64,000 nucleotides of DNA from an uncultured Nocardioidaceae bacterium (GTDB lineage: Bacteria > Actinomycetota > Actinomycetes > Propionibacteriales > Nocardioidaceae). The stretch spans positions 1 through 64,000 of the forward strand of contig CADCUI010000076.1 in assembly GCA_902805845.1 (NCBI GenBank), in the 5' to 3' direction. The first letter of the stretch is position 1. The number at the start of each line of letters is the position of its first letter. Below, piece after piece: positions 1 through 64,000 of the stretch. The notes below the pieces were generated by a model. That model was not told the origin of the DNA, searched no databases, and saw only the letters and a list, made by a program, of their open reading frames with translations. The position numbers were made by a program, and so were the translations under genes.

Positions 1-218
1 CCATGAACCACACGGATCCGCCGGATGTCGCCGGGCTCCCACTGGGGCTGAGGCGTCACGCTGTCGTCGACGACACCCAAGAGGACCACGTCGCCGGTCG
101 CGTCAGGATGGAAGGTCTGCGCTGCGGCGGCGGGCAAGGCCGTCGCCACGAGAGCGGCAGCCGTTACTGCGGCGATGCGAATAGCAGGGGAAGGTACTGC
201 TGTGTTGCGTGCGTTCAT
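1..218 (-). CDS. Secreted hypothetical protein, N-terminal part (runs off the left edge)
   Basis: The minus strand reads 72 codons from an ATG at 218 to the window edge without a stop. The first 35 or so residues form a Sec signal peptide: a basic start, an Ala/Val-rich hydrophobic stretch and an Ala-rich AAAAQ cleavage region. The mature part then begins with THPDATGDV-like polar sequence containing a DATGDVVLLGVVDD stretch and a WEPGDI turn, which looks like a secreted beta-sandwich protein, although I do not recognise the family. The rest of the gene lies outside the window. Confident that it is coding; function unknown. Confidence 0.6.
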   Translation of the reverse strand, partial: MNARNTAVPSPAIRIAAVTAAALVATALPAAAAQTFHPDATGDVVLLGVVDDSVTPQPQWEPGDIRRIRVVH

Positions 219-556
219 GACCCGACGGTAGGACCACGCGGCGCTCCGCACATCCGCGCAAGTACTCAAGCTAGGCCGACGAAGGGCGCTGATTGGTGTT
301 TGCGCGGCCACTGCGGTTCTTGGAGTAAGTGGACGGGCGCTGTGCACGCCCTGGGGTACTGCTGGGTTCACCGTTTGATCCACGGAACGAGGTCGGGAGG
401 GACCATCGACCGGGGGCTGACGCCCAACGCGGCGATGATGCAGGGGCGGCCCGGCAATGGCGGCGTTCGCTTCTCTCGAGAGTGCGCCGGACCGCTTCGG
501 TGTAGGCGCCGCTCAGGCGGACACCTCATAGGGTTCAAAGCGGCCCAACGGTCGCC
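219..556. other. Non-coding stretch upstream of the secreted protein
   Basis: No reading frame here shows a ribosome binding site, a recognisable family or consistent codon use. It presumably holds the promoter of the minus-strand secreted protein that starts at 218. I see no hairpin followed by a T run and no clear -35/-10 pair. Confidence 0.4.
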
Positions 557-685
557 TCAACTCTCGGGATGGTCGTCCTTGACGGCGCGTGCGCCTGCCA
601 CACGCCCCGCGACGTACATGGTGCCGAAGACCAGAATGGCGGCAATGACAACGATCACCATGACTACGGACGTTTGCATCGACAT
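557..685 (-). CDS. Small single-pass membrane protein, 42 aa
   Basis: A 42-residue frame starts with ATG at 685 and ends with TGA at 557. A very strong Shine-Dalgarno, TAGGAGG, sits 7 nt upstream (near 692-698), which is the main reason to call it. Residues 6-24 are an uninterrupted hydrophobic segment rich in Val and Ile, followed by a short cytoplasmic tail with Arg and Lys and an acidic end (DDHPES). The charge distribution suggests the N terminus outside and the C terminus inside. It is a stand-alone gene. No family is recognised; it could be a small stress or envelope peptide. Confidence 0.6.
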   Translation of the reverse strand: MSMQTSVVMVIVVIAAILVFGTMYVAGRVAGARAVKDDHPES

Positions 686-1466
686 CGTGGGCCTCCTAGA
701 CATCTGTCCTCAACGGCAACGCCGCTACTGGCCGTGGGGTGTTCCCTGTCCGGAGATCTGCCCCGAGCCGGGACGCGAGCACCAACCGCTTCCTACATGA
801 GATCAGCGAATCAGCGTGCAACGAGCTCTGAATCCTTACGTCAGGGTGACACTTAGTGTCCCTTTCGGTTGCATCACCGACCGTGCACACCGGTCTCAGG
901 GCAGTGGCGGGGTTGGCGCTCAGGGTGGAGCTTCTGAATCCCGCGCCGCCCAACGCCCCACACCGTCGCGTCAGGGTTGACCGGGTGATTCTTTCGAGGA
1001 GACGGCCGCGAGCCTTCCTGGGGCTGAACCGTGTCAGTGGCTTGTTTCGCTGCCCCGGAATGGCGGTCGGCTCGCCGTTCGTTGGACGCATCCTGTTTCG
1101 GGGCCGCTGATGCCTGACCAGCTGGTGACTCTCCGCCCGCGTGTGATGATCCTGGTGGGCGTCGGCGTGGCGGTGCGGGTCTTCAACTGCGCTGAGATGT
1201 TGCCTGCCCGAGGCCGGGTCTCAGTTCCCCGGCTCGGACGAGCGCGCATCGTCGCGCCCCCGCCATGCCGCCTCGTGGCCGTGTGGCTGGTTGGCATCGC
1301 CAGGGAAGACGGTGGACCCCTCGACGATCACCTGCTCGACAGCCTGGATGGGCACCACCGCCTGCGACGGGGATCGCGAGGCTCCTGCGGCCAACAACGC
1401 TCTCGACTCGGGCGCCGACCTAGCCGCGACGCGCAAGCTCGACACGCCCGGCACATCGAGCCGCCC
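686..1466. other. Gap of about 780 bases without a supported gene
   Basis: Several frames stay open by base composition, but none has a plausible start with ribosome binding site or a protein I recognise. A 77-codon minus-strand frame at 1221-1454, just beyond the kinase stop, has a stretch reading VEQVIVEGSTVFPG that could be a decayed fragment, but support is weak. The end nearest 686 should carry the promoter of the 42-aa membrane protein. Confidence 0.35.
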
Positions 1467-2600
1467 TCAGGCGGCGGGCAGGGTCACGACGAAGCGGCAC
1501 CCGGGGTCCTGGTTGTGGACGGTCACCTGGCCGTGGTGGGCCTCGACGATCCCTCTGACGATTGCCAGACCGAGACCCGCTCCGGCTCCTCCTCCTGGCT
1601 GGATCGGAGTCCGTGCGGGCGTGCCGCGCCACGCGACGTCGAAGACCCGTCTGAGGTCCGTTACCGGAATGCCACCGCACTGGTCACGTACGCTGAGCTC
1701 CACCCGGTCCTGCCCGCCGTAGGAGAACCGTCGGCCTTCGATGGTGACTTCTCCCTCGGGCGGCGTGTGCCCGATGGCGTTCATCACCAGATTTGCCACT
1801 ACCCGCGTGAGCCCGGCCGGGTCTGCGCACACCATCGCCATCTCCTCCACGGTCCCGCCCAGTCGCACCTTGGCGGCCCGGGCGACGGGCTCCGCCCCGG
1901 CGAGCGCCTCCGAGACGACGTCGCGCAGTGCCATGGGTTCTGGGTTGAGTTGCAGGACCCCGGCGTGGATGCGGGAGAGTTCGAAGAGGTCGTCCACCAT
2001 CCTGACCATCCGGTCGACCTCGGTCCGCATCTGTCGGTAGTAGCGGCCTGGATCCTCGGCGACGTCGTCCTCCAGGGCTTCGGTCATCGCCCGTAGGCCG
2101 GCGAGCGGCGTCCGCAGGTCGTGGGAGACCCAGGAGACGAGCTCGCGGCGCGACAGCTCCAGGCGCTGCTCCCGTTCGCGAGACTCGAACAGTCGGGCAC
2201 TGGTCCTGGCCAACTCAGCGGCGACCTCCCGCAGCTCCGAGGGTCCGTCGGCCTTCTGCGCGTAGGCGCCGCTTTCGGCGAAGTGTCGGGCGCCTTCTCG
2301 GAGCATGTTTGAGGACCGGACCACTGCGGCTGCCACCGTCGCGGCGAAGCCGACCGCGACGAGACCGGCGACCACACACACCAGCAGGACCACGCCGAAG
2401 TCGTGATCGGAGAGGAACATCGCCCGTGCGGTCCCCACTACACCGGCTACCACCGACGTCACGCCGACCACCGCAACCAGCGACAGCAGCCAGCGGAACG
2501 ACCGGCTGCGGGTCAGCCACCCGACGGCGAGCCCCAAGACGCCGATCGCTGCGGACCAGCCGGCAGCGATCAGGACGACCGACACCTGATCTCGGGTCAC
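1467..2600 (-). CDS. Membrane sensor histidine kinase, OmpR-partner type
   Basis: This 377-aa kinase starts with GTG at 2600, which overlaps the TGA of the response regulator gene (GTGA), so the two are translationally coupled. Three hydrophobic segments (about residues 6-28, 35-58 and 68-94) anchor it with little extracytoplasmic sequence. A short linker leads to a HisKA domain with SHDLRTPL (phospho-acceptor His160). The ATPase domain has an N box around Asn270-Asn274 and a glycine-rich G box (GAGAGLGLAIV) near residue 340. It is expected to phosphorylate the regulator encoded just upstream. Its place at the end of the molybdopterin oxidoreductase operon suggests it senses redox or envelope conditions relevant to that enzyme, which is an inference. 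Confidence 0.9.
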   Translation of the reverse strand: MTRDQVSVVLIAAGWSAAIGVLGLAVGWLTRSRSFRWLLSLVAVVGVTSVVAGVVGTARAMFLSDHDFGVVLLVCVVAGLVAVGFAATVAAAVVRSSNMLREGARHFAESGAYAQKADGPSELREVAAELARTSARLFESREREQRLELSRRELVSWVSHDLRTPLAGLRAMTEALEDDVAEDPGRYYRQMRTEVDRMVRMVDDLFELSRIHAGVLQLNPEPMALRDVVSEALAGAEPVARAAKVRLGGTVEEMAMVCADPAGLTRVVANLVMNAIGHTPPEGEVTIEGRRFSYGGQDRVELSVRDQCGGIPVTDLRRVFDVAWRGTPARTPIQPGGGAGAGLGLAIVRGIVEAHHGQVTVHNQDPGCRFVVTLPAA

Positions 2601-3298
2601 GATTGTCCGCCGGTGCCCACAGCGGCATCCCACCGGTACCCGACACCCCACACCGTCTGCAGTCGGACTGGATGCGTCGGGTCGGCTTCGACCTTCTCGC
2701 GCAGCCTTCGCACGTGGACGGTCACCGTGGAATGGTCACCGAAGGACCATCCCCAGACCTTGGTCAACAGCTCGTCGCGCGAGTACGCGACTCCTGGATT
2801 CTCCATCAGGAATCGAAGCAGGTCGAACTCACGAAGGGTGAGCGAGAGCCGCCGCCCCGCGAGGGTCGCGATGTGCTGTGCCGGGTCGATGACCAGGTCC
2901 GCATCGACCAGGGGGCCTGCTTCGGCCGGCGTCGGGTCAGCGATGCGGCGCAGCACCGAGTCGACGCGGAGCACGAGCTCACGGGGGCTGAAGGGCTTGG
3001 TCACGTAATCGTCGGCTCCCTGTTCGAGCCCCACGACTCGGTCGGTGGCGGCCCCGAGCGCGGTGAGCATGATGATGGGAACATCACTGTGTCTGCGTAG
3101 CTGCCGGCACACCTCCAGGCCGTCGATGCCGGGCAGCATCAGGTCGAGGATGACGAGGTCCGCAGGCGCCGTGCGCATCACCTCCAGCGCACGCTCCCCG
3201 TCCTCGGCCTCGACGACCGTGTGACCGCTCGCGCGCATATAGGAGACCACGACTTCTCGCACTGTGTGGTCGTCGTCGACGACCAGGAGGTTGGCCAC
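2597..3298 (-). CDS. OmpR/PhoB-family response regulator
   Basis: This 233-aa protein has an N-terminal receiver domain with the acidic pair Asp8/Asp9, phospho-acceptor Asp52 in LVILDLMLPG and Lys101 in YVTKPF. The C-terminal half is a winged-helix DNA-binding domain of the Trans_Reg_C type, with LREFDLLRFLMENPG and the closing VRLQTVWGVGYRW motif. The GTG at 3298 is chosen because AGGAGGAC, which is also the last codons of the upstream gene, lies just before it. The stop overlaps the start of the kinase gene. It is the partner of that kinase and is co-transcribed with the molybdopterin enzyme genes, so it may autoregulate the operon. Confidence 0.93.
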   Translation of the reverse strand: MANLLVVDDDHTVREVVVSYMRASGHTVVEAEDGERALEVMRTAPADLVILDLMLPGIDGLEVCRQLRRHSDVPIIMLTALGAATDRVVGLEQGADDYVTKPFSPRELVLRVDSVLRRIADPTPAEAGPLVDADLVIDPAQHIATLAGRRLSLTLREFDLLRFLMENPGVAYSRDELLTKVWGWSFGDHSTVTVHVRRLREKVEADPTHPVRLQTVWGVGYRWDAAVGTGGQS

Positions 3299-3300
3299 GC

Positions 3301-3747
3301 TTAGTCCTCCTCGACTCCATTGGCCGGTCGAGAAGTGTGGGTCTGCGATCGTCCGGTCAGCTGCCTCAGAACTGACCAGGAACCCACCGCAGCCAGGACC
3401 AGGGTGACCAGGAGCAGCCACCCCGCGGTGTAGTCGCGGTCGAGCAGGGTCGGGTTGTCGTTGCGGGCACCGAAGCGTCCGAGGACGGGTACGGCGGTGA
3501 GGGTGACCGTCCCGAGCACGAGAAGACCTCCGGCGGCGGGTGCGCGCAGCCGCGGCGGCAGCACCGCAGTCGCGAGCGCGGCCACGGCGATGGTCGCCGG
3601 TGCGAGGACCGCGTCGTGGATGATCACGCCGCCGGCGAGCCACACCAGCGTGGCGGTGAGGTTGGCCCAGCCGAGCTCGAGCAGCCGAAAGGCGCCGTAC
3701 GCGCCCACGACGACTCCGAGCGACGCCAGGGCAGCCCGCCCTGTCAC
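3301..3747 (-). CDS. Four-helix membrane protein of the oxidoreductase operon
   Basis: This 148-aa protein has four hydrophobic segments (around residues 6-20, 25-48, 52-75 and 100-118) and a polar, basic tail ending NGVEED. Its GTG start at 3747 overlaps the TGA of the molybdopterin oxidoreductase gene (GTGA), and its last codons supply the ribosome binding site of the response regulator, so it is locked into the operon. I do not recognise a named family. Position between a membrane-bound Moco enzyme and a two-component system suggests a membrane partner or sensor accessory, but nothing in the sequence proves it. Confidence 0.75.
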   Translation of the reverse strand: MTGRAALASLGVVVGAYGAFRLLELGWANLTATLVWLAGGVIIHDAVLAPATIAVAALATAVLPPRLRAPAAGGLLVLGTVTLTAVPVLGRFGARNDNPTLLDRDYTAGWLLLVTLVLAAVGSWSVLRQLTGRSQTHTSRPANGVEED

Positions 3748-4919
3748 GGGGTCACCTCGAGACGAGCGACCCACTTCGTCTGCAAGACCCCGGGTCTGTT
3801 GGGGGCGATCAGTCGAGCGGGGTACCCGTGGTCGATCGCGAGTTCCGCGCCGTTGAGGCGCAGCGCCAGCAAGGTCAGCGGGTCGCGAGCGAAGTGTGCT
3901 GGCAGTGTCGCCTGCCGGAAGGCACCATCCTGTTGCAGCGAGACCACCTGGACATCTTGGTCGACGGCGTCCACGAGGGCTAGCAGGTCGCTCACTCGGA
4001 CACCGGTCCAGGTCCCTGAAGCGCTCCACCCCTCGACGCAGGCGATGGGGAGATCGGCGCTGGTCTGGGGGAGGGCCTCGAGGTCCTTCCGGGTGAGTTC
4101 CACGGTTCGCCCGCCGAAGCGGACGACGAGCCGGTACGCGGGGCTGAGCGCGGCGGCCACCACCCCGGCAGCTGCCGCCGACTTGTTGATCGGGATCCCG
4201 GCCGGCCCCTCACCGGACCGAACGCCGAACACCGACACTCGGCGCAGGAGCGGCACGGTGCTGCCTGCGGAGAGGACCACGGCAGCTCCGGCGGCGACCC
4301 AGGTCGAGTGGAGCAGCCCACGCCGGGTGAGCCCACTTGATCCGGTCGCGCTCGCCCGGTCCAGCGCGGGGTCGTCGACACCGTGGGTCAACGCCTGCCG
4401 GATCACCGGCAGCTTGACGGCAACGTGCACGAGCAGGGCGCCGACCGCGACCCAACCGAGCGCAAAATGGGTGGCCCGGAAACGGAAATCCCAGGGATAC
4501 CACTGCGCCGAGTTGGCCAGACCGCTCGCGACCTGGAAGACCGAGGCGGCGACCAGCACCGCGATCGTGCCCCGCTCCACCGCGACCAGCGCCTGGTTGC
4601 GCCGTCCCTGAGGAAGCCGTGCGAACAGCTTGGGGAAGACCGACCACAGCTTGACCAGCAGCAGCGGGATCGCCGCGGTGCCGCTCACGACGTGGAGACC
4701 CTGGGTGACCCGATAGCCCCACGAGGGACGGGTCGGAAGCGGGAACCAGGGGCTCGGGGACTGGGTGACATGACTGACCAGCCCGGTGACGAAGGCCACG
4801 AGGAAACAGATCCCGAGCCACACCCCGATCCGCGCCGAGACCGCCGGGCTGCGGAGCCGGGACGTGAAGTGCTCCTCCCGGGGGATCCTGGCGATTGATG
4901 ATCGGCCCGGTCCGTTCAT
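3744..4919 (-). CDS. Membrane-anchored molybdopterin-dependent oxidoreductase with cytochrome b-like N terminus
   Basis: This 391-aa protein joins an N-terminal membrane domain of about 180 residues, with four to five helices, to a sulfite-oxidase-fold Moco domain. Histidines 50, 76, 151 and 165 lie in or beside the helices and could ligate heme b. A linker with RR at 199-200 precedes a hydrophobic segment that resembles a buried Tat signal. The Moco domain (about 260-391) contains PIACVEGWS, where Cys294 is the expected molybdenum ligand, and a late HGYPARLIAPN motif. The ATG at 4919 overlaps the methyltransferase TGA (ATGA). Related proteins oxidise or reduce substrates on the outer face of the membrane; the substrate here is unknown. 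Confidence 0.88.
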   Translation of the reverse strand: MNGPGRSSIARIPREEHFTSRLRSPAVSARIGVWLGICFLVAFVTGLVSHVTQSPSPWFPLPTRPSWGYRVTQGLHVVSGTAAIPLLLVKLWSVFPKLFARLPQGRRNQALVAVERGTIAVLVAASVFQVASGLANSAQWYPWDFRFRATHFALGWVAVGALLVHVAVKLPVIRQALTHGVDDPALDRASATGSSGLTRRGLLHSTWVAAGAAVVLSAGSTVPLLRRVSVFGVRSGEGPAGIPINKSAAAAGVVAAALSPAYRLVVRFGGRTVELTRKDLEALPQTSADLPIACVEGWSASGTWTGVRVSDLLALVDAVDQDVQVVSLQQDGAFRQATLPAHFARDPLTLLALRLNGAELAIDHGYPARLIAPNRPGVLQTKWVARLEVTP

Positions 4920-5560
4920 CGACGATCCTTGGTCAACACCACAAACCACCGTCCCTGATGCTCGTGCAGTCCGTGGAGCCGCAGCCCTGCGGCCAGTGAG
5001 AGGTCGTCGATGAGGTCAGCGCCGACCAGGGACCACCGAAACGTCTCCGAGCGGAGTCCCGCGCACTCCAGCCGCACCACTCGGGTCACCAGTCCGACGC
5101 CTGGCGGGGCCAGGTCAGCCACCACGCGCCCGCCAGGCGCCAGCAGGGCGGTGACTCGGCGCAGAAGCGCGACCGGTTCGCCGCCGATGCCGATGTTCCC
5201 GTCGGCCAGGAGCACGCACTGCCAGCGGCCCTCACCGGGCAGAGCCGAGAAGACGTCACGGTGGAGCGCCGCGACGCCGCGCGCCCGGGTCCGACGTACT
5301 GCCTCAGGAACGATGTCCACGCCGAGGACGTGCAGACCGCGCAGGGCCAGGGCTTGGGCCATCCGGCCAGGTCCGCAGCCGACGTCGAGGGTGGGGTCGG
5401 TGCACTGCCGGATCAGGACCTCATCGGAGCCGTTGGCGTCCTCGGCCCAGGCGCTGACGGGAAGGGAAAACGGCCGGTCGGGCAAGCCATGCACGACGCA
5501 CGGGTGCCCTCGCAATGCGCTGGCGAAAACCTCGCCCCATGGAACCAACGCCGCCGTCAT
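4916..5560 (-). CDS. Class I SAM-dependent methyltransferase
   Basis: This 214-aa protein has the Rossmann motif I TLDVGCGPGRMA (GxGxG at residues 61-65), an acidic motif at the end of strand 2 (LGVDIVPEAV) and an LLADGNIGIGG region typical of small actinobacterial methyltransferases. The ATG at 5560 follows a GGGGGAAGC ribosome binding site. A longer frame reaches 5866 but its extra N terminus looks non-coding. Its stop overlaps the start of the molybdopterin oxidoreductase, so it is the first clear gene of the operon. A methyltransferase next to this Moco oxidoreductase type is a recurring arrangement in Actinobacteria; the methyl acceptor is unknown. Confidence 0.85.
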   Translation of the reverse strand: MTAALVPWGEVFASALRGHPCVVHGLPDRPFSLPVSAWAEDANGSDEVLIRQCTDPTLDVGCGPGRMAQALALRGLHVLGVDIVPEAVRRTRARGVAALHRDVFSALPGEGRWQCVLLADGNIGIGGEPVALLRRVTALLAPGGRVVADLAPPGVGLVTRVVRLECAGLRSETFRWSLVGADLIDDLSLAAGLRLHGLHEHQGRWFVVLTKDRR

Positions 5561-5684
5561 CGAGCTTCCCCCAAGGCGACATTCGTTCCTCGCCATACGG
5601 TTGCGAAGGTCGTGTGCGGTGCGGAGGCGTCGACCATGGTGGGCCAAGACGTGTCGACCTGACCGGGCACCGGCGCGTTGGCGA

Positions 5685-6204
5685 TCACCACCCCCATTGG
5701 AGCGGGCACGGGAGCACTCTGGCGAAGTCCCGGGCGGCGCCGAGACGTGTTGAACCGGACCGACACCCTTGAGCGGGTGCCGGTGGCCGGACGTGGTAGG
5801 CGAGGTGACGCTCGACGAAGCGTTGTCCCTCCCGTTGCGCGGCGTGGGCGGGTGCACCGTTGGCAACTGCGGCCGGGAAGGGGACAGAGGTCGCCGGGGT
5901 CGAAGGAAACCGTCCCGTTCTTCAGCTCGATGTACTCACCGCGAGCCGCCCGGACGCTTGGGTGCGCCGTGGTGCCACACCCGGGCGCGTGCACCGCGCT
6001 GGCCCCGACTTGCTCAGCGCCGTGAGCGGTGTCGTCGCTCAATTCGTGACCCACGATGATCGGGTGGAAGCAGAAGGGGACCCGCCGGAGCAAGTCCGCG
6101 TGCGACGGGTCCTCGTCGCGGCCGGGTGAGAGCATGAGGTGGCCTCGAAGCCCGGTTGGGACCGAGGCCCCGAGCGCCGTCGTGACGGGCTCCTTCGACG
6201 ACAT
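5685..6204 (-). pseudogene. Frameshifted hypothetical gene upstream of the methyltransferase operon
   Basis: From an ATG at 6204 one minus-strand frame looks coding for about 105 codons, with G/C at third positions and a protein-like stretch RVPFCFHPIIVGHEL and later GEYIELKNGTVSFDPGD. Near 5890 this quality stops, and a different frame continues with VANGAPAHAAQREGQRFVERH to a TGA at 5685-5687. The simplest reading is one gene of about 170 codons broken by a single frameshift. The first frame stays open to 5557 and overlaps the methyltransferase start, so an intact but odd protein of 215 aa cannot be excluded. No family is recognised; a sequencing error would give the same picture. Confidence 0.42.
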
Positions 6205-6268
6205 GGGTCCACGCTAGGAGCGGGCCCTGCGCCCCGCCATGCCGAATGCTGACAAGTTCCTTACGCTG

Positions 6269-6292
6269 CTCTGCCGGTGGCCGACGGCAGAG
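6269..6292 (-). terminator. Possible hairpin terminator
   Basis: A perfect 8-bp inverted repeat, CTCTGCCG and CGGCAGAG separated by 8 nt, lies in the gap after the minus-strand gene ending at 6340. There is no T run on either side, so it would be a GC-hairpin terminator of the kind seen in high-GC bacteria, or simply a chance hairpin. Confidence 0.3.
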
Positions 6293-6339
6293 GCGCAGCT
6301 CTCGCCGCTAGGTTTCTCCCAGGTACCAGGCGCGCTGAG

Positions 6340-6834
6340 TCATGACGGGGGCGACACCGCGTCGTAGACGGCCCCGGTGACCGCGGCGTACACGCCCTTG
6401 TGAAGCAGGTCGGTTGCGAGCTCGTCGGGAGTCCAGCGCCACGGCACGTCGGCGATGTTCAGGGCGCGGTAGAGCGCTGCGTCGCCGCCCCACAGGAGTG
6501 CGAAGTGCAGCAGGCTGGCTTGAGCCCCGCGTAAGCCGGCGACGTCGAGAGCTCCGCGGACGGCGCCCATGGTGATGCCGTGCGTCCAATGGACCGCGCT
6601 GTTGAGCTGTGCGACGTCCGGGGCGTACTCCCGGTTCTTGCCCGGCAGCAGGCTCGCGCCCACCTCGCCGGGGACCTGGCTCCCTTCCCGTCCCGACACC
6701 GCCATTTCCAGCCGCTCCGACACCGTCATCGCGGCTGTGCCGACCGCACCGGCGACCATGCCACGGCCCAGAGCACCGAAGAGTTCGCTACCTGCCATGT
6801 CAAGCTCCTGTCCTTGTTTGGTGGGGTGGCTCAT
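6340..6834 (-). CDS. Hypothetical protein with glycine-rich membrane helices
   Basis: The 164-aa protein has a hydrophobic N-terminal helix (LGRGMVAGAVGTAAMTVSERLEM) and two further weakly hydrophobic helices, around MGAVRGALDVAGL and LLHFALLWGGDAALYRAL. It resembles uncharacterised small membrane proteins of actinobacterial stress loci, but I cannot name a family. The ATG at 6834 overlaps the stop of the SDR gene (ATGA). A second ATG at 6798 has a better ribosome binding site (AGGAGC, 6 nt upstream) and would give 152 aa, so the start is uncertain. Co-transcribed with the SDR and the GH15 gene. Confidence 0.65.
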   Translation of the reverse strand: MSHPTKQGQELDMAGSELFGALGRGMVAGAVGTAAMTVSERLEMAVSGREGSQVPGEVGASLLPGKNREYAPDVAQLNSAVHWTHGITMGAVRGALDVAGLRGAQASLLHFALLWGGDAALYRALNIADVPWRWTPDELATDLLHKGVYAAVTGAVYDAVSPPS

Positions 6835-7613
6835 GCGCCCTGTCCCAGGTTGATCATGAGGCCGCCGTCGATGACGTAGGAAGCCCCAGTGACGTAGTCC
6901 GCGTCGCTGGAGGCCAGGAAGAGGGCGACCTTCGCGATCTCGCTGGGCTGCGCCGCGCGCTTCATCGGGATGCTCTGCACCTGTTCCTCAAGCAGCTTCG
7001 GGTCGTCGATAGCCGGCTGGTTGAAGGGCGTGAGGACCATTCCCGGCGCCAGGCTGTTGACGTTGATGTGGTGCTGGGCGAGCTCGAGAGCCAGGGTGCG
7101 GGTGAGCATCCGGATGGCTCCCTTCGAGCAGTCGTAGTCCGAACCGCCGGGATTGGGGTTGTCGGCGTGGACCGAAGAGACGTTGATGATCTTGCCTCCC
7201 CCGCCTGCTGCCAGGCGGAGCTGCGCGAAGCGTCGGCAGCAGAAGAAAGGACCGTAGACATTCGTCCGGATGGCCCGGTCCCAGACGTCCGTGGGCAACT
7301 CGGCCACCGGCATGCCGGAGGCGTCGACGCCGGCGTTGTTCATCAAGATGTGCACCGAGCCCAAGGCTTCTACGGCCTCGTCGAACAGCGAGGCCACGTG
7401 GTCTTCGTCGGTGACGTCGGCACCCACCACAATCGCCCTGCGACCTTCGGCGACGACGGCTGCCCGAGTCTTCTCGGCGCCGGCCGCGTCGTGCAGATAA
7501 TGGACGACGATGTCGGCGCCCTCCTTCGCGAACTCCACCGCGGTCGCCTGACCGATGCCGGAGTCCGATCCGGTGATCAGCGCTACCTTTCCCTCGAGCC
7601 GTCGTGTTGGCAT
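6831..7613 (-). CDS. Short-chain dehydrogenase/reductase (stress-type, glucose-dehydrogenase-like)
   Basis: This 260-aa classical SDR has the NAD(P)-binding TGSDSGIG motif at residues 14-21, the NNAG motif, INVSS with the catalytic Ser and a YDCSK catalytic tetrad segment. The C-terminal DYVTGASYVIDGG motif is typical. It is closest in character to the glucose 1-dehydrogenase/general-stress SDR group. The ATG at 7613 is chosen over the GTG at 7622 because AAGGAG (7622-7627) is then 8 nt upstream. It lies 14 bases after the GH15 gene stop and overlaps the next gene, so all three form one operon. The substrate cannot be read from sequence. Confidence 0.88.
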   Translation of the reverse strand: MPTRRLEGKVALITGSDSGIGQATAVEFAKEGADIVVHYLHDAAGAEKTRAAVVAEGRRAIVVGADVTDEDHVASLFDEAVEALGSVHILMNNAGVDASGMPVAELPTDVWDRAIRTNVYGPFFCCRRFAQLRLAAGGGGKIINVSSVHADNPNPGGSDYDCSKGAIRMLTRTLALELAQHHINVNSLAPGMVLTPFNQPAIDDPKLLEEQVQSIPMKRAAQPSEIAKVALFLASSDADYVTGASYVIDGGLMINLGQGA

Positions 7614-7627
7614 GACCTGCACTCCTT

Positions 7628-9439
7628 CTAGGTGAGCGGATCCGATGCGGCCGGCTGGCCGAGCCGCCAGGCGGCGTTGATGAGCCCGACGTGGGAGAAC
7701 GCCTGGGGGTAGTTGCCGAGGAGCTCCCCGGTCGTCAGGTCGGCCACCTCAGCGAGCAGCCCCAGGTCGTTGGCGTGGCTGGTGGCGGTCGCGAACCAGG
7801 TCTCCGCGCGTTCACTTTCTCCGGCCAGTGCAAGGCACTCAACGAGCCAGTACGTGGCGAGGAGGAACCCGCTGGGATCGTCGGCCCACCGGCGAACCAA
7901 CCCGTTGCTGCCGAGGCGCTGCTCGACGGCGTCGATCGTGGCCCGCATGCGGGGGTCGCTGGCGGGAAGGAACCCCACCAAAGGAAGCATCAGCACCGAG
8001 GCGTCCAGCTCGTCTGAGGCGAAGGCTCCGGCGTACGCACCGCTTCGCTCGCTCCACGCGCGATCCAGGACTGCGGCACGGACCTCGTCGCGCGCGGTAG
8101 CCCAGCTGTCCACCTTCCCTTCAGCTGCGAGCATCGGTGCGAGCTTGATTGCCCGGTCGAGCGCCACCCAGCAGAGCACCTTGGAGCTGACGTAGTGACG
8201 TTGCCGGTCGCGTGCCTCCCACATGCCCGCGTCCGGCTCCTGCCAGCCGTGAACCGCTCGGTCGGCGAGGGCTACAAGCAGCTGTCGGGTGGGGCCGGAC
8301 AGCTCCCCCAGCTGGTGACGCAGCAGGTGTACGGCGTCGAGCACCTCACCGAGCACATCGAGCTGCTTCTGGTCCCACGCCGCGTTGCCGACCCTCACCG
8401 GTGCGCTTCCGCGGAACCCGGAGAGGTTCTCCAGGACATGCTCGCTCAGATCCCGCTCGCCCTCCAGGCCGTACATGATCTGGATGAGCTCGTCCCGGAC
8501 GTTGCCGGCGCTGCGCGACAACCAGTCGAAGAAGCGCGCCGGCTCGTCGGGACACGCGGCGAGCCAGAGGGCCCGGATGGTGAGGCTGAGATCTCGTAAC
8601 CAGGCGTAGCGGTAGTCGAAGTTCAGCTCACCTCCCAGCCGCTCCGGCAGTGACGTGGTGGCCGCGGCCAACACCGCGCCCGAGGGGCCGAACGTCAACC
8701 CTTGCAGGACCAGCGCGCTGCGCCGTACCTCCTCGGCGAAGGGGCCGTCGTAGGTGCGGTGCAGCGCCGACCAGGATCGCCAGCCCGCGAGGGTGTCCTC
8801 CACGCTGGGCTCACCAGGAGGCGCGGGTCGGGGCCCGTACGACGCTTGGTAGCTCAACCGCAGGTCGACTGTCTCACCGGCGGCCACCGAGAAGGTGCCG
8901 TCCACCACACCACCCTCGGAGCAGGTCAGCTCGACGTCCCCGGTGAAGATCAATCGCACCGGCCCACCGTCGGCCCGGACACCGCCCTCGAGCAGGCTCA
9001 GGCGTGGCTCGGTGCGGCCGTACTCCATCCGTGGCGCCAACTCGCTCGCCATGGACACCAGGCCGGTGAGGCCCTCGACTCGCCGGAGCAGCACATGGGG
9101 ACTCGCCAGGCCGATGTCATGGCCGCGCGCCCCGGGAGCCAGCGCCAATGCGTCCGTCACCGCCACGTCACCGGTGGCGGTGTGGAACACCGTCCGCAAC
9201 ACCAGGCTGTCTTCGAGGTACTGCCGCTCACTGGTGAACTGCGCGGTCGGACGCAGCGACCAGTGACCGGCGTCCGGGTCCAGCAGGCGGCCCAGCACAG
9301 AGGGAGAGTCGAAGCGAGGAACACACCACCAGTCGATGGATCCGGCGAGGTCAACCAGCGCCGCGGAATGACAGTCCGACAGGAAACCGAAGTCTGAGAT
9401 CGAGGCGACCTGACCCGCCGTAGAGCCCGCCCGTGTCAC
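7628..9439 (-). CDS. Glycoside hydrolase family 15 protein (glucoamylase/trehalase type)
   Basis: This 603-aa protein has the two-part architecture of bacterial GH15 enzymes. The N-terminal beta-sandwich begins ISDFGFLSDCHSAALVDLAG and GSIDWWCVPRFDSPSVLGRLLD; the catalytic (alpha/alpha)6 barrel contains YRYAWLRDLSLTIRAL, the acidic helix around KQLDVLGEVLDAV and the terminal NYPQAFSHVGLINAAWRL. Family members hydrolyse alpha-glucosidic bonds, and in Actinobacteria many are trehalases. No signal peptide is visible, so it is probably cytosolic. The frame extends to a GTG at 9508, but the GTG at 9439, one base after the stop of a small upstream frame, matches the conserved N terminus better. Confidence 0.88.
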   Translation of the reverse strand: MTRAGSTAGQVASISDFGFLSDCHSAALVDLAGSIDWWCVPRFDSPSVLGRLLDPDAGHWSLRPTAQFTSERQYLEDSLVLRTVFHTATGDVAVTDALALAPGARGHDIGLASPHVLLRRVEGLTGLVSMASELAPRMEYGRTEPRLSLLEGGVRADGGPVRLIFTGDVELTCSEGGVVDGTFSVAAGETVDLRLSYQASYGPRPAPPGEPSVEDTLAGWRSWSALHRTYDGPFAEEVRRSALVLQGLTFGPSGAVLAAATTSLPERLGGELNFDYRYAWLRDLSLTIRALWLAACPDEPARFFDWLSRSAGNVRDELIQIMYGLEGERDLSEHVLENLSGFRGSAPVRVGNAAWDQKQLDVLGEVLDAVHLLRHQLGELSGPTRQLLVALADRAVHGWQEPDAGMWEARDRQRHYVSSKVLCWVALDRAIKLAPMLAAEGKVDSWATARDEVRAAVLDRAWSERSGAYAGAFASDELDASVLMLPLVGFLPASDPRMRATIDAVEQRLGSNGLVRRWADDPSGFLLATYWLVECLALAGESERAETWFATATSHANDLGLLAEVADLTTGELLGNYPQAFSHVGLINAAWRLGQPAASDPLT

Positions 9440-9440
9440 G

Positions 9441-9524
9441 TCACCACCGGCATGCTCGCGGCCCCACCAGGTCGCCCACCCAGGCACCCGGACGCCGGCG
9501 CCGATCACCGGACTGCAGCCTCAT
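9441..9524 (-). CDS. Possible 27-aa leader peptide before the GH15 gene
   Basis: An ATG at 9522-9524 preceded by GGGAGGAGGC opens a 27-codon frame rich in Arg that ends with TGA at 9441-9443, one base before the GTG of the GH15 gene. The ribosome binding site is stronger than anything in front of the GH15 start, so ribosomes probably load here and re-initiate downstream. It could be a leader peptide, or the frame may reflect a frameshift in the original GH15 N terminus. No family is recognised. Confidence 0.35.
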   Translation of the reverse strand: MRLQSGDRRRRPGAWVGDLVGPRACRW

Positions 9525-9692
9525 GATGCCTCCTCCCGGCACGGCGGCTCGCGTGACTTCTGCTCTCCCGATCGGTTCGCGATCGGCCACAGCCAGGGCG
9601 TGAGCATCGACGGTCTCGACCAATCAGAGCACCGCCTGACCGGCGATGGCGCCTCCGAGAACTTACGAAGGGGTTACGTCGCGCCTCGCCAT

Positions 9693-10229
9693 TCAGCACG
9701 AGGGCGCCGGCCATGGGGCTCCGCTTGAACGCTGCGTGCCATGCAGGGTCCTCGACCGGGTGGCGAGAAGGCCCGGCCCGACCTCACAGGCCGGAGCCGC
9801 CCCGAGCAACCGGAGCGGCCACCGACCCTCAGCTGCCTGCCCTGGCTCCCCGGCCGGCGCCACCACCTGAACGGCGCCGCAGTAGTGCACGGTGTCCCGC
9901 GTCAAGGTGCTCACCGGCCCACCCGGCCAGGCCGCCAGCAACCGGAGCGCGTTCTGCACCGACGGGTCGTCGAACAGCGGCTCCCGGCCCTCCTCGAGCC
10001 ACTGCACCACCGCGCACGTGGCCGGTCCCTCCGGATCTATCAGGGCGGCGTCGGCGCGTCGCGCGGTTGACTCCGGTCGGGGACCGGCAGGCCATGCGGC
10101 CAAGGTCTCGCGGGGTCCGTCCGGCCATGACAAGGTCGCCCGCGCGATCGGTGGCGTACCGCGCTCGCTTGTGCGCGGCTCGAAACCGTCGGCGGGGTGG
10201 AGGCGCACCAGCCATACCCAGGAAGTCAC
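9693..10229 (-). CDS. Hypothetical protein coupled to the redoxin gene
   Basis: The GTG at 10229 overlaps the TGA of the redoxin gene (GTGA), giving a 178-aa protein. The N terminus (TSWVWLVRLHPADGFEP) is followed by Pro/Gly-rich sequence, an ALIDPEGPATCAVVQWLEEGREPLFDD segment and LLAAWPGGPVSTLTRDTVHYCGAVQVV, after which the last 40 residues look less ordered. It has no membrane segments or signal peptide. I do not recognise the family. Translational coupling with a peroxiredoxin-like protein hints at a shared role in stress response. Confidence 0.6.
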   Translation of the reverse strand: MTSWVWLVRLHPADGFEPRTSERGTPPIARATLSWPDGPRETLAAWPAGPRPESTARRADAALIDPEGPATCAVVQWLEEGREPLFDDPSVQNALRLLAAWPGGPVSTLTRDTVHYCGAVQVVAPAGEPGQAAEGRWPLRLLGAAPACEVGPGLLATRSRTLHGTQRSSGAPWPAPSC

Positions 10230-10819
10230 GAGCCACCGCCTCGGGGGACCCGCCAGGTATCGCTGTGCAGGACGCGTAGAGCGTCCCGCAAGGCGATCCG
10301 CAGCTCCCCTCCGGTGGGGCGCCCCCAGTACCAGTACCCGTTCCACGCCGCTGTGACGGTGAGGTCTGGAAGCAGGACCCAGGCGTAGGGGGTGTAAGGG
10401 TGGTGGACCTCGTCGGTGCTCTCCTCGAGTGCCACCTCGGAGAGCGTCGTCCGGTCCGGGTCACACAGGAAGGTCCACCGGGCACCGAGGCCGGCTCGAA
10501 ACGCGAAGGAGACGTCCGGGCGTTCCACCGACAAGCTCGCGATGCGCGTGTAGGCGACGTCGGCTTCGTCCTGCAGCGGCAAAAGCACCTGCTGGAAGAA
10601 GGTCTGCTCCTTGGGGCAGAAGGTCCCGCGCCAGGTGTGCAGCAGCAGCGGATCCCCTGCCGCAACCTCCGACAAGCGCCGCGGCACCCCCGTGTGGTCG
10701 AGCAGTTCCACGTCAGGCCACCGCAGGCGAACCGGCGGGCCGGCCGCTGGGCCGTCTTCGGGTTCCACGCCCGTGAGCACCTGTCGATCGGCGATGATCA
10801 CCAGTCGAGCCTGACTCAT
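10226..10819 (-). CDS. Redoxin-domain (AhpC/TSA-like) protein
   Basis: This 197-aa protein has a thioredoxin-fold core with HTWRGTFCPKEQTFFQQVLLP, where the single Cys sits at the N-terminal end of a helix as in peroxiredoxin-like proteins, followed by ISVE-type strands and LCDPDRTTLSEVALEE. The C-terminal part has PYAWVLLPDLTVTAAWNGYWYWGRPT, the usual substrate-facing strands of this family. No second Cys is placed as a classical resolving residue, so it would act as a 1-Cys enzyme or use another thiol. The ATG at 10819 has AAGGAGG immediately upstream. First gene of a two-gene operon. Confidence 0.85.
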   Translation of the reverse strand: MSQARLVIIADRQVLTGVEPEDGPAAGPPVRLRWPDVELLDHTGVPRRLSEVAAGDPLLLHTWRGTFCPKEQTFFQQVLLPLQDEADVAYTRIASLSVERPDVSFAFRAGLGARWTFLCDPDRTTLSEVALEESTDEVHHPYTPYAWVLLPDLTVTAAWNGYWYWGRPTGGELRIALRDALRVLHSDTWRVPRGGGS

Positions 10820-11061
10820 GACCTCCTTCTTGACAAGGACGCAATGTCGCTGCCCGCCGATCCGGGTAGGCCGATCGATGTCAGCCGATCGTAAGGCTTT
10901 CCTCGTCCACGGGATGTTCTCCTCGATCCAGATTCATCGATGAGGGGGACGTCCGAAGTCCTAGAAGGACAGGCGCCGCAGAAGCCGAGATGAGAATTCT
11001 GACATCCCCGCCGAGTCGTTGAGGCAGATGACAAAAGCTCACCTACCAAGGAGAAGACCAC

Positions 11062-12309
11062 GTGAACTCACGGTTCAAGCAGGGCTGCGTCGGGGCACTT
11101 TCGATGTTGACACTCGCGGGCATGACCACCCTTGCGCACGCGCCGGCTGCCAACGCGCGAATCAACGGAATTGAGGCGCCAACCGTGCGATCGGGCGTGC
11201 CAGCGGAGCTCTCGGCGACAACGGCCCGTGCGAGTGCCCAGGCTCTCCCGCGACGAGGCGCCGCGTTCGCGATGACGAACCGCAGCGGGCGCAACGAGAT
11301 CATCACCTACCGTCGAGCAGCCAACGGCACATTGACACGTGTGGGCCGCGTGCCGACTCGCGGACACGGCATCGGGGTCGACCTGGACACCCAGGGAGGG
11401 TTGCGTCTCGCGAGGCGCCATCGGTTTCTCTACGCCGTCAACGCCGGTAGCGACAACATCTCCGTGTTCGCAGTCAACGGGACGAAGCTGCGGTTCCTGC
11501 AGAAGGTCTACGCGGGTGACCAGCCCACTAGCCTGACCATCCACCGCGATCTGCTCTACGTGCTCGACAGCTCGGTCGCCGGCAATGGCATCCGCGGATT
11601 CAGGGTGCATCAGAACGGCACACTGAGGCCCCTGGCTGGCTCGGAGCGCTTGTTGAGCTCTCCCATCGCGGTCCCCGGGCAGGTGGAGTTCAGCCCCGAT
11701 GGCAAGTTGCTCGTCGTACCGCAGAAGACGACGAATGTACTCCTGCCGCCGCGGAACGCCATCGATGTATTCCGGGTCAACCGAGACGGCTCGACGAGCG
11801 CGCTGCCGAAACGGGAAGCCTCGCACGGCCTGCGACCGTTCAGCCTGGCATTTCGCAGTGACAACGAGCTGTTGGTGACCGAGGCCTTCAATGCCGCACC
11901 CGGCGCGTCAGCGGTCTCGTCATACCGGGTTTCTTCTAGCGGTGACCTGAAGGTGATCAGCGGGTCCGTTGCCAACCATCAAACGGACGCCTGCTGGGTG
12001 GTCATCACTAAGGACGACCGCTATGCGTTCGTGGCGAACTTTGGGAGTGGCACGATTTCTAGCTACGAGTTCACGCCCACGGGTGTCGTCAGTCTGCTGG
12101 ATAGGAATGCTGCCTTTCTGGGGATCACCAGCCAGCCCGTGGACTTGGACCTGGCTGCCAAGAGCCGGTATGTCTACCTCCTACTGCGGGGGACCGGCGG
12201 GGTAGCAGGCTTCGAGGTCCAAGGCGACGGTGGTCTCGCTCGGAGGGGGCCCACTGTGACCGGTGGCCTCCCCGTAGCCGATGGAGCGTCTGGCCTGGCG
12301 GTCTACTGA
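11062..12309 (+). CDS. Secreted seven-bladed beta-propeller protein (lactonase-like)
   Basis: This 415-aa protein begins with a signal peptide (basic start, hydrophobic LSMLTLAGMTTLA, cleavage near HAPAANA). The rest is a repeat protein whose blades carry FLYAVNAGSDNISVF, LLYVLDSSVAGNGI, EFSPDGKLLVVPQK, RYAFVANFGSGTISSY and YVYLLLRGTGG. This YVxNxGSxxIS pattern is characteristic of the 6-phosphogluconolactonase/YVTN propeller superfamily. The secreted location argues against a role in the pentose-phosphate pathway; extracellular versions are mostly uncharacterised. The GTG at 11062 has AAGGAG 9 nt upstream. It is a single gene, divergent from the redoxin operon. Confidence 0.85.
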   Translation: MNSRFKQGCVGALSMLTLAGMTTLAHAPAANARINGIEAPTVRSGVPAELSATTARASAQALPRRGAAFAMTNRSGRNEIITYRRAANGTLTRVGRVPTRGHGIGVDLDTQGGLRLARRHRFLYAVNAGSDNISVFAVNGTKLRFLQKVYAGDQPTSLTIHRDLLYVLDSSVAGNGIRGFRVHQNGTLRPLAGSERLLSSPIAVPGQVEFSPDGKLLVVPQKTTNVLLPPRNAIDVFRVNRDGSTSALPKREASHGLRPFSLAFRSDNELLVTEAFNAAPGASAVSSYRVSSSGDLKVISGSVANHQTDACWVVITKDDRYAFVANFGSGTISSYEFTPTGVVSLLDRNAAFLGITSQPVDLDLAAKSRYVYLLLRGTGGVAGFEVQGDGGLARRGPTVTGGLPVADGASGLAVY

Positions 12310-12638
12310 TGCGCCGAGCCGAAACAAGCCGAAGACGTCGCGACCGCCTGGATCGAGGTGCCGGCCCGTCCGGGTGTGCCTCAACGACGGATGCTCTGAC
12401 TTCGCCGACATGATCCGCCGGCTGGAACCAAGGGAATGGATCAAGGAACCAGGCGACGGTGCCGTTCGGCCTCCGGTCATCGAACGCGAAGACGATCACG
12501 CATTGGCCATTGGCCAGGCGTGGCTCGTCGACCGAGGCCTCATGTTGTGCAGTGGAAGCCGCATCGAGCTCCAAATGTCGTTCCAACCTGGAACGAAGTC
12601 GTTCAACCGGTGCCAGGAGCATGAGCAATCGAGAGCCG
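12310..12638. other. Gap between convergent genes
   Basis: About 330 bases between the convergent propeller and ZIP genes. Frames on both strands stay open, but none has a ribosome binding site or a recognisable product, and I see no clear terminator hairpin. It may contain decayed coding sequence. Confidence 0.35.
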
Positions 12639-13415
12639 CTACAACGTTGCGAGGTAGAAGGACAGGACGAAGCCGGCGGCGGTGCTCAGGGCAACGGCGG
12701 GACCGCCATCCTCGTAGGCCTCTGGCATGAGTGTGTCGGCCAGCGAGGCGAGGACCGCGCCGGCGGCGAACGCCAGTGGCAGCGAGAGTGTCTCTGCCGC
12801 GGCGTTGGACAACGGTCCAGCGCCAAGCACGACGGCGAGGGCAAGCAGGACGGCACAGGCGGTCCAGACCCCAATGATGAATCCTTGTCCGCGTCCCTGG
12901 GCTCGCATCGAAGCGCTGCCCACGAGTGCCTCGGGGAAGTTGGAGACAAAGATGGCGGCCAGCAGTGCGAGGCCGCCGGTGCCTTCGCCTAGGGACACGC
13001 CGAGCGCGACGTTCTCCGGAACGCCATCGAGGGTGACCGCAGCCAGCAGCGCCAGACCGGCCGAGCCGCTGGTGGAGGCCGACGAAGCGGCGGATTCAGA
13101 AGCCGGCGCGTCGAGGTCCAGCTTCTCGCTGCCGTCGTCCTCCGGGCGGTTGCCCTCCGCCAGCCGGTCCAATCGTTGACTGACCACGGTGAACACCACC
13201 GCCCCGGCCAGCAATCCCAGCACGGCACGCCACAGGCCGCCTTGCTCGTAGGAGTCCTCGAAGAGCTCGAACGCCAGGGCCGTGATCAACGCGCCCGCTG
13301 CGAACGCCAACATCCCCGCGAGGACCCGCTTCGGCATCTGCACGCGACCGCCGACAAACGCCCCGATGACCAAGGCGCTGGAGGCGACGACCCCGAAGAG
13401 CAACGATTCACCCAC
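12639..13415 (-). CDS. ZIP-family divalent metal transporter
   Basis: This 258-aa membrane protein has eight predicted helices in the ZIP pattern: three at the N terminus, a variable acidic/Ser-rich loop (about residues 92-118, EDDGSEKLDLD and SASTSGSA) and five more. Helix 4 carries DGVPENVALGVSL and helix 5 VSNFPEALVGS, the two metal-path motifs of the family, with Asp in place of the more usual His at the start of the first. It should move zinc, iron or another divalent ion into the cytosol. The GTG at 13415 is the only reasonable start; the ribosome binding site is weak. Confidence 0.85.
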   Translation of the reverse strand: MGESLLFGVVASSALVIGAFVGGRVQMPKRVLAGMLAFAAGALITALAFELFEDSYEQGGLWRAVLGLLAGAVVFTVVSQRLDRLAEGNRPEDDGSEKLDLDAPASESAASSASTSGSAGLALLAAVTLDGVPENVALGVSLGEGTGGLALLAAIFVSNFPEALVGSASMRAQGRGQGFIIGVWTACAVLLALAVVLGAGPLSNAAAETLSLPLAFAAGAVLASLADTLMPEAYEDGGPAVALSTAAGFVLSFYLATL

Positions 13416-13695
13416 GGTTGAAGACTACGCGGAGAGCGCCGCACCATGGCGCCGCAGCCACGGAAACCACAAGCGCTGTTCGCGTCGGTCACTCGGACGC
13501 TGTCCCGGTGACGCGGCGCCCTATGAGGGTCGTGAGCGTGCAAAGCGCCGTACCGTTCGGCGATATGGTGGCTGCTCTCGCCCACCACCGTTGCCTTGGA
13601 GACGTCGCCCATCCGGCGACGACAGTCGAGCCGGACATCTGGGGAACCGCCTGGCGCCGCTGGCTCCGCCCCCCCGGACGGCTTAACCGCCTACC

Positions 13696-13843
13696 TAGGG
13701 GAGCGGTGGCGGAGGTGTCCTCGTCGTCGCTGAAGAACCTGGAAGGGCACCGGCACCCGGCACAGGGTGTCGAACAAAGCCGGGTCCTCTGCGCGCAGGT
13801 CGGCGAGCACCGACCATCCGTCGGTCACGGTGCTCTCGCCCCA
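13696..13843 (-). pseudogene. Remnant of a gamma-butyrobetaine-hydroxylase/TauD-like dioxygenase
   Basis: On the minus strand a 36-residue stretch from about 13843 reads GESTVTDGWSVLADLRAEDP and goes on to LFDTLCRVPVPFQ. This matches the conserved GGES...VDG...LR..DP..F..L...PVPF region of gamma-butyrobetaine hydroxylase-like 2-oxoglutarate dioxygenases. At about 13739 the frame shifts by one, and the next frame gives FFSDDEDTSATAPL, the expected continuation. Nothing before or after is recognisable, so only about 50 of some 350 codons survive, with no start and no metal-ligand motif. The rest of the gap (13416-13695 and 13844-13898) shows no gene. The family assignment comes from motif memory. 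Confidence 0.55.
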
Positions 13844-13898
13844 TGGCCTCGTTGGCGTTGGCCGCTGACCCCTCCTGAACGCTCGATACGGTGCGGAC

Positions 13899-14789
13899 AT
13901 GCGGATAGTGTCGTTACTGCCGTCGACGACGGAGATCCTTTATGCCCTCGGCGCAGGTCACGATGTCGTCGGGGTGACCTTCGAGTGTGACTACCCTCCC
14001 CAAGCCAGGCGGGCACGCATCGTCTCGACCAGCAGCCTGCCTGAAGGTCTGGCGCCTGCGGAGATCGACGCCGCGGTTTCTGCACGGGTGACGGAAGGGG
14101 AGGACCTGTACCACCTGGACAAGGGTGCTCTGGCAGAACTCGAGGCCGACGTGGTCGTGACTCAGGACCTCTGTGCGGTGTGTGCCGTCGACGTGAGCGT
14201 GGTGGACGACGCGCTGGCTTACCTGGGCAGCACCGCGCGAGTGGTGACCACGGATCCGCACACGCTCGAGGAGGTCCTCGCCTCCATCGAGCAGCTCGGC
14301 GCCGTCTGCGGCAGGGAGACGGCTGCCCACGAGCTGGTCGCCGGCTGCCTAGCGCGGCTCGAGGCGGTGGCAGTGCAGGTGGCCGGTCGACCGCGGCCAC
14401 ACACGCTGGTCCTGGAGTGGACCGACCCGCCGTTCGCGCCCGGTCACTGGATTCCACAAATGATCGACAGCGCGGGCGGCGTCGCAGCCCTCGGTGGCGT
14501 CGGCGAGAAGTCCTACCGACTCGGCTGGGACGAGATCGCGGCGAGCGAGCCCGATGTCGTCGTCGCGGCACCGTGCGGCTTCGACCTGTCAGTGTGCGCG
14601 GACCTGGCGCGGGAGCTGGTCGCAGCGGGTCGGCTTCCTGAGGGCGTACCGGTGTGGGCGGTCGACGCCAACGCCTCGTTTGCCCGCCCGGGTCCGCGGC
14701 TCGTCGACGGCGTCGAGGCCCTAGCCGCGATCCTGCACCCCGACGCCCTGGGCCTCCCAGATCCTCAGTACGCCGCTCAAGTCCGCTGA
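13899..14789 (+). CDS. BtuF-like cobalamin-binding/ABC substrate-binding domain protein
   Basis: This 296-aa protein starts MRIVSLLPSTTEILYALGAG, the classic first strand and helix of the periplasmic-binding type III fold used for cobalamin and heme. Further marks are EADVVVTQDLCAVCAVD, the long inter-domain helix (about 125-160), and VVVAAPCGFDLSVC. It has no signal peptide or lipobox, so it is cytosolic, unlike BtuF proper. Stand-alone proteins of this kind are common in Actinobacteria and are annotated as cobalamin-binding proteins; the ligand is unproven. No btuCD genes and no cobalamin riboswitch are visible nearby. The ribosome binding site at the ATG is weak. Confidence 0.85.
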   Translation: MRIVSLLPSTTEILYALGAGHDVVGVTFECDYPPQARRARIVSTSSLPEGLAPAEIDAAVSARVTEGEDLYHLDKGALAELEADVVVTQDLCAVCAVDVSVVDDALAYLGSTARVVTTDPHTLEEVLASIEQLGAVCGRETAAHELVAGCLARLEAVAVQVAGRPRPHTLVLEWTDPPFAPGHWIPQMIDSAGGVAALGGVGEKSYRLGWDEIAASEPDVVVAAPCGFDLSVCADLARELVAAGRLPEGVPVWAVDANASFARPGPRLVDGVEALAAILHPDALGLPDPQYAAQVR

Positions 14790-15181
14790 CGATATCAACG
14801 GTGGCATACACCGGTCCGGACGCCTGGTCGACGTGGACGAGTCGGTTTGCTGGCCCTGTCAGTACAGCATCCCTCGGGAGACGGGATCATCGCTGGCCGG
14901 AACTTCGGGCGTGACCGATCGGTCCGGTCCCGCGCACAGGCAGTCAGTCAGCCAGCTCTCCGGGAGAGTCGTGCTGTCCTCTGCTATGGCCGTCAGCGCG
15001 GCAGCCGGCGGCGGGCATGAGGCGGATCATCTGCGTTTCGCAGCCACTGGTGCATTCAGCGTGTCCTGAAGGCAGTGCGGGCTTTTGTGTGCCCCGAGGT
15101 GGGGTCGGTCTCCATGCCCTGACGACTCGTTGCTGTCACCCGTTGCCCACAGGACGGGAGCTCGGCGGGCATGATGGCGAC
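14790..15181. other. Gap upstream of the SpoIIE-type regulator
   Basis: About 390 bases with no supported gene. The frame of the downstream regulator extends back to 15017, but this part lacks the conserved start and looks like translated leader. The promoter of the regulator should lie here; I cannot point to a specific -35/-10 pair. Confidence 0.35.
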
Positions 15182-17149
15182 ATGTCGGATCCGGAGGAGT
15201 CCCCGCTGGTGTCCACCGACCTGTTGGAGCAGTTGGGGGACGCGGTGACGGTGATCGGCTTCGACTGGCGTTACCGCTATGTGTCCGAGCGCGCCGCCGC
15301 GATCATCGGTCGCCCGGCCGCTGAGGTGGTGGGCGCACCGGTGTGGGAGGTGTTCCCCGAGGTCGTGGGGACCCCTGAGCATGCAGCGGTCGTGCGTGCG
15401 ATGGAGGAGCGCACCGCGGTCAAGATTGTGTGGTTCTTCGACACGGTCGGACGGTGGTATGAGCAGCACGCCATCCCCACCGCGGCCGGCTTGGTCGTCG
15501 TGGTGGACGACGTGTCCGAGCGGGAGGAGGATGCCCGCCGCGCTGAGCAGCTGCTCGTGGTCGGGAACGCCTTGGGGCAGGCGATGTCGGTTGCGGACGT
15601 CGCCGTGGTCACTCAACAGAAGGTTTTGCCGTTGCTGGGCGCCGCGGGAGGTGCGCTCGTGCTCGTCGACGAACCTCACGGGGTGGCTAAGACCACCGGG
15701 TGGGTGGGATTCGATGATGAGTTCGTCCGTCGCTGGAGCGAGTTCCCGCTGACCGAGCCCACACCGTCCCTCGACGCCTACCGCAGTGGAGAACCCGTGA
15801 TCCTCGAGGACCTCGCAGCCGCCCGGGACAGGTACCCGCGGATGGTTGAGCACCTGTCCTCGGTGGGTGGTGTGGCGGTGGCCGCGTTCCCGTTGATCAG
15901 CGGCGGGGCATCGCTGGGGGCGTTGGTGGCGCACTTCACCGATCGTGGCCTCAGCGCTCGGGACCGCAGTTTCATGGCCACCGTCGCGGTGATGTGCGCC
16001 CAGGCAGTCACCCGGGCACGGCTCTTCGATGCGGAGAAGCGCAGCGTCGAGGCGCTGCAGCGGCACCTGCTTCCACGGTGGCTCCCGGACGTCAGCGACG
16101 TGGAGATCGCTGTCCGCTATTACGCGAGCGGTTCGACCGCGGACATCGGCGGTGACTGGTTCGACGCGATTCCCCTGCCCGGGGGTGCGGTGGGGCTGGT
16201 GGTCGGTGACGTGGAGGGTCACGACGTCGAGGCCGCTGCCTTGATGGGGCTGATCCGGAGCGCGGTACGTGCCTACGCGCTCGAAGGGCACCCGCCTGCA
16301 TTCATCCTGGACCGTGCGAACCAGTTCCTGGCGGGTCTGCACGTTCCGCGCCTCGTCACGGTCTCCTATGTGCAGCTGCATCCAGCCGAGCACCTCGCCA
16401 TCGTGGCCAGCGCCGGACATCTCCCCACCTTGGTCGCAGCACCCGGCCAAGAGATCGCCGAACTCCCGAGTGAGGTCGGCCCACCGCTGGGGGCGTGGGA
16501 GGCGACGCTGTCTTGGCCGGAGACAACCAGCACCATCTCCACCGACGCGACCCTGACCACGTTCACCGACGGGCTGGTGGAACAACGCGACGCTGACATC
16601 ACCCTCGGGCTCCAGCGGGTGCGCAGGACGCTTGCGGCTGCAGCACGAGAAGGCACCACCGAGAACGTCGCCACCGCTCTGGTGGAAGCACGGTCGAAGG
16701 GCAACGACGACGATGTCGCGGTTCTCGTCGCCCGGGTCGTCGCACCAGAGGTCGACCCATCGAGACGGCAGGTGACCCGCCGGCTTCCACCCACTCCCGC
16801 CTCGGTGTTCATCTCTCGGCGCTTCGCCACGCAGGTATCGAGGTTGTGGTCGGTTCCCGAGGAGACGACCGACAGCATCGAGCTCGCGATCAGTGAGCTC
16901 GCCACGAACGCCGCCCGGCATAGTGAAGACCTGATCGAGGTCCACCTGGTCCACACCGACCGTTGCGTGCGGGTGGCCGTCGGGGACTCAAGCCACCGGA
17001 TGCCGCGCCTTGACGACGCCGACGACGAGATGATCGCTGGGCGAGGACTGTTCCTCGTCGAGGCGGTCTCGGACCGGTGGGGCGTCGACTCCAACGGTCT
17101 GGGCAAAACCGTCTGGTGCGAGTTCGACCTTCCCTCCACCGTGGTGTGA
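15182..17149 (+). CDS. PAS-GAF-SpoIIE phosphatase with C-terminal HATPase (anti-sigma-type) domain
   Basis: The 655-aa protein has four domains: an N-terminal PAS domain (about 10-115, DAVTVIGFDWRYRYVSERAA), a GAF domain (about 125-290), a PPM/SpoIIE Ser/Thr phosphatase (about 300-520; IGGDWFDAIPLPGG, VVGDVEGHDVEAAALMG, FTDGLVEQRD and NDDDVAVLVAR supply the metal-binding acids) and a GHKL ATPase (about 545-655; LAISELATNAARH N box). Such proteins sense signals and control anti-sigma-factor antagonists in partner-switching systems. The fused kinase-like domain can phosphorylate the same antagonist that the phosphatase dephosphorylates. The ATG at 15182 is chosen from the domain start. It stands alone; no STAS partner or sigma factor is adjacent. 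Confidence 0.9.
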   Translation: MSDPEESPLVSTDLLEQLGDAVTVIGFDWRYRYVSERAAAIIGRPAAEVVGAPVWEVFPEVVGTPEHAAVVRAMEERTAVKIVWFFDTVGRWYEQHAIPTAAGLVVVVDDVSEREEDARRAEQLLVVGNALGQAMSVADVAVVTQQKVLPLLGAAGGALVLVDEPHGVAKTTGWVGFDDEFVRRWSEFPLTEPTPSLDAYRSGEPVILEDLAAARDRYPRMVEHLSSVGGVAVAAFPLISGGASLGALVAHFTDRGLSARDRSFMATVAVMCAQAVTRARLFDAEKRSVEALQRHLLPRWLPDVSDVEIAVRYYASGSTADIGGDWFDAIPLPGGAVGLVVGDVEGHDVEAAALMGLIRSAVRAYALEGHPPAFILDRANQFLAGLHVPRLVTVSYVQLHPAEHLAIVASAGHLPTLVAAPGQEIAELPSEVGPPLGAWEATLSWPETTSTISTDATLTTFTDGLVEQRDADITLGLQRVRRTLAAAAREGTTENVATALVEARSKGNDDDVAVLVARVVAPEVDPSRRQVTRRLPPTPASVFISRRFATQVSRLWSVPEETTDSIELAISELATNAARHSEDLIEVHLVHTDRCVRVAVGDSSHRMPRLDDADDEMIAGRGLFLVEAVSDRWGVDSNGLGKTVWCEFDLPSTVV

Positions 17150-17337
17150 GGCGGTCCGCAAGACCACGTGTCCGCCACGGCCACGGCTCTTCCCACCGAG
17201 CCACCAACCGCGGCCCACATCACAGATTGCACCTGCTGCGGTAGTCAATACCGCTGATGGGCGCCACAAGTCGGATGCCAACGACGTCCGCAAGGGATTG
17301 ACTTGTGGGGGCTAGCCCAAGGCGGCGCGCCACGCCC

Positions 17338-18267
17338 CTATGGGCCTGCGTGGGTCCCCAGGGCGCTCCACACCCTCACCAGCCCGTCGCTGAACTCGTC
17401 GTCGGCCCAAGCCTGGATGCTCCCGTCGTCGTGGACGACAACCACGTAGACCGCACCGTCATCGACCCCGCTGCTCAGAAACCCGGGGACGTCGGCACCG
17501 TGGATCGCGCGCTGGACGCCACGCAGCTCACGCTGAGTCACTGTGCTGGTCGTCACGCACACGCCGCCGCCCCAGACCTCGCGGATCGCCGCTTCAGCCG
17601 CGGCCGGGTCCGTGGTGACGGCGACGTTCACGATCCATGACGACGCGTTGTCGGCTCCGTCGCCGGAGTCCTGGTCCATCTGCTCCGGCGAACGCGGGTC
17701 GCGCGAGGTGTCGATGAAGGAGCTGGCGAAGCCGGCGAGGCGGCCGGCGGTCCTCATCGCGGCCTCGTAGTCGGCCCTCGCCACCCGCCCCGCGTCGACC
17801 ACCCAGCCTCCGGCGGGCTCGGGGCACGCGGTCTCGTGCGGTGCGTCCTCCGCCGCAGGGGCGTCGTACTCGTCGGCGGGCACCGCCTTGTTCGGTGTGA
17901 CCGTGTTGCCGTCGAAGGTGCCAATGACGACGAAATCACCCCACCGGACCCCCCGGACATCCTGGTAGTCCCCGTCGTGATCGGCCCAGTTCCAACCGGT
18001 AATCGAGGGGCCCCCGCACTGCGGCGGCAGCGATTCGGCCACCCCTCCCAGGCACAGCTCCGCACCATCGCCGGCGTCGAGCACGGTCACCAGACCGCGG
18101 GTGGCGACCTGTCCCTCCGGCGCGGGGATGGAGTCCGGTAGATCGCCGGTCGCGGCTGGTGCCTGCCGCGACGGGCTCGTCGCCACCGTGGGGCCGCCGC
18201 ACGCCACTAGCGGCACACACACAGCGAGTGCAGCAAGAGGGGTCAAGATCTGACTCACAAGCTTCAT
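17338..18267 (-). CDS. Secreted lipoprotein of unknown function
   Basis: The 309-aa protein starts MKLVSQILTPLAALAV and has a lipobox LVAC at about residues 21-24, so it should be lipid-anchored outside the membrane. After a flexible Ser/Pro/Ala linker the mature part contains LCLGGVAESLPPQCGGPSIT with paired cysteines, a WGDFVVIGTFDG strand, and a C-terminal half with an ASSWIVNVAVTTDPAAAEAA segment and WGGGVCVTTS. No enzyme motif is recognised. The ATG at 18267 gives the Lys expected near a lipoprotein N terminus, but GTAGGAG lies only 1 nt away; the GTG at 18258 is better spaced and would remove three residues. Confidence 0.8.
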   Translation of the reverse strand: MKLVSQILTPLAALAVCVPLVACGGPTVATSPSRQAPAATGDLPDSIPAPEGQVATRGLVTVLDAGDGAELCLGGVAESLPPQCGGPSITGWNWADHDGDYQDVRGVRWGDFVVIGTFDGNTVTPNKAVPADEYDAPAAEDAPHETACPEPAGGWVVDAGRVARADYEAAMRTAGRLAGFASSFIDTSRDPRSPEQMDQDSGDGADNASSWIVNVAVTTDPAAAEAAIREVWGGGVCVTTSTVTQRELRGVQRAIHGADVPGFLSSGVDDGAVYVVVVHDDGSIQAWADDEFSDGLVRVWSALGTHAGP

Positions 18268-18532
18268 GCTCCTACGACGGCGCAGCTTGCGGTGTGGTTC
18301 CGCGATGGCGTCGGGCAGGTGGTGCGGTCCGCGCCTCGGAGCGGGAGCACATGGCGCACGGCGCCACCCTGCCACGCCGCCAGCGGCACAGTCCGTGATG
18401 CTCGCCCCACGCTCGACCGACGATGGAGCTGTCCACGCCGTCAGGTCTGAATTCGATTCAATGCCGGTTCCGTCGTATCCGGCAGCCTTCCAAGGGCGCC
18501 GCAGTGCCGTCCGTGTAGCGCGGCTCGCTGGC

Positions 18533-19324
18533 TCAGTGCATCTCGTGTGCGCCGCTGACGTTGATCGCCTGGCCCGAGACGGCTGCGGCGGCGTCTGAGG
18601 CAAGAAACTGAGCGACTGCCGCGACGTCTTCCGGCGCGATGGGTCGGCCGAGCGGAATTTCCGCCACCATGGCTCGGCGCCATTCCTGCTCGGACAGGCG
18701 GCTGTCGGCCCTCTGAAGCTGCCCGGCCAGCTGTTGCATCATCGCGGTCGTCGTGATGGCGGGGCAGATGGCGTTGGCGGTGATGCCGCGGTCGGCGAAC
18801 TCCAGCGCGATGGACTGAGTCAGCCCCACGACCCCGAACTTGGATGCTGAGTAGTGGGCGATCAGCGGCTCGGCGGTCTTCGCGGCGTCCGAGGCGATGT
18901 TGATGATGCGCCCCCAGCCCGCCTCGATCATCGCGGGCAGGACTGCCTGCGAGCACAGGAACTGGCCTTTGAGGTTGACATCGACGACGCGGTCCCACTC
19001 CGTCTCGGTGAGGTCGAGGAACGGGCTCGCCGAGATGACACCGGCATTGTTGATCAGGATGTCGACGGGGCCCAGTCGATCGTTCACAGTCCGCAGCATG
19101 GCCGTGACGGATGCGCGGTCGACGACGTCCGCCTGTACGCTGATAGCGGCGTCGTGGCCGGCGGTGTCGTTCAACGTGGCGGCACGGTCCTCCGCGGACT
19201 GGCCGTCGATGTCGCATACCGCTACGCGGTGCCCGCTTGCAACGAGGACCTGCGCAATCGCCGCGCCGATGCCGCGCCCACCTCCGGTGACGAGTGCGAC
19301 GCGATGGCTCCCCAAGTCGTTCAC
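18533..19324 (-). CDS. Short-chain dehydrogenase/reductase (FabG-like)
   Basis: This 263-aa SDR has the cofactor motif TGGGRGIG (residues 14-21), an acidic residue after strand 2 (CDIDGQ) that favours NAD, the NNAG motif, INIASDA with the catalytic Ser and YSASK. It ends with the usual GQAINVSGA strand. The GTG at 19324 is preceded by GGAGGA at good spacing. It is divergent from the FAD oxidase gene at 19596, with about 270 bases between them. That suggests a shared regulatory region and perhaps a joint hydroxy-acid pathway. The substrate is not readable from sequence. Confidence 0.88.
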   Translation of the reverse strand: MNDLGSHRVALVTGGGRGIGAAIAQVLVASGHRVAVCDIDGQSAEDRAATLNDTAGHDAAISVQADVVDRASVTAMLRTVNDRLGPVDILINNAGVISASPFLDLTETEWDRVVDVNLKGQFLCSQAVLPAMIEAGWGRIINIASDAAKTAEPLIAHYSASKFGVVGLTQSIALEFADRGITANAICPAITTTAMMQQLAGQLQRADSRLSEQEWRRAMVAEIPLGRPIAPEDVAAVAQFLASDAAAAVSGQAINVSGAHEMH

Positions 19325-19595
19325 GAGGCGTCCTCCACAGTGATGTAAGCGGCGGTCCATCCGCCGTCGACAAGACTTCCAGATGCATCGGAGCACGACG
19401 GAGGAGTGGCGAGGGCGAGGTTCTGCGTCGGGCGCCAGCCCGGTCCCCCCGGCCTTCAGCAACGCAGGGCTCTCCGGTGGTCAGGTCCTTCACTGGAGGG
19501 CCATCTCGGGAGCTGTTCGGCAACACCGACCTACCAGGCGCCCCGCCCACCCCTAGAGTGATGCTCCCGTGGACACGATCGGTGTGGAGGCAGAC

Positions 19596-20969
19596 ATGGT
19601 GCCCAACAGCGTGGACCCCGCCGAGCTGGTCGCGGCGTTGCCTCCGGGCGTGGTACTGACCGCGCCCGATGCCGTCGAGAAGTACCGGAACGACTGGTCG
19701 AAGGCGAGAGGGGCCGGCACTCCCGTCGCGGTGGTGCGAGCACACCAGGCCGGGCACGTGTGCGAGGCAGTGCGCTGGGCCGCCCGCCACGGGGTGCCCG
19801 TCGTGCCCCGGGGAGCGGGCAGCGGGCTGTCGGGTGGCTCGTCGGCGGTGGACGGCGGGATCGTGGTGAGCCTGGAGCGCATGGGCGCGATCGAAATCGA
19901 CACCGCCTCCCAGGTAGCGGTGGTCGAGCCAGGAGCCTTCACATCAGAGGTGAAGGCTGCCGCGGCGGCGCATGGGCTGTGGTACCCGCCGGATCCCTCC
20001 TCCTACGAGATCTGCTCCATCGGCGGCAACGTGGCGACCAACGCCGGCGGGCTGTGCTGCGTGAAGTACGGCGTGACGAGCGACTATGTCCTCGGGCTCG
20101 ACGTGGTGCTCGCCGACGGCACGCTGATCACCCTCGGCGGGAAGCGGATCAAGGACGTCGCCGGGCTGTCATTGGTCAAGCTCTTCGTGGGCAGTGAGGG
20201 GACGCTCGGCATCGTCACCCGTGCGCTCCTGCGCCTGGTGCCGGCCCAGCTGCCGCGGGCGACCATGGTCGCCACGTTTTCCGACGTGGATACGGCGGCA
20301 CGCGCGGTGGTCGCGATCCGCGGGCGGCTGCGGCCGTCCATGCTGGAGCTGATGGACAACGCCTCGATCAACGCCGTCGAGGACTTTCGCCCCATGGCGC
20401 TGGACCGTGCCGCCGGCGCCCTGCTGGTCACCCAGTCGGACGCGCCGGCTGCTGCGAGGTCGATCGAGGTGGACGCGATGCGAGAGGAGTGCGAGCGGGC
20501 AGGCGCCACGGAGGTCTTCCAGACCGACGACCCGGACGAGGGAGACATGTTCGTGGAGGCCCGGAGGCTGGCGTTTCCCGCGATCGAAGCGCGCGGCTCG
20601 CTCCTGCTCGAGGACGTCGGCGTGCCGGTGCCCCTGCTGCCGGACCTGTTGGCGAGGGTCGCCGAGGTGGCGGAGGAGCTCGGTGTGGAGATCCCCGTGG
20701 TGGCGCACGCGGGTGACGGCAACACCCACCCGATCATCGTCTACGACCCCGGCGTCGCCGAGGCGGAGGAGCGGGCCTACGCGGCGTTCGACCGGATCAT
20801 GGCCTGCGCTATCGCACTTGGCGGCACCATCACCGGCGAGCACGGCGTCGGCCGCACCAAGAAGGCGGCGCTGCCTGATCAGCTGGGTCCCGACGTGATG
20901 GCGGTGACCCGCAGGATCAAGGACGCGCTGGACCCTCAAGGGATCCTCAACCCGGGCGCCGTCATGTGA
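19596..20969 (+). CDS. FAD-linked oxidase, glycolate/D-lactate oxidase (GlcD) family
   Basis: This 457-aa protein has an N-terminal PCMH-type FAD domain (VPRGAGSGLSGGS around residues 66-78, YPPDPSSYEICSIGGNVATNAGG around 132-154) and a C-terminal FAD-linked oxidase domain with AHAGDGNTHPII and TGEHGVGRTKK, both hallmark segments of the GlcD/D-LDH group. It should oxidise a 2-hydroxy acid such as glycolate or D-lactate. The ATG at 19596 is preferred to the upstream GTG at 19569 because GGAGG lies 5 nt before it. GlcE and GlcF partners are absent, so it probably works alone or with a remote electron acceptor. Confidence 0.9.
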   Translation: MVPNSVDPAELVAALPPGVVLTAPDAVEKYRNDWSKARGAGTPVAVVRAHQAGHVCEAVRWAARHGVPVVPRGAGSGLSGGSSAVDGGIVVSLERMGAIEIDTASQVAVVEPGAFTSEVKAAAAAHGLWYPPDPSSYEICSIGGNVATNAGGLCCVKYGVTSDYVLGLDVVLADGTLITLGGKRIKDVAGLSLVKLFVGSEGTLGIVTRALLRLVPAQLPRATMVATFSDVDTAARAVVAIRGRLRPSMLELMDNASINAVEDFRPMALDRAAGALLVTQSDAPAAARSIEVDAMREECERAGATEVFQTDDPDEGDMFVEARRLAFPAIEARGSLLLEDVGVPVPLLPDLLARVAEVAEELGVEIPVVAHAGDGNTHPIIVYDPGVAEAEERAYAAFDRIMACAIALGGTITGEHGVGRTKKAALPDQLGPDVMAVTRRIKDALDPQGILNPGAVM

Positions 20970-21095
20970 GCCCCGGCCAGCCGCCGGAAGCTGTGGGCCG
21001 CATCGCATCAACATGGTAGGCGCTGGAATGTGAGAAGGCGCTGCGGCGACAGGACGCGGTGATGCCCGGGCGGGTGCCCGGCAGATACTGGGACC

Positions 21096-21193
21096 ATGGC
21101 CGTCCCGCAGACCGATCTTGCGCGGATCCGGCGGTTCTGCGAGAAGCAGGTCCCGCCGACGACGACGACGCGACCTGCATCTTCGAGGGTTGA
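21096..21193 (+). pseudogene. DUF3024 gene with internal deletion
   Basis: From ATG 21096 the first 20 codons read MAVPQTDLARIRRFCEKQVP, matching the start of DUF3024 proteins as I remember them. Just after, another frame gives DDDDATCIFEG and a stop at 21191-21193, which matches the C terminus of the same family (about 110 aa when intact). The middle, some 240 bases, is missing, and the junction near 21155 changes frame inside a run of GAC repeats. The first frame runs on to 21335 with no sensible product. This is a recent-looking deletion remnant. The remaining bases of 20970-21331 hold nothing else I can support. Confidence 0.5.
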
Positions 21194-21331
21194 GGCGGCC
21201 CACGCACGGCGTGATGGACTGCGGGGTCGCCGCGTTCGGTCCACGCAGAGCTTTCGCCGCACTGACTGTGGACCGTACGCGGAGTACTACCTCCCTGGCC
21301 GAGCGCCCGAGATCGGTGCGAGGCTGCGCCA

Positions 21332-22447
21332 ATGACCATCAGCGCCGACGCCTCGATCACGTGGAGTCAAGCGCTGGCCTGGCGGTCGGAGCGACACCTG
21401 CTCGATCCGGTCGGGTCAGAGTCGGTGGCCGACGTCGTACGTCGGCTCGGCGCCGTGCTCTCGATGGACGACTCCCTGGCCGAGCTCGCCATCAGGACCC
21501 GCCGGACGACCTCGCGGTCCGGCGAGCTTGGGACGGCGCTGGCGAACGGGACCGTGATCAAGGCGTTCGCGTTCCGCGGGTCGATGCACTACCTCTCGCC
21601 CGAAGACGGCGGCACCTACCTCGCGCTGCGATCGGCCGGACGGCAGTGGGAGCTGCCGAGCTGGGTGGAGCACTACCGGCTCACCCCCTCGGAGTGGCCC
21701 GACTTCCGGGCAGCTGTGCGTGAGGCGCTGAGCGAAGGGCCCTTGACCATCCCCGAACTTGGGAACGAGCTCACGAGACGCCACGCGTACCGGCACCTGA
21801 AGCCCGTCTTCGACGAGGGCGCCGGCACCTTGGTGAAGCCGCTGACCTGGCAGGGGGACATGAGCTTCGGGCCACCTCGCGACGGGCAGCCCACCGTCCA
21901 GCGCCTCGACCTCAACCCCAGGTGGACCGGCATCCCCGACCTCGACGAAGCGGGGCCGCGCGCGATCACGGCGTACCTGCGCACCTACGGACCGGCTACG
22001 TTCGACCACCTCCACTACTGGCTCGGCGACGGCCTGAGCGCCGGGCGCAGACGACTCGACAACTGGATCTCCGGGCTCCGCGACCAGCTCGTCGCAGTCG
22101 ACGTCGAGGGCACCACGGCCTACGTCGTTCGAGAGGACGTCGACTGCCTCAGCGCCGCGCGAGCTTCGAACGCGGTCCGGTTCCTCCCAGGGCACGACCA
22201 GTGGGTCATGGGACCCGGCACCAAGGACGTCCACGTCACCCCGAAATCTCGACGGGCGCTTGTCACCCGCAAGGCCAACCTGGTGACCGTCGGCGGCGTT
22301 GTCTGCGGTACATGGAAGCGGAAGGGCGACGAACTCGTGGTCGTATGGCTTGACGAGCGGCCGCGACCCGAGGAGGCCATGGAGCAGGAGACTGCGCGAC
22401 TTTCCGGCATTCTTGGTCGCGACCTGCGCCCACGGCTGAGCCAGTAG
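21332..22447 (+). CDS. Winged-helix DNA-binding domain protein (AlkZ/YcaQ-related)
   Basis: This 371-aa protein belongs to the HTH_42 (winged helix DNA-binding) family, related to the AlkZ/YcaQ glycosylases. It starts TWSQALAWRSERHLLDP, has a long helical region with FAFRGSMHYLSPEDGG, a middle DEAGPRAITAYLRTYGPATFDHLHYWLG segment and the C-terminal RFLPGHDQWVMGPGTKD and ITP-like stretches. AlkZ uses a QxQ motif to remove cross-linked bases; I cannot find a clear QxQ, so activity is uncertain and only DNA binding is suggested. It has no partner genes next to it. Confidence 0.8.
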   Translation: MTISADASITWSQALAWRSERHLLDPVGSESVADVVRRLGAVLSMDDSLAELAIRTRRTTSRSGELGTALANGTVIKAFAFRGSMHYLSPEDGGTYLALRSAGRQWELPSWVEHYRLTPSEWPDFRAAVREALSEGPLTIPELGNELTRRHAYRHLKPVFDEGAGTLVKPLTWQGDMSFGPPRDGQPTVQRLDLNPRWTGIPDLDEAGPRAITAYLRTYGPATFDHLHYWLGDGLSAGRRRLDNWISGLRDQLVAVDVEGTTAYVVREDVDCLSAARASNAVRFLPGHDQWVMGPGTKDVHVTPKSRRALVTRKANLVTVGGVVCGTWKRKGDELVVVWLDERPRPEEAMEQETARLSGILGRDLRPRLSQ

Positions 22448-22489
22448 CTGTCGTCGGCCAGGCCCCGTAGTGAAAACTTCTTCGGTCGA

Positions 22490-22516
22490 TGTCGAAGGGC
22501 CCGGCATCCGGTCGAC
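22490..22516 (+). promoter_or_regulatory. Predicted ECF42 sigma-factor promoter
   Basis: TGTCGA at 22490-22495 and CGAC at 22513-22516 are separated by 17 bases. As I recall, ECF42 factors recognise TGTCGA at -35 and CG[A/T]C at -10, in front of their own DGPF-protein genes. Transcription would start near 22523, about 40 bases before the DGPF gene. The fit in sequence, spacing and position makes this a strong prediction. Confidence 0.65.
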
Positions 22517-22562
22517 GTACATGTGAGAAGCAAGTTCCCGGCAACCAGTAGGAGTGATCAAC

Positions 22563-22937
22563 ATGCCGCGTTTCATGGGATTCGTCAGGATGGAAGAGGG
22601 CGTCGGCACGCCGCCACAGGCGCTGTTCGAGGCAATGGACGCCCACATCGGCGAACGGGCCGCCAAGGGCGTGTTCCTCGATGGCGGCGGTCTGTACGGG
22701 ACCGAGGACGCCGTGAACTTCGTCGTCCGTCAGGGCGAGGTCAGCCGGGTCGACGGACCGTACGCCGAGGCCAAGGAGGTCGTCGGCGGCTGGGCCATCA
22801 TGCAGTACGACTCCCTGGAGGAGGCCGTGGCCGATCAGCGTGAGTTCGCCGAGCTGCACGCGAAGCACTGGCCCGACATCACCGTCGTCGCGACCCTGCG
22901 CCAGGTGTCCGAAGGCCCGGAGGCGCCCGGCGACTGA
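22563..22937 (+). CDS. YciI-like DGPF-domain protein partnered with ECF42 sigma
   Basis: This 124-aa protein has the YciI/dimeric alpha-beta barrel fold and the family signature as DGPYAEAKEVVGGWAI (residues 66-81, with Tyr for the usual Phe of DGPF). The ATG at 22563 has AGGAG 8 nt upstream; the GTG at 22554 overlaps that site and is rejected. The gene is 23 bases before the sigma-factor gene. DGPF proteins are the hallmark neighbours of ECF42 sigma factors and are usually their main targets; their biochemical role is still unclear. Confidence 0.88.
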   Translation: MPRFMGFVRMEEGVGTPPQALFEAMDAHIGERAAKGVFLDGGGLYGTEDAVNFVVRQGEVSRVDGPYAEAKEVVGGWAIMQYDSLEEAVADQREFAELHAKHWPDITVVATLRQVSEGPEAPGD

Positions 22938-22960
22938 GCAGGACTCACTACGCTGGCATC

Positions 22961-24253
22961 GTGCCGGCAGAGACCAGTGCGGATGACCCGACCGAGGCCA
23001 TCTTCGCCGCGTGGCGGGCCGAGTCGGCCCGCCTCGTCGGCGCCCTCACCCGGATGACCCGTGATGTCGAGCTCGCCGAGGACCTGGCGCAGGACGCCCT
23101 CGTGGCCGCGCTCGAGCAGTGGCCCACGACCGGCGTCCCGGAGAACCCGGTCGCCTGGCTGATGACGATCGCGAAGCGGCGCGGCATCGACCACTTCCGG
23201 CGCGCCGACAACCTTCGCCGCAAGCTCGCGGAGCTCGAACACGCCCGCGGGGGAGAGGAGGAGGAGATGCCCGACCTCGACGGCCAGGTCGACTACATCG
23301 AGGACGACGTCCTGCGGCTCATCTTCTTGTCCTGCCACCCCTCTCTGACTGCCGAGTCGCGAGCGGCGCTGACGCTACGTCTGGTCGGAGGGCTCACCAC
23401 CGCCGAGATCGCACGCGGGTTTCTGACCACCGAGTCCACCATGGGCCAGCGCATCTCGCGAGCCAAGAAGACACTGTCCGCGGCCAGCGCCGCGTTCGAG
23501 CTGCCCACGGGGCCGGAGCGGACCAGGCGGCTCGACGACGTCATGGCCGTCATCTACCTGATCTTCAACGAGGGCTACACAGCCACCGCTGGAGAGGACT
23601 GGATGCGCCCCGACCTGGCGAACGAGGCGATGAGGCTCGCACGCATGCTGGCCGCAGTCGCTCCCGACGAGCCCGAAGTGCTCGGCCTGCAGGCGCTGCT
23701 GGAGATTCAGGGCTCGCGGACGGCCGCCCGGCTCGATGAGCACGGCGCGCCGGTGCTGCTGGAGGCGCAGGACCGGACGCGGTGGGACCAGTTGCTGATC
23801 CGGCGCGGGATGGCCGCCCTGGAGCGGGCCGAGCTGCTCGCCGCGCGCGGCAAGCCGGTCGGGAAGTACTTCCTGCAGGCTTCGATCGCCGCCCAGCATG
23901 CCCGCGCAGAGCGTGCCGAGGACACGAACTGGCGCCGGATCGCAGCTTTGTACGACGTCCTGGCCGACGCCGCGCCGGGACCGGCCGTCGAGGTGAACCG
24001 GGCGGTCGCGTACGGGCGGGCGTTCGGCCCGGACGCGGGGCTTGCCGTGCTGGAGGAGCTGGACGCGGGCGTGCTCGTCGACTCGCCGCTCGTGCCGAGT
24101 GTGCGCGGAGACCTGCTCGAACGGGCCGGGCTACCCGCGCAGGCGAGCGAGGCGTTCACCGAGGCAGCCGCGCGCACCCGAAATCTCAGCGAGCGTGCCG
24201 TCCTGCACGGTCGGGCCCAACTGAACCTGGAGCGCGCGTCGAGGTCGAGGTGA
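22961..24253 (+). CDS. ECF42-group RNA polymerase sigma factor with C-terminal extension
   Basis: The 430-aa protein has an ECF sigma2 region (residues 14-80, LVGALTRMTRDVELAEDLAQDA and WLMTIAKRRGIDHFRR) and sigma4 region (about 120-180, LTLRLVGGLTTAEIARGFLTTESTMGQRISRAK). A long C-terminal helical extension of about 240 residues follows (IYLIFNEGYTATAGEDWMRPDLANEAMRLARML, then TPR-like repeats to the end). The extension replaces an anti-sigma factor in ECF42 proteins and has been implicated in control. The GTG at 22961 gives a compact N terminus. Together with the DGPF gene it forms the standard ECF42 pair, probably autoregulated from the promoter at 22490. Confidence 0.93.
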   Translation: MPAETSADDPTEAIFAAWRAESARLVGALTRMTRDVELAEDLAQDALVAALEQWPTTGVPENPVAWLMTIAKRRGIDHFRRADNLRRKLAELEHARGGEEEEMPDLDGQVDYIEDDVLRLIFLSCHPSLTAESRAALTLRLVGGLTTAEIARGFLTTESTMGQRISRAKKTLSAASAAFELPTGPERTRRLDDVMAVIYLIFNEGYTATAGEDWMRPDLANEAMRLARMLAAVAPDEPEVLGLQALLEIQGSRTAARLDEHGAPVLLEAQDRTRWDQLLIRRGMAALERAELLAARGKPVGKYFLQASIAAQHARAERAEDTNWRRIAALYDVLADAAPGPAVEVNRAVAYGRAFGPDAGLAVLEELDAGVLVDSPLVPSVRGDLLERAGLPAQASEAFTEAAARTRNLSERAVLHGRAQLNLERASRSR

Positions 24254-24389
24254 TCCGCAAGAGGCGTCCTCGACCTGCTCGACGAGAGCGTCGGCGTTCT
24301 GCTTGGTGAGCTGACCGGTCGGCTTGGTCACCATGGAAGGTCCACCGCTGACGATCCTCAACTCATCTGACAGAACCTCGGCCGCGGGC

Positions 24390-24989
24390 TCACGCGCCAG
24401 TCCTTCCGTCGACCCCCTCGCGTAGCAGGTCGAGGTGTCCGCAGTGCTGGGCGTACTCGGTGATCATGCGGAGCATCAGCCAGCGCAGGTCGACGTCCTC
24501 GTACCAATCCAGCGGCCGCGCGGTGTCGTCGAGGTCGTGAGCGGCGACGATCTCGCGGGAGACCGCACACTCCGCGCGCCAGGCCCCCAGGTCGGCGGCG
24601 AAGTCGGCGTCCGGGGGTGGGTCGAAGTCGAGGTCGGGGTCGTCCGCGGCGACGAAGAGGAACGGCACGTCGCGGCGCTCGAAGTTCTGCTGGAACCACC
24701 AGCGCTCCACACCCGCGAGGTGTCGGACCAGGCCGTGAACTGACAACGTGGACGGCGGCATGGACCTGGTCCGGGCCTGCTCCGGGGTCAGGCCGCGGCA
24801 CTTCATCTCCACCGTCGCCCGGTAGTACTCCAGATACGCCGCGAGCGCCTCGCGCTCGCCGGCCACGCGCGGGATTCGCGGGCGGTCGTCGTCGGCCCAA
24901 ATGGGCGAGAAGTCGTCGTCGGTCAGGCCGGACTCCGATCGGACCGGCCCCTCGGCGGCGTGATCGCTCATGTGCAGCACTCTGGCCAT
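24390..24989 (-). CDS. DinB-family (DUF664) metal-binding protein
   Basis: This 199-aa helical protein has the four-helix bundle features of the DinB superfamily: LAAYLEYYRATVEMKCRGL, SVHGLVRHLAGVERWWFQQ (residues 85-103, with a candidate metal His), WRAECAVSREIVAAHDLDD and ITEYAQHCGHLDLLREGVDG, whose two His residues complete the usual site. Actinobacterial members include mycothiol- and bacillithiol-dependent transferases; the reaction here is unknown. The start is ambiguous between ATG 24989 and ATG 24971. The 136 bases between this gene and the sigma gene contain a short minus-strand stretch (TGQLTKQNADALVEQ) that may be a remnant. Confidence 0.82.
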   Translation of the reverse strand: MARVLHMSDHAAEGPVRSESGLTDDDFSPIWADDDRPRIPRVAGEREALAAYLEYYRATVEMKCRGLTPEQARTRSMPPSTLSVHGLVRHLAGVERWWFQQNFERRDVPFLFVAADDPDLDFDPPPDADFAADLGAWRAECAVSREIVAAHDLDDTARPLDWYEDVDLRWLMLRMITEYAQHCGHLDLLREGVDGRTGA

Positions 24990-25093
24990 GCCGCATCCCG
25001 GCTGTCCAGCGCTCCCGTCCCGGGAGGGCGCTCCGCCCTTGGACTCCCAGCCCTCGTCCAGCCATGCTTGAGAGCCGCCCACTAGGAGAACCC

Positions 25094-25864
25094 ATGGCAG
25101 CGCTCGACAGCTTCATCGAAGGACTCGCGGACGAGTCCATCAGGGTGGTCGACCTGACCTCGCCCCTCCACGCCGATACTCCGCTCCTGATGCTCCCGCC
25201 TGAGATGGGGCAGACAGCCCCTTTCGAGCTCGAGGAGATCAGCCGCTACGACGACCGAGGACCGGCCTGGTACTGGAACAACTTCCGTACCGGTGAGCAC
25301 ACCGGGACGCACTTCGACGCACCCGTCCACTGGGTCACGGGGAAGGACCTCCATGACGTCGCGCAGGTGCCGCCGACCCGGCTCGTCGGTCCGGCCGTAG
25401 TCGTCGACTGCGCGGCGCAGGTCCAGGCCGATCCCGACTACCTGCTCGATGCCGCCGACATCCAGGCCTGGGAGTCTGATCACGGCGCACTGCCGGACGG
25501 TTCATGGCTGTTGCTTCGTACCGGATGGTCCGCGCGGGCCGACGACCCGGAGGCCTTCGCGAACGCGGATGCGCAGGGGCCACACACACCAGGCATAAGT
25601 CCGTCGGCGGCGCGCTACCTCGCTGAGTCAGGAATCTTGGGCATCGGCGTGGAGACAGTCGGCACCGATGCGGGCGCGGCTTTCGGGTTCGAGCCGCCGT
25701 TCCCGTGTCATGCGATGGTCCTGGGCGCCAACAAGTACGGCCTCACCCAGCTCCGCAACCTGGACAAGCTGCCACGGACCGGTGCCGTCGTCGTTGCCGC
25801 GCCTCTCCCGATCGTGAAGGGCTCGGGAAGTCCTTGTCGCGTCCTGGCCTTTGTTGCAGTCTGA
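25094..25864 (+). CDS. Cyclase-family (kynurenine-formamidase-like) metal hydrolase
   Basis: This 256-aa protein carries the cyclase-family signature EHTGTHFDAPVHW at residues 68-80, where His69, His73, Asp75 and His79 would bind one or two metal ions. The closing APLPIVKGSGSPCRVLAFV is also typical. Related enzymes hydrolyse N-formylkynurenine, isatin or similar amide and ester substrates. The ATG at 25094 has AGGAG 5 nt upstream. It ends 67 bases before the convergent RidA gene and lies just outside the PaaX-linked cluster. It may deliver or process an aminoaromatic acid for that cluster (inference). Confidence 0.85.
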   Translation: MAALDSFIEGLADESIRVVDLTSPLHADTPLLMLPPEMGQTAPFELEEISRYDDRGPAWYWNNFRTGEHTGTHFDAPVHWVTGKDLHDVAQVPPTRLVGPAVVVDCAAQVQADPDYLLDAADIQAWESDHGALPDGSWLLLRTGWSARADDPEAFANADAQGPHTPGISPSAARYLAESGILGIGVETVGTDAGAAFGFEPPFPCHAMVLGANKYGLTQLRNLDKLPRTGAVVVAAPLPIVKGSGSPCRVLAFVAV

Positions 25865-25931
25865 ATGGAGGCGTGGGTACAGGCTGTGCGTGGCTCGCGG
25901 CGAGACCACATCCAGCGCACCCGAGGCGGCG

Positions 25932-26363
25932 TCAGCGCGAGGGCGGCGTCAAGCGGTCATCCGGGATGACGGCCACGCCGAGGATCTCGATCATCGCCTC
26001 GGGCTGCCACAGACCCGTCGTGCCGATGCCTGCCATGGCGGGGTATGCGGGCCCCGCCAGCTCTCGCCAGACCTGGCCGATCTGTTTGCCGTGTGCCTGA
26101 TAGTCCGCGATGTCGGTCAGGTAGAGGGTGAGGCTGACCAGATCCGAGGGCTCGCCGCCGACCTCCCGAAGAGTGGTCAGGAGGTTGCTGAAGGCTCGCC
26201 CGAACTGCTCGACGATTCCACCGGCCACGATGTTCATATCCTCATCGAGGGCGGTCTGCCCGCCCAAGTGCAGCGTGTTGCCGCTCAGGGTCCCGTGCGA
26301 ATAACCGCGAGGCGCGGGAAGCCCGGGCGGATTGACCGGGATGGGCGTCAGATCTGTCGCCAT
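25932..26363 (-). CDS. RidA-family protein lacking the catalytic arginine
   Basis: This 143-aa protein has the chorismate-mutase-like trimer fold of RidA: YSHGTLSGNTLHLGGQTALDED, QFGRAFSNLLTTLREVGGEP and SDLVSLTLYLTDI. The C-terminal motif PAMAGIGTTGLWQPEAMIEI has Met at the place where RidA enzymes carry the Arg that binds the imine/enamine carboxylate, although the Glu is present. It therefore belongs to a branch that may not be a deaminase of small enamines, and could act on another substrate. The ATG at 26363 has GGAG upstream. It is divergent from the FAH hydrolase, sharing the regulatory region at 26364-26465. Confidence 0.85.
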   Translation of the reverse strand: MATDLTPIPVNPPGLPAPRGYSHGTLSGNTLHLGGQTALDEDMNIVAGGIVEQFGRAFSNLLTTLREVGGEPSDLVSLTLYLTDIADYQAHGKQIGQVWRELAGPAYPAMAGIGTTGLWQPEAMIEILGVAVIPDDRLTPPSR

Positions 26364-26404
26364 CGATGAACTCCCTCACGCGGGTGTCGGCCTGGAGGTC
26401 GGCT

Positions 26405-26448
26405 CTATTGACAGACTATTGACGAACGTAGTGAGATTGCAATATTCA
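26405..26448 (+). promoter_or_regulatory. Promoter/operator of the aromatic-acid operon
   Basis: CTATTGAC occurs twice (26405-26412 and 26416-26423), 11 bases or one helical turn apart. From the second copy, TTGACG (26419-26424) and TATTCA (26443-26448) with an 18-base spacer form a likely -35/-10 pair just before the FAH gene. The block CTATTGACGAACGT is nearly identical to CTATTGACGATCGT upstream of the MFS gene at 34102. I infer a binding site for the PaaX-family regulator encoded at 33207. Confidence 0.5.
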
Positions 26449-26465
26449 GACAGGGAGAGAGGGGC

Positions 26466-27284
26466 ATGCGACTCTCGACCGTTCGAACGCCAAGCGGCGC
26501 AACGGCGGCAGCCTCGCACGACGGAGACGTGTGGCGCCGGCTCCCTGCAGACAACCTCTCCACGTTGATCGAAGGTCACCGGCTCGAGGCGATCGACCAC
26601 CTGGCCGGCGCGCCGCTGCCGGATGCCACGCTGGCGCTTCCACTGCCCCATCCGGGCAAGGTGATCTGCTGCGGTCTCAACTACGCCGACCACGTAGTCG
26701 AGACGGGCCGCGACCTGCCCTCCCATCCGACACTGTTCGCCAAGTACGCCGACACGCTGATCGGCCCAGGGGAGGACATCGTCCTGCCGCACGGCCTCGA
26801 GGTCGACTGGGAGGCCGAGCTGGCAGTCGTCGTCGGGGAGACCATCCGTGGGGTCGACGTCGAGCAGGCGCGCGCGGCCATCGCTGGCTACACCGTCGCC
26901 AACGACATCTCGGTCCGTGATTGGCAGCGCCGCACGTTGCAGTGGTTCCAGGGCAAAGCATGGGACCGTACGACACCGGTCGGGCCGGTCGTCGTCACCC
27001 CGGACGAGCTCGACCCGGTCGCCGGGCTCGACGTGGTGTGCCGGATCAACGGTGAGGAGCGGCAGCGAGCCAGCACCGGGACGCTCGTGTTCGACAGTGC
27101 GACTCTGCTGGCCTACATCTCCACATTCACCACGCTTCGCGCCGGTGACCTCGTTCTCACCGGCACGCCTGGTGGCGTCGGAATGGGCATGACACCACCC
27201 ACCTTTCTGGCCTCGGGCGACCACGTCGAGACCGAGATCCCCGGAATCGGAACGCTGAACAACGTCGTCCGGTTCGTGAACTGA
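26466..27284 (+). CDS. Fumarylacetoacetate hydrolase (FAH) family protein
   Basis: This 272-aa protein contains the FAH core: KVICCGLNYADHVVETG, a TLFAKYADTLIGPGEDI segment, VDWEAELAVVVG (the Glu-x-Glu metal ligands near residue 118) and YTVANDISVRDWQ with the third acidic ligand. It ends with LTGTPGGVGMGMTPP and a lid-like ETEIPGIGTL. Family members cleave or decarboxylate beta-diketo acids, for example fumarylpyruvate in the gentisate route or oxalocrotonate in meta cleavage. As first gene of the operon it probably acts on the ring-cleavage product. The ATG at 26466 has GGGAGAGAGG close before it. Confidence 0.9.
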   Translation: MRLSTVRTPSGATAAASHDGDVWRRLPADNLSTLIEGHRLEAIDHLAGAPLPDATLALPLPHPGKVICCGLNYADHVVETGRDLPSHPTLFAKYADTLIGPGEDIVLPHGLEVDWEAELAVVVGETIRGVDVEQARAAIAGYTVANDISVRDWQRRTLQWFQGKAWDRTTPVGPVVVTPDELDPVAGLDVVCRINGEERQRASTGTLVFDSATLLAYISTFTTLRAGDLVLTGTPGGVGMGMTPPTFLASGDHVETEIPGIGTLNNVVRFVN

Positions 27285-27294
27285 CAGGAGACCC

Positions 27295-27780
27295 GTGGAA
27301 CCCGATCTCACGAAGTACGCGCTCGAGGGCGACAGCTCGCGCTATGCGACCGAGGGCGGCATCGTCGTCCCCGTCGTCACCCGGGCAGGTTTCGAGCCCG
27401 ACAACACCGGTCAGTCGGAGGGCGCCACACGCATTTCCGGTGTGAGCATCCAGCACACGCCCGCGACAAAGATCTGGTTCGGGAAGGTGAGCAACGACGC
27501 CAACTACCGCTCGGTCCCGCACCACCACGGAGAAGCCGAGACGGGCGGGTACGTGTTGTCCGGACGCGCTCGCATCTACTTCGGCGAGGGGTTCGTCGAC
27601 TACATCGACATGCAGGAGGGCGACTGGGTCTTCGTGCCGCCCTTCCTGCCGCACGTGGAGTGCAACCTCGACCGCAACAAGCCGCTCACCTGGATGACGA
27701 CCCGGACGCCGGACAACATCGTGGTGAACCTCCCTCAAGTCGACGATGTCGATCTCCCTGACTGGCGAGACCGGCCATGA
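27295..27780 (+). CDS. Single-domain cupin protein, possible ring-cleavage dioxygenase
   Basis: This 161-aa protein is a one-domain cupin. Motif 1 is PHHHGEAETGGYVLSG (residues 78-93) with two His and one Glu placed to bind a metal; motif 2 is GDWVFVPPFLPHVECN (about 107-122) with the last His ligand. The GTG start follows AGGAGACCC, 10 bases after the FAH stop, and the gene overlaps the thioesterase start. It is too short for a classical gentisate dioxygenase, which is bicupin and about 350 aa. Small cupins of this kind include 3-hydroxyanthranilate-type dioxygenases, isomerases and proteins of unknown role. The context favours an aromatic-ring or intermediate-processing enzyme. Confidence 0.8.
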   Translation: MEPDLTKYALEGDSSRYATEGGIVVPVVTRAGFEPDNTGQSEGATRISGVSIQHTPATKIWFGKVSNDANYRSVPHHHGEAETGGYVLSGRARIYFGEGFVDYIDMQEGDWVFVPPFLPHVECNLDRNKPLTWMTTRTPDNIVVNLPQVDDVDLPDWRDRP

Positions 27781-28709
27781 GCGTCACCGACAACGCCGAC
27801 CGTGCCAGCACCTCCCAGATCTTCACGGACGCGGTGACGATGGCCGTGACGGAGCCGGTCCACTTCGACATGGCGTTCACCGCGGTCACGCAACCATGCC
27901 CGTGGCCGAAGGCCTACGGCGGAGACCTCGTGGCTCAGGCGGCGGTAGCTGCCATGCGCTCCGTCCAGGACGGCAAGTCCCTGCATTCCATGCACTCGTC
28001 CTTCCTGCGGCCCGCGGACATCGGCGCACAGGTCCGGTACGAGGTCGAAGTCCTCCGCGACGGACGCAGCTACAGCACACGCCATGTGCGTGGCTTCCAG
28101 CACGACAAGGTCATCTATGCCTGCTACGCCAACTTCACAGCGGGTGAGCCAGGTGGTGACTTCGGGTCTGCCTTCCCGGACAGCATCCCGGCGCCGGAGA
28201 CACTGCCCACCTCGGCGGAGTATCTCGCGCACCGCAGCGGCGGCACGATGACCGAGAAGTCGAAGGAGTACTGGGCCGGTGGACGGGGATTCGACATGCG
28301 TCACGTCCCCGGTCCGGTCTACCTGAGCGTCGAGGGCGACCGGGTCGCGCAGCAGGCGGTCTGGGTCAGGCCGTTCGACGACCTTCGTCCAGTGGCCGGC
28401 CTGACCGATGAGCAGCGAGACCTGGCCGCCGTGGCCTACGTCTGCGACTACACGATCCTCGAGCCGGTGCTGCGTGTCCTCGACCTGGCCTGGGCAACGG
28501 ACGGCCTGGTCACCGCGAGCCTCGACCATGCGATGTGGTGTCACCGGCCGGCGTCGTTGGGCGGCTGGCTGCTGTACGCCCAGGAAGCAGCCTCGGTCGG
28601 CAACGGACGGGGACTGGGCCTCGGTCGCTTCTTCGGCCTCGACGGCTCTCATCTCGCCACCGTCGCCCAAGAAGGCATGATCCGGTTCCCCCAGGGAGGA
28701 CAGGCATGA
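27777..28709 (+). CDS. TesB-type acyl-CoA thioesterase
   Basis: This 310-aa protein is a double hot-dog thioesterase: N-terminal half with PWPKAYGGDLVAQAAVAAMRSV, LHSMHSSFLRPADIGAQVRYEVEVLRDGRSYSTRHVRGFQ, and C-terminal half with ASLDHAMWCHRPASLGGWLLYAQEAASVGNGRGLG. The Asp of SLDHAMW, together with Thr/Gln of the last domain, matches the TesB active site. It overlaps the cupin by ATGA and the CoA ligase by ATGA. In the operon it would release CoA from an aromatic or ring-opened thioester. Why two thioesterases are needed (see 32718) is unclear. Confidence 0.9.
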   Translation: MSVTDNADRASTSQIFTDAVTMAVTEPVHFDMAFTAVTQPCPWPKAYGGDLVAQAAVAAMRSVQDGKSLHSMHSSFLRPADIGAQVRYEVEVLRDGRSYSTRHVRGFQHDKVIYACYANFTAGEPGGDFGSAFPDSIPAPETLPTSAEYLAHRSGGTMTEKSKEYWAGGRGFDMRHVPGPVYLSVEGDRVAQQAVWVRPFDDLRPVAGLTDEQRDLAAVAYVCDYTILEPVLRVLDLAWATDGLVTASLDHAMWCHRPASLGGWLLYAQEAASVGNGRGLGLGRFFGLDGSHLATVAQEGMIRFPQGGQA

Positions 28710-30349
28710 CGGACTTCTCTCCTTCGAGCTACGACGACACGTTCGCCCGTGACAATCTGCCTCCCGCCGATCAATGGCCGGTGTTGGAGTTCACCACTGA
28801 TGCTCTCCAGTACCCGGAGCGGGTGAATGCCGCTGTGGAGATCATCGACGTGCCGACGCAGACCTTCGGACCGGATCGTCCGGCACTTCGGACACCCGAG
28901 GGCACGGTGTGGACCTATGGCGAGCTCCTCCAACGTGCCAACCAGGTTGCGCAGGTGCTCACCGAGGATCTCGGTCTCGTCCCGGGGAACCGTGTCCTCC
29001 TGCGCTCACCGAACAATCCGTGGACCATTGCTGCCTGGCTCGGTGTCCTCAAGGCGGGAGGGATCGTCGTCACGACGATGGCGGCTCTCCGGGCGCGCGA
29101 GCTCGGCGCCATCGTGACCAAGACCCGCCCGGCTGTCGCTCTGGTCGACCACCGCTTTCTCGAGGACGTCCTCACGCTCAAGGAGACGGTCGCGCCGGAG
29201 CTGAGGGTCGTGAGCTACGGCGGTGCGGCCGCCGACGACCTGTCGCAACGAGTCCTCGCCAAGTCCGGTGTCTTCACCGCCGTCGACACCGCGGGCGACG
29301 ACGTTGCCTTGTTCGGCCCGACATCCGGAACCACGGGCGTCCCGAAGGTCACCATTCACTTCCACCGCGACATCCTCTCGATCGACAACACCTTCGGCAG
29401 GCAAACGCTTCAGCTGCGTCCGAGCGACCTGGTGGCGTGCACGGCGCCATTCGCCTTCACCTTCGGACTTGGCATCCTGGTCGTGTTCACCCTCCGGGCA
29501 GGGGCGTGCGCCCTCGTCACCGAGACTGCCGCTCCCGCTGAGCTGGCGGACCTTGTCGCCGAGCACGGTGTGACGGTGCTCGCCACCGCACCCACCGCGT
29601 ACAACCAGATGCTGAAGGCGGGAAAGTCGGACCAGCTGTCGGGGCTGCGCAGTGCGGTGAGCGCGGGAGAGCACCTCCCGCAGTCCCTTTGGCAGGAGAT
29701 CCGGGACAGAGTCGGTCTCAAGGTGATCGATGGGATCGGCGCCACGGAGATGCTGCACATCTTCATCTCTGCCGCGGGGGACGACATCCGCCCTGGCGCC
29801 ACCGGAAGGCCCGTGCCCGGCTATCGCGCCACCATTCTCGACTTCGACGGCAACGAGGTCGACCCGGGAGTGGAAGGTCAGCTTGCCGTCATAGGACCGG
29901 TCGGCTGCCGCTACCTCGACGACGAGCGGCAGAGGAACTACGTCGTCAATGGCTGGAACGTCACCGGTGACACCTTCGTCTCCGACCGTGACGGATACTT
30001 CTGGTATCGGGCTCGCACCGACGACATGATCATCTCCTCGGGGTACAACATCGGTGCCCCCGAGGTGGAGGCGGTCCTCGAGAGCCACCCGGACGTCTTG
30101 GAAGCGGCAGTGGTGGCCAAGCCGGACCCGGACCGGGGTGCCATCGTCTGCGCGTTCGTGGTCCTGCGCGACGCTACTGCCGGGACCGACGTCAAGGGCC
30201 AGGAGATCCAGCACTATGTCAAGGGTCAGCTGGCGCCCTACAAGTATCCACGAGAGGTGCGATTCACCGCATCCCTCCCGCGTAACCCCAGCGGGAAGCT
30301 TCAGCACTACAGGTTGCGAGAGATCGTGAAGTCGGAGGCCGAGGCATGA
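28706..30349 (+). CDS. AMP-forming aromatic acid-CoA ligase (benzoate/2-aminobenzoate type)
   Basis: This 547-aa ANL-superfamily ligase has the P-loop GPTSGTTGVPK (about residues 204-214), IHFHRDILSIDNTFGRQ just after it, the VIDGIGATEMLHIFIS motif and a C-terminal domain with TDDMIISSGYNIGAPEVE and the catalytic Lys in NPSGKLQHYRL. The IHFHRD and IGATEMLHIF features are those of benzoate- and 2-aminobenzoate-CoA ligases, as I know them. It should activate the imported aromatic acid to its CoA ester for the next enzyme, whose gene overlaps it by ATGA. The exact acid (salicylate, anthranilate or a derivative) cannot be decided from sequence. Confidence 0.9.
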   Translation: MTDFSPSSYDDTFARDNLPPADQWPVLEFTTDALQYPERVNAAVEIIDVPTQTFGPDRPALRTPEGTVWTYGELLQRANQVAQVLTEDLGLVPGNRVLLRSPNNPWTIAAWLGVLKAGGIVVTTMAALRARELGAIVTKTRPAVALVDHRFLEDVLTLKETVAPELRVVSYGGAAADDLSQRVLAKSGVFTAVDTAGDDVALFGPTSGTTGVPKVTIHFHRDILSIDNTFGRQTLQLRPSDLVACTAPFAFTFGLGILVVFTLRAGACALVTETAAPAELADLVAEHGVTVLATAPTAYNQMLKAGKSDQLSGLRSAVSAGEHLPQSLWQEIRDRVGLKVIDGIGATEMLHIFISAAGDDIRPGATGRPVPGYRATILDFDGNEVDPGVEGQLAVIGPVGCRYLDDERQRNYVVNGWNVTGDTFVSDRDGYFWYRARTDDMIISSGYNIGAPEVEAVLESHPDVLEAAVVAKPDPDRGAIVCAFVVLRDATAGTDVKGQEIQHYVKGQLAPYKYPREVRFTASLPRNPSGKLQHYRLREIVKSEAEA

Positions 30350-32721
30350 GGATCGCGATTGTCGGTGGCGGGCCTGGAGGCCTGTACTTCGCTGCCCTGA
30401 TGAAGGGCATCGACTCGGATCACGAGGTGACCGTCTGGGAGCGCAACGCTCCAGACGACACGTTCGGTTTCGGTGTCGTCTTCTCGGACGAGACGCTCGG
30501 TGGCATCGAAGGCGCCGACTCGGTCGTCCACGACCTGATGGAAAGCCGGTTCGCGCGATGGACCGACATCGACGTCGACTTCAACGGACACTCGTTCACT
30601 GTCGGCGGCCAGGGTTTCGCGGCCATGAGCCGCAAGGAGCTCCTCGAGATACTTCAGCGCCGGGTCCATGAGCTCGGCGTGACGGTCCACTACCGGTCAG
30701 CGGCGCCGGACTGCGACGAGCTGCGAGAACAGCATGACCTCGTGCTGGCCTCCGACGGCCTCAACTCGGTGGTCCGGACGAAGTACGCCGACGTGTTCAA
30801 GCCCACCCTCGACCGTCGCAAGAACAAGTACATCTGGTTCGGCACCGACCTCGTGTTCGAGGCGTTCCAGTTCTTCGTCAAGGAGACGCAGTGGGGAACG
30901 ATGCAGATCCATGGCTATCCCTACTCCGAGGCAGGGTCCACGTTCATCGTCGAGATGCACGAGGACGTGTGGCGCAGGGCCGGCTTCGACGAGACGGAGA
31001 ACGAGCTCTTCCCGCCGGGCGTCTCGGACGAGCATGCCGTTGAGCGCGTCAAGGACATCTTCGCTGAGGAGCTCCAGGGTCGAGCGATCTTCTCCAACAA
31101 CTCCACGTGGCTCAACTTCCACACCGTCCGCAACGAGAGGTGGTACGACGGCAATGTGGTGCTGCTAGGCGATGCGGCCCACACCGCTCACTTCTCCATC
31201 GGGTCCGGCACCAAGCTGGCGATGGAGGACGCCCTCGCCCTCGCAGCGTGCCTCCATGAGCACCCGACCGTGGACGCCGCGCTCGCTGCCTACCAGACCG
31301 AGCGGAAACCGGTGGTGGAGTCGACCCAGCGTGCCGCGCAGGCCTCGCTGGAGTGGTTCGAGAACATCGGCATGTACTCGAGGCAGGACCCGGCGCAGTT
31401 CGTCTTCAACCTGCTCACCCGGTCTCGGAGGATCACCTTCCAGAACCTCAAGGACCGCGATCGGTTGTTCGCCGCACGGATGGAGGAGGAGTTCGCGCGT
31501 CACCAGGGCGCGGCGAGTGTCGCTCCGGCGATGTTCCAGCCCGTGCGCATCGGACCGCTGGAGCTGAAGAACCGCATCGTCTTGTCGCCGATGGACATGT
31601 ACATCGCGGTGGAGGGAATGCCGGGCGACTTCCACCTGGCCCACCTGGGTTCGAAGGCCATGGGCGGTGCGGGACTGGTGATGAGCGAGATGACGTGCGT
31701 GTCGCCCGAGGGCCGCATCACACTGGGTTGCCCGGGGCTGTGGACCGACGCTCAGGGCGAGGCGTGGCGGAGGATCACCGACTTCGTCCACAGCCATTCG
31801 ACGGCCAAGATCGGTTTGCAGCTCGGCCACTCGGGGCGCAAGGGCTCGACCAAGCTGATGTGGGAGGGCATGGACGAGCCGCTCGAGGACGGCAACTGGG
31901 AGGTCGTGGGGCCCTCCGCTCTGCCGTACGGATCCGGCTGTCATGTACCCCGCGAGGCCACGGTCGCGGACATGGACAAGATCGTTGATGAGTTCGTGAC
32001 GGCCGCTCAGCGCGGGGTCGATGCCGGGTTCGACCTCATTGAGCTGCACGCCGCGCACGGCTACCTGCTCAGCTCGTACCTGTCGCCGGTCTCGAACCGG
32101 CGCACCGACGAGTACGGCGGAACGGTGGAGAATCGACTTCGCTACCCGCTCGAGGTGTTCGATGCCGTGCGCGCGGTGGTGCCGGACTCGATACCTGTCA
32201 CGGTTCGGATCTCGGCCACCGATTGGGTACCGGACGGCAACACCGAGGATGACGCCGTCGACATCGCCCGTGCGTTCATCGAGCACGGGGCCGCCGCGAT
32301 CGACGTGACCTCCGGTCAGGTGACCAAGGATGAGAAGCCTGCCTTCGGTCGTTCGTACCAGACTCCCTTCGCCGACAAGATCCGGCATACCGTGGCCGAG
32401 CCGGCCGGTGTGAGGGTGATCGCCGTCGGCGCCATCTCGTCGTACGACGATGTGAACTCGATCCTGCTGGCGGGACGCGCTGACCTGTGTGCCTTGGGCC
32501 GACCGCACTTGTACAACCCGCAGTGGACGCTGCACGCCGCAGCTGAGCAGGACTACCACGGTGAAGGCGCTGACTGGCCGACACCATGGAAGGCCGGCCG
32601 TCGCAAGCCACCGACCTCTCGCACCGACAAGATTCCGCCTCGACTGTCGCTGCTGCGTGACGGGGCGGCCGACGACGTGCACATCCGCTGGACGCCTGGC
32701 CGTAGGACGGTGTCCGTGTGA
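30346..32721 (+). CDS. Bifunctional FAD monooxygenase/old yellow enzyme (salicylyl-CoA 5-hydroxylase or 2-aminobenzoyl-CoA monooxygenase/reductase family)
   Basis: The 791-aa protein fuses two flavoenzymes. Residues 1-385 form an aromatic-ring FAD monooxygenase: IVGGGPGGLYFA at the N terminus, the GFGVVFSDETL segment, and GDAAHTAHFSIGSGTKLAMEDA near residue 278. Residues from about 395 form an FMN old-yellow-enzyme domain: FQPVRIGPLELKNRIVLSPM, LQLGHSGRKGS, ELHAAHGYLLSSYLSPVSN, NRRTDEYGG and VGAISSYDDVNSILLAGRADL. This fusion is the hallmark of aryl-CoA epoxidase/monooxygenase-reductases, which hydroxylate a CoA-activated aromatic ring. Salicylyl-CoA to gentisyl-CoA and anthraniloyl-CoA dearomatisation are the known uses. 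Overlaps with both neighbours place it in the operon. Confidence 0.93.
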   Translation: MRIAIVGGGPGGLYFAALMKGIDSDHEVTVWERNAPDDTFGFGVVFSDETLGGIEGADSVVHDLMESRFARWTDIDVDFNGHSFTVGGQGFAAMSRKELLEILQRRVHELGVTVHYRSAAPDCDELREQHDLVLASDGLNSVVRTKYADVFKPTLDRRKNKYIWFGTDLVFEAFQFFVKETQWGTMQIHGYPYSEAGSTFIVEMHEDVWRRAGFDETENELFPPGVSDEHAVERVKDIFAEELQGRAIFSNNSTWLNFHTVRNERWYDGNVVLLGDAAHTAHFSIGSGTKLAMEDALALAACLHEHPTVDAALAAYQTERKPVVESTQRAAQASLEWFENIGMYSRQDPAQFVFNLLTRSRRITFQNLKDRDRLFAARMEEEFARHQGAASVAPAMFQPVRIGPLELKNRIVLSPMDMYIAVEGMPGDFHLAHLGSKAMGGAGLVMSEMTCVSPEGRITLGCPGLWTDAQGEAWRRITDFVHSHSTAKIGLQLGHSGRKGSTKLMWEGMDEPLEDGNWEVVGPSALPYGSGCHVPREATVADMDKIVDEFVTAAQRGVDAGFDLIELHAAHGYLLSSYLSPVSNRRTDEYGGTVENRLRYPLEVFDAVRAVVPDSIPVTVRISATDWVPDGNTEDDAVDIARAFIEHGAAAIDVTSGQVTKDEKPAFGRSYQTPFADKIRHTVAEPAGVRVIAVGAISSYDDVNSILLAGRADLCALGRPHLYNPQWTLHAAAEQDYHGEGADWPTPWKAGRRKPPTSRTDKIPPRLSLLRDGAADDVHIRWTPGRRTVSV

Positions 32722-33176
32722 CGTCGCGGCCCGCCTGCTCGGACAGCCCGGCTCCGGTGGGCGTCTTCAGGACGCGCGTGGAGTGGATCGACACCGACGC
32801 TGCGGGTATCTACCACAACAGTGTTGTGACCCGCTTCGTTGAAGCAGCAGAGGCCACCCTCATGGCAGAGCGTGGCCTGAACGAGTACTTCCCCGTGGCG
32901 CCGCGGGTTCGCTACGAGGTCCAGTTCGCGGCGCCGTTGTTCTTCGGTCAGGACGTGACGACCGTGGTGGAGCTGGTCAGGTTGGGTTCATCGTCCATGA
33001 CCTTCGACTTCGTGGTGTGGGGGGAGGAGTTCGGCGATCGCGCTCGACGGCGTGCGGCGCACGGGTCCTACGTCACCGTCCACATCGACCGCAGTCACCA
33101 GGACCAGGCGACGAGCACCGCATGGCCTGAGGCATGGGTCAGGGCCCTTGGTGGATGTCGTGATGTCGAGAAATGA
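32718..33176 (+). CDS. 4-Hydroxybenzoyl-CoA-type (4HBT) thioesterase
   Basis: This 152-aa single hot-dog protein has VEWIDTDAAGIYHNSVVTRFVEAAEATLM (residues 21-49), the 4HBT signature in which the Asp of DTDAAG is catalytic, followed by VRYEVQFAAPLFFGQDVTTVVELVRLGSSS. The GTG at 32718 overlaps the stop of the monooxygenase gene. The natural role is to hydrolyse the hydroxylated aryl-CoA made by the preceding enzyme, as in the salicylyl-CoA to gentisate route. The last 30 residues are divergent and poorly ordered. Confidence 0.9.
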   Translation: MTSRPACSDSPAPVGVFRTRVEWIDTDAAGIYHNSVVTRFVEAAEATLMAERGLNEYFPVAPRVRYEVQFAAPLFFGQDVTTVVELVRLGSSSMTFDFVVWGEEFGDRARRRAAHGSYVTVHIDRSHQDQATSTAWPEAWVRALGGCRDVEK

Positions 33177-33206
33177 GCGGGACTAGCACCAATGCTGGAG
33201 AAGGAC

Positions 33207-34070
33207 ATGCACGAGGAGACCAAGGTCGGCGTACGTCCACGCCGGTCCGGAACTCTCCTGGTGAGCTTCCTTGGATCGGTCGTACGACGGATGGGCAACT
33301 GGATGCCCATCGCGGGCGGTGTGGAGCTGATGGGGCAGGTGGGACTAGATCCTCCGAGCTCGCGCACCGCGGTCTTCCGGCTCAAGCAGCGCGGGTGGCT
33401 CGTCTCAGAGACCCGTGGTGACGCACGGGGATACGTCCTGACGCCGTTGGCGCAGCGGGCACTTGCAGAAGGCGACGAGGTGATCTGGCACGCACGCCAG
33501 CCTGCCGATATCGCAGACGGCTGGTGCATCGTGAACTTCTCCGTGCCGGAGTCGGAACGCTCCAAGCGGCACCAGCTACGAGCGCTCGTGTCCTCGCTCG
33601 GTTTCGGCAACGTAGGTACAGCCATGTGGATCGCGCCGGCACGCATGCTGAGTGCCGCCGAGAACGCCATCGCCGAGCTCGGGTTGGACGAGTATGCGGC
33701 CATCTTCGTGGGCGACTACATGGGCAGGCAAGATCTCCGCAGCTTGCTCTCCGCCAGCTGGGACCTCGACGCGATCAATGAGCGGTACAAGGCGTTCCTC
33801 GCCCGGTACTCCACCGAGGTGGAAGGGTTGTCGGCCCAGAAGACCATCGACCCGCAGCAGGCGTTCATCACGTACTTGCGCGGTGTCGATCACTGGCGCA
33901 AGCTGCCGTTTCGCGATCCCGGACTTCCTCGACAGGTGCTGGCGGCCGACTGGAGCGCACCCCAGGCAGCAGTCCTCTTCGAGCAGCTCGTGTCCATCCT
34001 GGAGAGGCGTGCGCTGGATTATGCGGCTGGGTTCTGGCCCGACGTCGAGGACGCAGCGACCGCGCGGTAG
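33207..34070 (+). CDS. PaaX-family transcriptional regulator
   Basis: This 287-aa protein has an N-terminal winged helix (about residues 15-75; LLVSFLGSVVRR, SRTAVFRLKQRGWLVSETRGDARGYVLTPLAQRAL), a middle PaaX domain with WCIVNFSVPESERSKRHQLRALVSSLGFGNVGTAMWIAP, and a C-terminal helical domain. This is the PaaX architecture, whose members repress aromatic-acid operons until an aryl-CoA binds. The ATG at 33207 is chosen because GGAG lies 6 nt upstream; ATG 33192 is an alternative. Lying between the catabolic operon and the transporter gene, it should bind the shared site at 26416 and 34102 (inference). Confidence 0.9.
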   Translation: MHEETKVGVRPRRSGTLLVSFLGSVVRRMGNWMPIAGGVELMGQVGLDPPSSRTAVFRLKQRGWLVSETRGDARGYVLTPLAQRALAEGDEVIWHARQPADIADGWCIVNFSVPESERSKRHQLRALVSSLGFGNVGTAMWIAPARMLSAAENAIAELGLDEYAAIFVGDYMGRQDLRSLLSASWDLDAINERYKAFLARYSTEVEGLSAQKTIDPQQAFITYLRGVDHWRKLPFRDPGLPRQVLAADWSAPQAAVLFEQLVSILERRALDYAAGFWPDVEDAATAR

Positions 34071-34101
34071 GCGGACAGCATGGGCGCAGTGGTATCACGT
34101 C

Positions 34102-34134
34102 CTATTGACGATCGTCACAGGCGCGTCATATGTT
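34102..34134 (+). promoter_or_regulatory. Promoter with palindromic operator before the MFS transporter
   Basis: TTGACG (34105-34110) and TATGTT (34129-34134), spaced 18 bases, form a likely promoter. The -35 lies inside TGACGATCGTCA (34106-34117), a perfect 12-bp palindrome. The 14-base block CTATTGACGATCGT differs by one base from the one before the FAH operon, with the same -35/-10 spacing. The next gene starts at 34212. Confidence 0.55.
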
Positions 34135-34211
34135 CGTGAGCAGTCACCGACGATCGGCTCACCGGACACCGCCGTCCTCCTCATGTCGGTGACGTGACCA
34201 GAGGATCGTCC

Positions 34212-35567
34212 ATGGCAGTCGACTCAACGCGTCACACGCGGACCACCTCCCGCAACGTCGTCGTGCTCCTGTGCTGCGCCACGATCATCATCGACGGTTA
34301 CGACCTGATCGTTTACGGCACCGTCGTCCCGACCATGCTGGACGGGTCCGCCGAGTGGACCCTGACCAAGGCGGAAGCAGGCCGGATCGGCTCGTACGCC
34401 CTCATCGGCATGCTCATCGGCGCGATTGCGGTCGGCACGATCACCGACCTGGTCGGGCGACGCAAGATCATGCTGGGCTGCATCGCCTGGTTCTCCGTCG
34501 CCATGGCGCTCGCAGCGATGGCGCCGACCCCCGAGACGTTCGGCCTCGCTCGCTTCGTCGCAGGACTGGGGCTCGGCGGGGTGGTTCCCACCGCCATCGC
34601 GCTCACCATCGAGTACGCCCATCCGCGTCATCGCAGCACAACGAACGGCATCATGTTCTCGGGCTACTCAGCGGGAGGCATCCTGGCCGCGCTGCTGGCG
34701 ATCGCGGTCATCCCGGAGCTGGGCTGGCGGACGATGTTCTGGATCGGTGCCGGACTGGGGGGGCTGGTCCTTCTTCCCATCGCGGCGGCGATGCTTCCCG
34801 AGTCGGCCGGGTTTCTCCTTGCCCGTGGTCGCCGAGCTGAGGCCGAGGCGCTCGCTGCCCGCTACGACACCACCCTGGAAGAGCCCGCTACCCCGCAGGC
34901 CTCCGACGCCCAGCCCGGTGGACTGGCCGTCCTCAAGGCTCTCTTCGTTCCCCGCTACTTTCGAGGAACAGTCCTGTTCTGGCTCGGCACGGGCGTCGGT
35001 CTCCTGCTGGTCTACGGGTTGAACACCTGGCTGGCACAGATCATGCGTGAGGCTGGTTATCCGCTCGGCCCGGCTCTCGGGTTTCTCATCGCCTTGAATC
35101 TGGGCGCCATCGTCGGCACGCCATTGCTGGGAGCCCTGGCGGACCGGGTGGGTTCCAAGTCCGTGACGTCCGGCATGTTCCTCACGGCGGCGGTGTGCAT
35201 CTTCCTGCTGAGCTTCGAGCTCCCCAGCGCGGTCCTGCTCGTCCTCGTCGCCGTGGCGGGCGCGTGCACGATCGGCACCACCATCCTGGTGAATGCCTAC
35301 ACCGCCACGTTCTACCCGGCGCAGATGCGGGCGACCGGCCTCGGCTGGGCCTTGGGAATCGGCCGGCTCGGCGCCATTCTCGGACCGGTCTACGGTGGGT
35401 TCGTGCTGAGCTCGGGGTGGGGCCTGAACGCGAACTTCTACGCATTCGCCGTCCCCGCGTTGCTGGGTGGACTCGTCATGCTGCTCATTCCGACGCTGGC
35501 CACGGACGCGACGGGGGAGAGCGAGTCCCGCGGGTCCGACCAGCAAGTGACCGACCGTGCCGACTAG
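34212..35567 (+). CDS. MFS aromatic acid:H+ symporter (AAHS family)
   Basis: This 451-aa protein has twelve predicted helices and the AAHS signatures: IIIDGYDLIVYGTVVPTM in helix 1, where the Asp and Tyr are conserved in PcaK/BenK transporters, GTITDLVGRRKIML between helices 2 and 3, and AEALAARYD in the central loop. Helix 7 starts LFWLGTGVGLLLVYGLNTWLAQIM. It should import the aromatic acid that feeds the CoA ligase. The ATG at 34212 has AGAGGA 6 nt upstream; the GTG at 34194 is an alternative. The stop overlaps the ThDP-enzyme start by 11 bases, so the two are co-translated. Confidence 0.92.
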   Translation: MAVDSTRHTRTTSRNVVVLLCCATIIIDGYDLIVYGTVVPTMLDGSAEWTLTKAEAGRIGSYALIGMLIGAIAVGTITDLVGRRKIMLGCIAWFSVAMALAAMAPTPETFGLARFVAGLGLGGVVPTAIALTIEYAHPRHRSTTNGIMFSGYSAGGILAALLAIAVIPELGWRTMFWIGAGLGGLVLLPIAAAMLPESAGFLLARGRRAEAEALAARYDTTLEEPATPQASDAQPGGLAVLKALFVPRYFRGTVLFWLGTGVGLLLVYGLNTWLAQIMREAGYPLGPALGFLIALNLGAIVGTPLLGALADRVGSKSVTSGMFLTAAVCIFLLSFELPSAVLLVLVAVAGACTIGTTILVNAYTATFYPAQMRATGLGWALGIGRLGAILGPVYGGFVLSSGWGLNANFYAFAVPALLGGLVMLLIPTLATDATGESESRGSDQQVTDRAD

Positions 35568-37203
35568 GACGGTCGCCCAGGCGGTCGGGGAGACGCTCAC
35601 AGCCCTCGGTGTGGACCACGTCTTCGGCGTGGTCGGATCTGGCAACTTCCATGTCACCAACGCCATGGTCGAGGCGGGGGCACGCTTCGTGCCCGCGCGT
35701 CATGAGGGCGGGGCCGCGACCATGGCTGATGCCTACGCCCGGATGAGCGGCCACGTGGCGGCGCTCAGCGTTCACCAGGGATGTGGGCTGACCAATGCCC
35801 TCACCGGTATCGCCGAGGCGGCGAAGAGCCGGACTCCTCTCGTGGTGCTCGCAGCCGAGGTCACGGAGACACGCTCCAACTTCTTCGTGGACCAAGAGGC
35901 ATTGGCGACGGCCGTGGGGGCCTCCTCCATGCGACTGACGAGCGGCGAAACCGCCGTCGCGGACACCGTGTCGGCGGTGAAGACCGCAGCACACTCGCGG
36001 CGCACCGTCCTGCTGAATCTCCCGCTCGGCGTCCAGGCGCAGCCAGCCGCTGACCCATCCACGACCCCGTCACTGGCCCCGGCTCCAGACGCCGCGCCGC
36101 CGAACGAGGGCGAGTTGTCCGCGCTGGTCGAGGCGCTTGAGCGGTCGAGACGGCCGGTCTTCGTCGCGGGCCGTGGCTCCCGAAGCGAGGCCAGCCGCTC
36201 GGCGTTGCAGGCGCTGGGTGACAGGTACGGATCACTGCTCGCCACGTCTGCCGTCGCGCGTGGTCTCTTCACCGGTGATCCCTGGTCCCTCGATGTGTCT
36301 GGGGGATTCTCCTCGCCACTTGCCGCGGAGCTCATCGCTGGCGCGGACCTCATCGTCGGCTGGGGTTGCGCCCTGAACATGTGGACCATGCGGCACGGGC
36401 ACCTCATCGGACCAGACACCTACGTGGTACAGGTCGATGACACCGTCAGTGCCATCGGCGCCCAGCGGTCCGTGGACCTGGGAGTCGTGGGAGATGTCGC
36501 GCGAACGGCCACAGCCGCCTTGGAGCTGGCCGGTGTCCCACGGACCGGGTACCGCGACTCGGCGGTGAGGGATCGCATCGCAGCGAGCATCCGATGGCGA
36601 GACGTACCCTTCGATGACGCCAGCACGCCGGAGCGCATCGACCCGCGGCTGCTCTCGATCGCTCTCGACGACCTGCTGCCCCCGAACCGCATCCTTGCGG
36701 TCGACTCCGGCAACTTCATGGGTTACCCGAGCATGTACCTGTCGATACCGGACGAGGACGGGTTCTGCTTCACCCAGGCCTTTCAATCCGTCGGTCTCGG
36801 GCTCGCCACCGCCATCGGGGCTGCCCTCGCTCAACCGGACCGCTTGCCCGTGGCGGCCTTGGGGGACGGTGGCGCACTCATGGGCGCGGCCGAGCTCGAG
36901 ACAGTGTGTCGTCTCTCGTTGCCGATGGTGGTGATCGTGTACAACGACGACGCGTACGGCGCTGAGGTCCACCACTTCGAGCCTGATGGATTTCCGGTGA
37001 CCACGGTCAGGTTTCCGAGCACCGACATCGCCGCGATCGGACGGGGATACGGGTTCGAGGCGGTCAGCGTGCGCACCGTCGCCGATCTGGGTCCGGTCGC
37101 CGACTGGGTCGCCGGTCCGAGACGTTCACCGCTGTTGATCGACGCCAAGGTGAGTCAGGATCAAGGCTCATGGTGGCTCGAAGAGGCGTTTCGCGGCCAC
37201 TGA
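35557..37203 (+). CDS. Thiamine-diphosphate-dependent enzyme (acetolactate synthase/benzoylformate decarboxylase-like)
   Basis: This 548-aa protein has the three ThDP-enzyme domains: pyrimidine-binding (1-165, catalytic Glu50 in PARHEGGAATMADAYAR), central (195-330) and diphosphate-binding (360-530, ALGDGGALMG and the Asn of VIVYNDDAYG as Mg/ThDP ligands). The first domain matches acetolactate-synthase-like proteins. The GTG start overlaps the MFS gene. In an aromatic cluster it would decarboxylate or condense a 2-oxo acid, for example an aryl glyoxylate, but no aldehyde dehydrogenase is nearby to complete such a step, so the function is open. Confidence 0.88.
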   Translation: MPTRTVAQAVGETLTALGVDHVFGVVGSGNFHVTNAMVEAGARFVPARHEGGAATMADAYARMSGHVAALSVHQGCGLTNALTGIAEAAKSRTPLVVLAAEVTETRSNFFVDQEALATAVGASSMRLTSGETAVADTVSAVKTAAHSRRTVLLNLPLGVQAQPAADPSTTPSLAPAPDAAPPNEGELSALVEALERSRRPVFVAGRGSRSEASRSALQALGDRYGSLLATSAVARGLFTGDPWSLDVSGGFSSPLAAELIAGADLIVGWGCALNMWTMRHGHLIGPDTYVVQVDDTVSAIGAQRSVDLGVVGDVARTATAALELAGVPRTGYRDSAVRDRIAASIRWRDVPFDDASTPERIDPRLLSIALDDLLPPNRILAVDSGNFMGYPSMYLSIPDEDGFCFTQAFQSVGLGLATAIGAALAQPDRLPVAALGDGGALMGAAELETVCRLSLPMVVIVYNDDAYGAEVHHFEPDGFPVTTVRFPSTDIAAIGRGYGFEAVSVRTVADLGPVADWVAGPRRSPLLIDAKVSQDQGSWWLEEAFRGH

Positions 37204-37334
37204 CCGTGCGCCGTTGTCCGGCGATCCGACTGCGTGCCTTCACAGGGAGGTCACAGATCGGCCGAGACAGGGATTCGCGATCCCTGGACGAGCGTGACCT
37301 TCACCCGCCGGCCCGATCGGCCCAGGCTGGAGCC

Positions 37335-38105
37335 ATGACCGAGACCACCACCACCATCGCCCTGATCACGGGGGGCAACCGCGGCCTGGGCCGCGCCGCC
37401 GCCCTCCACCTCGCCGCCGCCGGCGCCGACGTCGTCCTCACCTACCGGTCGAACACCGAAGAGGCCGCGAAGGTCGTCACCGACGTGCAGGACGCGGGCC
37501 GCCGCGCGGTCGCCCTGGCGCTCGACACGACGCAGCCAGCTGATTTCCCCTTCTTCGCCGAGGAGGTGGCACGGGTGCTGCGCGAGTGCTGGGGCCGGGA
37601 CTCCTTCGACGTCCTGGTCAACAACGCCGGCGCTGTGACAGCCACGCCGGTGGGGACGACGGACCGCTCGGCAATCGACGAGATGGTCGGGGTGCACTTC
37701 ACCGGCGTCGTCCTGCTCACCCAGGAGCTCCTGCCGCTGCTGGCCGACGGGGGCCGGGTCGTCAACACCTCGACCGGCCTCGCCCGCTTCACGGGCGACC
37801 CGTCGTACTCGGTGTATGCCGCGGTGAAGGGTGCCGTGGAGGTGTGGACGCGGTACCTCGCCAAGGCCGTCGGCGGCCGCGGCATCACCGCAAACGTGAT
37901 CGCGCCCGGACCGGTCGCCACCGACTTCGGCGGCGGATACCTGCGCGACGACGAGGAGTTGCGCCGCGCCCTGGGCGGCAACGCCGCCCTTGGCCGGGTC
38001 GGCGAGCCCGACGACATCGGGGCGGCCGTCGCTGCTCTCGCTGTCGGCGGGCTGGGATGGGTCACCGGTCAGCGCATCGAGGCCTCGGGCGGCACCTTCC
38101 TGTGA
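37335..38105 (+). CDS. Short-chain dehydrogenase/reductase
   Basis: The 256-aa SDR has TGGNRGLG (residues 12-19), NNAG at about 100, VVNTSTG with the catalytic Ser, and YSVYAAVKGAVE with the Tyr-x-x-x-Lys pair. It ends GQRIEASGGTFL. ATG 37335 is used although GGAG lies only 2 nt before it. The gene is followed 32 bases later by the helix-turn-helix gene, likely its regulator. It probably lies outside the PaaX regulon. The substrate is not identifiable. Confidence 0.87.
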   Translation: MTETTTTIALITGGNRGLGRAAALHLAAAGADVVLTYRSNTEEAAKVVTDVQDAGRRAVALALDTTQPADFPFFAEEVARVLRECWGRDSFDVLVNNAGAVTATPVGTTDRSAIDEMVGVHFTGVVLLTQELLPLLADGGRVVNTSTGLARFTGDPSYSVYAAVKGAVEVWTRYLAKAVGGRGITANVIAPGPVATDFGGGYLRDDEELRRALGGNAALGRVGEPDDIGAAVAALAVGGLGWVTGQRIEASGGTFL

Positions 38106-38137
38106 GCCCCGGCAGGCCCGATCACCGACAATCAGGC

Positions 38138-38974
38138 ATGGACCGCGCCCAGCTCGCCGACTTCCTCCGCACCCGCCGTGAGGTGCTGCAGCCCGAGGAC
38201 GTCGGGCTGCCGCGCGGCCCGCGACGGCGTACCGGTGGCCTCCGGCGGGAGGAGGTCGCCGCGCTGTCAGGCCTCTCGGCCGACTACTACAGCCGCATCG
38301 AGCAGCAGCGCGGCCCGCACCCGTCGGAGCAGATGCTGGCCGCGCTCGCGCGTGGGCTGCGACTCTCCCTCGACGAGCGCGACCACCTCCTGGCGCTCGG
38401 CGGGTACGCCGTGCCGCAGCGCTCACGCAGCGGCGACCACGTGGACGCAGGGATCATGAGGGTGTTGGATCGGCTCCAGGACACTCCCGCCATGGTGATC
38501 AGCGGGCTGGGGGAGACCCTGGTCCAGACACCGCCCGCAGTCGCGCTCTTCGGCGACGAGACGGCGTACGAGGGGCTGGACCGCCATGTCGCTCACCGCT
38601 GGTTCACCGACCCAAGCTCGAGGCGGACCTACCGGGAGCAGGACCACCCGCTGCACGGCCGGCAGTTCGTCGCCGACCTCCGCGCCGCCCTGGTCCGCGA
38701 GGGACCGGGGTCGCGGGCCCAGGAGCTCGTGGACTCCCTGCTGGCGCGAAGCGAGGAGTTCGCCGACGTCTGGGCGCAGCACGAGGTCGGGCGCCGGCAC
38801 AGCACGGTCAAGCACTTGGTGCACCCTGAGGTAGGAGACCTCGAGGTGTACTGCCAGGTCCTCCAGGACCCGGATCAGTCGCAGGGTCTCCTCGTCTTCA
38901 CCGCAGTTCCGGGCAGCCCGTCGTACGAGCGGCTCCAGCTGCTGTCGGTCCTCGGACCGGCCGTCGGGCGTTGA
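38138..38974 (+). CDS. MmyB-type helix-turn-helix regulator
   Basis: This 278-aa protein has an N-terminal XRE helix-turn-helix (residues 1-80; LRREEVAALSGLSADYYSRIEQQRG and SEQMLAALARGLRLS) and a C-terminal MmyB-like ligand domain (100-270; TPAMVISGLGETLVQTPPAVALFGDE, RHSTVKHLVHPEVGDLEV). Members often sit beside, and control, a short-chain dehydrogenase gene, the arrangement seen here. The C-terminal domain resembles PAS folds that bind small hydrophobic molecules. Start is ATG 38138. Confidence 0.9.
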   Translation: MDRAQLADFLRTRREVLQPEDVGLPRGPRRRTGGLRREEVAALSGLSADYYSRIEQQRGPHPSEQMLAALARGLRLSLDERDHLLALGGYAVPQRSRSGDHVDAGIMRVLDRLQDTPAMVISGLGETLVQTPPAVALFGDETAYEGLDRHVAHRWFTDPSSRRTYREQDHPLHGRQFVADLRAALVREGPGSRAQELVDSLLARSEEFADVWAQHEVGRRHSTVKHLVHPEVGDLEVYCQVLQDPDQSQGLLVFTAVPGSPSYERLQLLSVLGPAVGR

Positions 38975-39019
38975 CGGGGGTGCCGTTGCTCCTCGTCCAT
39001 CGCCGACGGGATGCCCGAG

Positions 39020-40243
39020 TCACGCATCCCACCGGCCGGTGCCTGCCGAGGAGGGGTCATCTGTGATGGGGTGGTCCGGCCAGGGGACCGCGTAGCCGGA
39101 GGTGCCGCCTTCGCGGAGCCGCGCGTACCGCAGCACCTCGCGGACGATGCCCGCGTTTCCCATCGCCCACCCGACCCGGGGCTCCAGCTCAGTGGAGGTC
39201 GCCCGGTGCTCATGGTTCGACCACCGGACACCGGCGTCATCGACGATCGCCCGAGTGGCGAGGTCGGTGACCAGCACATGGGCGAAGCCGAAGTCGTCAC
39301 CGCGCTCCACGATCCGGTCGCACGCGAACGCCAGCACCCCGGCCGTACCGCAGCAACGGCCGATGTTGTCCCAGAATCCGGGCCGGATCCGCTGTGGAAG
39401 ACCAGATGCTCTGACCGTGTTCCAGCAGCGGTCGGTGAGCGCCGTCCACGCGTGGTCCCCTGTGATCCGAGCAAGCAACCGGAAGGCCTGTGCGTCACCA
39501 GCAGGTCCATTGCACCAGCCGTAGCTGTAGCGCTCGATGAGCTCGGGCTTGTGCGGGGGGTCGGAGTGCGGGACGAGAAAGCCTTCTCCGCCCCCTTCGT
39601 TGCGACCCACCACATCGGCGGCTCCCGCCAGAGCCATGTCCACCATGTCGTCACGCCCGGCAGCGTCCCCGATCGCGGCCAGCGCGTAGACGATGCCGAG
39701 TGTCCCGTGCGCGATGTGGTGCGATCGTGGTGGCGAGGGTCGTACCGGCCAGTTGACGCCCCATGGCGTGGGATCCGCCGTGGTCAGGTACGGCGTGACG
39801 GCTGATACCGCCAGGTCCACGGCGCCCGCCCGCAGTGCGCCCAGTCCGATGCCAGCATTGCCTTTGAACAGCTCGAACATGTCGTTCCAGCGCTGTCCAT
39901 CGAAACGCTCGCGAATCCGGTGCAAGGCACTGTCGGCGGCCTCATCTCGGCCCAACGCGCGAAGGGCGAACGCGGCGCCGGCGAGCCCGAAGTAGAGCGA
40001 GCAATCTTCCACGTGGTCGACCATCTCGCACAGGACGTCGGCGCCGCGCTCGGCGCCGTGGCCGTAGCGTTCTTCGCCGAAGTGCTGGTGGGCCTCATGC
40101 AGCGTGAGCACCACTCCGGCCAGCCCCTGGTAGAGCGACGGGTCGTCGGTGTCCACAGCGCAGGCTTCCATCAGCCAATCCACCGCGCCGCGGGCGAGGC
40201 GCGATGCCTCGACCGCAGGCGGTGACTGATCCGACGGATCCAT
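39020..40243 (-). CDS. Stand-alone LanC-like protein with a Cys3-type zinc site
   Basis: This 407-aa protein is a toroid of seven helical-hairpin repeats, each with a Gly-rich turn: LYQGLAGVVL, LYFGLAGAAF, FKGNAGIGLG, AHGTLGIVYA, WCNGPAGDAQ, CCGTAGVLAF and AMGNAGIVRE. This is the fold of lanthionine cyclases. Zinc ligands would be Cys244 (WCNG), Cys297 and Cys298 (RCCGTAG). The usual CHG motif is CCG here, so the third ligand is Cys, as in the ProcM-like CCG class of LanM enzymes. His179 is a candidate active-site base. No lanthipeptide precursor or dehydratase is nearby, and the gene is divergent from the fused kinase/PLP gene. Its substrate is unknown. Confidence 0.88.
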   Translation of the reverse strand: MDPSDQSPPAVEASRLARGAVDWLMEACAVDTDDPSLYQGLAGVVLTLHEAHQHFGEERYGHGAERGADVLCEMVDHVEDCSLYFGLAGAAFALRALGRDEAADSALHRIRERFDGQRWNDMFELFKGNAGIGLGALRAGAVDLAVSAVTPYLTTADPTPWGVNWPVRPSPPRSHHIAHGTLGIVYALAAIGDAAGRDDMVDMALAGAADVVGRNEGGGEGFLVPHSDPPHKPELIERYSYGWCNGPAGDAQAFRLLARITGDHAWTALTDRCWNTVRASGLPQRIRPGFWDNIGRCCGTAGVLAFACDRIVERGDDFGFAHVLVTDLATRAIVDDAGVRWSNHEHRATSTELEPRVGWAMGNAGIVREVLRYARLREGGTSGYAVPWPDHPITDDPSSAGTGRWDA

Positions 40244-40363
40244 GGAAACGAGGCTACGACCGGGCCGGCACCCGAATGGCACACTCAGGTGCCACTTCCG
40301 CTCATGTGGGTAGGGTCGCCTCGGCCCCACCCGGGGGTCGCGGGCGAGACAGGGCGCGGCGAC

Positions 40364-42691
40364 ATGGACGCGATCGACGCGGTGCTCACGGCGGAGCCTC
40401 CGAGGTTCGACGAGGCCGAGGCGGCGGCCATCGGTGGCGCGTGCTTCGGCGTGGTCGCCGATGGTGCGGTCAGCCTGGGCAGCGAGCGCGACCAGACCTT
40501 CCTGCTGACCTCCGGACAGGCGCCCGTCGCGGTTCTCAAAGTGTCCAACGCCGCCGAGAGCATCGCCACCCTCGACATGGAGGCCCTCGTCGTCTCGCAC
40601 ATCGCGCGGGTCGACCCCTCGCTCCCGGTGGCGCGCCCACTGATGCGCCTGACCGCCGAGGACCCCGACGGCCCCGCGTCCTACCGGGCGCTGACCGGCG
40701 GGGACGGGGCCAACTGGTGCCGGGCCTACCCCGTCCTTCCAGGTCGGATGCGCTGCAGGCCGTCCGAGCTCAGCGACCGCGCCGTCATCGCCTGGGGCGA
40801 GACTGTCGCCCGACTGGCCCGGGCCATGCGCGGGTTCAGCCACCCGAGCGCGCATCGCTTCCTGCCCTGGGACCTGCAGGCGGTGCCGATGGTACGCGGC
40901 ATGGTCGCCGCGATCCGGAACCCCGAGTGGAGCACCGCCGTCGAGCAGGTCCTCGACCGCTACGACGCCGTCATCGCGCCCCGGTGGGAGTCGCTGCGCT
41001 CCCAGGTCGTGCACGGGGACCTCAACGTCGACAACGCGATCGTCGACGACGAGGGGATGATCACCGGGATCATCGACTTCGGCGACATGAGCCACACCGC
41101 TCTTCTCACCGATCTGGCCTCCGTGATCGACTCCCTCGTGCTCGACCGCCCCGGCGACGAGCCGTTCCGGGTGGCGCGGTTGGTGCTCGACGGCTACCAG
41201 CGGATCACACCGTTGGAGGCCGAGGAGCTCCTCCTGATCAGCGACGCCTGGGCCGCCCGGGCGGCAGCTGGCATCGCGATCGGGTCGTGGCGCAGCGCCG
41301 AGGGACTGGAGGAGCCGGAGTTCGCCGAGCGGGACCTCGTCCGGCTGTATGCCGTCCTCCGACACATCATCGACACCGGCTTCGACGAGGCCGCCGAGCG
41401 AGTCAGCGGCCTTCGCCCCACACCCTCGCGCGGTGAGCTGGTCCGGCGTCGTGGCGAGGCCTTCGGCCCGGCCGTCGAGCCGCTCACCTACGACGACCCG
41501 CTGCTGGTGCAGCACGCCTCAGGCGTGTGGATGTACGACGCCGATGGCGAGCGCTTCCTCGACGCGTACAACAACGTCCCGTGCGTGGGTCATGCCCACC
41601 CGCGCGTCAACGAGGCCATCGCCCGGCAGTCACGCCTCGTCAACACCCACCAGCGATACCTGCACCCCAAGGCGATCGAGCTGGCAGAACGGCTTGTGGC
41701 GACCTGCCCAGCTGGGCTCGACACAGTGCTGTTCGTCAACTCCGGCTCCGAGGCCAACGACCTGGCCTGGCGGCTGGCCACCCACGTCACCGGACGCCGG
41801 GGGGCCCTGTGCACCCACTTCGCCTACCACGGGATCACCGAAGCCCTCGCGCCGATGTCCCCCGAGGTGCTTTACAAGCAGCAGCACAGCGCCCACGTCG
41901 AGCGATGGCACCCTGCAGACGCCTATCGCGGCGAGCACCTCGACGCCTCGCAGTTCACGGCTGCGCTGGGGCGGCTGGGGAGCAACGGCCTACCTCCCGC
42001 CGCGGTGATCCTCGACGGGGTCATGCAGAGCGACGGCGTGCAGGTGCTGACTCCACAACACGTACGTGACCTGGTGCGCCGCACCCATGAGGCGGGGGCG
42101 CTGTGGATCGCCGACGAGGTGCAGGGCGGACACGGGCGCACCGGCGATGCGATGTGGTCCTTCCAGCGCTTCGGCATCGACCCCGACTTCGTCACGCTCG
42201 GTAAGCCGATGGGCAACGGACATCCCGTCGCGGCGGTGATCACGCGGCGGGAGTTCCTCGAAGGCCTCGCCGACGAGACCGTCATCTTCTCCACGTTCGG
42301 CGGCAACCCAGTGTCCGCGGCTGCCGCCCTCGCCGTCCTCGACGTCCTGGAGGACGAGCGAGTGCTGCCCCGGGTGGCAGTCACGGGTGAGGCGCTGCGC
42401 GCAGCCGTCCGCGACGCCACTGACGCGGTGCCGTGCGTCGGCGACGTTCGCGGGATGGGGCTTGCCAACGCCATCGAGATCGTCACCGACAGGACGTCGA
42501 AGACGCCGGACGCGGTCACCGCGGCGAACCTCAAGAACGCCATGAAACGTCACGGGGTCCTGGTCGGTACCACTGGCGCCGCAGCCAACGTGCTCAAGGT
42601 TCGTCCGCCGCTTGCCTTCACCGAGCGCGAGGTCCCTGTCTTCGTGAACGCGCTGGTGGCTGCTCTCGGGGGGCTCGATCTGCTGCGGTGA
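40364..42691 (+). CDS. Fused small-molecule kinase (APH fold) and class-III PLP enzyme
   Basis: The 775-aa protein begins with an aminoglycoside-phosphotransferase-fold kinase (residues 1-350; HGDLNVDN at 218-225, IDFGD at 237-241). The C-terminal 400 residues are a class-III aminotransferase-fold PLP enzyme (NSGSEANDLAWR near 459, ADEVQGGHGRTG with Asp584, Schiff-base Lys614 in TLGKPMGNGHP). The same two activities, as separate proteins, act in phosphohydroxylysine and phosphoethanolamine breakdown: a kinase phosphorylates an amino alcohol and the PLP enzyme eliminates the phosphate. That is the best guess here. ATG 40364 starts the kinase; an in-frame start at 40289 gives 25 non-conserved residues. 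Ribosome binding site weak. Confidence 0.85.
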   Translation: MDAIDAVLTAEPPRFDEAEAAAIGGACFGVVADGAVSLGSERDQTFLLTSGQAPVAVLKVSNAAESIATLDMEALVVSHIARVDPSLPVARPLMRLTAEDPDGPASYRALTGGDGANWCRAYPVLPGRMRCRPSELSDRAVIAWGETVARLARAMRGFSHPSAHRFLPWDLQAVPMVRGMVAAIRNPEWSTAVEQVLDRYDAVIAPRWESLRSQVVHGDLNVDNAIVDDEGMITGIIDFGDMSHTALLTDLASVIDSLVLDRPGDEPFRVARLVLDGYQRITPLEAEELLLISDAWAARAAAGIAIGSWRSAEGLEEPEFAERDLVRLYAVLRHIIDTGFDEAAERVSGLRPTPSRGELVRRRGEAFGPAVEPLTYDDPLLVQHASGVWMYDADGERFLDAYNNVPCVGHAHPRVNEAIARQSRLVNTHQRYLHPKAIELAERLVATCPAGLDTVLFVNSGSEANDLAWRLATHVTGRRGALCTHFAYHGITEALAPMSPEVLYKQQHSAHVERWHPADAYRGEHLDASQFTAALGRLGSNGLPPAAVILDGVMQSDGVQVLTPQHVRDLVRRTHEAGALWIADEVQGGHGRTGDAMWSFQRFGIDPDFVTLGKPMGNGHPVAAVITRREFLEGLADETVIFSTFGGNPVSAAAALAVLDVLEDERVLPRVAVTGEALRAAVRDATDAVPCVGDVRGMGLANAIEIVTDRTSKTPDAVTAANLKNAMKRHGVLVGTTGAAANVLKVRPPLAFTEREVPVFVNALVAALGGLDLLR

Positions 42692-42729
42692 GCGGGGCTC
42701 CACCCGTCCCAGCGCCACGAGGGCACGGC

Positions 42730-42747
42730 TGACTGACGATTCAGTCA
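42730..42747. promoter_or_regulatory. TetR operator 1, before the ABC ATPase gene
   Basis: TGACTGACGATTCAGTCA: two perfect 7-bp inverted arms around CGAT. It is the most symmetric of six sites in the cluster and lies 24 bases before the ATPase start, where a bound repressor would block transcription. Confidence 0.75.
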
Positions 42748-42770
42748 CGCTCTTTCGCGGGTCAACCCCG

Positions 42771-43955
42771 ATGTCTACACTTCGGCGCATGGCTCAAGAC
42801 GTTCGTGGGGCCGGTGTCGGCCACCGCGGCGGCGCCCCCCGACACGGCAGCGGGGCGATCTCGATCGTCGGGCTGCGCAAGGAGTTCGAGGGCGTCACCG
42901 CGGTCGACGGCATCAACGTCGAGATCGGGGCCGGGGAGTTCTTCACGCTGCTCGGGCCGTCGGGTTGCGGCAAGACGACGACGTTGCGGATGCTCGCGGG
43001 ATTCGAACAACCGACGGACGGCCAGATCCTGCTCGACGGGGTCGATGTGGCCCAGACTCCGGCGCACAAGCGGCCGGTCAACACGGTCTTCCAGAGCTAC
43101 GCACTCTTCCCGCACCTCGACGTGCGGAAGAACGTCGAGTACGGCCTGCGGTGGCGCAAGGACGTCGACAGCAAGACCCGCGCCGCGCGCGTGGCGAGGG
43201 CGCTCGAGCTGGTCCGGCTCACCGACTACGCCAAGCGTCGGCCACATCAGATGTCCGGAGGCCAGCAGCAGCGCGTCGCACTGGCCCGGGCCCTGGTGCT
43301 CGAGCCGTCGGTGCTGCTCCTCGACGAGCCGCTGGGCGCCCTCGACGCGAAGCTGCGGCACTCGTTGCGCGCCGAGCTGACGTCGTTGCAGCGGGACGTC
43401 GGCATCACCTTCGTCTTCGTCACCCACGACCAGGAGGAGGCACTCGAGATGTCGGACCGGCTTGCCGTCATGGACGGTGGCCGGATCGCGCAGCTCGGCA
43501 CGCCGCAACAGGTCTACCAGGAGCCCCGCAGCGAGTTCGTCGCGAACTTCCTCGGTGTCGCCAACCTCATGGACGTCGAGTGCCTCCCCGGCAGCGGCAC
43601 GACGCGCTGGGTGCGGTTCGGAGACGTCACCCTCGAGGCCCAGGCTCCGGACGGGTGCGAGGCGGGGCCCGGCAGGGCGATCATCCGCCCCGAGAGCGTG
43701 GAGGTCGGGGAGCGTGGACGTGACGGCGGCAACCGCGTGCCCGGCATGGTCGACCGTGCGGTCTTCCTCGGCTCCACCACACAGGTCAGCGTGCGGCTGC
43801 CGCACGGCGCCGTGGTCCAGTCGCTGGTGACCAACGCGTCGGTGCATGGCGGGCTCACCAGCGGGCAGGCCGTCTCCGTGCACCTGCCCCCCGAGGCGCT
43901 GCGCGTCCTCTCCACGTCGTCGAGCGCGCCGGCTGCGGTGACCGCCGAGGTCTGA
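42771..43955 (+). CDS. Polyamine/opine-type ABC transporter ATPase (PotA-like)
   Basis: This 394-aa ATPase has Walker A GPSGCGKTT at residues 62-70, Q-loop in VFQSYALFPHLDV, signature MSGGQQQR, Walker B VLLLDEPLGALD and the switch His in FVTHDQEEAL. The C-terminal third is a TOBE domain (IIRPESVEVG). It belongs to the spermidine/putrescine class and would power the permeases encoded on the other strand. Gene end and permease end face each other 8 bases apart. Starts at ATG 42771 or 42789 are both possible; neither has a good ribosome binding site. TetR operator 1 lies upstream. Confidence 0.92.
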   Translation: MSTLRRMAQDVRGAGVGHRGGAPRHGSGAISIVGLRKEFEGVTAVDGINVEIGAGEFFTLLGPSGCGKTTTLRMLAGFEQPTDGQILLDGVDVAQTPAHKRPVNTVFQSYALFPHLDVRKNVEYGLRWRKDVDSKTRAARVARALELVRLTDYAKRRPHQMSGGQQQRVALARALVLEPSVLLLDEPLGALDAKLRHSLRAELTSLQRDVGITFVFVTHDQEEALEMSDRLAVMDGGRIAQLGTPQQVYQEPRSEFVANFLGVANLMDVECLPGSGTTRWVRFGDVTLEAQAPDGCEAGPGRAIIRPESVEVGERGRDGGNRVPGMVDRAVFLGSTTQVSVRLPHGAVVQSLVTNASVHGGLTSGQAVSVHLPPEALRVLSTSSSAPAAVTAEV

Positions 43956-43963
43956 TCGGCAGG

Positions 43964-44875
43964 TCAGCCGAAGTCGGTCAGCTCCGCAAGGGCCGACTTC
44001 GTCCCGCGTCGACGCGTCCGCAGGCCGACGTACGCCAGGACCAACGCCAGGAACGACGCCACCAGCAGCAGCGTCGCGAGTGCGTTGAGAGCGGGTGTCG
44101 GGGCGTTGCGCACGGCGTTGTAGAGCCTGACCGGCACCGTGGCGTTCGACGCGTCGCCGAACAGGAACTGGCTGACCACGAAGTCGTCGAGCGACGTGGC
44201 GAACACCAACATCGCCGACGCGAAGATCGACGGCATCAGCATCGGGAGCAGGATCGTCCGGATTGCCCGCAGGGGACTCGCGCCCAGGTCCCGGGCTGCC
44301 TCCTCGAAATCGGGACCGATGCTCTGCAGTCTCGACCGCACGACCACCAGCACGTAGGACACCGAGAGCGTGACGTGGCCGAGCAGCATGGCCGGCCGCC
44401 CGAGGGGGACGAACTGGTAGAGGTTGACGATCACCAGGTAGAGCGCCGACCCCAGGACGATCTCCGGCGTGACGAGCGGGACCAGTGCGATGCCGTTGGA
44501 CACCCTGCTCGCCCGCGACCGCCACCGCGTGAGTCCCATGGCCAGCATCACGCCCAGCGGGGTCGCGATCAGGACCGTGGCACCGGCGAGGATGAGGCTG
44601 TTCTCCAACGCCCGGAGCAGGCTCGAGTCCTCACCGACGGATCCGTCGGCACAGCAGTACCACTGCGTGGAGAAGCCTTGCCAGACGCTCCGCGAGCGAC
44701 CGTCGTTGAACGAGAACTGCACCGCCACCAGGACCGGGACCAGCGACCACACGACGTAGGCCCAGGTGATGCCGGCGAGCACGTACGGGCGGCGCCAGGG
44801 GTTGCGCCACGGCGGCACGCGTGTGGGCTGTGCTGCAGGGCTGGCAGCTGCGCGAGGAGCCTTGACGTCGGTCAT
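43964..44875 (-). CDS. ABC transporter permease 2 (PotC-like)
   Basis: This 303-aa permease has six predicted helices and the EAA loop EEAARDLGASPLRAIRTILLPML (about residues 197-219), which contacts the ATPase. The N terminus is a Pro/Arg-rich cytoplasmic tail. The pattern matches the PotC/PotI subunit of spermidine/putrescine-type importers. Its ATG at 44875 overlaps the first permease stop (ATGA). It is the last gene of the SBP-permease-permease operon. Confidence 0.9.
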   Translation of the reverse strand: MTDVKAPRAAASPAAQPTRVPPWRNPWRRPYVLAGITWAYVVWSLVPVLVAVQFSFNDGRSRSVWQGFSTQWYCCADGSVGEDSSLLRALENSLILAGATVLIATPLGVMLAMGLTRWRSRASRVSNGIALVPLVTPEIVLGSALYLVIVNLYQFVPLGRPAMLLGHVTLSVSYVLVVVRSRLQSIGPDFEEAARDLGASPLRAIRTILLPMLMPSIFASAMLVFATSLDDFVVSQFLFGDASNATVPVRLYNAVRNAPTPALNALATLLLVASFLALVLAYVGLRTRRRGTKSALAELTDFG

Positions 44876-45777
44876 CGCGTTTCCCTGCTAGCGCGCTGGG
44901 TCAGGACCAGGTAGTAGGCCATGAAGAACATCAGGACGAGCGAGAGCAGCAGCACCAGACCAGCACCGAGGTTCTTCTGGGGGCCCTGCAGGAGGAACAG
45001 CTCGACCTGGTTGCCCACCATCGTGGTGTTCGGGGAGCCGGAGACGATGGCGTTCGTGTAGTAGTCACCAGTCAGCGGCAGCGCGGTGATGACCATCGCG
45101 GTGACCAGTCCGATCTTCGACAGCGGCAGGGTCACGTGCAGGAACGTGCGCACCATGCCGACGCCGAGGTCGCGCGACGCCTCGAGCAGCCGCTGGTCGA
45201 TCCGGTCCAGTGAGGCGAAGAGCGGGATGATGAAGAAGGGCAGGTAACCGTAGGCCAGCGCGAGCACCACGGTGAAGGCGTTGCCGGACAGCCAGGAGAT
45301 CGGCGCGACTCCGAAGATGCCGAGGGTCTTGTTCACGTAGCCGTCGTCCTGGAGCAGGTTGACCCAGGCGAGCATGCGAGTGATGTAGTTGATCCACCAG
45401 GGCGCGAGGATCAGCGCGAGCACCAGGCCGCGGCGCTTCCCGGCCAGCCGGGCGGTGTAGTAGGCCACGGGGTAGCCGACGGCGACACAGATGGCGAGAG
45501 CGGCCACCGTGTAGGTGCCGGTGCGGATCCACACCGCGCGGTACTCGCCCGTGACAGACGCGGAGAGCACCTGCGTGAAGGTGTCGAACTTCCAGCTGAG
45601 CGGGTTCCACGCGGGGATCGGCTCGCCGAAGACGTTGATGTAGCCGCTGAACGCGACGGCCATGACCGCGTAGAACGGAACCAGGAAGAGGGCGATCAGC
45701 CAGAACGTGCCCGGAAGGGCGAGCGCCGGCCACAACCGCCGTGCCGCGCGGTCATGGTCGAGGGTGCGATCAGCCAC
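44872..45777 (-). CDS. ABC transporter permease 1 (PotB-like)
   Basis: This 301-aa permease has six helices and the EAA loop LEASRDLGVGMVRTFLHVTLPL (about residues 197-218). It matches the PotB/PotH subunit. The GTG at 45777 overlaps the solute-binding gene by 8 bases, and the stop overlaps permease 2. The helix-rich N terminus with WPALALPGTFWLIALFLVPF is typical of the first permease in the class. Confidence 0.9.
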   Translation of the reverse strand: MADRTLDHDRAARRLWPALALPGTFWLIALFLVPFYAVMAVAFSGYINVFGEPIPAWNPLSWKFDTFTQVLSASVTGEYRAVWIRTGTYTVAALAICVAVGYPVAYYTARLAGKRRGLVLALILAPWWINYITRMLAWVNLLQDDGYVNKTLGIFGVAPISWLSGNAFTVVLALAYGYLPFFIIPLFASLDRIDQRLLEASRDLGVGMVRTFLHVTLPLSKIGLVTAMVITALPLTGDYYTNAIVSGSPNTTMVGNQVELFLLQGPQKNLGAGLVLLLSLVLMFFMAYYLVLTQRASRETR

Positions 45778-47041
45778 CGGCCTTGAACTTCGACCAGTTC
45801 TGACGCCAGAGCGCCTCGGTGCTCGGGGCCACCTCGTAGGTCGTGATCCCGGTCTTGAAGTCGTCCGGGACGACGACGGCGCTCCCGAGGTTCTTCGGGA
45901 TGTAGCCCTGGTCGATGAGGTACTCCGCCGACAGCTTGTTGATGGGCGGCTGGTAGCCGTTCCACCCGAAGTTGCGGAGGCTGATGTCGTTGTCGAGGAG
46001 GTCGTTGATCAGCGTGTGGGCGAGCATGGGCTTCTTCGCGCTCTTCGGGATCGCGATGCAGTCGTTGCCGGTGACGCGCTTCGAGGACTCCTCTGGCACC
46101 CAGTAGCCCAGGACCTCCGGCGTCTCGCCCTTCGGCAGGTAGTACTGGCCGGCGATCACGTCCCCGGACCAGCCCTGGTGGATCGTCGCCTTGCCCTCGG
46201 GGACCTCGGTGTAGGCGTTGATGTTGGCCTTGATGTTCACCGAGTCGATCAGCTCGATGAGCGAGTCGGTCGCCTTCTGCACGAGCGAGGCGTCGCTGGT
46301 GTTGATGTTGGTCGTGAGGCCGTTGCGCAGCATCGACATGCCGATGGCTTCCCACATGTCGTCAAGGATGTAGATCTTGCCGGCGTACTTCTCGTCCCAG
46401 ATGAGGTCGTAGCCGTTCTCCGGGACGCTCGACACCCGGTCGGCGCGGTAGACCACGCCGGTGGTGTAGATCGTGTAGGGCACGGTGTACTGAGCGCCCT
46501 TGTCGTACCAGGGGTCCTGGTACTCCGGCCACAGGTTCTCCAGGTTGGGGATGTAGGAGTGGTTGAGGGGCTGGATGAGGTCGGTGAAGACCATCTTGCT
46601 CATCTGGCCAGGGCCGGGGAAGACCAGGTCGAACGACTGACCGGGTGCCCGGATCTTCGACAGCATCTCGTCGTAGTTGGTGTACGGCGTCACCTGGACG
46701 TCGACGTCGTACTCGGCGCCGAATGCCTTCATGATGCCGGGCGCCATGTAGGCGTCGTAGTTGAGGATCTTGAAGACGCCGCCCGTCTCCGGGTCGAGCC
46801 CGTCGTCGATCGGCGGGTTGCTGTCCTTGATCGGCAGCTTGACCGGACGGTCCGGCCGCGCGAGCGGGTACGGAGCCGAGTTCCCGGACGACGCCGCCGG
46901 GTTGTCGCCGCCGCAAGCACCGAGAAGAGGCGCGGCGCCCACTCCGGCGCCCAGCCAGACAGTCCCCTGCAGCAGCCGTCGCCGCGACAGCTGCGGTCTG
47001 GGCCGGCGACGCCCGGCCGGATCGAAGCCTTCGAAGTTCAT
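45770..47041 (-). CDS. Tat-exported lipoprotein solute-binding protein (PotD-like)
   Basis: The 423-aa protein starts with a twin-arginine signal (SRRRLLQGTVWLGAGVG) ending at a lipobox LGAC with Cys43, so it is folded before export and lipid-anchored. The mature domain has the PotD fold: FKILNYDAYMAPGIMKAFGAEYDVDVQ, DLVFPGPGQMSKMV and the late IHQGWSGDVIAGQYYL and YWVPEESSKRVTGNDCIAIP segments. It should bind a cationic or polyamine-like solute. It heads the operon with both permeases, and TetR operator 2 lies 53 bases upstream. Ligand unknown; an N-methylated amine would fit the neighbours (inference). Confidence 0.9.
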   Translation of the reverse strand: MNFEGFDPAGRRRPRPQLSRRRLLQGTVWLGAGVGAAPLLGACGGDNPAASSGNSAPYPLARPDRPVKLPIKDSNPPIDDGLDPETGGVFKILNYDAYMAPGIMKAFGAEYDVDVQVTPYTNYDEMLSKIRAPGQSFDLVFPGPGQMSKMVFTDLIQPLNHSYIPNLENLWPEYQDPWYDKGAQYTVPYTIYTTGVVYRADRVSSVPENGYDLIWDEKYAGKIYILDDMWEAIGMSMLRNGLTTNINTSDASLVQKATDSLIELIDSVNIKANINAYTEVPEGKATIHQGWSGDVIAGQYYLPKGETPEVLGYWVPEESSKRVTGNDCIAIPKSAKKPMLAHTLINDLLDNDISLRNFGWNGYQPPINKLSAEYLIDQGYIPKNLGSAVVVPDDFKTGITTYEVAPSTEALWRQNWSKFKAGG

Positions 47042-47093
47042 GGCCGCCCCATTTCCGTTGAGCCCCGAAGCCAGGCTGGCCTGTCGACCGCGC

Positions 47094-47111
47094 TAACTGA
47101 CTGTTCAACCA
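47094..47111. promoter_or_regulatory. TetR operator 2, before the solute-binding/permease operon
   Basis: TAACTGACTGTTCAACCA matches the consensus TGACTGA-N4-TCAGTCA at 11 of the 14 arm positions. It lies 53 bases upstream of the minus-strand solute-binding gene (start 47041) and about 80 bases from operator 3. Confidence 0.6.
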
Positions 47112-47181
47112 ATTGGCATTGTCACTCCCAGGGCGGCCCATGTCGAGACCCCGCTCCTTGTCGACCCCTCAACCGTGACTT

Positions 47182-47199
47182 AGCCTGAACGTTCAGTCA
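47182..47199. promoter_or_regulatory. TetR operator 3, before the aminotransferase-ligase unit
   Basis: AGCCTGAACGTTCAGTCA: the right arm is a perfect consensus and the inner CTGAACGTTCAG is itself a 12-bp palindrome. It lies 30 bases before the aminotransferase start. Confidence 0.72.
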
Positions 47200-47228
47200 A
47201 AGCCGGCGTGAGCCGGGAGGAGTTCACC

Positions 47229-48632
47229 ATGAGCACTGCAGAGGCCGACGTCGTCGCTGATACCGCCCTCGAGTCGCTGATCACCGAGGAGACGGAGACC
47301 TTCCTGGCCCGGCAGCCTCGGGGTCGCGAGCTCATCGCACGCGCCTCGAGGTCTCTCGCCGGCGGCGCGACGTCGAGCTGGCAGATCGCCGAGCCGCAGG
47401 CCGTCTGGTTGAGTCACGGAGTCGGCTCGAAGGTCTACGACGTCGACGGCACGGAGTACAGCGACTTCCACGGTGGGTACGGCGCCTGCCTGGTCGGCCA
47501 CGCGAACCCCGCGATCGTCGCCGCGGTCACTGAGCGGGTCGCTCGCGGCACGCACTTCGCGCAGCCGACCGAGGACGCCATCGTGGTGGCCGAGAACCTC
47601 ACCGAGCGCTTCGGACTGCCGCTGTGGCGGTTCGCCAACTCCGGCACCGAGGCCACCATGGACGCAGTCCACCTCATGCGGGCCGCCACCGGTCGGGACC
47701 GGATCATCAAGGTCGAAGGGTGTTACCACGGGCACCACGACTCCGTGCAGGTGTCGGTCGCGCCCGACCCGGACGACGGCATCGGGCCCGCCGACGCACC
47801 CACCGGAGTCCCGAGCAGCACCGGCATCCCGCACGCGATCACCGATCTCGTGTCGGTGGTGCCCTTCAACGACGTCGAGGCCGTGGAGCGAGTTCTCTCC
47901 GCGAATCCGGGCGAGGTCGCCGGCATGATCCTCGAGCCGATCATGATGAACGCCGGCATCATCCACCCCCAGGACGGCTACCTGGCTGCCCTTCGTGAGG
48001 TCTTGCACCGGCACGGCGCACTGCTGACCTTCGACGAGGTCAAGACCGGGTTCACGGTGGGACCGGGCGGCGTCACGCAGCGGTACGGCGTCGTTCCCGA
48101 CCTCGTGTGCCTGGCCAAGTCGCTCGGCGGTGGCCTCCCCACGTCGGCCATCGGAGGCACGCGCGCGGTCATGTCGATGATCGCCGACGGCCGCTACGAG
48201 CAGGTGGGCACGTTCAACGGCAACCCCCTCGTCATGGCGGCGGTCCGGGCGACGCTCACGGAAGTGCTGACGCCGGACGCGTACCGTCACCTCGACCGGT
48301 TGAGGCAACGGTTGGAGAGCGGACTGCAGGAGGCGATCGGCGGTGCCGGCATGCCGTGGCAGGTCGTGACAGCGGGGGCCAAGGGCTGCGTCTCCTTCGG
48401 TTCGGAACCTACTCGCAACTACCGGGATTTCCTGCTGCTCGACAGCCGTTTCGGGCACGCCCACTGGCTTGTGCAGCACAACGGTGGGGTGTTCCTGCCG
48501 CCGTGGGGCAAGGCCGAGCAGTGGCTGATCTCCGTCCAGCACGAGGACGAGGACATCGATCGCCTCGTCGCCAACTTCGGCCGGTTGCTGCAGGGACTGG
48601 CCCTCCCGGGTGAAACTGCGGCTCGGTCCTGA
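47229..48632 (+). CDS. Class-III PLP-dependent aminotransferase (glutamate-1-semialdehyde-aminomutase-like)
   Basis: This 467-aa protein has the aminotransferase class-III fold: FANSGTEATMDAVHLMRAATGRDRIIKVEGCYHGHHD (phosphate and cofactor loop near 135-170), TFDEVKTGF (PLP-pyridine Asp) and LAKSLGGGLP with the Schiff-base Lys near residue 303. Among its relatives it is nearest the GSA-aminomutase group, which also contains omega-amino-acid transaminases. In a catabolic unit it would remove the amino group from the demethylated substrate. ATG 47229 follows a perfect GGGAGGAG; the GTG at 47208 lies before that site. The downstream ligase is close or overlapping. Confidence 0.9.
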   Translation: MSTAEADVVADTALESLITEETETFLARQPRGRELIARASRSLAGGATSSWQIAEPQAVWLSHGVGSKVYDVDGTEYSDFHGGYGACLVGHANPAIVAAVTERVARGTHFAQPTEDAIVVAENLTERFGLPLWRFANSGTEATMDAVHLMRAATGRDRIIKVEGCYHGHHDSVQVSVAPDPDDGIGPADAPTGVPSSTGIPHAITDLVSVVPFNDVEAVERVLSANPGEVAGMILEPIMMNAGIIHPQDGYLAALREVLHRHGALLTFDEVKTGFTVGPGGVTQRYGVVPDLVCLAKSLGGGLPTSAIGGTRAVMSMIADGRYEQVGTFNGNPLVMAAVRATLTEVLTPDAYRHLDRLRQRLESGLQEAIGGAGMPWQVVTAGAKGCVSFGSEPTRNYRDFLLLDSRFGHAHWLVQHNGGVFLPPWGKAEQWLISVQHEDEDIDRLVANFGRLLQGLALPGETAARS

Positions 48633-48660
48633 CCCACGTCGTCGACCGGGCAGGCACTCC

Positions 48661-50721
48661 GTGAACCCAGAGCCTGGCAGTCGTCCTGCGGCCATGCTGG
48701 GGGCCAGGTCGATCGCAGTCGTCGGTGCCAGCGACCGGGAAGGGTCGTTCGGTCACCGGCTGACCACGGAGGCGCTCCGCAGCCCGGGGGTGAAGAACGT
48801 CCATCTCGTGCACCCGCGACGGCGTGAGGTGTCGGGGCGACCCTGCGTGCCCTCCCTGCAGGAGCTCCCGGAGCCGGTCGACCTGGTGCTCCTCGGCGTA
48901 CCGGACTCGGCCCTTCCCGAACAGATCGCCGTCGCCGCATCGCGTGGCGACGCCGGGGCCGTCGTCTACGGGACGGCCTCGGGGCTGGCGACGCAGCTGC
49001 GGCACGCTGCCGGCGACATGGCGCTGTGCGGTGCCGGCTGCATGGGCTTCGTGAACGTCGCGCGGGGTGTGCGGGCCATCGGCTACCTAGAGCGGGACCC
49101 GTTGCCGGTCGGCCCCATCGCGATGGTGACCCACTCCGGGTCGGTCTTCTCCGCGGTGCTGCGCACGCATCGACGCCTGGAGTTCTCCTTCATCGTGTCG
49201 TCCGGTCAGGAGCTGGTCACCACCACCGCCGACTACCTCCACTACGCCCTCGAGCTCGACGAGACCCGGGTCGTCGGGCTGTTCCTGGAGACGCTGCGTG
49301 ACGCGCCCCGGCTTCGAGAAGCCCTCGCGAAGGCGGCCGAGCGTGACATCCCCGTTGTCGCCCTGACTGTCGGAGGATCTCCGACCGGGCGCGCCCTGGT
49401 TGACGCCCATTCCGGAGCGATCGCGGGAGACGATGCGGCCTGGGAGGCGTTGTTCGCGGCCTACGGGGTCCACCGCGCCACAGACCTGGGCGAGCTGACC
49501 GACAGTCTCGAGGCCTTTGCGATCGGACGACGGGTCCGCCGAGGATCAGCAGGGGGAGGGTTCGCCAGCATCCACGACTCCGGGGCCGAGCGGGTGCTCG
49601 TCGCAGACCTGGCCGAAGGCCTCGGGGTGCCGTTCGCACCACTTGCGGCGGACACCGTGGCCAGGCTCGAGAACCGGCTGGAGCCGGGGCTCGTCGCCAC
49701 CAACCCGCTCGACGTGTGGGGCACCGGTGCGGACACCGAGGCGCTGTTCACCGACTGCCTGAACACGCTTGCTGAGGACCCTTCGGTCGACGTGGTGGCG
49801 TTGGCGGTCGATCTGGTGCCCGAGTACGACGGCGACACGGCGTATGCCGATGCGGTTGAAGCGACCTTTGACCGGACCGACAAGCCCGTCCTCGTGCTGA
49901 GCAACCTGGCGTCCGCAGTGAACCAGGCAGCGGCGCGGCGCCTCCGAGCGCACGGTGTGCCCGTCCTCGAGGGAACCCGCTCGGGGCTGCGTGCGATCGG
50001 CCACCTGCTCGCCCACGCCACACCCCCGCGTCCTCCCACGGCTGAGCCGATCGACGCGGTTCGACGCGCACGGTGGGTGGACCGGCTCCAGCGCGAGCCG
50101 TTCCCGGACTGGATGGAGCTCGTTGCCGACTACGGAGTCCCGGTCGTGACCCATCGTCGGGCGTCGACCGGTGCCGGAGCGGTGGCGGTTGCGGCCGAGA
50201 TCGGCTACCCCGTCGCCCTCAAGACAGCCGCCAGCGGGGTCGCACACAAGATCGATGTCGACGGCGTACGGCTCGGCCTCACCGACGCGGACGGTGTACG
50301 AGCGGCATACGAGGACCTCGCACCGCGCCTTGGCCCCGACGTGATCGTCCAGCCGTACGTCGCCCCCGGAGTCGAGATCGCGCTGGGGCTCGTCCGTGAC
50401 CCGCTCCTCGGGCCTCTGGTCATCGTGGCCTCCGGCGGCTCGCTCGTCGAGCTCCTCAGCCAGCGCTCCGTCGCTCTTCCCCCGGTCGACCGGGCGAGTG
50501 CTGAGGCGATGATCGACCGGCTTCCCTCGAGCAGGCTCCTTCGCGGCCATCGAGGTCGCCCCCCCGGCGACCTCGACGCGGTGGTCGACGCACTGCTGGC
50601 GATGTCGCGACTGGCCTGCGAGCTGGGTGACCGCATCGAGGCACTCGACGTGAACCCCCTGATCGTGTCGTCCACGGGCGCAGTCGCGGTCGACGCACTG
50701 GTCACGCCCGGCAACGTCTGA
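48661..50721 (+). CDS. ADP-forming acyl-CoA ligase, fused alpha and beta subunits
   Basis: The 686-aa protein has an N-terminal CoA-binding domain (about 12-130; LGARSIAVVGASDREGSFG, LRSPGVKNVHLVHPRRREVSG), succinyl-CoA-synthetase-like flavodoxin domains (135-440; a conserved THSGSVFSAV, AHSGAIAGDDAAWEALFAAYGV with a candidate phospho-His near 249) and a C-terminal ATP-grasp domain (about 470-686; YPVALKTAASGVAHKIDVDGV, DVNPLIV). The order matches acetate/acyl-CoA ligase (ADP-forming) of archaea and Actinobacteria. It converts a carboxylate to its CoA ester, feeding the acyl-CoA dehydrogenase downstream. The start is GTG 48661 or GTG 48610; the former lacks overlap. Its stop codon lies inside TetR operator 4. 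Confidence 0.88.
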   Translation: MNPEPGSRPAAMLGARSIAVVGASDREGSFGHRLTTEALRSPGVKNVHLVHPRRREVSGRPCVPSLQELPEPVDLVLLGVPDSALPEQIAVAASRGDAGAVVYGTASGLATQLRHAAGDMALCGAGCMGFVNVARGVRAIGYLERDPLPVGPIAMVTHSGSVFSAVLRTHRRLEFSFIVSSGQELVTTTADYLHYALELDETRVVGLFLETLRDAPRLREALAKAAERDIPVVALTVGGSPTGRALVDAHSGAIAGDDAAWEALFAAYGVHRATDLGELTDSLEAFAIGRRVRRGSAGGGFASIHDSGAERVLVADLAEGLGVPFAPLAADTVARLENRLEPGLVATNPLDVWGTGADTEALFTDCLNTLAEDPSVDVVALAVDLVPEYDGDTAYADAVEATFDRTDKPVLVLSNLASAVNQAAARRLRAHGVPVLEGTRSGLRAIGHLLAHATPPRPPTAEPIDAVRRARWVDRLQREPFPDWMELVADYGVPVVTHRRASTGAGAVAVAAEIGYPVALKTAASGVAHKIDVDGVRLGLTDADGVRAAYEDLAPRLGPDVIVQPYVAPGVEIALGLVRDPLLGPLVIVASGGSLVELLSQRSVALPPVDRASAEAMIDRLPSSRLLRGHRGRPPGDLDAVVDALLAMSRLACELGDRIEALDVNPLIVSSTGAVAVDALVTPGNV

Positions 50722-50732
50722 ACAGTCAGTCA
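50715..50732. promoter_or_regulatory. TetR operator 4, before the acyl-CoA dehydrogenase
   Basis: CGTCTGAACAGTCAGTCA: right arm perfect, left arm CGTCTGA. The TGA stop of the ligase gene (50719-50721) lies inside the site. The dehydrogenase ATG is 18 bases downstream. Confidence 0.68.
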
Positions 50733-50749
50733 ACATGAGTGGAGGCACC

Positions 50750-51922
50750 ATGTACGGCCTGTCCGAAGCCGACCTCGAGATCCAGGCCCGCGCACGCGGT
50801 CTGACCGACGACCTGATCCAGTACGAGGAGCAGGCCGAGGCCGCCCACGGCCGACTCCCTGACGCGATCGAGAAGGCGAACCTGGGGCGTGCCATCGAGC
50901 TGGGGCTGTACGCGACCAACCTCCCGCGATCCGTGGGCGGTCAGGGATGCACGATGTTGCAGCAGGTCCTGGTGCAGGAGCAGGGGGGACGGGTCACCAA
51001 CGGAATCGCCTGGTGCATGCACACGCCACCCGGGTGGTGGCCGGCAGTCGCCAACGACCATCAGCGCGAGCGTTGGCTGCTGCCGACGGCCCGCGGGGAG
51101 ATGGTCGAGTGCTACGCGATCACCGAGGAGCTCGCCGGTTCGGACGTGTCCGAGATCCGGGCGACCGCGCGGCGTGACGGTGACGACTACGTGCTCGACG
51201 GAGTGAAGTGGCACGTGACCTCGTTCGACTCCGCCGCCTACGTCTTCTTCCAGGCGGTGCTGACGACAGGGGAGTACGCCGGCCAGCAGGCGCTGTTCGT
51301 CGTCGACGTCGACGCACCTGGTGTGCGCCTGGTCCGCACACCGGAGTACACCCACACGCTCGGCCACGGCCACGCGATCGTGGCGTTCGAGGGCGTCCGC
51401 GTGCCGGCGGTCCAGCTCGTCGGAGCCGAGGCTGACGGCCTGTCGTTCGTCTACGAGTGGTTCCGCTACGAGCGGCTCATGATCGCCGCACGCTGCCTCG
51501 GGGCCGCTGAGCGACTGGTCCAGGAGTCCACGGCGTTCGCGAAGGCACGCATCAGCGGTGGTGTGCCGCTGATCGAGCGTCAGCTGGTGCAAGGCATGCT
51601 CGCGGACAACGTCACCGAGCTGTTCGCCGCCCGCGCCATGACCTACGAGACGGCCCGCTCGGTCGACGAGGGCGTCGACGTGAAGGTGCTGCACGGCCGG
51701 TCGTCGATGGTGAAGCTCTACGCCTCGGAGATGGCAGGCCGCGTCGCCGACCGGGCAGTACAGATCTTCGGCGGACGCGGATACATGCGTGAGAACGTGG
51801 CCGAGCGACTGTGGCGCGAGGTCCGGGTCGAGAGGATCTGGGAGGGCGCGAGCGAGATCCAACGGCTGATCATCGCCGACCAGCTTGCCAAGCGAGGCCC
51901 GTCCGCTCTCATCGGTCAGTAG
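50750..51922 (+). CDS. Acyl-CoA dehydrogenase
   Basis: This 390-aa flavoprotein has the ACAD fold: CYAITEELAGSDVSEIRATARRDGDDYVLDGVKWHVTS (FAD and substrate loops, about 120-160), VQIFGGRGYMRE (FAD-binding) and VERIWEGASEIQRLII, in which Glu near residue 365 is the catalytic base. It would introduce an alpha,beta double bond into the acyl-CoA made by the ligase. ATG 50750 has GGAGG 4 nt upstream; ATG 50735 lies before that site. It has its own TetR operator and so is probably transcribed separately from the ligase. No electron-transfer flavoprotein genes are nearby. Confidence 0.92.
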   Translation: MYGLSEADLEIQARARGLTDDLIQYEEQAEAAHGRLPDAIEKANLGRAIELGLYATNLPRSVGGQGCTMLQQVLVQEQGGRVTNGIAWCMHTPPGWWPAVANDHQRERWLLPTARGEMVECYAITEELAGSDVSEIRATARRDGDDYVLDGVKWHVTSFDSAAYVFFQAVLTTGEYAGQQALFVVDVDAPGVRLVRTPEYTHTLGHGHAIVAFEGVRVPAVQLVGAEADGLSFVYEWFRYERLMIAARCLGAAERLVQESTAFAKARISGGVPLIERQLVQGMLADNVTELFAARAMTYETARSVDEGVDVKVLHGRSSMVKLYASEMAGRVADRAVQIFGGRGYMRENVAERLWREVRVERIWEGASEIQRLIIADQLAKRGPSALIGQ

Positions 51923-51936
51923 GTCCCGCTGGCTGT

Positions 51937-51954
51937 TGAATGAACGTTCAGATA
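51937..51954. promoter_or_regulatory. TetR operator 5, before the dimethylglycine-dehydrogenase-like gene
   Basis: TGAATGAACGTTCAGATA: the central TGAACGTTCA is a perfect 10-bp palindrome and the outer arms diverge. It lies 18 bases before the start at 51972. Confidence 0.65.
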
Positions 51955-51971
51955 GTGGCAGGGTGCCTGCC

Positions 51972-54491
51972 ATGTCGCTCGACTTCACCGCGATCAACCC
52001 GGCAGCGGCTCGGGCCGGTGACTCGTCTGCGCGCCCGTCCGGAGATCTCCCCAGCCGGGCTCAGTACGTGGTCGTGGGGGGCGGTGTGGTCGGCACGTCG
52101 ATCGCCTACCACCTCGCCATGCTGGGCGCCTCCGACGTGGTGCTCCTCGAGCGCAAGCAGCTGACGTCGGGCACCACGTGGCACGCGGCCGGCGAGGTCG
52201 TCTCCGGAGGGACGACGGAGGACGCGCTGTGGATGGCGCGCTACTCCGCCGAGCTGTACGGCCGGCTCGAGGAGGAGACCGGGCTCTCGACCGGTTTCCG
52301 TAAGTGCGGCTACCTCCAGCTGGCCACCACGCCCAGGCGGGACGAGGCGTACCTGCGCGAGACGGCGTACATGCGCTCGGTCGGGATGGCCAAGGAGGTG
52401 CTGTCGCCGTCCGAGGTGGGCGACCTCGTGCCGCTGATGCGCACGGATGACGTCATTCACGGCTTCTGGACCAGGGACGAGGGTCGAGCCAACCCGGTCG
52501 ACGTGACCATGTCGCTGGCCAAGGGGGCACGCCAGCGCGGCGTCCGCATCTTCGAGGGGACCGAGGTCACCGACTTCGTGCTCGACCGCGGACGAGTCGT
52601 CGGCGTCCGCACCGAGCGCGGCGACATCGAGTGCGAGAAGGTGGTGCTGGCCGCGGGGCTGTGGGGCCGCGAGCTCGCCGCCAAGGCCGGCGTCACGGTC
52701 CCTCTGCAAGCGGCGGAGCACTACTACCTGCTCACCGAGCCGATCGACGGGGTCACACCGGAGTCCGTTCCCGTGATCGAGGATCCCGAGGCCTACGGCT
52801 ACTACCGCGAGGAGGGTGGCGGCCTGCTGGTCGGCATGTTCGAGCCGGTCGGCAAGGCGTGGGCGCTGGACGGCACGCCGCGCGACAGTGCGTTCGCCGT
52901 GCTCCCGCCCGACTGGGACCGGATGGCGCCGTTCCTCGAGGTGGCGATGCGGCGCTTCCCGGCGCTGGAGGACGCCGGGATCCGCACGCTCTTCTGCGGA
53001 CCGGAGAGCTTCACCGACGACATCTCACCGATGCTGGGCGAGTCACCCGAGGTGGACGACCTCTACCTGGCGTGCGGCCTGAACTCCGTGGGCATCCTCG
53101 CCGGCGGCGGCCTCGGCCACGTCATGGCGCAGTGGCTGATCGAGGGGCACCCGCCGATCGACCTCACCGCCGTCGGCGTCGACAGGACCCACGAGTTCCA
53201 GGCGACCCGCAGGTTCCGGCAGGAGCGCACCGTGGAGCGGCTCGGGTTCCTGCTGAACAACCTCTCCTGGCCCAACGCCGAGTACCAGCACGGTCGCGAC
53301 GTACGCCGGTCGCCGTACCACGCGCACCACGTGGCCGACGGCGCCCGCTTCGTGACCACCAGCGGCTGGGAGTTCCCCGACTACTTCGCCGGCCCCGGCG
53401 TCACCCCGACGGTCGAGTGGGGCTACGCGCGCGGCGAGGGCTTCGAGCGGACCCGTGAGGAGCACCTCCAGGCCCGGAAGGAGCTCGCGATCTTCGACCT
53501 GTCCCTGATGTCGCACCACCTCGTGCAGGGGCCGCACGCGACGGCCGTGCTCAACCGCGTGTGCGCGAACGACGTCGACACCGCCGTCGGTCGGGTCGTC
53601 TACACCCAGTGGCTCGACGACCGCGGCGGGATCATCGCCGACGTCACGGTCACCCGGCTGGCCGAGGACCAGTACGTCGTGGTCAGCGGCGACACCATCC
53701 ACCGCCGAGTGCCGGCATGGATACGCCGACAGACCCGCGAGGGCGAGTTCCTCACGGTCACCGACGTCACCAGCGGGACCTCGCTGCTGTCGGTGCAGGG
53801 CCCGAGGTCACGCGAGCTGCTCCAGAGCCTGAGCCCCGACGACTGGTCCGACGACGCCTTCCCCTACCTCGCCGCACGGAAGGTGGAGCTCGGCTACACC
53901 CCGCTCTGGGCCCTGCGCGTGACGTACGTCGGCGAGCTGGGCTGGGACCTCCTGGTGCCGACCGAGTTCGGCGCCACCCTCTACGAGCAGCTGCGTGAGG
54001 CGGGTGCCGAGCTCGGCTTCAGACCCACCGGCGTCGGGGCCCTGGAGACGATGCGGCTGGAGAAGGCCTTCCGCGACATGGGTCACGACATCGACTCCAG
54101 CGACACCCCGCTCGAGGCGGGGCTCGGCTTCGCCGTCGCCTGGGACAAGCCCGGCGGGTTCGTCGGCCGCGAGGCGCTCTCGAAGCAGCGCGAGGGAGGT
54201 CCCCCGAGCAGACGGCTGGTGAACGTCCTCCTCTCCTCGCCCGACTACGACCTCTTCGGTGACGAGCCGGTCTACTGGGACGGCAAGCCCGTCGGCCACG
54301 TCCGCAGCGGCGGGTTCGGGCACTCCCTCGGCGCCGCCTGTGGCATCGCCGAGGTCCGGGGGGACGAGCCGATCACGGGGGCACGCCTGGCGACCGGCGC
54401 CTTTGAGATCGACATCGCGGGGGTGCGGGTCCCGACCCAGGTCTCCCTCAGGCCGTTCTTCGACCCGGAGCGCTCCCGCATCCTCTGTTGA
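51972..54491 (+). CDS. Dimethylglycine-dehydrogenase-like flavoprotein with tetrahydrofolate (GcvT) domain
   Basis: The 839-aa protein joins an N-terminal FAD oxidoreductase (about 1-395; VVVGGGVVG at 33-41, GTTWHAAGEVVSGG with His71 at the position that binds FAD covalently in dimethylglycine dehydrogenase) to a GcvT-like tetrahydrofolate domain (about 440-839; the NRVCANDVD and YTQWLDDRGGIIADVTVTRL motifs). This architecture oxidises N-methyl groups and passes the formaldehyde-level carbon to tetrahydrofolate. It would demethylate a secondary or tertiary methylamine made by the Rieske enzyme. ATG 51972 starts the conserved part; an upstream start at 51885 overlaps the dehydrogenase gene. 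Confidence 0.9.
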   Translation: MSLDFTAINPAAARAGDSSARPSGDLPSRAQYVVVGGGVVGTSIAYHLAMLGASDVVLLERKQLTSGTTWHAAGEVVSGGTTEDALWMARYSAELYGRLEEETGLSTGFRKCGYLQLATTPRRDEAYLRETAYMRSVGMAKEVLSPSEVGDLVPLMRTDDVIHGFWTRDEGRANPVDVTMSLAKGARQRGVRIFEGTEVTDFVLDRGRVVGVRTERGDIECEKVVLAAGLWGRELAAKAGVTVPLQAAEHYYLLTEPIDGVTPESVPVIEDPEAYGYYREEGGGLLVGMFEPVGKAWALDGTPRDSAFAVLPPDWDRMAPFLEVAMRRFPALEDAGIRTLFCGPESFTDDISPMLGESPEVDDLYLACGLNSVGILAGGGLGHVMAQWLIEGHPPIDLTAVGVDRTHEFQATRRFRQERTVERLGFLLNNLSWPNAEYQHGRDVRRSPYHAHHVADGARFVTTSGWEFPDYFAGPGVTPTVEWGYARGEGFERTREEHLQARKELAIFDLSLMSHHLVQGPHATAVLNRVCANDVDTAVGRVVYTQWLDDRGGIIADVTVTRLAEDQYVVVSGDTIHRRVPAWIRRQTREGEFLTVTDVTSGTSLLSVQGPRSRELLQSLSPDDWSDDAFPYLAARKVELGYTPLWALRVTYVGELGWDLLVPTEFGATLYEQLREAGAELGFRPTGVGALETMRLEKAFRDMGHDIDSSDTPLEAGLGFAVAWDKPGGFVGREALSKQREGGPPSRRLVNVLLSSPDYDLFGDEPVYWDGKPVGHVRSGGFGHSLGAACGIAEVRGDEPITGARLATGAFEIDIAGVRVPTQVSLRPFFDPERSRILC

Positions 54492-54514
54492 CCCCGACCA
54501 GCTAGGAGTTCGTC

Positions 54515-55717
54515 ATGGTGAAGACCACGCCATTCCACGAGCGGCTCGCCTCCCTCAACCGCTCGGGGCTGTGGGGTCACTGGTACGGACACCTCTCCGC
54601 GCCGAAGTACGACATGTCCTCCAAGCACGAGTACTTCGCGATCCGCAACGGCGTCGGTGTCTTCGACTCCTCTCCCTTGTTCAAGTACTGGATCAGGGGT
54701 CGGGACGCCGAGCGCTTCCTGGCGGGCGTCGTGACGAGGGACATCCGGACGTGCCGCCCCGGGCAGGCGCACTACACGGTGTGGTGCGACGACCGCGGAT
54801 ACGTGCTCGAGGACGGCGTGTTCTTCCGCCACTCGGAGTCGGAGTTCTTCCTGACCTCCGCCCGGCCGAACCTCGGCTACTTCGGTGACCTGGCGTCCGG
54901 CTACGACGTCGCGATCGAGGACGTCTCCGACGAGTACGGCGTGCTCGCCGTCCAGGGACCGCGCTCGCGAGCGGCCCTGGCGGCGCTCGCGCCCGAGGTC
55001 TCCGACCTGGCCTACTTCGACCACACCGCCGCGAAGATCGGGTCGGCGGCGGTCCGCATCGCGCGGACCGGCTACACCGGTGACCTGGGTTTCGAGATCT
55101 TCGCGCCCGCCGAGGAGGCGCTGGAGGTCTTCGACGCCGTCATGGACGCCGGCCACGGACACGGCATCCGGCCCTTCGGTGAGGAGGCGCTGATGATGGC
55201 CCGGGTTGAGGCCGGGCTGATCCTCATCGACGTGGAGTTCGGTTCCAGCCGGCTCGCGTACACCGACCAGGAGCGGTTCACGCCGAAAGAGCTGGGTCTC
55301 GGCTGGATGCTGCGGGGCATCGACTCCGACGACCGCGCCTTTCTCGGCCGCGACGCGATCCGGCGCGAGATCGCCGACAAGACGTCCCGCTGGGCGATGA
55401 CCGGGCTCCTGCTCGACTGGCGCGAGCACGACCGCCTGCACGCGGAGGCGGGGCTGATCACACCCAAGGACCCGGTCCCGGAGCCGTGGGAGTCGATGCT
55501 GTACGACGTCGACAGCGGCGACCAGGTGGGTTATGCGACGACGCTGATGTATTCCCCCGTGCTGCAGCGACACATCGGCATGGCACGGGTGAGCCCTGCG
55601 TACGCAGCCCCCGACTCGACGGTGCATGTCGAGATCACCATCGACCACACCTATCAACGGGTGCCGGCGCGCACGGCGCGCATGCCCCTGTTCCGGCCCG
55701 AGCGAAAGACGGCGTGA
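54515..55717 (+). CDS. GcvT-family aminomethyltransferase-like protein
   Basis: This 400-aa protein is a stand-alone GcvT domain: GVGVFDSSPLFKYWIRGRDAERFLAGVVTRDIRTCRPGQAHYTVWCDDRGYVLEDGVFFR (residues 46-104), VQGPRSRAALAAL and RIARTGYTGDLGFEIFAPAEEA (near 188-209). It uses tetrahydrofolate to take a one-carbon unit from a methylated amine, or to demethylate on its own, with the flavoprotein before it. The ATG at 54515 has AGGAG 7 nt upstream. It is 23 bases after the flavoprotein gene and 2 bases before the next gene. Confidence 0.9.
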   Translation: MVKTTPFHERLASLNRSGLWGHWYGHLSAPKYDMSSKHEYFAIRNGVGVFDSSPLFKYWIRGRDAERFLAGVVTRDIRTCRPGQAHYTVWCDDRGYVLEDGVFFRHSESEFFLTSARPNLGYFGDLASGYDVAIEDVSDEYGVLAVQGPRSRAALAALAPEVSDLAYFDHTAAKIGSAAVRIARTGYTGDLGFEIFAPAEEALEVFDAVMDAGHGHGIRPFGEEALMMARVEAGLILIDVEFGSSRLAYTDQERFTPKELGLGWMLRGIDSDDRAFLGRDAIRREIADKTSRWAMTGLLLDWREHDRLHAEAGLITPKDPVPEPWESMLYDVDSGDQVGYATTLMYSPVLQRHIGMARVSPAYAAPDSTVHVEITIDHTYQRVPARTARMPLFRPERKTA

Positions 55718-55719
55718 CC

Positions 55720-57321
55720 ATGTCGCAGAACACCGAGTACGACGCCATCGTCGTCGGCGGCGGGCACAACGGCCTCGTCAACGGCGCCTATCTCGCCAAG
55801 GCGGGCCTGCGGACCTTGATCCTCGAGCGTCGGCAGCTGGTCGGGGGAGCCGCGATCACCGAGGAGCTCCATCCCGGCTTCAGCTTCACGACGTTCTCCT
55901 ACGCGCTGAGCCTGTTGAGACCAGACATCGTGCAGGACCTCGACCTGGTCGAGCACGGCTTCCTGCCGATCCACATGCCGACGACGTTCGCACCGACGGA
56001 GAGCGGCGACTACCTCATCCTCGGCTCGGACCTCGACGAGAACGTCCAGGAGATCCGGCGCCACTCCAAGCACGACGCCGACGCCTACGAGCGCTACGAG
56101 TACGACATGTCTCGCGTCGTCCACCTGGTCCGGCCGTTGCTGGAGAAGGCGCCACCGGACCTGTGGGGAACGACGCCGGAGGACGCCGCGGCGCTGACGG
56201 ACCTCGTCTCGCGTCTGAGGGGCGTCGAGCCGAAGGTGGTGCACGACCTCGTGCGGCTCCTGACCGGTTCGACCGCCGACTTCCTCGACGACTACTTCGA
56301 GAGCGACATCCTCAAGGGCTTCATCGCCTCGTCCGGCATCATCGGCACCAAGGTCGGCCCGATGTCGCCGGGCTCCGGCCTCGTCCTGCTCTACCACTCG
56401 CTGGGCGAGCAGGACGGCGAGTACGGGGTGTGGGGCTTCCACAAGGGCGGCAACGGCGGCCTCACCCAGGTGATGGCCCGGGCGGCCCGGGCGTACGGCG
56501 CCGAGATCCGTCTCGACTCGGCCGTCGAGACGGTGATCACCCGCGAGGGTCGCGCGGTAGGAGTGGCCCTCGCCGACGGCACCGAGCTCCGCGCGCCGGT
56601 CGTCGTCAGCTCGCTCGACCCCCGGCGTACCTTCCTCGAGCTCGTGGACCGCCGAGAGCTGCCCGGCGACCTCGTCGAGAACATCACGCGCTTCCGGTTC
56701 CAGGGAACGTCGGCCAAGGTCAACTTCGCGCTCGACGGCCTCCCGGTGTTCCCGGCGTTGGGTGACCAGACCAACCCGTACGGCGGCTTCGTCAACATCG
56801 GGCCCTCGATGGAGTACCTCGAGCGCGCCTACGACGACGCGAAGTACGGCTGGTACAGCTCCCGGCCCTACATCGACGGCGCCATCCAGTCGGTCATCGA
56901 CCCCGACATGGCGCCGCCGGGCAAGCACGTCATGTCGTGCTTCATCCAGTACGCGCCGTACCACCTGAAGAACGGCGACTGGGACGCCGAGCGGGACAAG
57001 TTCGGGGACACCGTGCAGTCCACCCTCGAGTCCTTCTTCCCCGGCTTCGGTGACCTCGTCCTGCATCGCGAGATCGTGACGCCGCTGGACATCGAGCGCA
57101 CGGTGGGGCTCTCGGAGGGCAACATCTTCGCCGGGGAGTTCCTCGCGCCGCAGATGTACTTCTTCCGCCCGGCGCCGGGATGGAGCCAGTACCGCACCCC
57201 GATCGAGGGCTACTACCAGTGCGGATCCGGAACCCATCCGGGGGGCTGCGTGACGGGCGCGCCCGGCAAGCTCGCGAGCCAGCGCATCCTTCGAGACCTC
57301 AGGGATCGCGGGAGGCACTGA
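55720..57321 (+). CDS. PYROXD2-like FAD oxidoreductase (phytoene-desaturase superfamily)
   Basis: This 533-aa protein has an N-terminal AIVVGGGHNGLVNGAYLAKAG dinucleotide motif and a LVGGAAITEELHPGFSFTTFSYALSLLRP segment typical of PYROXD2/retinol-saturase-like enzymes, plus a C-terminal YQCGSGTHPGGCVTGAPGKLA motif. Such enzymes oxidise C-C or C-N bonds of lipids, carotenoids and amines; actinobacterial members are mostly uncharacterised. It lies directly after the GcvT gene (stop TGA 55715-55717, ATG 55720). Its role in demethylation or in oxidising the backbone is an inference. Confidence 0.88.
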   Translation: MSQNTEYDAIVVGGGHNGLVNGAYLAKAGLRTLILERRQLVGGAAITEELHPGFSFTTFSYALSLLRPDIVQDLDLVEHGFLPIHMPTTFAPTESGDYLILGSDLDENVQEIRRHSKHDADAYERYEYDMSRVVHLVRPLLEKAPPDLWGTTPEDAAALTDLVSRLRGVEPKVVHDLVRLLTGSTADFLDDYFESDILKGFIASSGIIGTKVGPMSPGSGLVLLYHSLGEQDGEYGVWGFHKGGNGGLTQVMARAARAYGAEIRLDSAVETVITREGRAVGVALADGTELRAPVVVSSLDPRRTFLELVDRRELPGDLVENITRFRFQGTSAKVNFALDGLPVFPALGDQTNPYGGFVNIGPSMEYLERAYDDAKYGWYSSRPYIDGAIQSVIDPDMAPPGKHVMSCFIQYAPYHLKNGDWDAERDKFGDTVQSTLESFFPGFGDLVLHREIVTPLDIERTVGLSEGNIFAGEFLAPQMYFFRPAPGWSQYRTPIEGYYQCGSGTHPGGCVTGAPGKLASQRILRDLRDRGRH

Positions 57322-57336
57322 CTGTTTGTACAGTTA
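57319..57336. promoter_or_regulatory. TetR operator 6, before the Rieske-TetR unit
   Basis: TGACTGTTTGTACAGTTA: left arm TGACTGT, right arm ACAGTTA. The TGA stop of the PYROXD2-like gene (57319-57321) lies inside it. The Rieske gene starts 31 bases downstream. Confidence 0.6.
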
Positions 57337-57366
57337 GGCACACTGCATGCCTCGCTGGGAGTCGCC

Positions 57367-58476
57367 ATGGCCGTCAAGGGACCGATCCGCACGACGTTGC
57401 CCGGCGCCGCGTACCACTCGGACGAGACCTACGCGGTCGACCGTGAGCGGGTGTTCTTCCGGAACTGGCTGTACGTCGGACGGGCCGAGAGGCTGCCCCG
57501 CCCCGGGTCGTGGCTTCGCGTCGACATCGCCGGCGAGAGCGTGCTGCTCGTCCGCGGGCACGACCAGCAGATCCGGGGGTTCTACAACGTCTGCCGTCAC
57601 CGGGGCTCCCGGTTGTGCGACGACGAGCAGGGTGAGGTGCGCACCCATCTCCGTTGTCCCTACCACGCCTGGGGATACGCGCTCGACGGCTCGCTCGCGA
57701 TCACGCCGCTCATCGAACCGGACGAGATCGACCGCGAGAACACCTCGCTGTGGCCGGTCCGGGCCGAGGTGTGGGAGGGGTTCGTCTTCATCAACCTGTC
57801 CCGCCAGGAGCCGAAGCCGCTGGTCGAAGCTCTGGGCACCCAGCAGGACGGCGTGCTGGAGATGGCGCGGGTAGGACTCGGTGAGCTCCGGATCGGCCAC
57901 GTGTCCACGGTGGACGTGCAGGCCAACTGGAAGATCGTCCTGGAGAACTACAACGAGTGCCTCCACTGCCCCACTGTGCACCCCGAGCTCGTGGCCGTCG
58001 TGCCGGCCTATCGCAAGGGCAGCATCGTCGAGCTGGGGCGCGAGGACGGTGGCGTCACGCTGGCCGACGGCCGCACCGCCGTCGCGGCCGACCCACGGCT
58101 GCGGCTGCCGCTGCTTCCCGGCAACAGGGACGTGGCCGATCCGTCGGCGTACTTCGGCTCGATGGTGTATCCCTCGATGTTCCTCGACGTGGACGGATCA
58201 ACGGCGCTGGCCACGGCCATCCATCCCACCGGTCCGCGGAGCTGCCGACTCGTGACCGAGTACTTGTTCAGTCCCGACGCGTTCGACGACCCGGACTTCG
58301 ATCCCCGACCGGTCGTCGAGTTCAACGACCTCGTGACACAGCAGGACAACGAGGTGTGCGAACGCGTGCAACGTGGGGTCACCTCGCGTGCTTTCGACCA
58401 TGGAGTGTTCCCGGCGAAGGACTCGTGGGTCTACGAGCTCGACCAGCGCTATCTCCGCGACGTGGGACGTCCATGA
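57367..58476 (+). CDS. Rieske non-heme iron oxygenase, alpha subunit (betaine/N-demethylase type)
   Basis: This 369-aa protein has a Rieske [2Fe-2S] motif with Cys76, His78, Cys97 and His100 (NVCRHRGSRL, RCPYHAWGY) and a catalytic domain with ENYNECLHCPTVHPEL: His200 and His205 as mononuclear-iron ligands, with Glu197 as the likely bridge to the neighbouring Rieske centre. A later QQDNEVCERV supplies the carboxylate. This pattern resembles glycine betaine, stachydrine and carnitine oxygenases, which start degradation of quaternary amines. ATG 57367 has GGGAG 5 nt upstream. No reductase gene is in the window. It is co-transcribed with the TetR gene. Confidence 0.92.
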   Translation: MAVKGPIRTTLPGAAYHSDETYAVDRERVFFRNWLYVGRAERLPRPGSWLRVDIAGESVLLVRGHDQQIRGFYNVCRHRGSRLCDDEQGEVRTHLRCPYHAWGYALDGSLAITPLIEPDEIDRENTSLWPVRAEVWEGFVFINLSRQEPKPLVEALGTQQDGVLEMARVGLGELRIGHVSTVDVQANWKIVLENYNECLHCPTVHPELVAVVPAYRKGSIVELGREDGGVTLADGRTAVAADPRLRLPLLPGNRDVADPSAYFGSMVYPSMFLDVDGSTALATAIHPTGPRSCRLVTEYLFSPDAFDDPDFDPRPVVEFNDLVTQQDNEVCERVQRGVTSRAFDHGVFPAKDSWVYELDQRYLRDVGRP

Positions 58477-58522
58477 CGGGCGCCGTCGGGTCAGCGCGAC
58501 CGGGCTCGGAAGGATAGGGACC

Positions 58523-59176
58523 ATGCCCCGCAGACCCCCGGTCGGCGCCGACGTGCGCCGCGACCAGATGCTGACCGCCGCGGCCGAGCTGATCGCCGAG
58601 CGCGGGTTCGGCGACACCCGCATCGCCGACGTCGCCGAACGCGTCGGCGCCAGCCCGGCGCTGGTCGTCTACTACTTCGGGACCAAGGACAAGCTCTTGA
58701 CCGAGGCGCTCCGCTACTCGGAGCAGACCTTCTACTCGGCCGCCGAGAAGGTGCTGGCAACGAACCCGGGCATCGTGCCTCGGCTCGAGACCCTCGTTGC
58801 TTGGACGTGCCTGCCCGAGGAGCAGGAGCACGCACCGGGGACGTGGGGGTTGTGGTTCGACTTGTGGGCACAGGCGTTCCGCCATCCCGAGGTGAAGAAG
58901 GACAGGGTCGAGCTCGACCAGAGCTGGCGAGACATGATCGCCCGCGTCGTACGTGACGGCGTGGAAGCCGGTGAGATCGAGACCCTCGACGTCGAAGAGT
59001 TCTCGATCGCCTTCGCCGCGCTGCTGGACGGCCTGTCGATCCAGACTGCGTTGGATGATCCGGTGGTGAGCAGCGACGTGGCGTACCAGGCCGCCATGCG
59101 ATTCGCCGCATCGTCCCTCGGGTTCGCGTGGAAGTACCGGCGCAAGCGCTCACGCCGACGAGCGAAGTCCGCCTGA
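58523..59176 (+). CDS. TetR-family regulator of the amine-catabolic cluster
   Basis: This 217-aa protein has a TetR helix-turn-helix (residues 12-58; AAELIAERGFGDTRIADVAERVGASPALVVYYFGTKDKLLTEAL) and a ligand-binding domain with WTCLPEEQEHAPGTWGLWFDLWAQAFRHPEV in the middle. ATG 58523 follows an AAGGATAGGG ribosome binding site. It ends the transcription unit that starts at operator 6, so it is probably autoregulated. The six operator copies upstream of the cluster's units are the predicted targets. The effector would be the substrate or an early intermediate (inference). Confidence 0.88.
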   Translation: MPRRPPVGADVRRDQMLTAAAELIAERGFGDTRIADVAERVGASPALVVYYFGTKDKLLTEALRYSEQTFYSAAEKVLATNPGIVPRLETLVAWTCLPEEQEHAPGTWGLWFDLWAQAFRHPEVKKDRVELDQSWRDMIARVVRDGVEAGEIETLDVEEFSIAFAALLDGLSIQTALDDPVVSSDVAYQAAMRFAASSLGFAWKYRRKRSRRRAKSA

Positions 59177-59229
59177 TCTCGGGGAACTGGCCCCGGTAGG
59201 CGGTCCCGATCTGCCTGTTCGTCTGCACT

Positions 59230-59976
59230 TCATGTCGACGGCTGGGCGGCGCGGTTGTCGATGCCCCTGAGCACCAGCCACACCCCGAAGGTGAGCTCGA
59301 ACAGCCCTCCGGGGATGAGCGTGACCAGGCTGATGTGCAGGCCGAACAGCTCCGCGACCGCACCGGAGAAGTGCAGGGCGTAGCCGATCGCGCCCCACAT
59401 CGCCAGCAGCGGCGGGACCCAGCGCATGCGGTACAGGAAAAGGCAGAGGAAGAAGGCGCCGACGGCGACCGCCGCCTGACCGGCCTGGTAGGCGAAGCTG
59501 TTGACGTCCACCGCCAGTGATCCCACTGATTCGGCGACCGCTGCGGTGGTCGCTCCGGACTCCACCTGTTCGGTCAGTGGCACGAGGGACAGGAGAGCGA
59601 TGGCCCCGACCGCCATGAGGGTGACCTCGACGATCATGCCGGAAAGGTAAGCGAGGGCTGTCCGTCGACCGCGTCCTCCCAGGATCGGGAAGATGAGGAC
59701 GGCTTTGGCGATGTCGACGGCGGCGACCGTGAGCATCAGCACGGCGCCGAGGACCAGGGTGTTCTGGTGCTCCGCGACGCCTGTGATCACGTTGGCGGGG
59801 TCGATGACGGAGCTCGTCAGCGCGGCTCCGGTGCCGTAGGTGGCGAAGCCTGCGAAGAAGAGCGCGCCGATGAGCCGGCCGGTGTGTTGGTGTGTCGGGA
59901 TCGGTCCCTCCGCAGTCTTCGCCTGACGCTTGGTGGGGGTCATGGGCGTGAGCTGACCAGTGGCTGTTGCATTCAT
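59230..59976 (-). CDS. DUF4386-family membrane protein 1
   Basis: This 248-aa protein has about six hydrophobic segments and the DUF4386 pattern: GRLIGALFFAGFATYGTGAAL near residues 33-53, YLSGMIVEVTLMAVGAIALLS, and a C-terminal GGLFELTFGVWLVLRGI. DUF4386 proteins are of unknown function and often sit beside regulators or oxidoreductases. ATG 59976 is preferred to the upstream start at 60018, which gives no conserved residues. It is the last gene of a three-gene operon that also holds a second DUF4386 gene. Confidence 0.85.
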   Translation of the reverse strand: MNATATGQLTPMTPTKRQAKTAEGPIPTHQHTGRLIGALFFAGFATYGTGAALTSSVIDPANVITGVAEHQNTLVLGAVLMLTVAAVDIAKAVLIFPILGGRGRRTALAYLSGMIVEVTLMAVGAIALLSLVPLTEQVESGATTAAVAESVGSLAVDVNSFAYQAGQAAVAVGAFFLCLFLYRMRWVPPLLAMWGAIGYALHFSGAVAELFGLHISLVTLIPGGLFELTFGVWLVLRGIDNRAAQPST

Positions 59977-60014
59977 GGGACGCTGCCTTCGGTTGACGTG
60001 CACGGGTGGTGGCC

Positions 60015-61025
60015 TCACAGGGTGAGGGCGACCTTGCCGCGGATCTCTCCCTTCTCGAGGAGGCGCATGGCGTCGGCCGCGTGCTCCAGTGGGAAGCTGC
60101 GGTCGACTCTGGGCGTGATGCGACCGGACTCGATCAGGTGCGTGAGCTGCTCATAGTCAGCGGCGCGCTCGCGGGCGAGGAAGAGGACAAGCCTCTGCTT
60201 GACGAAGGGTGAGACCAGCAGCGCTCCACGCAGCTGCCTGCCCATCCCGGTGAGGGTGCCGCCGTGTTCCCCGCCCACGAACACGACCGTTCCGTGGGGA
60301 GCAAGGGCCCGCCGTAGTCGGTGGACGGGCGGGTTGCCCGCGATGTCGAGGATGAGGTCAAAGCGCCGGGTCCCATCGGCCCAGTCCTGGCGGCCGTAGT
60401 CGATGACGTGGTGGGCTCCGAGGGAGGTGACGTAGTCGAGCTTGGCGGTACTGGACACGCCGGTGACCTCTGCGCCGAAGGCGCCGGCGAGCTGGACCGC
60501 GTAGCTGCCGACCCCGCCGGACGCGCCGGTCACCAACACAGACTGACCGGCTTCGACGTTGCCTGCATCGGTGAGGGCTTGGAGCGCGGTGCCGGCCGAG
60601 ATGGGGACGATGGCGGCCTCGGCGAAGGAGAGGTTCGACGGCTTGCGTGCCAGCTTGTCCGCGCCCGTCACTGCGTACTCGGCGAACGAGCCCGGCGCGA
60701 CGCCGTACACCTCGTCGCCGGGGGCGAACCCCGCGACCGCGCCACCGACGTCGACGACGGTGCCCGCGAGGTCACGGCCGAGCACCGGGTTCTTCGGCCG
60801 CCGGACACCGAAGCCGAGCCGCATGGCGTAGGGCTTGCCGGTCATGAGGTGCTCGGTGCCGCGGTCGAGACCGGCGGCGTGCACGCGGATCAGTACCTGG
60901 TCGTCGACGACGGCAGGTCGGGCCACCTGCGCCACTCGCAGGACCTCAGAGCTGCCGTACCGGTCTTGGGTGATGGCCCGCATGGTGGTGCCGAACGCGG
61001 CGGTGAGCCCGGTTTCAGAGCTCAT
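60015..61025 (-). CDS. Zinc-independent NADP-dependent alcohol dehydrogenase/quinone reductase (MDR family)
   Basis: This 336-aa protein has the MDR pattern without catalytic zinc ligands: VLIRVHAAGLDRGTEHLMTG, VLGRDLAGTVVDVGGAVAGFAPGDEVYG and the NADP-binding VLVTGASGGVGSYAVQLAGAFGAEVTGVSS near 160-190. It ends FPLEHAADAMRLLEKGEIRGKVALTL. Relatives reduce quinones or enones. ATG 61025 overlaps the stop of the DUF4386 gene upstream (ATGA). It is flanked by two DUF4386 genes and is divergent from the two-component system at 62002. Confidence 0.9.
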   Translation of the reverse strand: MSSETGLTAAFGTTMRAITQDRYGSSEVLRVAQVARPAVVDDQVLIRVHAAGLDRGTEHLMTGKPYAMRLGFGVRRPKNPVLGRDLAGTVVDVGGAVAGFAPGDEVYGVAPGSFAEYAVTGADKLARKPSNLSFAEAAIVPISAGTALQALTDAGNVEAGQSVLVTGASGGVGSYAVQLAGAFGAEVTGVSSTAKLDYVTSLGAHHVIDYGRQDWADGTRRFDLILDIAGNPPVHRLRRALAPHGTVVFVGGEHGGTLTGMGRQLRGALLVSPFVKQRLVLFLARERAADYEQLTHLIESGRITPRVDRSFPLEHAADAMRLLEKGEIRGKVALTL

Positions 61026-61792
61026 GGCCGGCCTCCTAGCCGGACACGTCCGCCGCGCCACACGAGCCAGACGGCGAGGACGAGCTCGCCGAGGAAGGTG
61101 TAGGTGGTGATGACCACCGGGTCGGCGGAGAGGACGGAGCTGAAGGTGTCGAAGGCATACCCGGCGCCTGCGATGACGAGCAGAACGCCGATCAGGCGGG
61201 GCACGTATCCGGAGCGGTAGGCCAGGTAGCCCATCAGCGCGAGGTGGGCTCCGAACAGCAGCAGCGCCGCCATCCAGGTGTGGTCGAACGCCTCGAGCTT
61301 CACCATGGCCTGGGCTTGCAGCTGCTGCTCACCGAATGTGTCCCGGTAGCCGGGGTCGCTCAGCATGCCGGGGACGGTGGCGAGCTGGCTGATCGCGGCG
61401 AGGAAGACCACGGAGAAGGCGACCCGTAGCCAGGCGGCGAGCCGGGAGAGCCAGACGTTCACGGGTTCGAAGAACCGGAACAGGGCCCAGGCCGCGACGA
61501 CGTCGAGGACGATCACGAGGTACAGGCTCGCCACTCCCAGCCGGAACCTGGTCTCGGAGGCTGCGATGTCGTCGGCGGTCTGCGCGGCGTCACCTGGGGT
61601 GATGAGGCCTTCGACGGCAACGAGGGCGCCGACTGCGGCCAGGCCGGCCAGCAACAGCAGGGCCACGCCGGCGACGATCCCGTCGTGTCGACTCGGCAGC
61701 GAGCGCCATGGCTCGTTGTCCGCGGGGAAGGCGGGTCCGCTGCGATGTTCAGCGATCATGGCCGTTGTGAAGCTGTTCCGGTCCGAACTCAT
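61022..61792 (-). CDS. DUF4386-family membrane protein 2
   Basis: This 256-aa protein has six hydrophobic segments, among them IVAGVALLLLAGLAAVGALVAV, YLVIVLDVVAAWALFRFFEPVNVWLS, FGAHLALMGYLAYRSGYVPRLIGVLLVIAGAGYAFDTFSSVL and VLAVWLVWRGGR. The RSGYVPRLIGVLLVIAGAGY segment is the recognisable DUF4386 core. The ATG at 61792 has GAAGGGA upstream. It overlaps the alcohol dehydrogenase by ATGA and is probably the first gene of the operon divergent from the NarL-type regulator. Confidence 0.88.
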   Translation of the reverse strand: MSSDRNSFTTAMIAEHRSGPAFPADNEPWRSLPSRHDGIVAGVALLLLAGLAAVGALVAVEGLITPGDAAQTADDIAASETRFRLGVASLYLVIVLDVVAAWALFRFFEPVNVWLSRLAAWLRVAFSVVFLAAISQLATVPGMLSDPGYRDTFGEQQLQAQAMVKLEAFDHTWMAALLLFGAHLALMGYLAYRSGYVPRLIGVLLVIAGAGYAFDTFSSVLSADPVVITTYTFLGELVLAVWLVWRGGRVRLGGRP

Positions 61793-62001
61793 AGCAAATT
61801 CCCTTCACAGTGGTGTTGTGGGCACCCGCCGGCGGCGGCCGGTGGCCGGAGCCGGCTCGAGTGCAGCGCTTCGGTCGACATGCCAGTGACGCTAAGAAGC
61901 GGAAGGGCCACCCGCGATGGGGTTGTCAGTACGTCGGGGAGGGCGGGCCTCACGGTGGCTGTGGCCAACCCCCGCAGCCTCGTGGTGGTTACAGTCGGCA
62001 G

Positions 62002-62673
62002 ATGGTCCTCCGTGTGGTCCTGGCCGACGACAACTACCTGGTCCGTCAGGGGCTGTCCGCGCTGCTGACAGAGGCCGACGGCATCGACGTCGTGGCGACT
62101 GCTGAGGACCCGAGCTCCCTGATGAGGGCGGTAGGCGATCACACTCCCGACGCGGTTCTGACCGACATTCGCATGCCCCCGACGCATACCAACGAGGGCA
62201 TCGTTGCCGCGAAGCGGATCCGGGCCGAGCACGCTGACATAGGCGTCGTCGTCCTCTCGCAGTACGTCGAAGAGGATTACGCCTTCGCTTTGCTGGCGGA
62301 CGGAGCATCCGGGATGGGCTACCTGCTCAAGGAACGGGTCAGCGACTTCGAGGAGCTGGTTCACGCCCTGAGCGAGGTCGCCCGTGGTGGTTCAGTGCTC
62401 GACCCGATGGTCGTGGAGGCGTTGTTGGCTCGCCGGGGCGGCGGGGACGCCCCGTTGCTGGGGTTGACCGAGCGCGAGCGCGAGGTGTTGCACGAGATGG
62501 CAACCGGTCGGAACAACGCCGCCATCGCCAAGAAGCTCTTCATGAGCGACCGGGCAGTCGAGAAGCACATCGGCTCGCTGTTCCACAAGCTCGGCTTGGC
62601 CGAGGAGCAGCAGGTCAGCCGGCGAGTCATGGCGGTGCTCGCCTACCTGGAGGCCAGCGGCCCGCGCCGGTGA
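62002..62673 (+). CDS. NarL/LuxR-family response regulator
   Basis: This 223-aa regulator has a receiver domain with Asp9/Asp10, phospho-acceptor Asp55 in AVLTDIRMPP, and a C-terminal LuxR helix-turn-helix (LTEREREVLHEMATGRNNAAIAKKLFMSDRAVEKHI). ATG 62002 starts the conserved receiver; the frame stays open to 61810 but the extra residues look non-coding. The kinase at 62778 is its likely partner. It faces the DUF4386/oxidoreductase operon across a shared upstream region and may control it. Confidence 0.93.
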   Translation: MVLRVVLADDNYLVRQGLSALLTEADGIDVVATAEDPSSLMRAVGDHTPDAVLTDIRMPPTHTNEGIVAAKRIRAEHADIGVVVLSQYVEEDYAFALLADGASGMGYLLKERVSDFEELVHALSEVARGGSVLDPMVVEALLARRGGGDAPLLGLTEREREVLHEMATGRNNAAIAKKLFMSDRAVEKHIGSLFHKLGLAEEQQVSRRVMAVLAYLEASGPRR

Positions 62674-62777
62674 GCGACGCCTCGCTGACCGACGCCTCGG
62701 AACCACGCGGGGCACCCACCCGGTTGGTTCGGTAGACACACCCCCGTCTGGGGGCGATCCGGAGCACACTGCGGGGT

Positions 62778-64000
62778 ATGGGCAGTCACCGTGCCATCGA
62801 CTGGTTGCAGCGCGGCGGGTGGAGCCGACTCGTCGTGGGAGTGGGTCTGGCGAGCTTCGTCGTTGCCGTCTACGCGGTCGTCGTGGTCGGTGGCGGCTTG
62901 CTCATGGGCCGGACCGACTCACCGAGCCTCCTCCTGTCGATCCTCGCGACGGCGGCCGTCGCGCTGTTGTTCGCGCCGGTGCAGCGCCTGTTCGAGCGAG
63001 CCACGACTCCGCTGCGGCGGGGCCTGGCGGCGGAACCGTACGACGTGCTCAGGCAGTTCTCGGCGGCGATGAAGAACATCTATCCGACCGAGGACTTGCC
63101 TGCTCGCATGTCGATGCTCCTTGCCCAGGGGACTGGGGCGAGGTGGGTACAGGTCTGGTTGATCGTCTCTGGCCGCCCGGTCCTGGCGGCCACCTGGCCG
63201 CCGCACGTACAGGCGGACGCCACCCCGCCCGACCCAGGTACCGACGGTGACGACGCAGCGCGCAACGGCCGCCGTGAGGCGATCGTGCGGCACGGCGAGC
63301 AGGTCTTGGGCTTGCTCCGGTTGCAGGAGCGACCGGATGTGACTCTGACCTCCGTGGAGGAGCGGCTCTTCGCCGGGCTCGCCGCGCAGGCCGGCCTGGT
63401 TCTGCGGCTGGCCGGGCAACGTGGCCAGCTCGAAGAGCGATTCGAGGAGCTGGCAGCTCGAGCTGATGAGCTGAAGGCGTCGCGGGAGCGACTCATCGAG
63501 GCTCAGGACCGCGAGCGGCGGCGCCTGGAGCGTGACCTCCACGATGGCGCACAACAGCATCTGGTAGCGCTGGCGGTGAACCTCCGACTCGCCCAGACCA
63601 TCCGCAGCCGGTCACCCGAGCGCGCAGCACGCGTGCTCTCAGAACAGGCTGATGCGGTAGCCACTGCTATCGAAACCCTCGCATCGCTGTCGCGCGGGAT
63701 CTATCCAAGGCTGTTGGCTGCGGAGGGACTTGCGCCGGCGCTGCGGTTCGCGGTGGCGAACAGTGCCGTGCGGGTCACCGTGAGCTCCGACCTCCGGGGC
63801 CGGATCCCCACCTCGGCCGAGGCGGCTCTGTACTTCTGCGGCATGGAAGCAGTGCAAAACGCCGCCAAACATTCACGAGCCGACCTCGTCTCGGTCCTGT
63901 TGCTCGAGAAGCGGGACCGCTGGGAACTGATTGTCACCGACCACGGGAGGGGCTTCGACCCGAGGCTCCTGAGTGGCACCGCACGGGGCGCCGGACTCGT
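62778..64000 (+). CDS. Sensor histidine kinase, NarX/DesK type (runs off the right edge)
   Basis: About 407 residues are present and no stop is reached. Two N-terminal hydrophobic segments (residues 20-40 and 46-65) are followed by a GAF-like region (about 85-215), a coiled-coil linker and a HisKA_3 domain with RDLHDGAQQHLVAL (phospho-acceptor His255). The ATPase domain begins near residue 330 (GMEAVQNAAKHSRADLV N box, DHGRGFDP G1 box). It is encoded downstream of the NarL-type regulator and should be its kinase. ATG 62778 gives the expected N terminus; its ribosome binding site is modest. Confidence 0.88.
   Translation, partial: MGSHRAIDWLQRGGWSRLVVGVGLASFVVAVYAVVVVGGGLLMGRTDSPSLLLSILATAAVALLFAPVQRLFERATTPLRRGLAAEPYDVLRQFSAAMKNIYPTEDLPARMSMLLAQGTGARWVQVWLIVSGRPVLAATWPPHVQADATPPDPGTDGDDAARNGRREAIVRHGEQVLGLLRLQERPDVTLTSVEERLFAGLAAQAGLVLRLAGQRGQLEERFEELAARADELKASRERLIEAQDRERRRLERDLHDGAQQHLVALAVNLRLAQTIRSRSPERAARVLSEQADAVATAIETLASLSRGIYPRLLAAEGLAPALRFAVANSAVRVTVSSDLRGRIPTSAEAALYFCGMEAVQNAAKHSRADLVSVLLLEKRDRWELIVTDHGRGFDPRLLSGTARGAGL

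Follow-up and report, generated by a model that had tools for sequence, protein, structure and literature searches.

What opens the ring in a CoA-dependent aromatic pathway that has no classical gentisate dioxygenase is the question raised by this locus, which lies in a window of 64,000 nucleotides from an uncultured Nocardioidaceae bacterium. To our knowledge, the steps after the 2-aminobenzoyl-CoA monooxygenase/reductase have not been resolved in actinobacteria. The genes from the fumarylacetoacetate-hydrolase (FAH) family protein through the TPP-dependent enzyme (26466-37203) were all in frame and in one direction, forming a tight operon with a 4 bp overlap at four adjoining gene junctions. 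The RidA gene was divergent from this operon, and a PF04199 gene lay further left. The reading we favor, with a probability of roughly 0.55, is an inducible anthranilate catabolic operon with entry from isatin, in which a ring-reduced beta-keto acid would be cleaved by the cupin.

25094-25864, + strand: predicted isatin hydrolase (PF04199 cyclase family), 256 aa; phmmer matches to solved isatin hydrolases and metal motif
25932-26363, - strand: Rid-family deaminase (PF01042), proposed to hydrolyze an enamine
26466-27284, + strand: FAH family protein (PF01557, 1e-69), proposed succinylpyruvate (acylpyruvate) hydrolase
27295-27780, + strand: single-domain cupin, 161 aa (Cupin_1/Cupin_2), proposed for O2-dependent ring cleavage of a ring-reduced beta-keto acid
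27777-28709, + strand: TesB-like acyl-CoA thioesterase (PF02551/PF13622)
28706-30349, + strand: anthranilate-CoA ligase (TIGR02262, 5e-97, below cut-off; 63% identity to the pAL1 ligase)
30346-32721, + strand: predicted anthraniloyl-CoA monooxygenase/reductase, a fusion of FAD monooxygenase and OYE reductase (PRK08255; 70% identity to the pAL1 copy)
32718-33176, + strand: hotdog (4HBT) thioesterase (PF03061/PF13279), 4 bp overlap with the preceding gene
33192-34070, + strand: PaaX-family transcriptional regulator (PF08223, PF20803, PF07848)
34194-35567, + strand: aromatic acid:H+ symporter (AAHS, MFS; TIGR00895, 3.5e-98)
35557-37203, + strand: TPP-dependent enzyme (PF02776/PF00205/PF02775), proposed isatinate decarboxylase

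All genes named in a preliminary description of this DNA were confirmed in place and in frame, and the gene content bears out the CoA-dependent aromatic pathway that it had suggested. The last gene of its range, that of the TPP enzyme, had been left unnamed. The order RidA-(FAH)-cupin-TesB-CoA ligase-FAD/OYE was seen again at 39 other loci, spread over many families, so the arrangement is not due to chance.

The fusion enzyme scored 1201 bits against PRK08255 in NCBIfam (cut-off 1078) over residues 1-765, and the OYE reductase residues Y419, H568, H571 and Y573 were intact; together with the identity to the pAL1 copy, these results identify it by sequence as a 2-aminobenzoyl-CoA monooxygenase/reductase. 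The predicted substrate of the operon is anthranilate and not salicylate, and both the genes and this substrate are well supported. An earlier hint of a nitrogen-containing substrate, drawn from the left end of the cluster, thus proved correct, given the RidA gene, the isatin hydrolase and an orthologous ligase that has been assayed on anthranilate. Isatin or indole is the probable source of the anthranilate, which may also derive from tryptophan. Among relative loci, the same cluster type adjoins a tryptophan dioxygenase and a kynureninase-like gene in one, a kynureninase in another, and a 2-heptyl-3-hydroxy-4-quinolone dioxygenase in a third.

The phmmer comparison of the PF04199 protein with the solved Labrenzia aggregata and Ralstonia solanacearum isatin hydrolases gave whole-protein matches of 6e-84 to 5NMP, 7e-84 to 5NNB (the isatinate complex) and 6e-76 to 4J0N, with no difference noted. 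The shared HxxxHxD metal motif was present as HTGTHFDAPVHW, and the longer metal/catalytic motif HTGTHFDAPxHW was conserved. The protein is accordingly annotated as a predicted isatin hydrolase, converting isatin to isatinate; the "cyclase-family hydrolase" of the preliminary description keeps its family and loses the cyclase identity. Kynurenine formamidase was dropped as an identity, since isatin hydrolases match far better. Relatives of the TPP enzyme (58-68%) were found near an isatin hydrolase and beside the monooxygenase/reductase in five loci (L037, L071, L136, L193 and L203), and no relative of assigned specificity stood out among solved structures. The TPP enzyme is probably an isatinate decarboxylase.

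The organism's genome (3.28 Mb, 96% complete) was searched for known ring-cleaving enzymes. It gave 0 TIGR02272 candidates, so the absence of a classical gentisate dioxygenase, first remarked for the cluster, holds genome-wide, and the gentisate dioxygenase elsewhere in the genome that had been named as evidence against a role for the cupin was not found. No intradiol dioxygenase was present, and no anthranilate dioxygenase scored above cut-off. A Rieske oxygenase at 57367-58476 was rejected as an anthranilate dioxygenase, being a weak match to the model and glycine-betaine-monooxygenase-like. Neither an enoyl-CoA hydratase nor an acyl-CoA dehydrogenase was found among the cluster genes. An unrelated acyl-CoA dehydrogenase lies at 50735-51922, 13.5 kb from the cluster.

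Three lower pathways were distinguished in a comparison set of 101 loci with the same monooxygenase/reductase, to which a second sample added 3 gentisate-dioxygenase loci. The cupin version, with FAH and RidA, occurred in 39 of the 101 loci, the version with crotonase, acyl-CoA dehydrogenase and RidA (beta-oxidation) in 52, and the version with gentisate dioxygenase and FAH but without RidA in 5. The cupin was never found together with enoyl-CoA hydratase/acyl-CoA dehydrogenase (39 vs 52 loci), nor with gentisate dioxygenase. RidA accompanied 38/39 other cupin loci, 42/52 beta-oxidation loci and 0/5 gentisate-dioxygenase loci; FAH was present in 33/39, 0/52 and 5/5, respectively, and TesB in 38/39 cupin and 0/52 beta-oxidation loci. 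On the monooxygenase/reductase tree, at least four separate origins of the cupin version are required, and well-supported branches force each of these changes.

The state of the OYE site followed the lower pathway. All four residues were kept in 40/40 cupin-locus and 52/52 beta-oxidation-locus enzymes, and Y573 was lost in 5/5 gentisate-dioxygenase-locus enzymes and in 3/3 from the second sample. Because the reductase site is intact at cupin loci and damaged with gentisate dioxygenase, and because the lower pathways are mutually exclusive, the most likely substrate of the cupin is the ring-reduced product, not gentisate.

The cupin itself gave no match in NCBIfam, including TIGR02272. H76, H78, E82 and H120 were invariant in an alignment of 38 relatives, and the HxHx3E motif with its downstream histidine forms a predicted four-ligand (3-His/1-Glu) pattern when aligned with oxalate decarboxylase. 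A three-His site of the Dke1 type was set aside because E82, a putative metal ligand, is invariant and aligns with the oxalate decarboxylase glutamate. The predicted model has the cupin fold, and fold searches returned "cupin" without a function; a match of this kind cannot tell a dioxygenase from an isomerase, a decarboxylase or a storage protein. We nevertheless agree with the earlier proposal that the small cupin is a candidate oxygen-dependent cleavage enzyme.

In the proposed order of steps, isatin would be converted to isatinate by the isatin hydrolase and decarboxylated by the TPP enzyme towards anthranilate, which the ligase would convert to anthraniloyl-CoA. The fusion enzyme would hydroxylate this at C5, and its OYE half would then reduce the ring to 2-amino-5-oxocyclohex-1-enecarbonyl-CoA. 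Hydrolysis of the enamine by the Rid protein would give 2,5-dioxocyclohexanecarbonyl-CoA, from which a thioesterase would free the beta-keto acid (enol form, dihydrogentisate). The cupin, as a 3-His/1-Glu metal dioxygenase, would use O2 to cleave C1-C2, giving 2,4-dioxoheptanedioate (succinylpyruvate). The FAH protein would split this into pyruvate and succinate, with none of the seven carbons lost along the route. The operon would thus carry a new version of the known anthranilate pathway. That it represents a third lower pathway, in which the ring is made non-aromatic, deaminated and freed from CoA before a new family of ~160-residue single-domain cupin dioxygenases cuts the dihydrogentisate enol to succinylpyruvate for FAH to convert to pyruvate and succinate, we hold tentatively, at slightly under even odds. 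Neither isatin with a thiamine-dependent decarboxylase nor cupin cleavage of a non-aromatic ring with oxygen, succinylpyruvate and dihydrogentisate was found in the open-licence literature; subscription papers could describe parts.

Several observations count against this route. Locus L109 combines a gentisate dioxygenase with an isatin-hydrolase-like gene and has no RidA. The Rid protein reads YPAM, not YPAR, and so lacks the arginine of canonical RidA; among the Rid proteins of the cupin type (39) and the beta-oxidation type (42), >90% have methionine at this position. FAH is missing from the neighborhood of six cupin loci. FAH paralogues (46-51% identity) were found elsewhere in three of those six genomes; the FAH proteins of gentisate-dioxygenase loci (44-48%) were no closer to the FAH studied here than unrelated paralogues.

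Hydrolysis of C-C bonds in beta-dicarbonyls is the established chemistry of the FAH family. It is conceivable, though unlikely, that the FAH protein itself opens the cyclic beta-keto acid or its thioester by a retro-Claisen reaction to 4-oxopimelate, with the cupin an isomerase, decarboxylase or accessory protein, as its nearest sequence matches (oxalate decarboxylases and sugar isomerases) would allow. However, the cupin was kept at every cupin locus and FAH was absent from six, which makes the cupin the more constant of the two; moreover, FAH is also found in the gentisate-dioxygenase clusters, and there it acts on an acylpyruvate.

The earlier view, in which the cupin would be a small version of a gentisate-type dioxygenase and would cleave aromatic 5-hydroxyanthranilate or gentisate after thioester hydrolysis, appears improbable. 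It gains from the FAH common to cupin and true gentisate-dioxygenase loci, from the gentisate and salicylate dioxygenases among the cupin's structural neighbors (not above other cupins), and from the hydroxyanthraniloyl-CoA described for anthranilate-grown Arthrobacter sp. Rue61a in the relevant passages of PMC3534580. These substrates are nevertheless disfavored: every fusion enzyme beside a cupin has an intact reductase half (40/40, against 8/8 damaged beside gentisate dioxygenases), and RidA would be left without an enamine to act on. The same passages report that neither salicylate nor gentisate supports growth of Rue61a and that the strain only cometabolizes 5-hydroxyanthranilate, for which uptake could be the reason. 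A salicylate pathway through salicylyl-CoA and gentisyl-CoA to gentisate, which the NCBIfam name of the fusion enzyme (bifunctional salicylyl-CoA 5-hydroxylase/oxidoreductase) would favor and the preliminary description had left as an option, is very improbable and was rejected, given the anthranilate-active orthologous ligase, the RidA and isatin hydrolase genes, the genome without gentisate dioxygenase, and an intact OYE site where the salicylate-like gentisate-dioxygenase clusters have a damaged one and neither RidA nor cupin.

The missing step is narrowed to one small protein and one substrate class, and can be tested with two purified enzymes. If the favored route is true, the cupin would be an oxygenase for the cleavage of a reduced ring, the state of the fused reductase domain would be a clean indicator of whether aromaticity is retained or destroyed in a pathway, and the common database name "salicylyl-CoA 5-hydroxylase/oxidoreductase" would be corrected for most family members.

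An anthranilate cluster orthologous to this operon lies on the linear plasmid pAL1 (pARUE113) of Rue61a, where RidA is likewise divergent from FAH, cupin, thioesterase, ligase and monooxygenase/reductase; PaaX regulators and a hotdog protein are present there as well. The feeder differs, being quinaldine degradation in pAL1 and the isatin hydrolase and TPP enzyme here. According to the relevant passages of PMC3534580, the pAL1 ligase was assayed on anthranilate, and only the ligase and monooxygenase/reductase were assigned; the word "cupin" is absent from the paper, and those passages do not discuss the FAH protein. They report that anthranilate-grown cells contained the CoA esters of two acids, C7H7NO3 and C7H8O4, the latter matching cyclohexanedione-carboxyl-CoA. 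Since Rue61a has a further copy on its chromosome, these data cannot be assigned to the plasmid cluster. The sdg-like salicylyl-CoA/gentisate clusters of Streptomyces share the ligase, FAD/OYE fusion, FAH, PaaX and sometimes the hotdog thioesterase, but differ in having gentisate 1,2-dioxygenase and a damaged OYE site and in having neither RidA nor the small cupin; on this precedent, the gentisate-dioxygenase loci presumably use salicylate. The aerobic 2-aminobenzoyl-CoA (abm) pathway of the Azoarcus evansii type shares the ligase, monooxygenase/reductase and Rid protein, and its relatives in Paracoccus, Ruegeria, Thalassospira, Pandoraea and Streptomyces have an enoyl-CoA hydratase-like protein and an acyl-CoA dehydrogenase, in place of which the operon described here has the cupin, FAH and TesB.

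Nine genes lie on one strand at 26466-37203, most adjacent pairs overlapping or nearly so at their ends, with a divergent Rid protein and, farther out, a PF04199 hydrolase to the left; this confirms the gene content given in the preliminary description, which had not named the TPP enzyme. The fusion enzyme clears the curated NCBIfam PRK08255 cut-off (1201 bits vs 1078).

25932-26363 (-), Rid protein
26466-27284 (+), FAH hydrolase
27295-27780 (+), 161-aa cupin
then (+), TesB-like thioesterase (TesB), CoA ligase
30346-32721 (+), FAD monooxygenase/OYE reductase fusion
then (+), hotdog thioesterase, PaaX regulator, AAHS importer
35557-37203 (+), TPP enzyme
37335-38105 (+), SDR oxidoreductase, directly after the TPP enzyme and possibly part of the operon
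~38130-38974 (+), MmyB-like regulator

Elsewhere in the window, an 831-aa ORF at 39020-41515 (-) has a LanC-like domain (residues 457-626) and neighbouring ORFs without Pfam matches, and 51885-59176 is a glycine betaine/sarcosine-type catabolic cluster.

51885-54491, DAO-GCV_T fusion
54515-55717, GCV_T
57367-58476, GbcA-like Rieske oxygenase
58373-59176, BetI-like regulator

Besides the window, 101 fusion-enzyme loci from a named genome survey, plasmid records and whole genomes were sorted by lower pathway. The cupin class (39 loci) had RidA in 38, FAH in 33 and TesB in 38, and none of the 39 had enoyl-CoA hydratase (ECH), acyl-CoA dehydrogenase (ACAD) or gentisate dioxygenase. The beta-oxidation-like class (ECH and/or ACAD, 52 loci) had RidA in 42 and cupin, FAH or TesB in none. 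All five gentisate dioxygenase loci had FAH, and none had RidA or cupin. One locus was mixed (L080), and four, some on short contigs, carried no marker. Exclusion between cupin and ECH/ACAD gave a Fisher value of 1e-26 in a plain test that ignores descent. In Streptomyces loci L124 (12010-13464) and L134 (12036-13394) a nitrilase gene separates the fusion enzyme gene from that of gentisate dioxygenase.

On a quick monooxygenase tree, in which Quadrisphaera L136 is a long branch, the cupin class requires at least four changes, each forced by branches with support of at least 95. The cupin locus of Rhizobium leguminosarum (L051) was sister to a beta-oxidation locus of Comamonas (L063), and those of Spongiactinospora/Nonomuraea (L083/L084) shared a small clade with beta-oxidation locus L091. 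These changes indicate that the cupin module has repeatedly substituted for ECH/ACAD behind the same monooxygenase.

YqjM/OYE-family enzymes bind the substrate carbonyl with two histidines and use a tyrosine as proton donor; the window counterparts are H568, H571 and Y573, with Y419 opposite. None of these residues is lost in any of the 40 enzymes of the cupin class or the 52 of the beta-oxidation class, whereas gentisate-dioxygenase-class enzymes had lost Y573 (5/5) and H568 (4/5). Another 20 loci, sampled afresh, added three gentisate dioxygenase loci (L185, L186, L204), all without Y573; loci with RidA and ECH/ACAD kept it, and L196, with no dioxygenase found nearby, lacked it. Judged from these residues, enzymes whose product has to remain aromatic for gentisate dioxygenase have a broken reductase and those alongside the cupin keep theirs, so that the cupin substrate is most likely the ring-reduced product. 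Of the CoA-dependent aromatic route with cupin ring cleavage suggested earlier, the CoA pathway held, with anthranilate, and an aromatic, gentisate-type substrate for the cupin is disfavoured.

Residues H76, H78, E82 and H120 were invariant across 38 aligned cupin relatives and aligned with the oxalate decarboxylase metal ligands. The structure prediction shows one cupin barrel, with a mean pLDDT of 75.7 and about 90 in the core; in fold comparison it fell among many cupins, with no functional signal. Distant relatives (35-40% identity) are widespread outside this gene context. Among closer relatives (50-65%), five are found away from such clusters: four adjoin FAH, two of these (L057, L058) an OYE-type reductase too, and L041 has neither alongside. 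The Rhodococcus ruber plasmid cupin (L057, 7962-8390), beside FAH, MaoC and alkene reductase genes, carries Arg in place of H76, which is invariant elsewhere, and has possibly decayed or changed.

According to PMC3534580, the characterised Azoarcus enzyme forms 2-amino-5-oxocyclohex-1-enecarbonyl-CoA given enough NADH, and Rue61a grown on anthranilate contained two acids as CoA esters, C7H7NO3 and C7H8O4. The C7H8O4 acid fits deaminated 2,5-dioxocyclohexanecarboxylate. RidA would deaminate the Azoarcus-type product to 2,5-dioxocyclohexanecarbonyl-CoA; the enol form of free 2,5-dioxocyclohexanecarboxylate is dihydrogentisate. If O2 cleaved C1-C2, the bond attacked by gentisate dioxygenase, the product would be 2,4-dioxoheptanedioate (succinylpyruvate), which FAH would split, acylpyruvates being the kind of substrate that FAH-family hydrolases split. 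These last steps are supported by FAH in cupin and gentisate-dioxygenase loci and in 0/52 beta-oxidation loci; FAH sequences by themselves do not demonstrate orthology between the former two classes. Putative ring cleavage by the cupin is the best-supported reading.

Rid proteins of the cupin and beta-oxidation classes have Met at the position of the canonical RidA Arg, a residue presumed to bind the carboxylate of the substrate; its loss would fit a thioester substrate. The motif is YPAM instead of YPAR in the window protein and in >90% of the Rid proteins of 81 loci (39 cupin-type, 42 beta-oxidation-type), a distinct subfamily tied to the fusion enzyme across two different lower pathways.

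The whole genome (3.28 Mb, 96% complete) held no candidate gentisate dioxygenase, which extends the earlier remark that no classical one is present, and no intradiol dioxygenase; neither anthranilate 1,2-dioxygenase nor 3-hydroxyanthranilate dioxygenase had a match above cut-off in it. Tryptophan 2,3-dioxygenase is present on a different contig from the window.

The pathway substrate is anthranilate, on the basis of an orthologous pAL1 cluster with an assayed ligase, anthranilate-feeding neighbours of relatives and an isatin hydrolase match. One related cluster adjoins tryptophan 2,3-dioxygenase and a kynureninase-like gene, another kynureninase and another AqdC1, a 2-heptyl-3-hydroxy-4-quinolone dioxygenase; the tryptophan 2,3-dioxygenase/kynureninase and AqdC1 routes are established ones to anthranilate. 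The PF04199 protein, previously called a cyclase-family hydrolase, matched solved isatin hydrolases (6e-84). In L037, L071, L136, L193 and L203, relatives of the TPP enzyme are encoded close to isatin hydrolase and the fusion monooxygenase. Entry would run from isatin through isatinate to anthranilate, with the TPP enzyme the putative catalyst of the second step. Genes resembling the window's isatin hydrolase (65-74% identity) also adjoin the monooxygenase/reductase in L109 (12300-13199), L196, L197, L199 and L200, which belong to lineages that have either gentisate dioxygenase or none of the known lower pathways nearby; the L109 and L196 fusion enzymes lack Y573.

Overall, the genes describe an anthranilate-CoA pathway whose lower branch is of the cupin/FAH type, and the nitrogen-containing substrate first suspected is supported by the isatin hydrolase match and the pAL1 ligase. 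In PMC3534580 that ligase, which shares 63% identity with the one in the window, was produced and its anthranilate-CoA ligase activity assayed. Plasmid pAL1 of Arthrobacter sp. Rue61a carries the same cluster as the window, there adjoining quinaldine-to-anthranilate genes.
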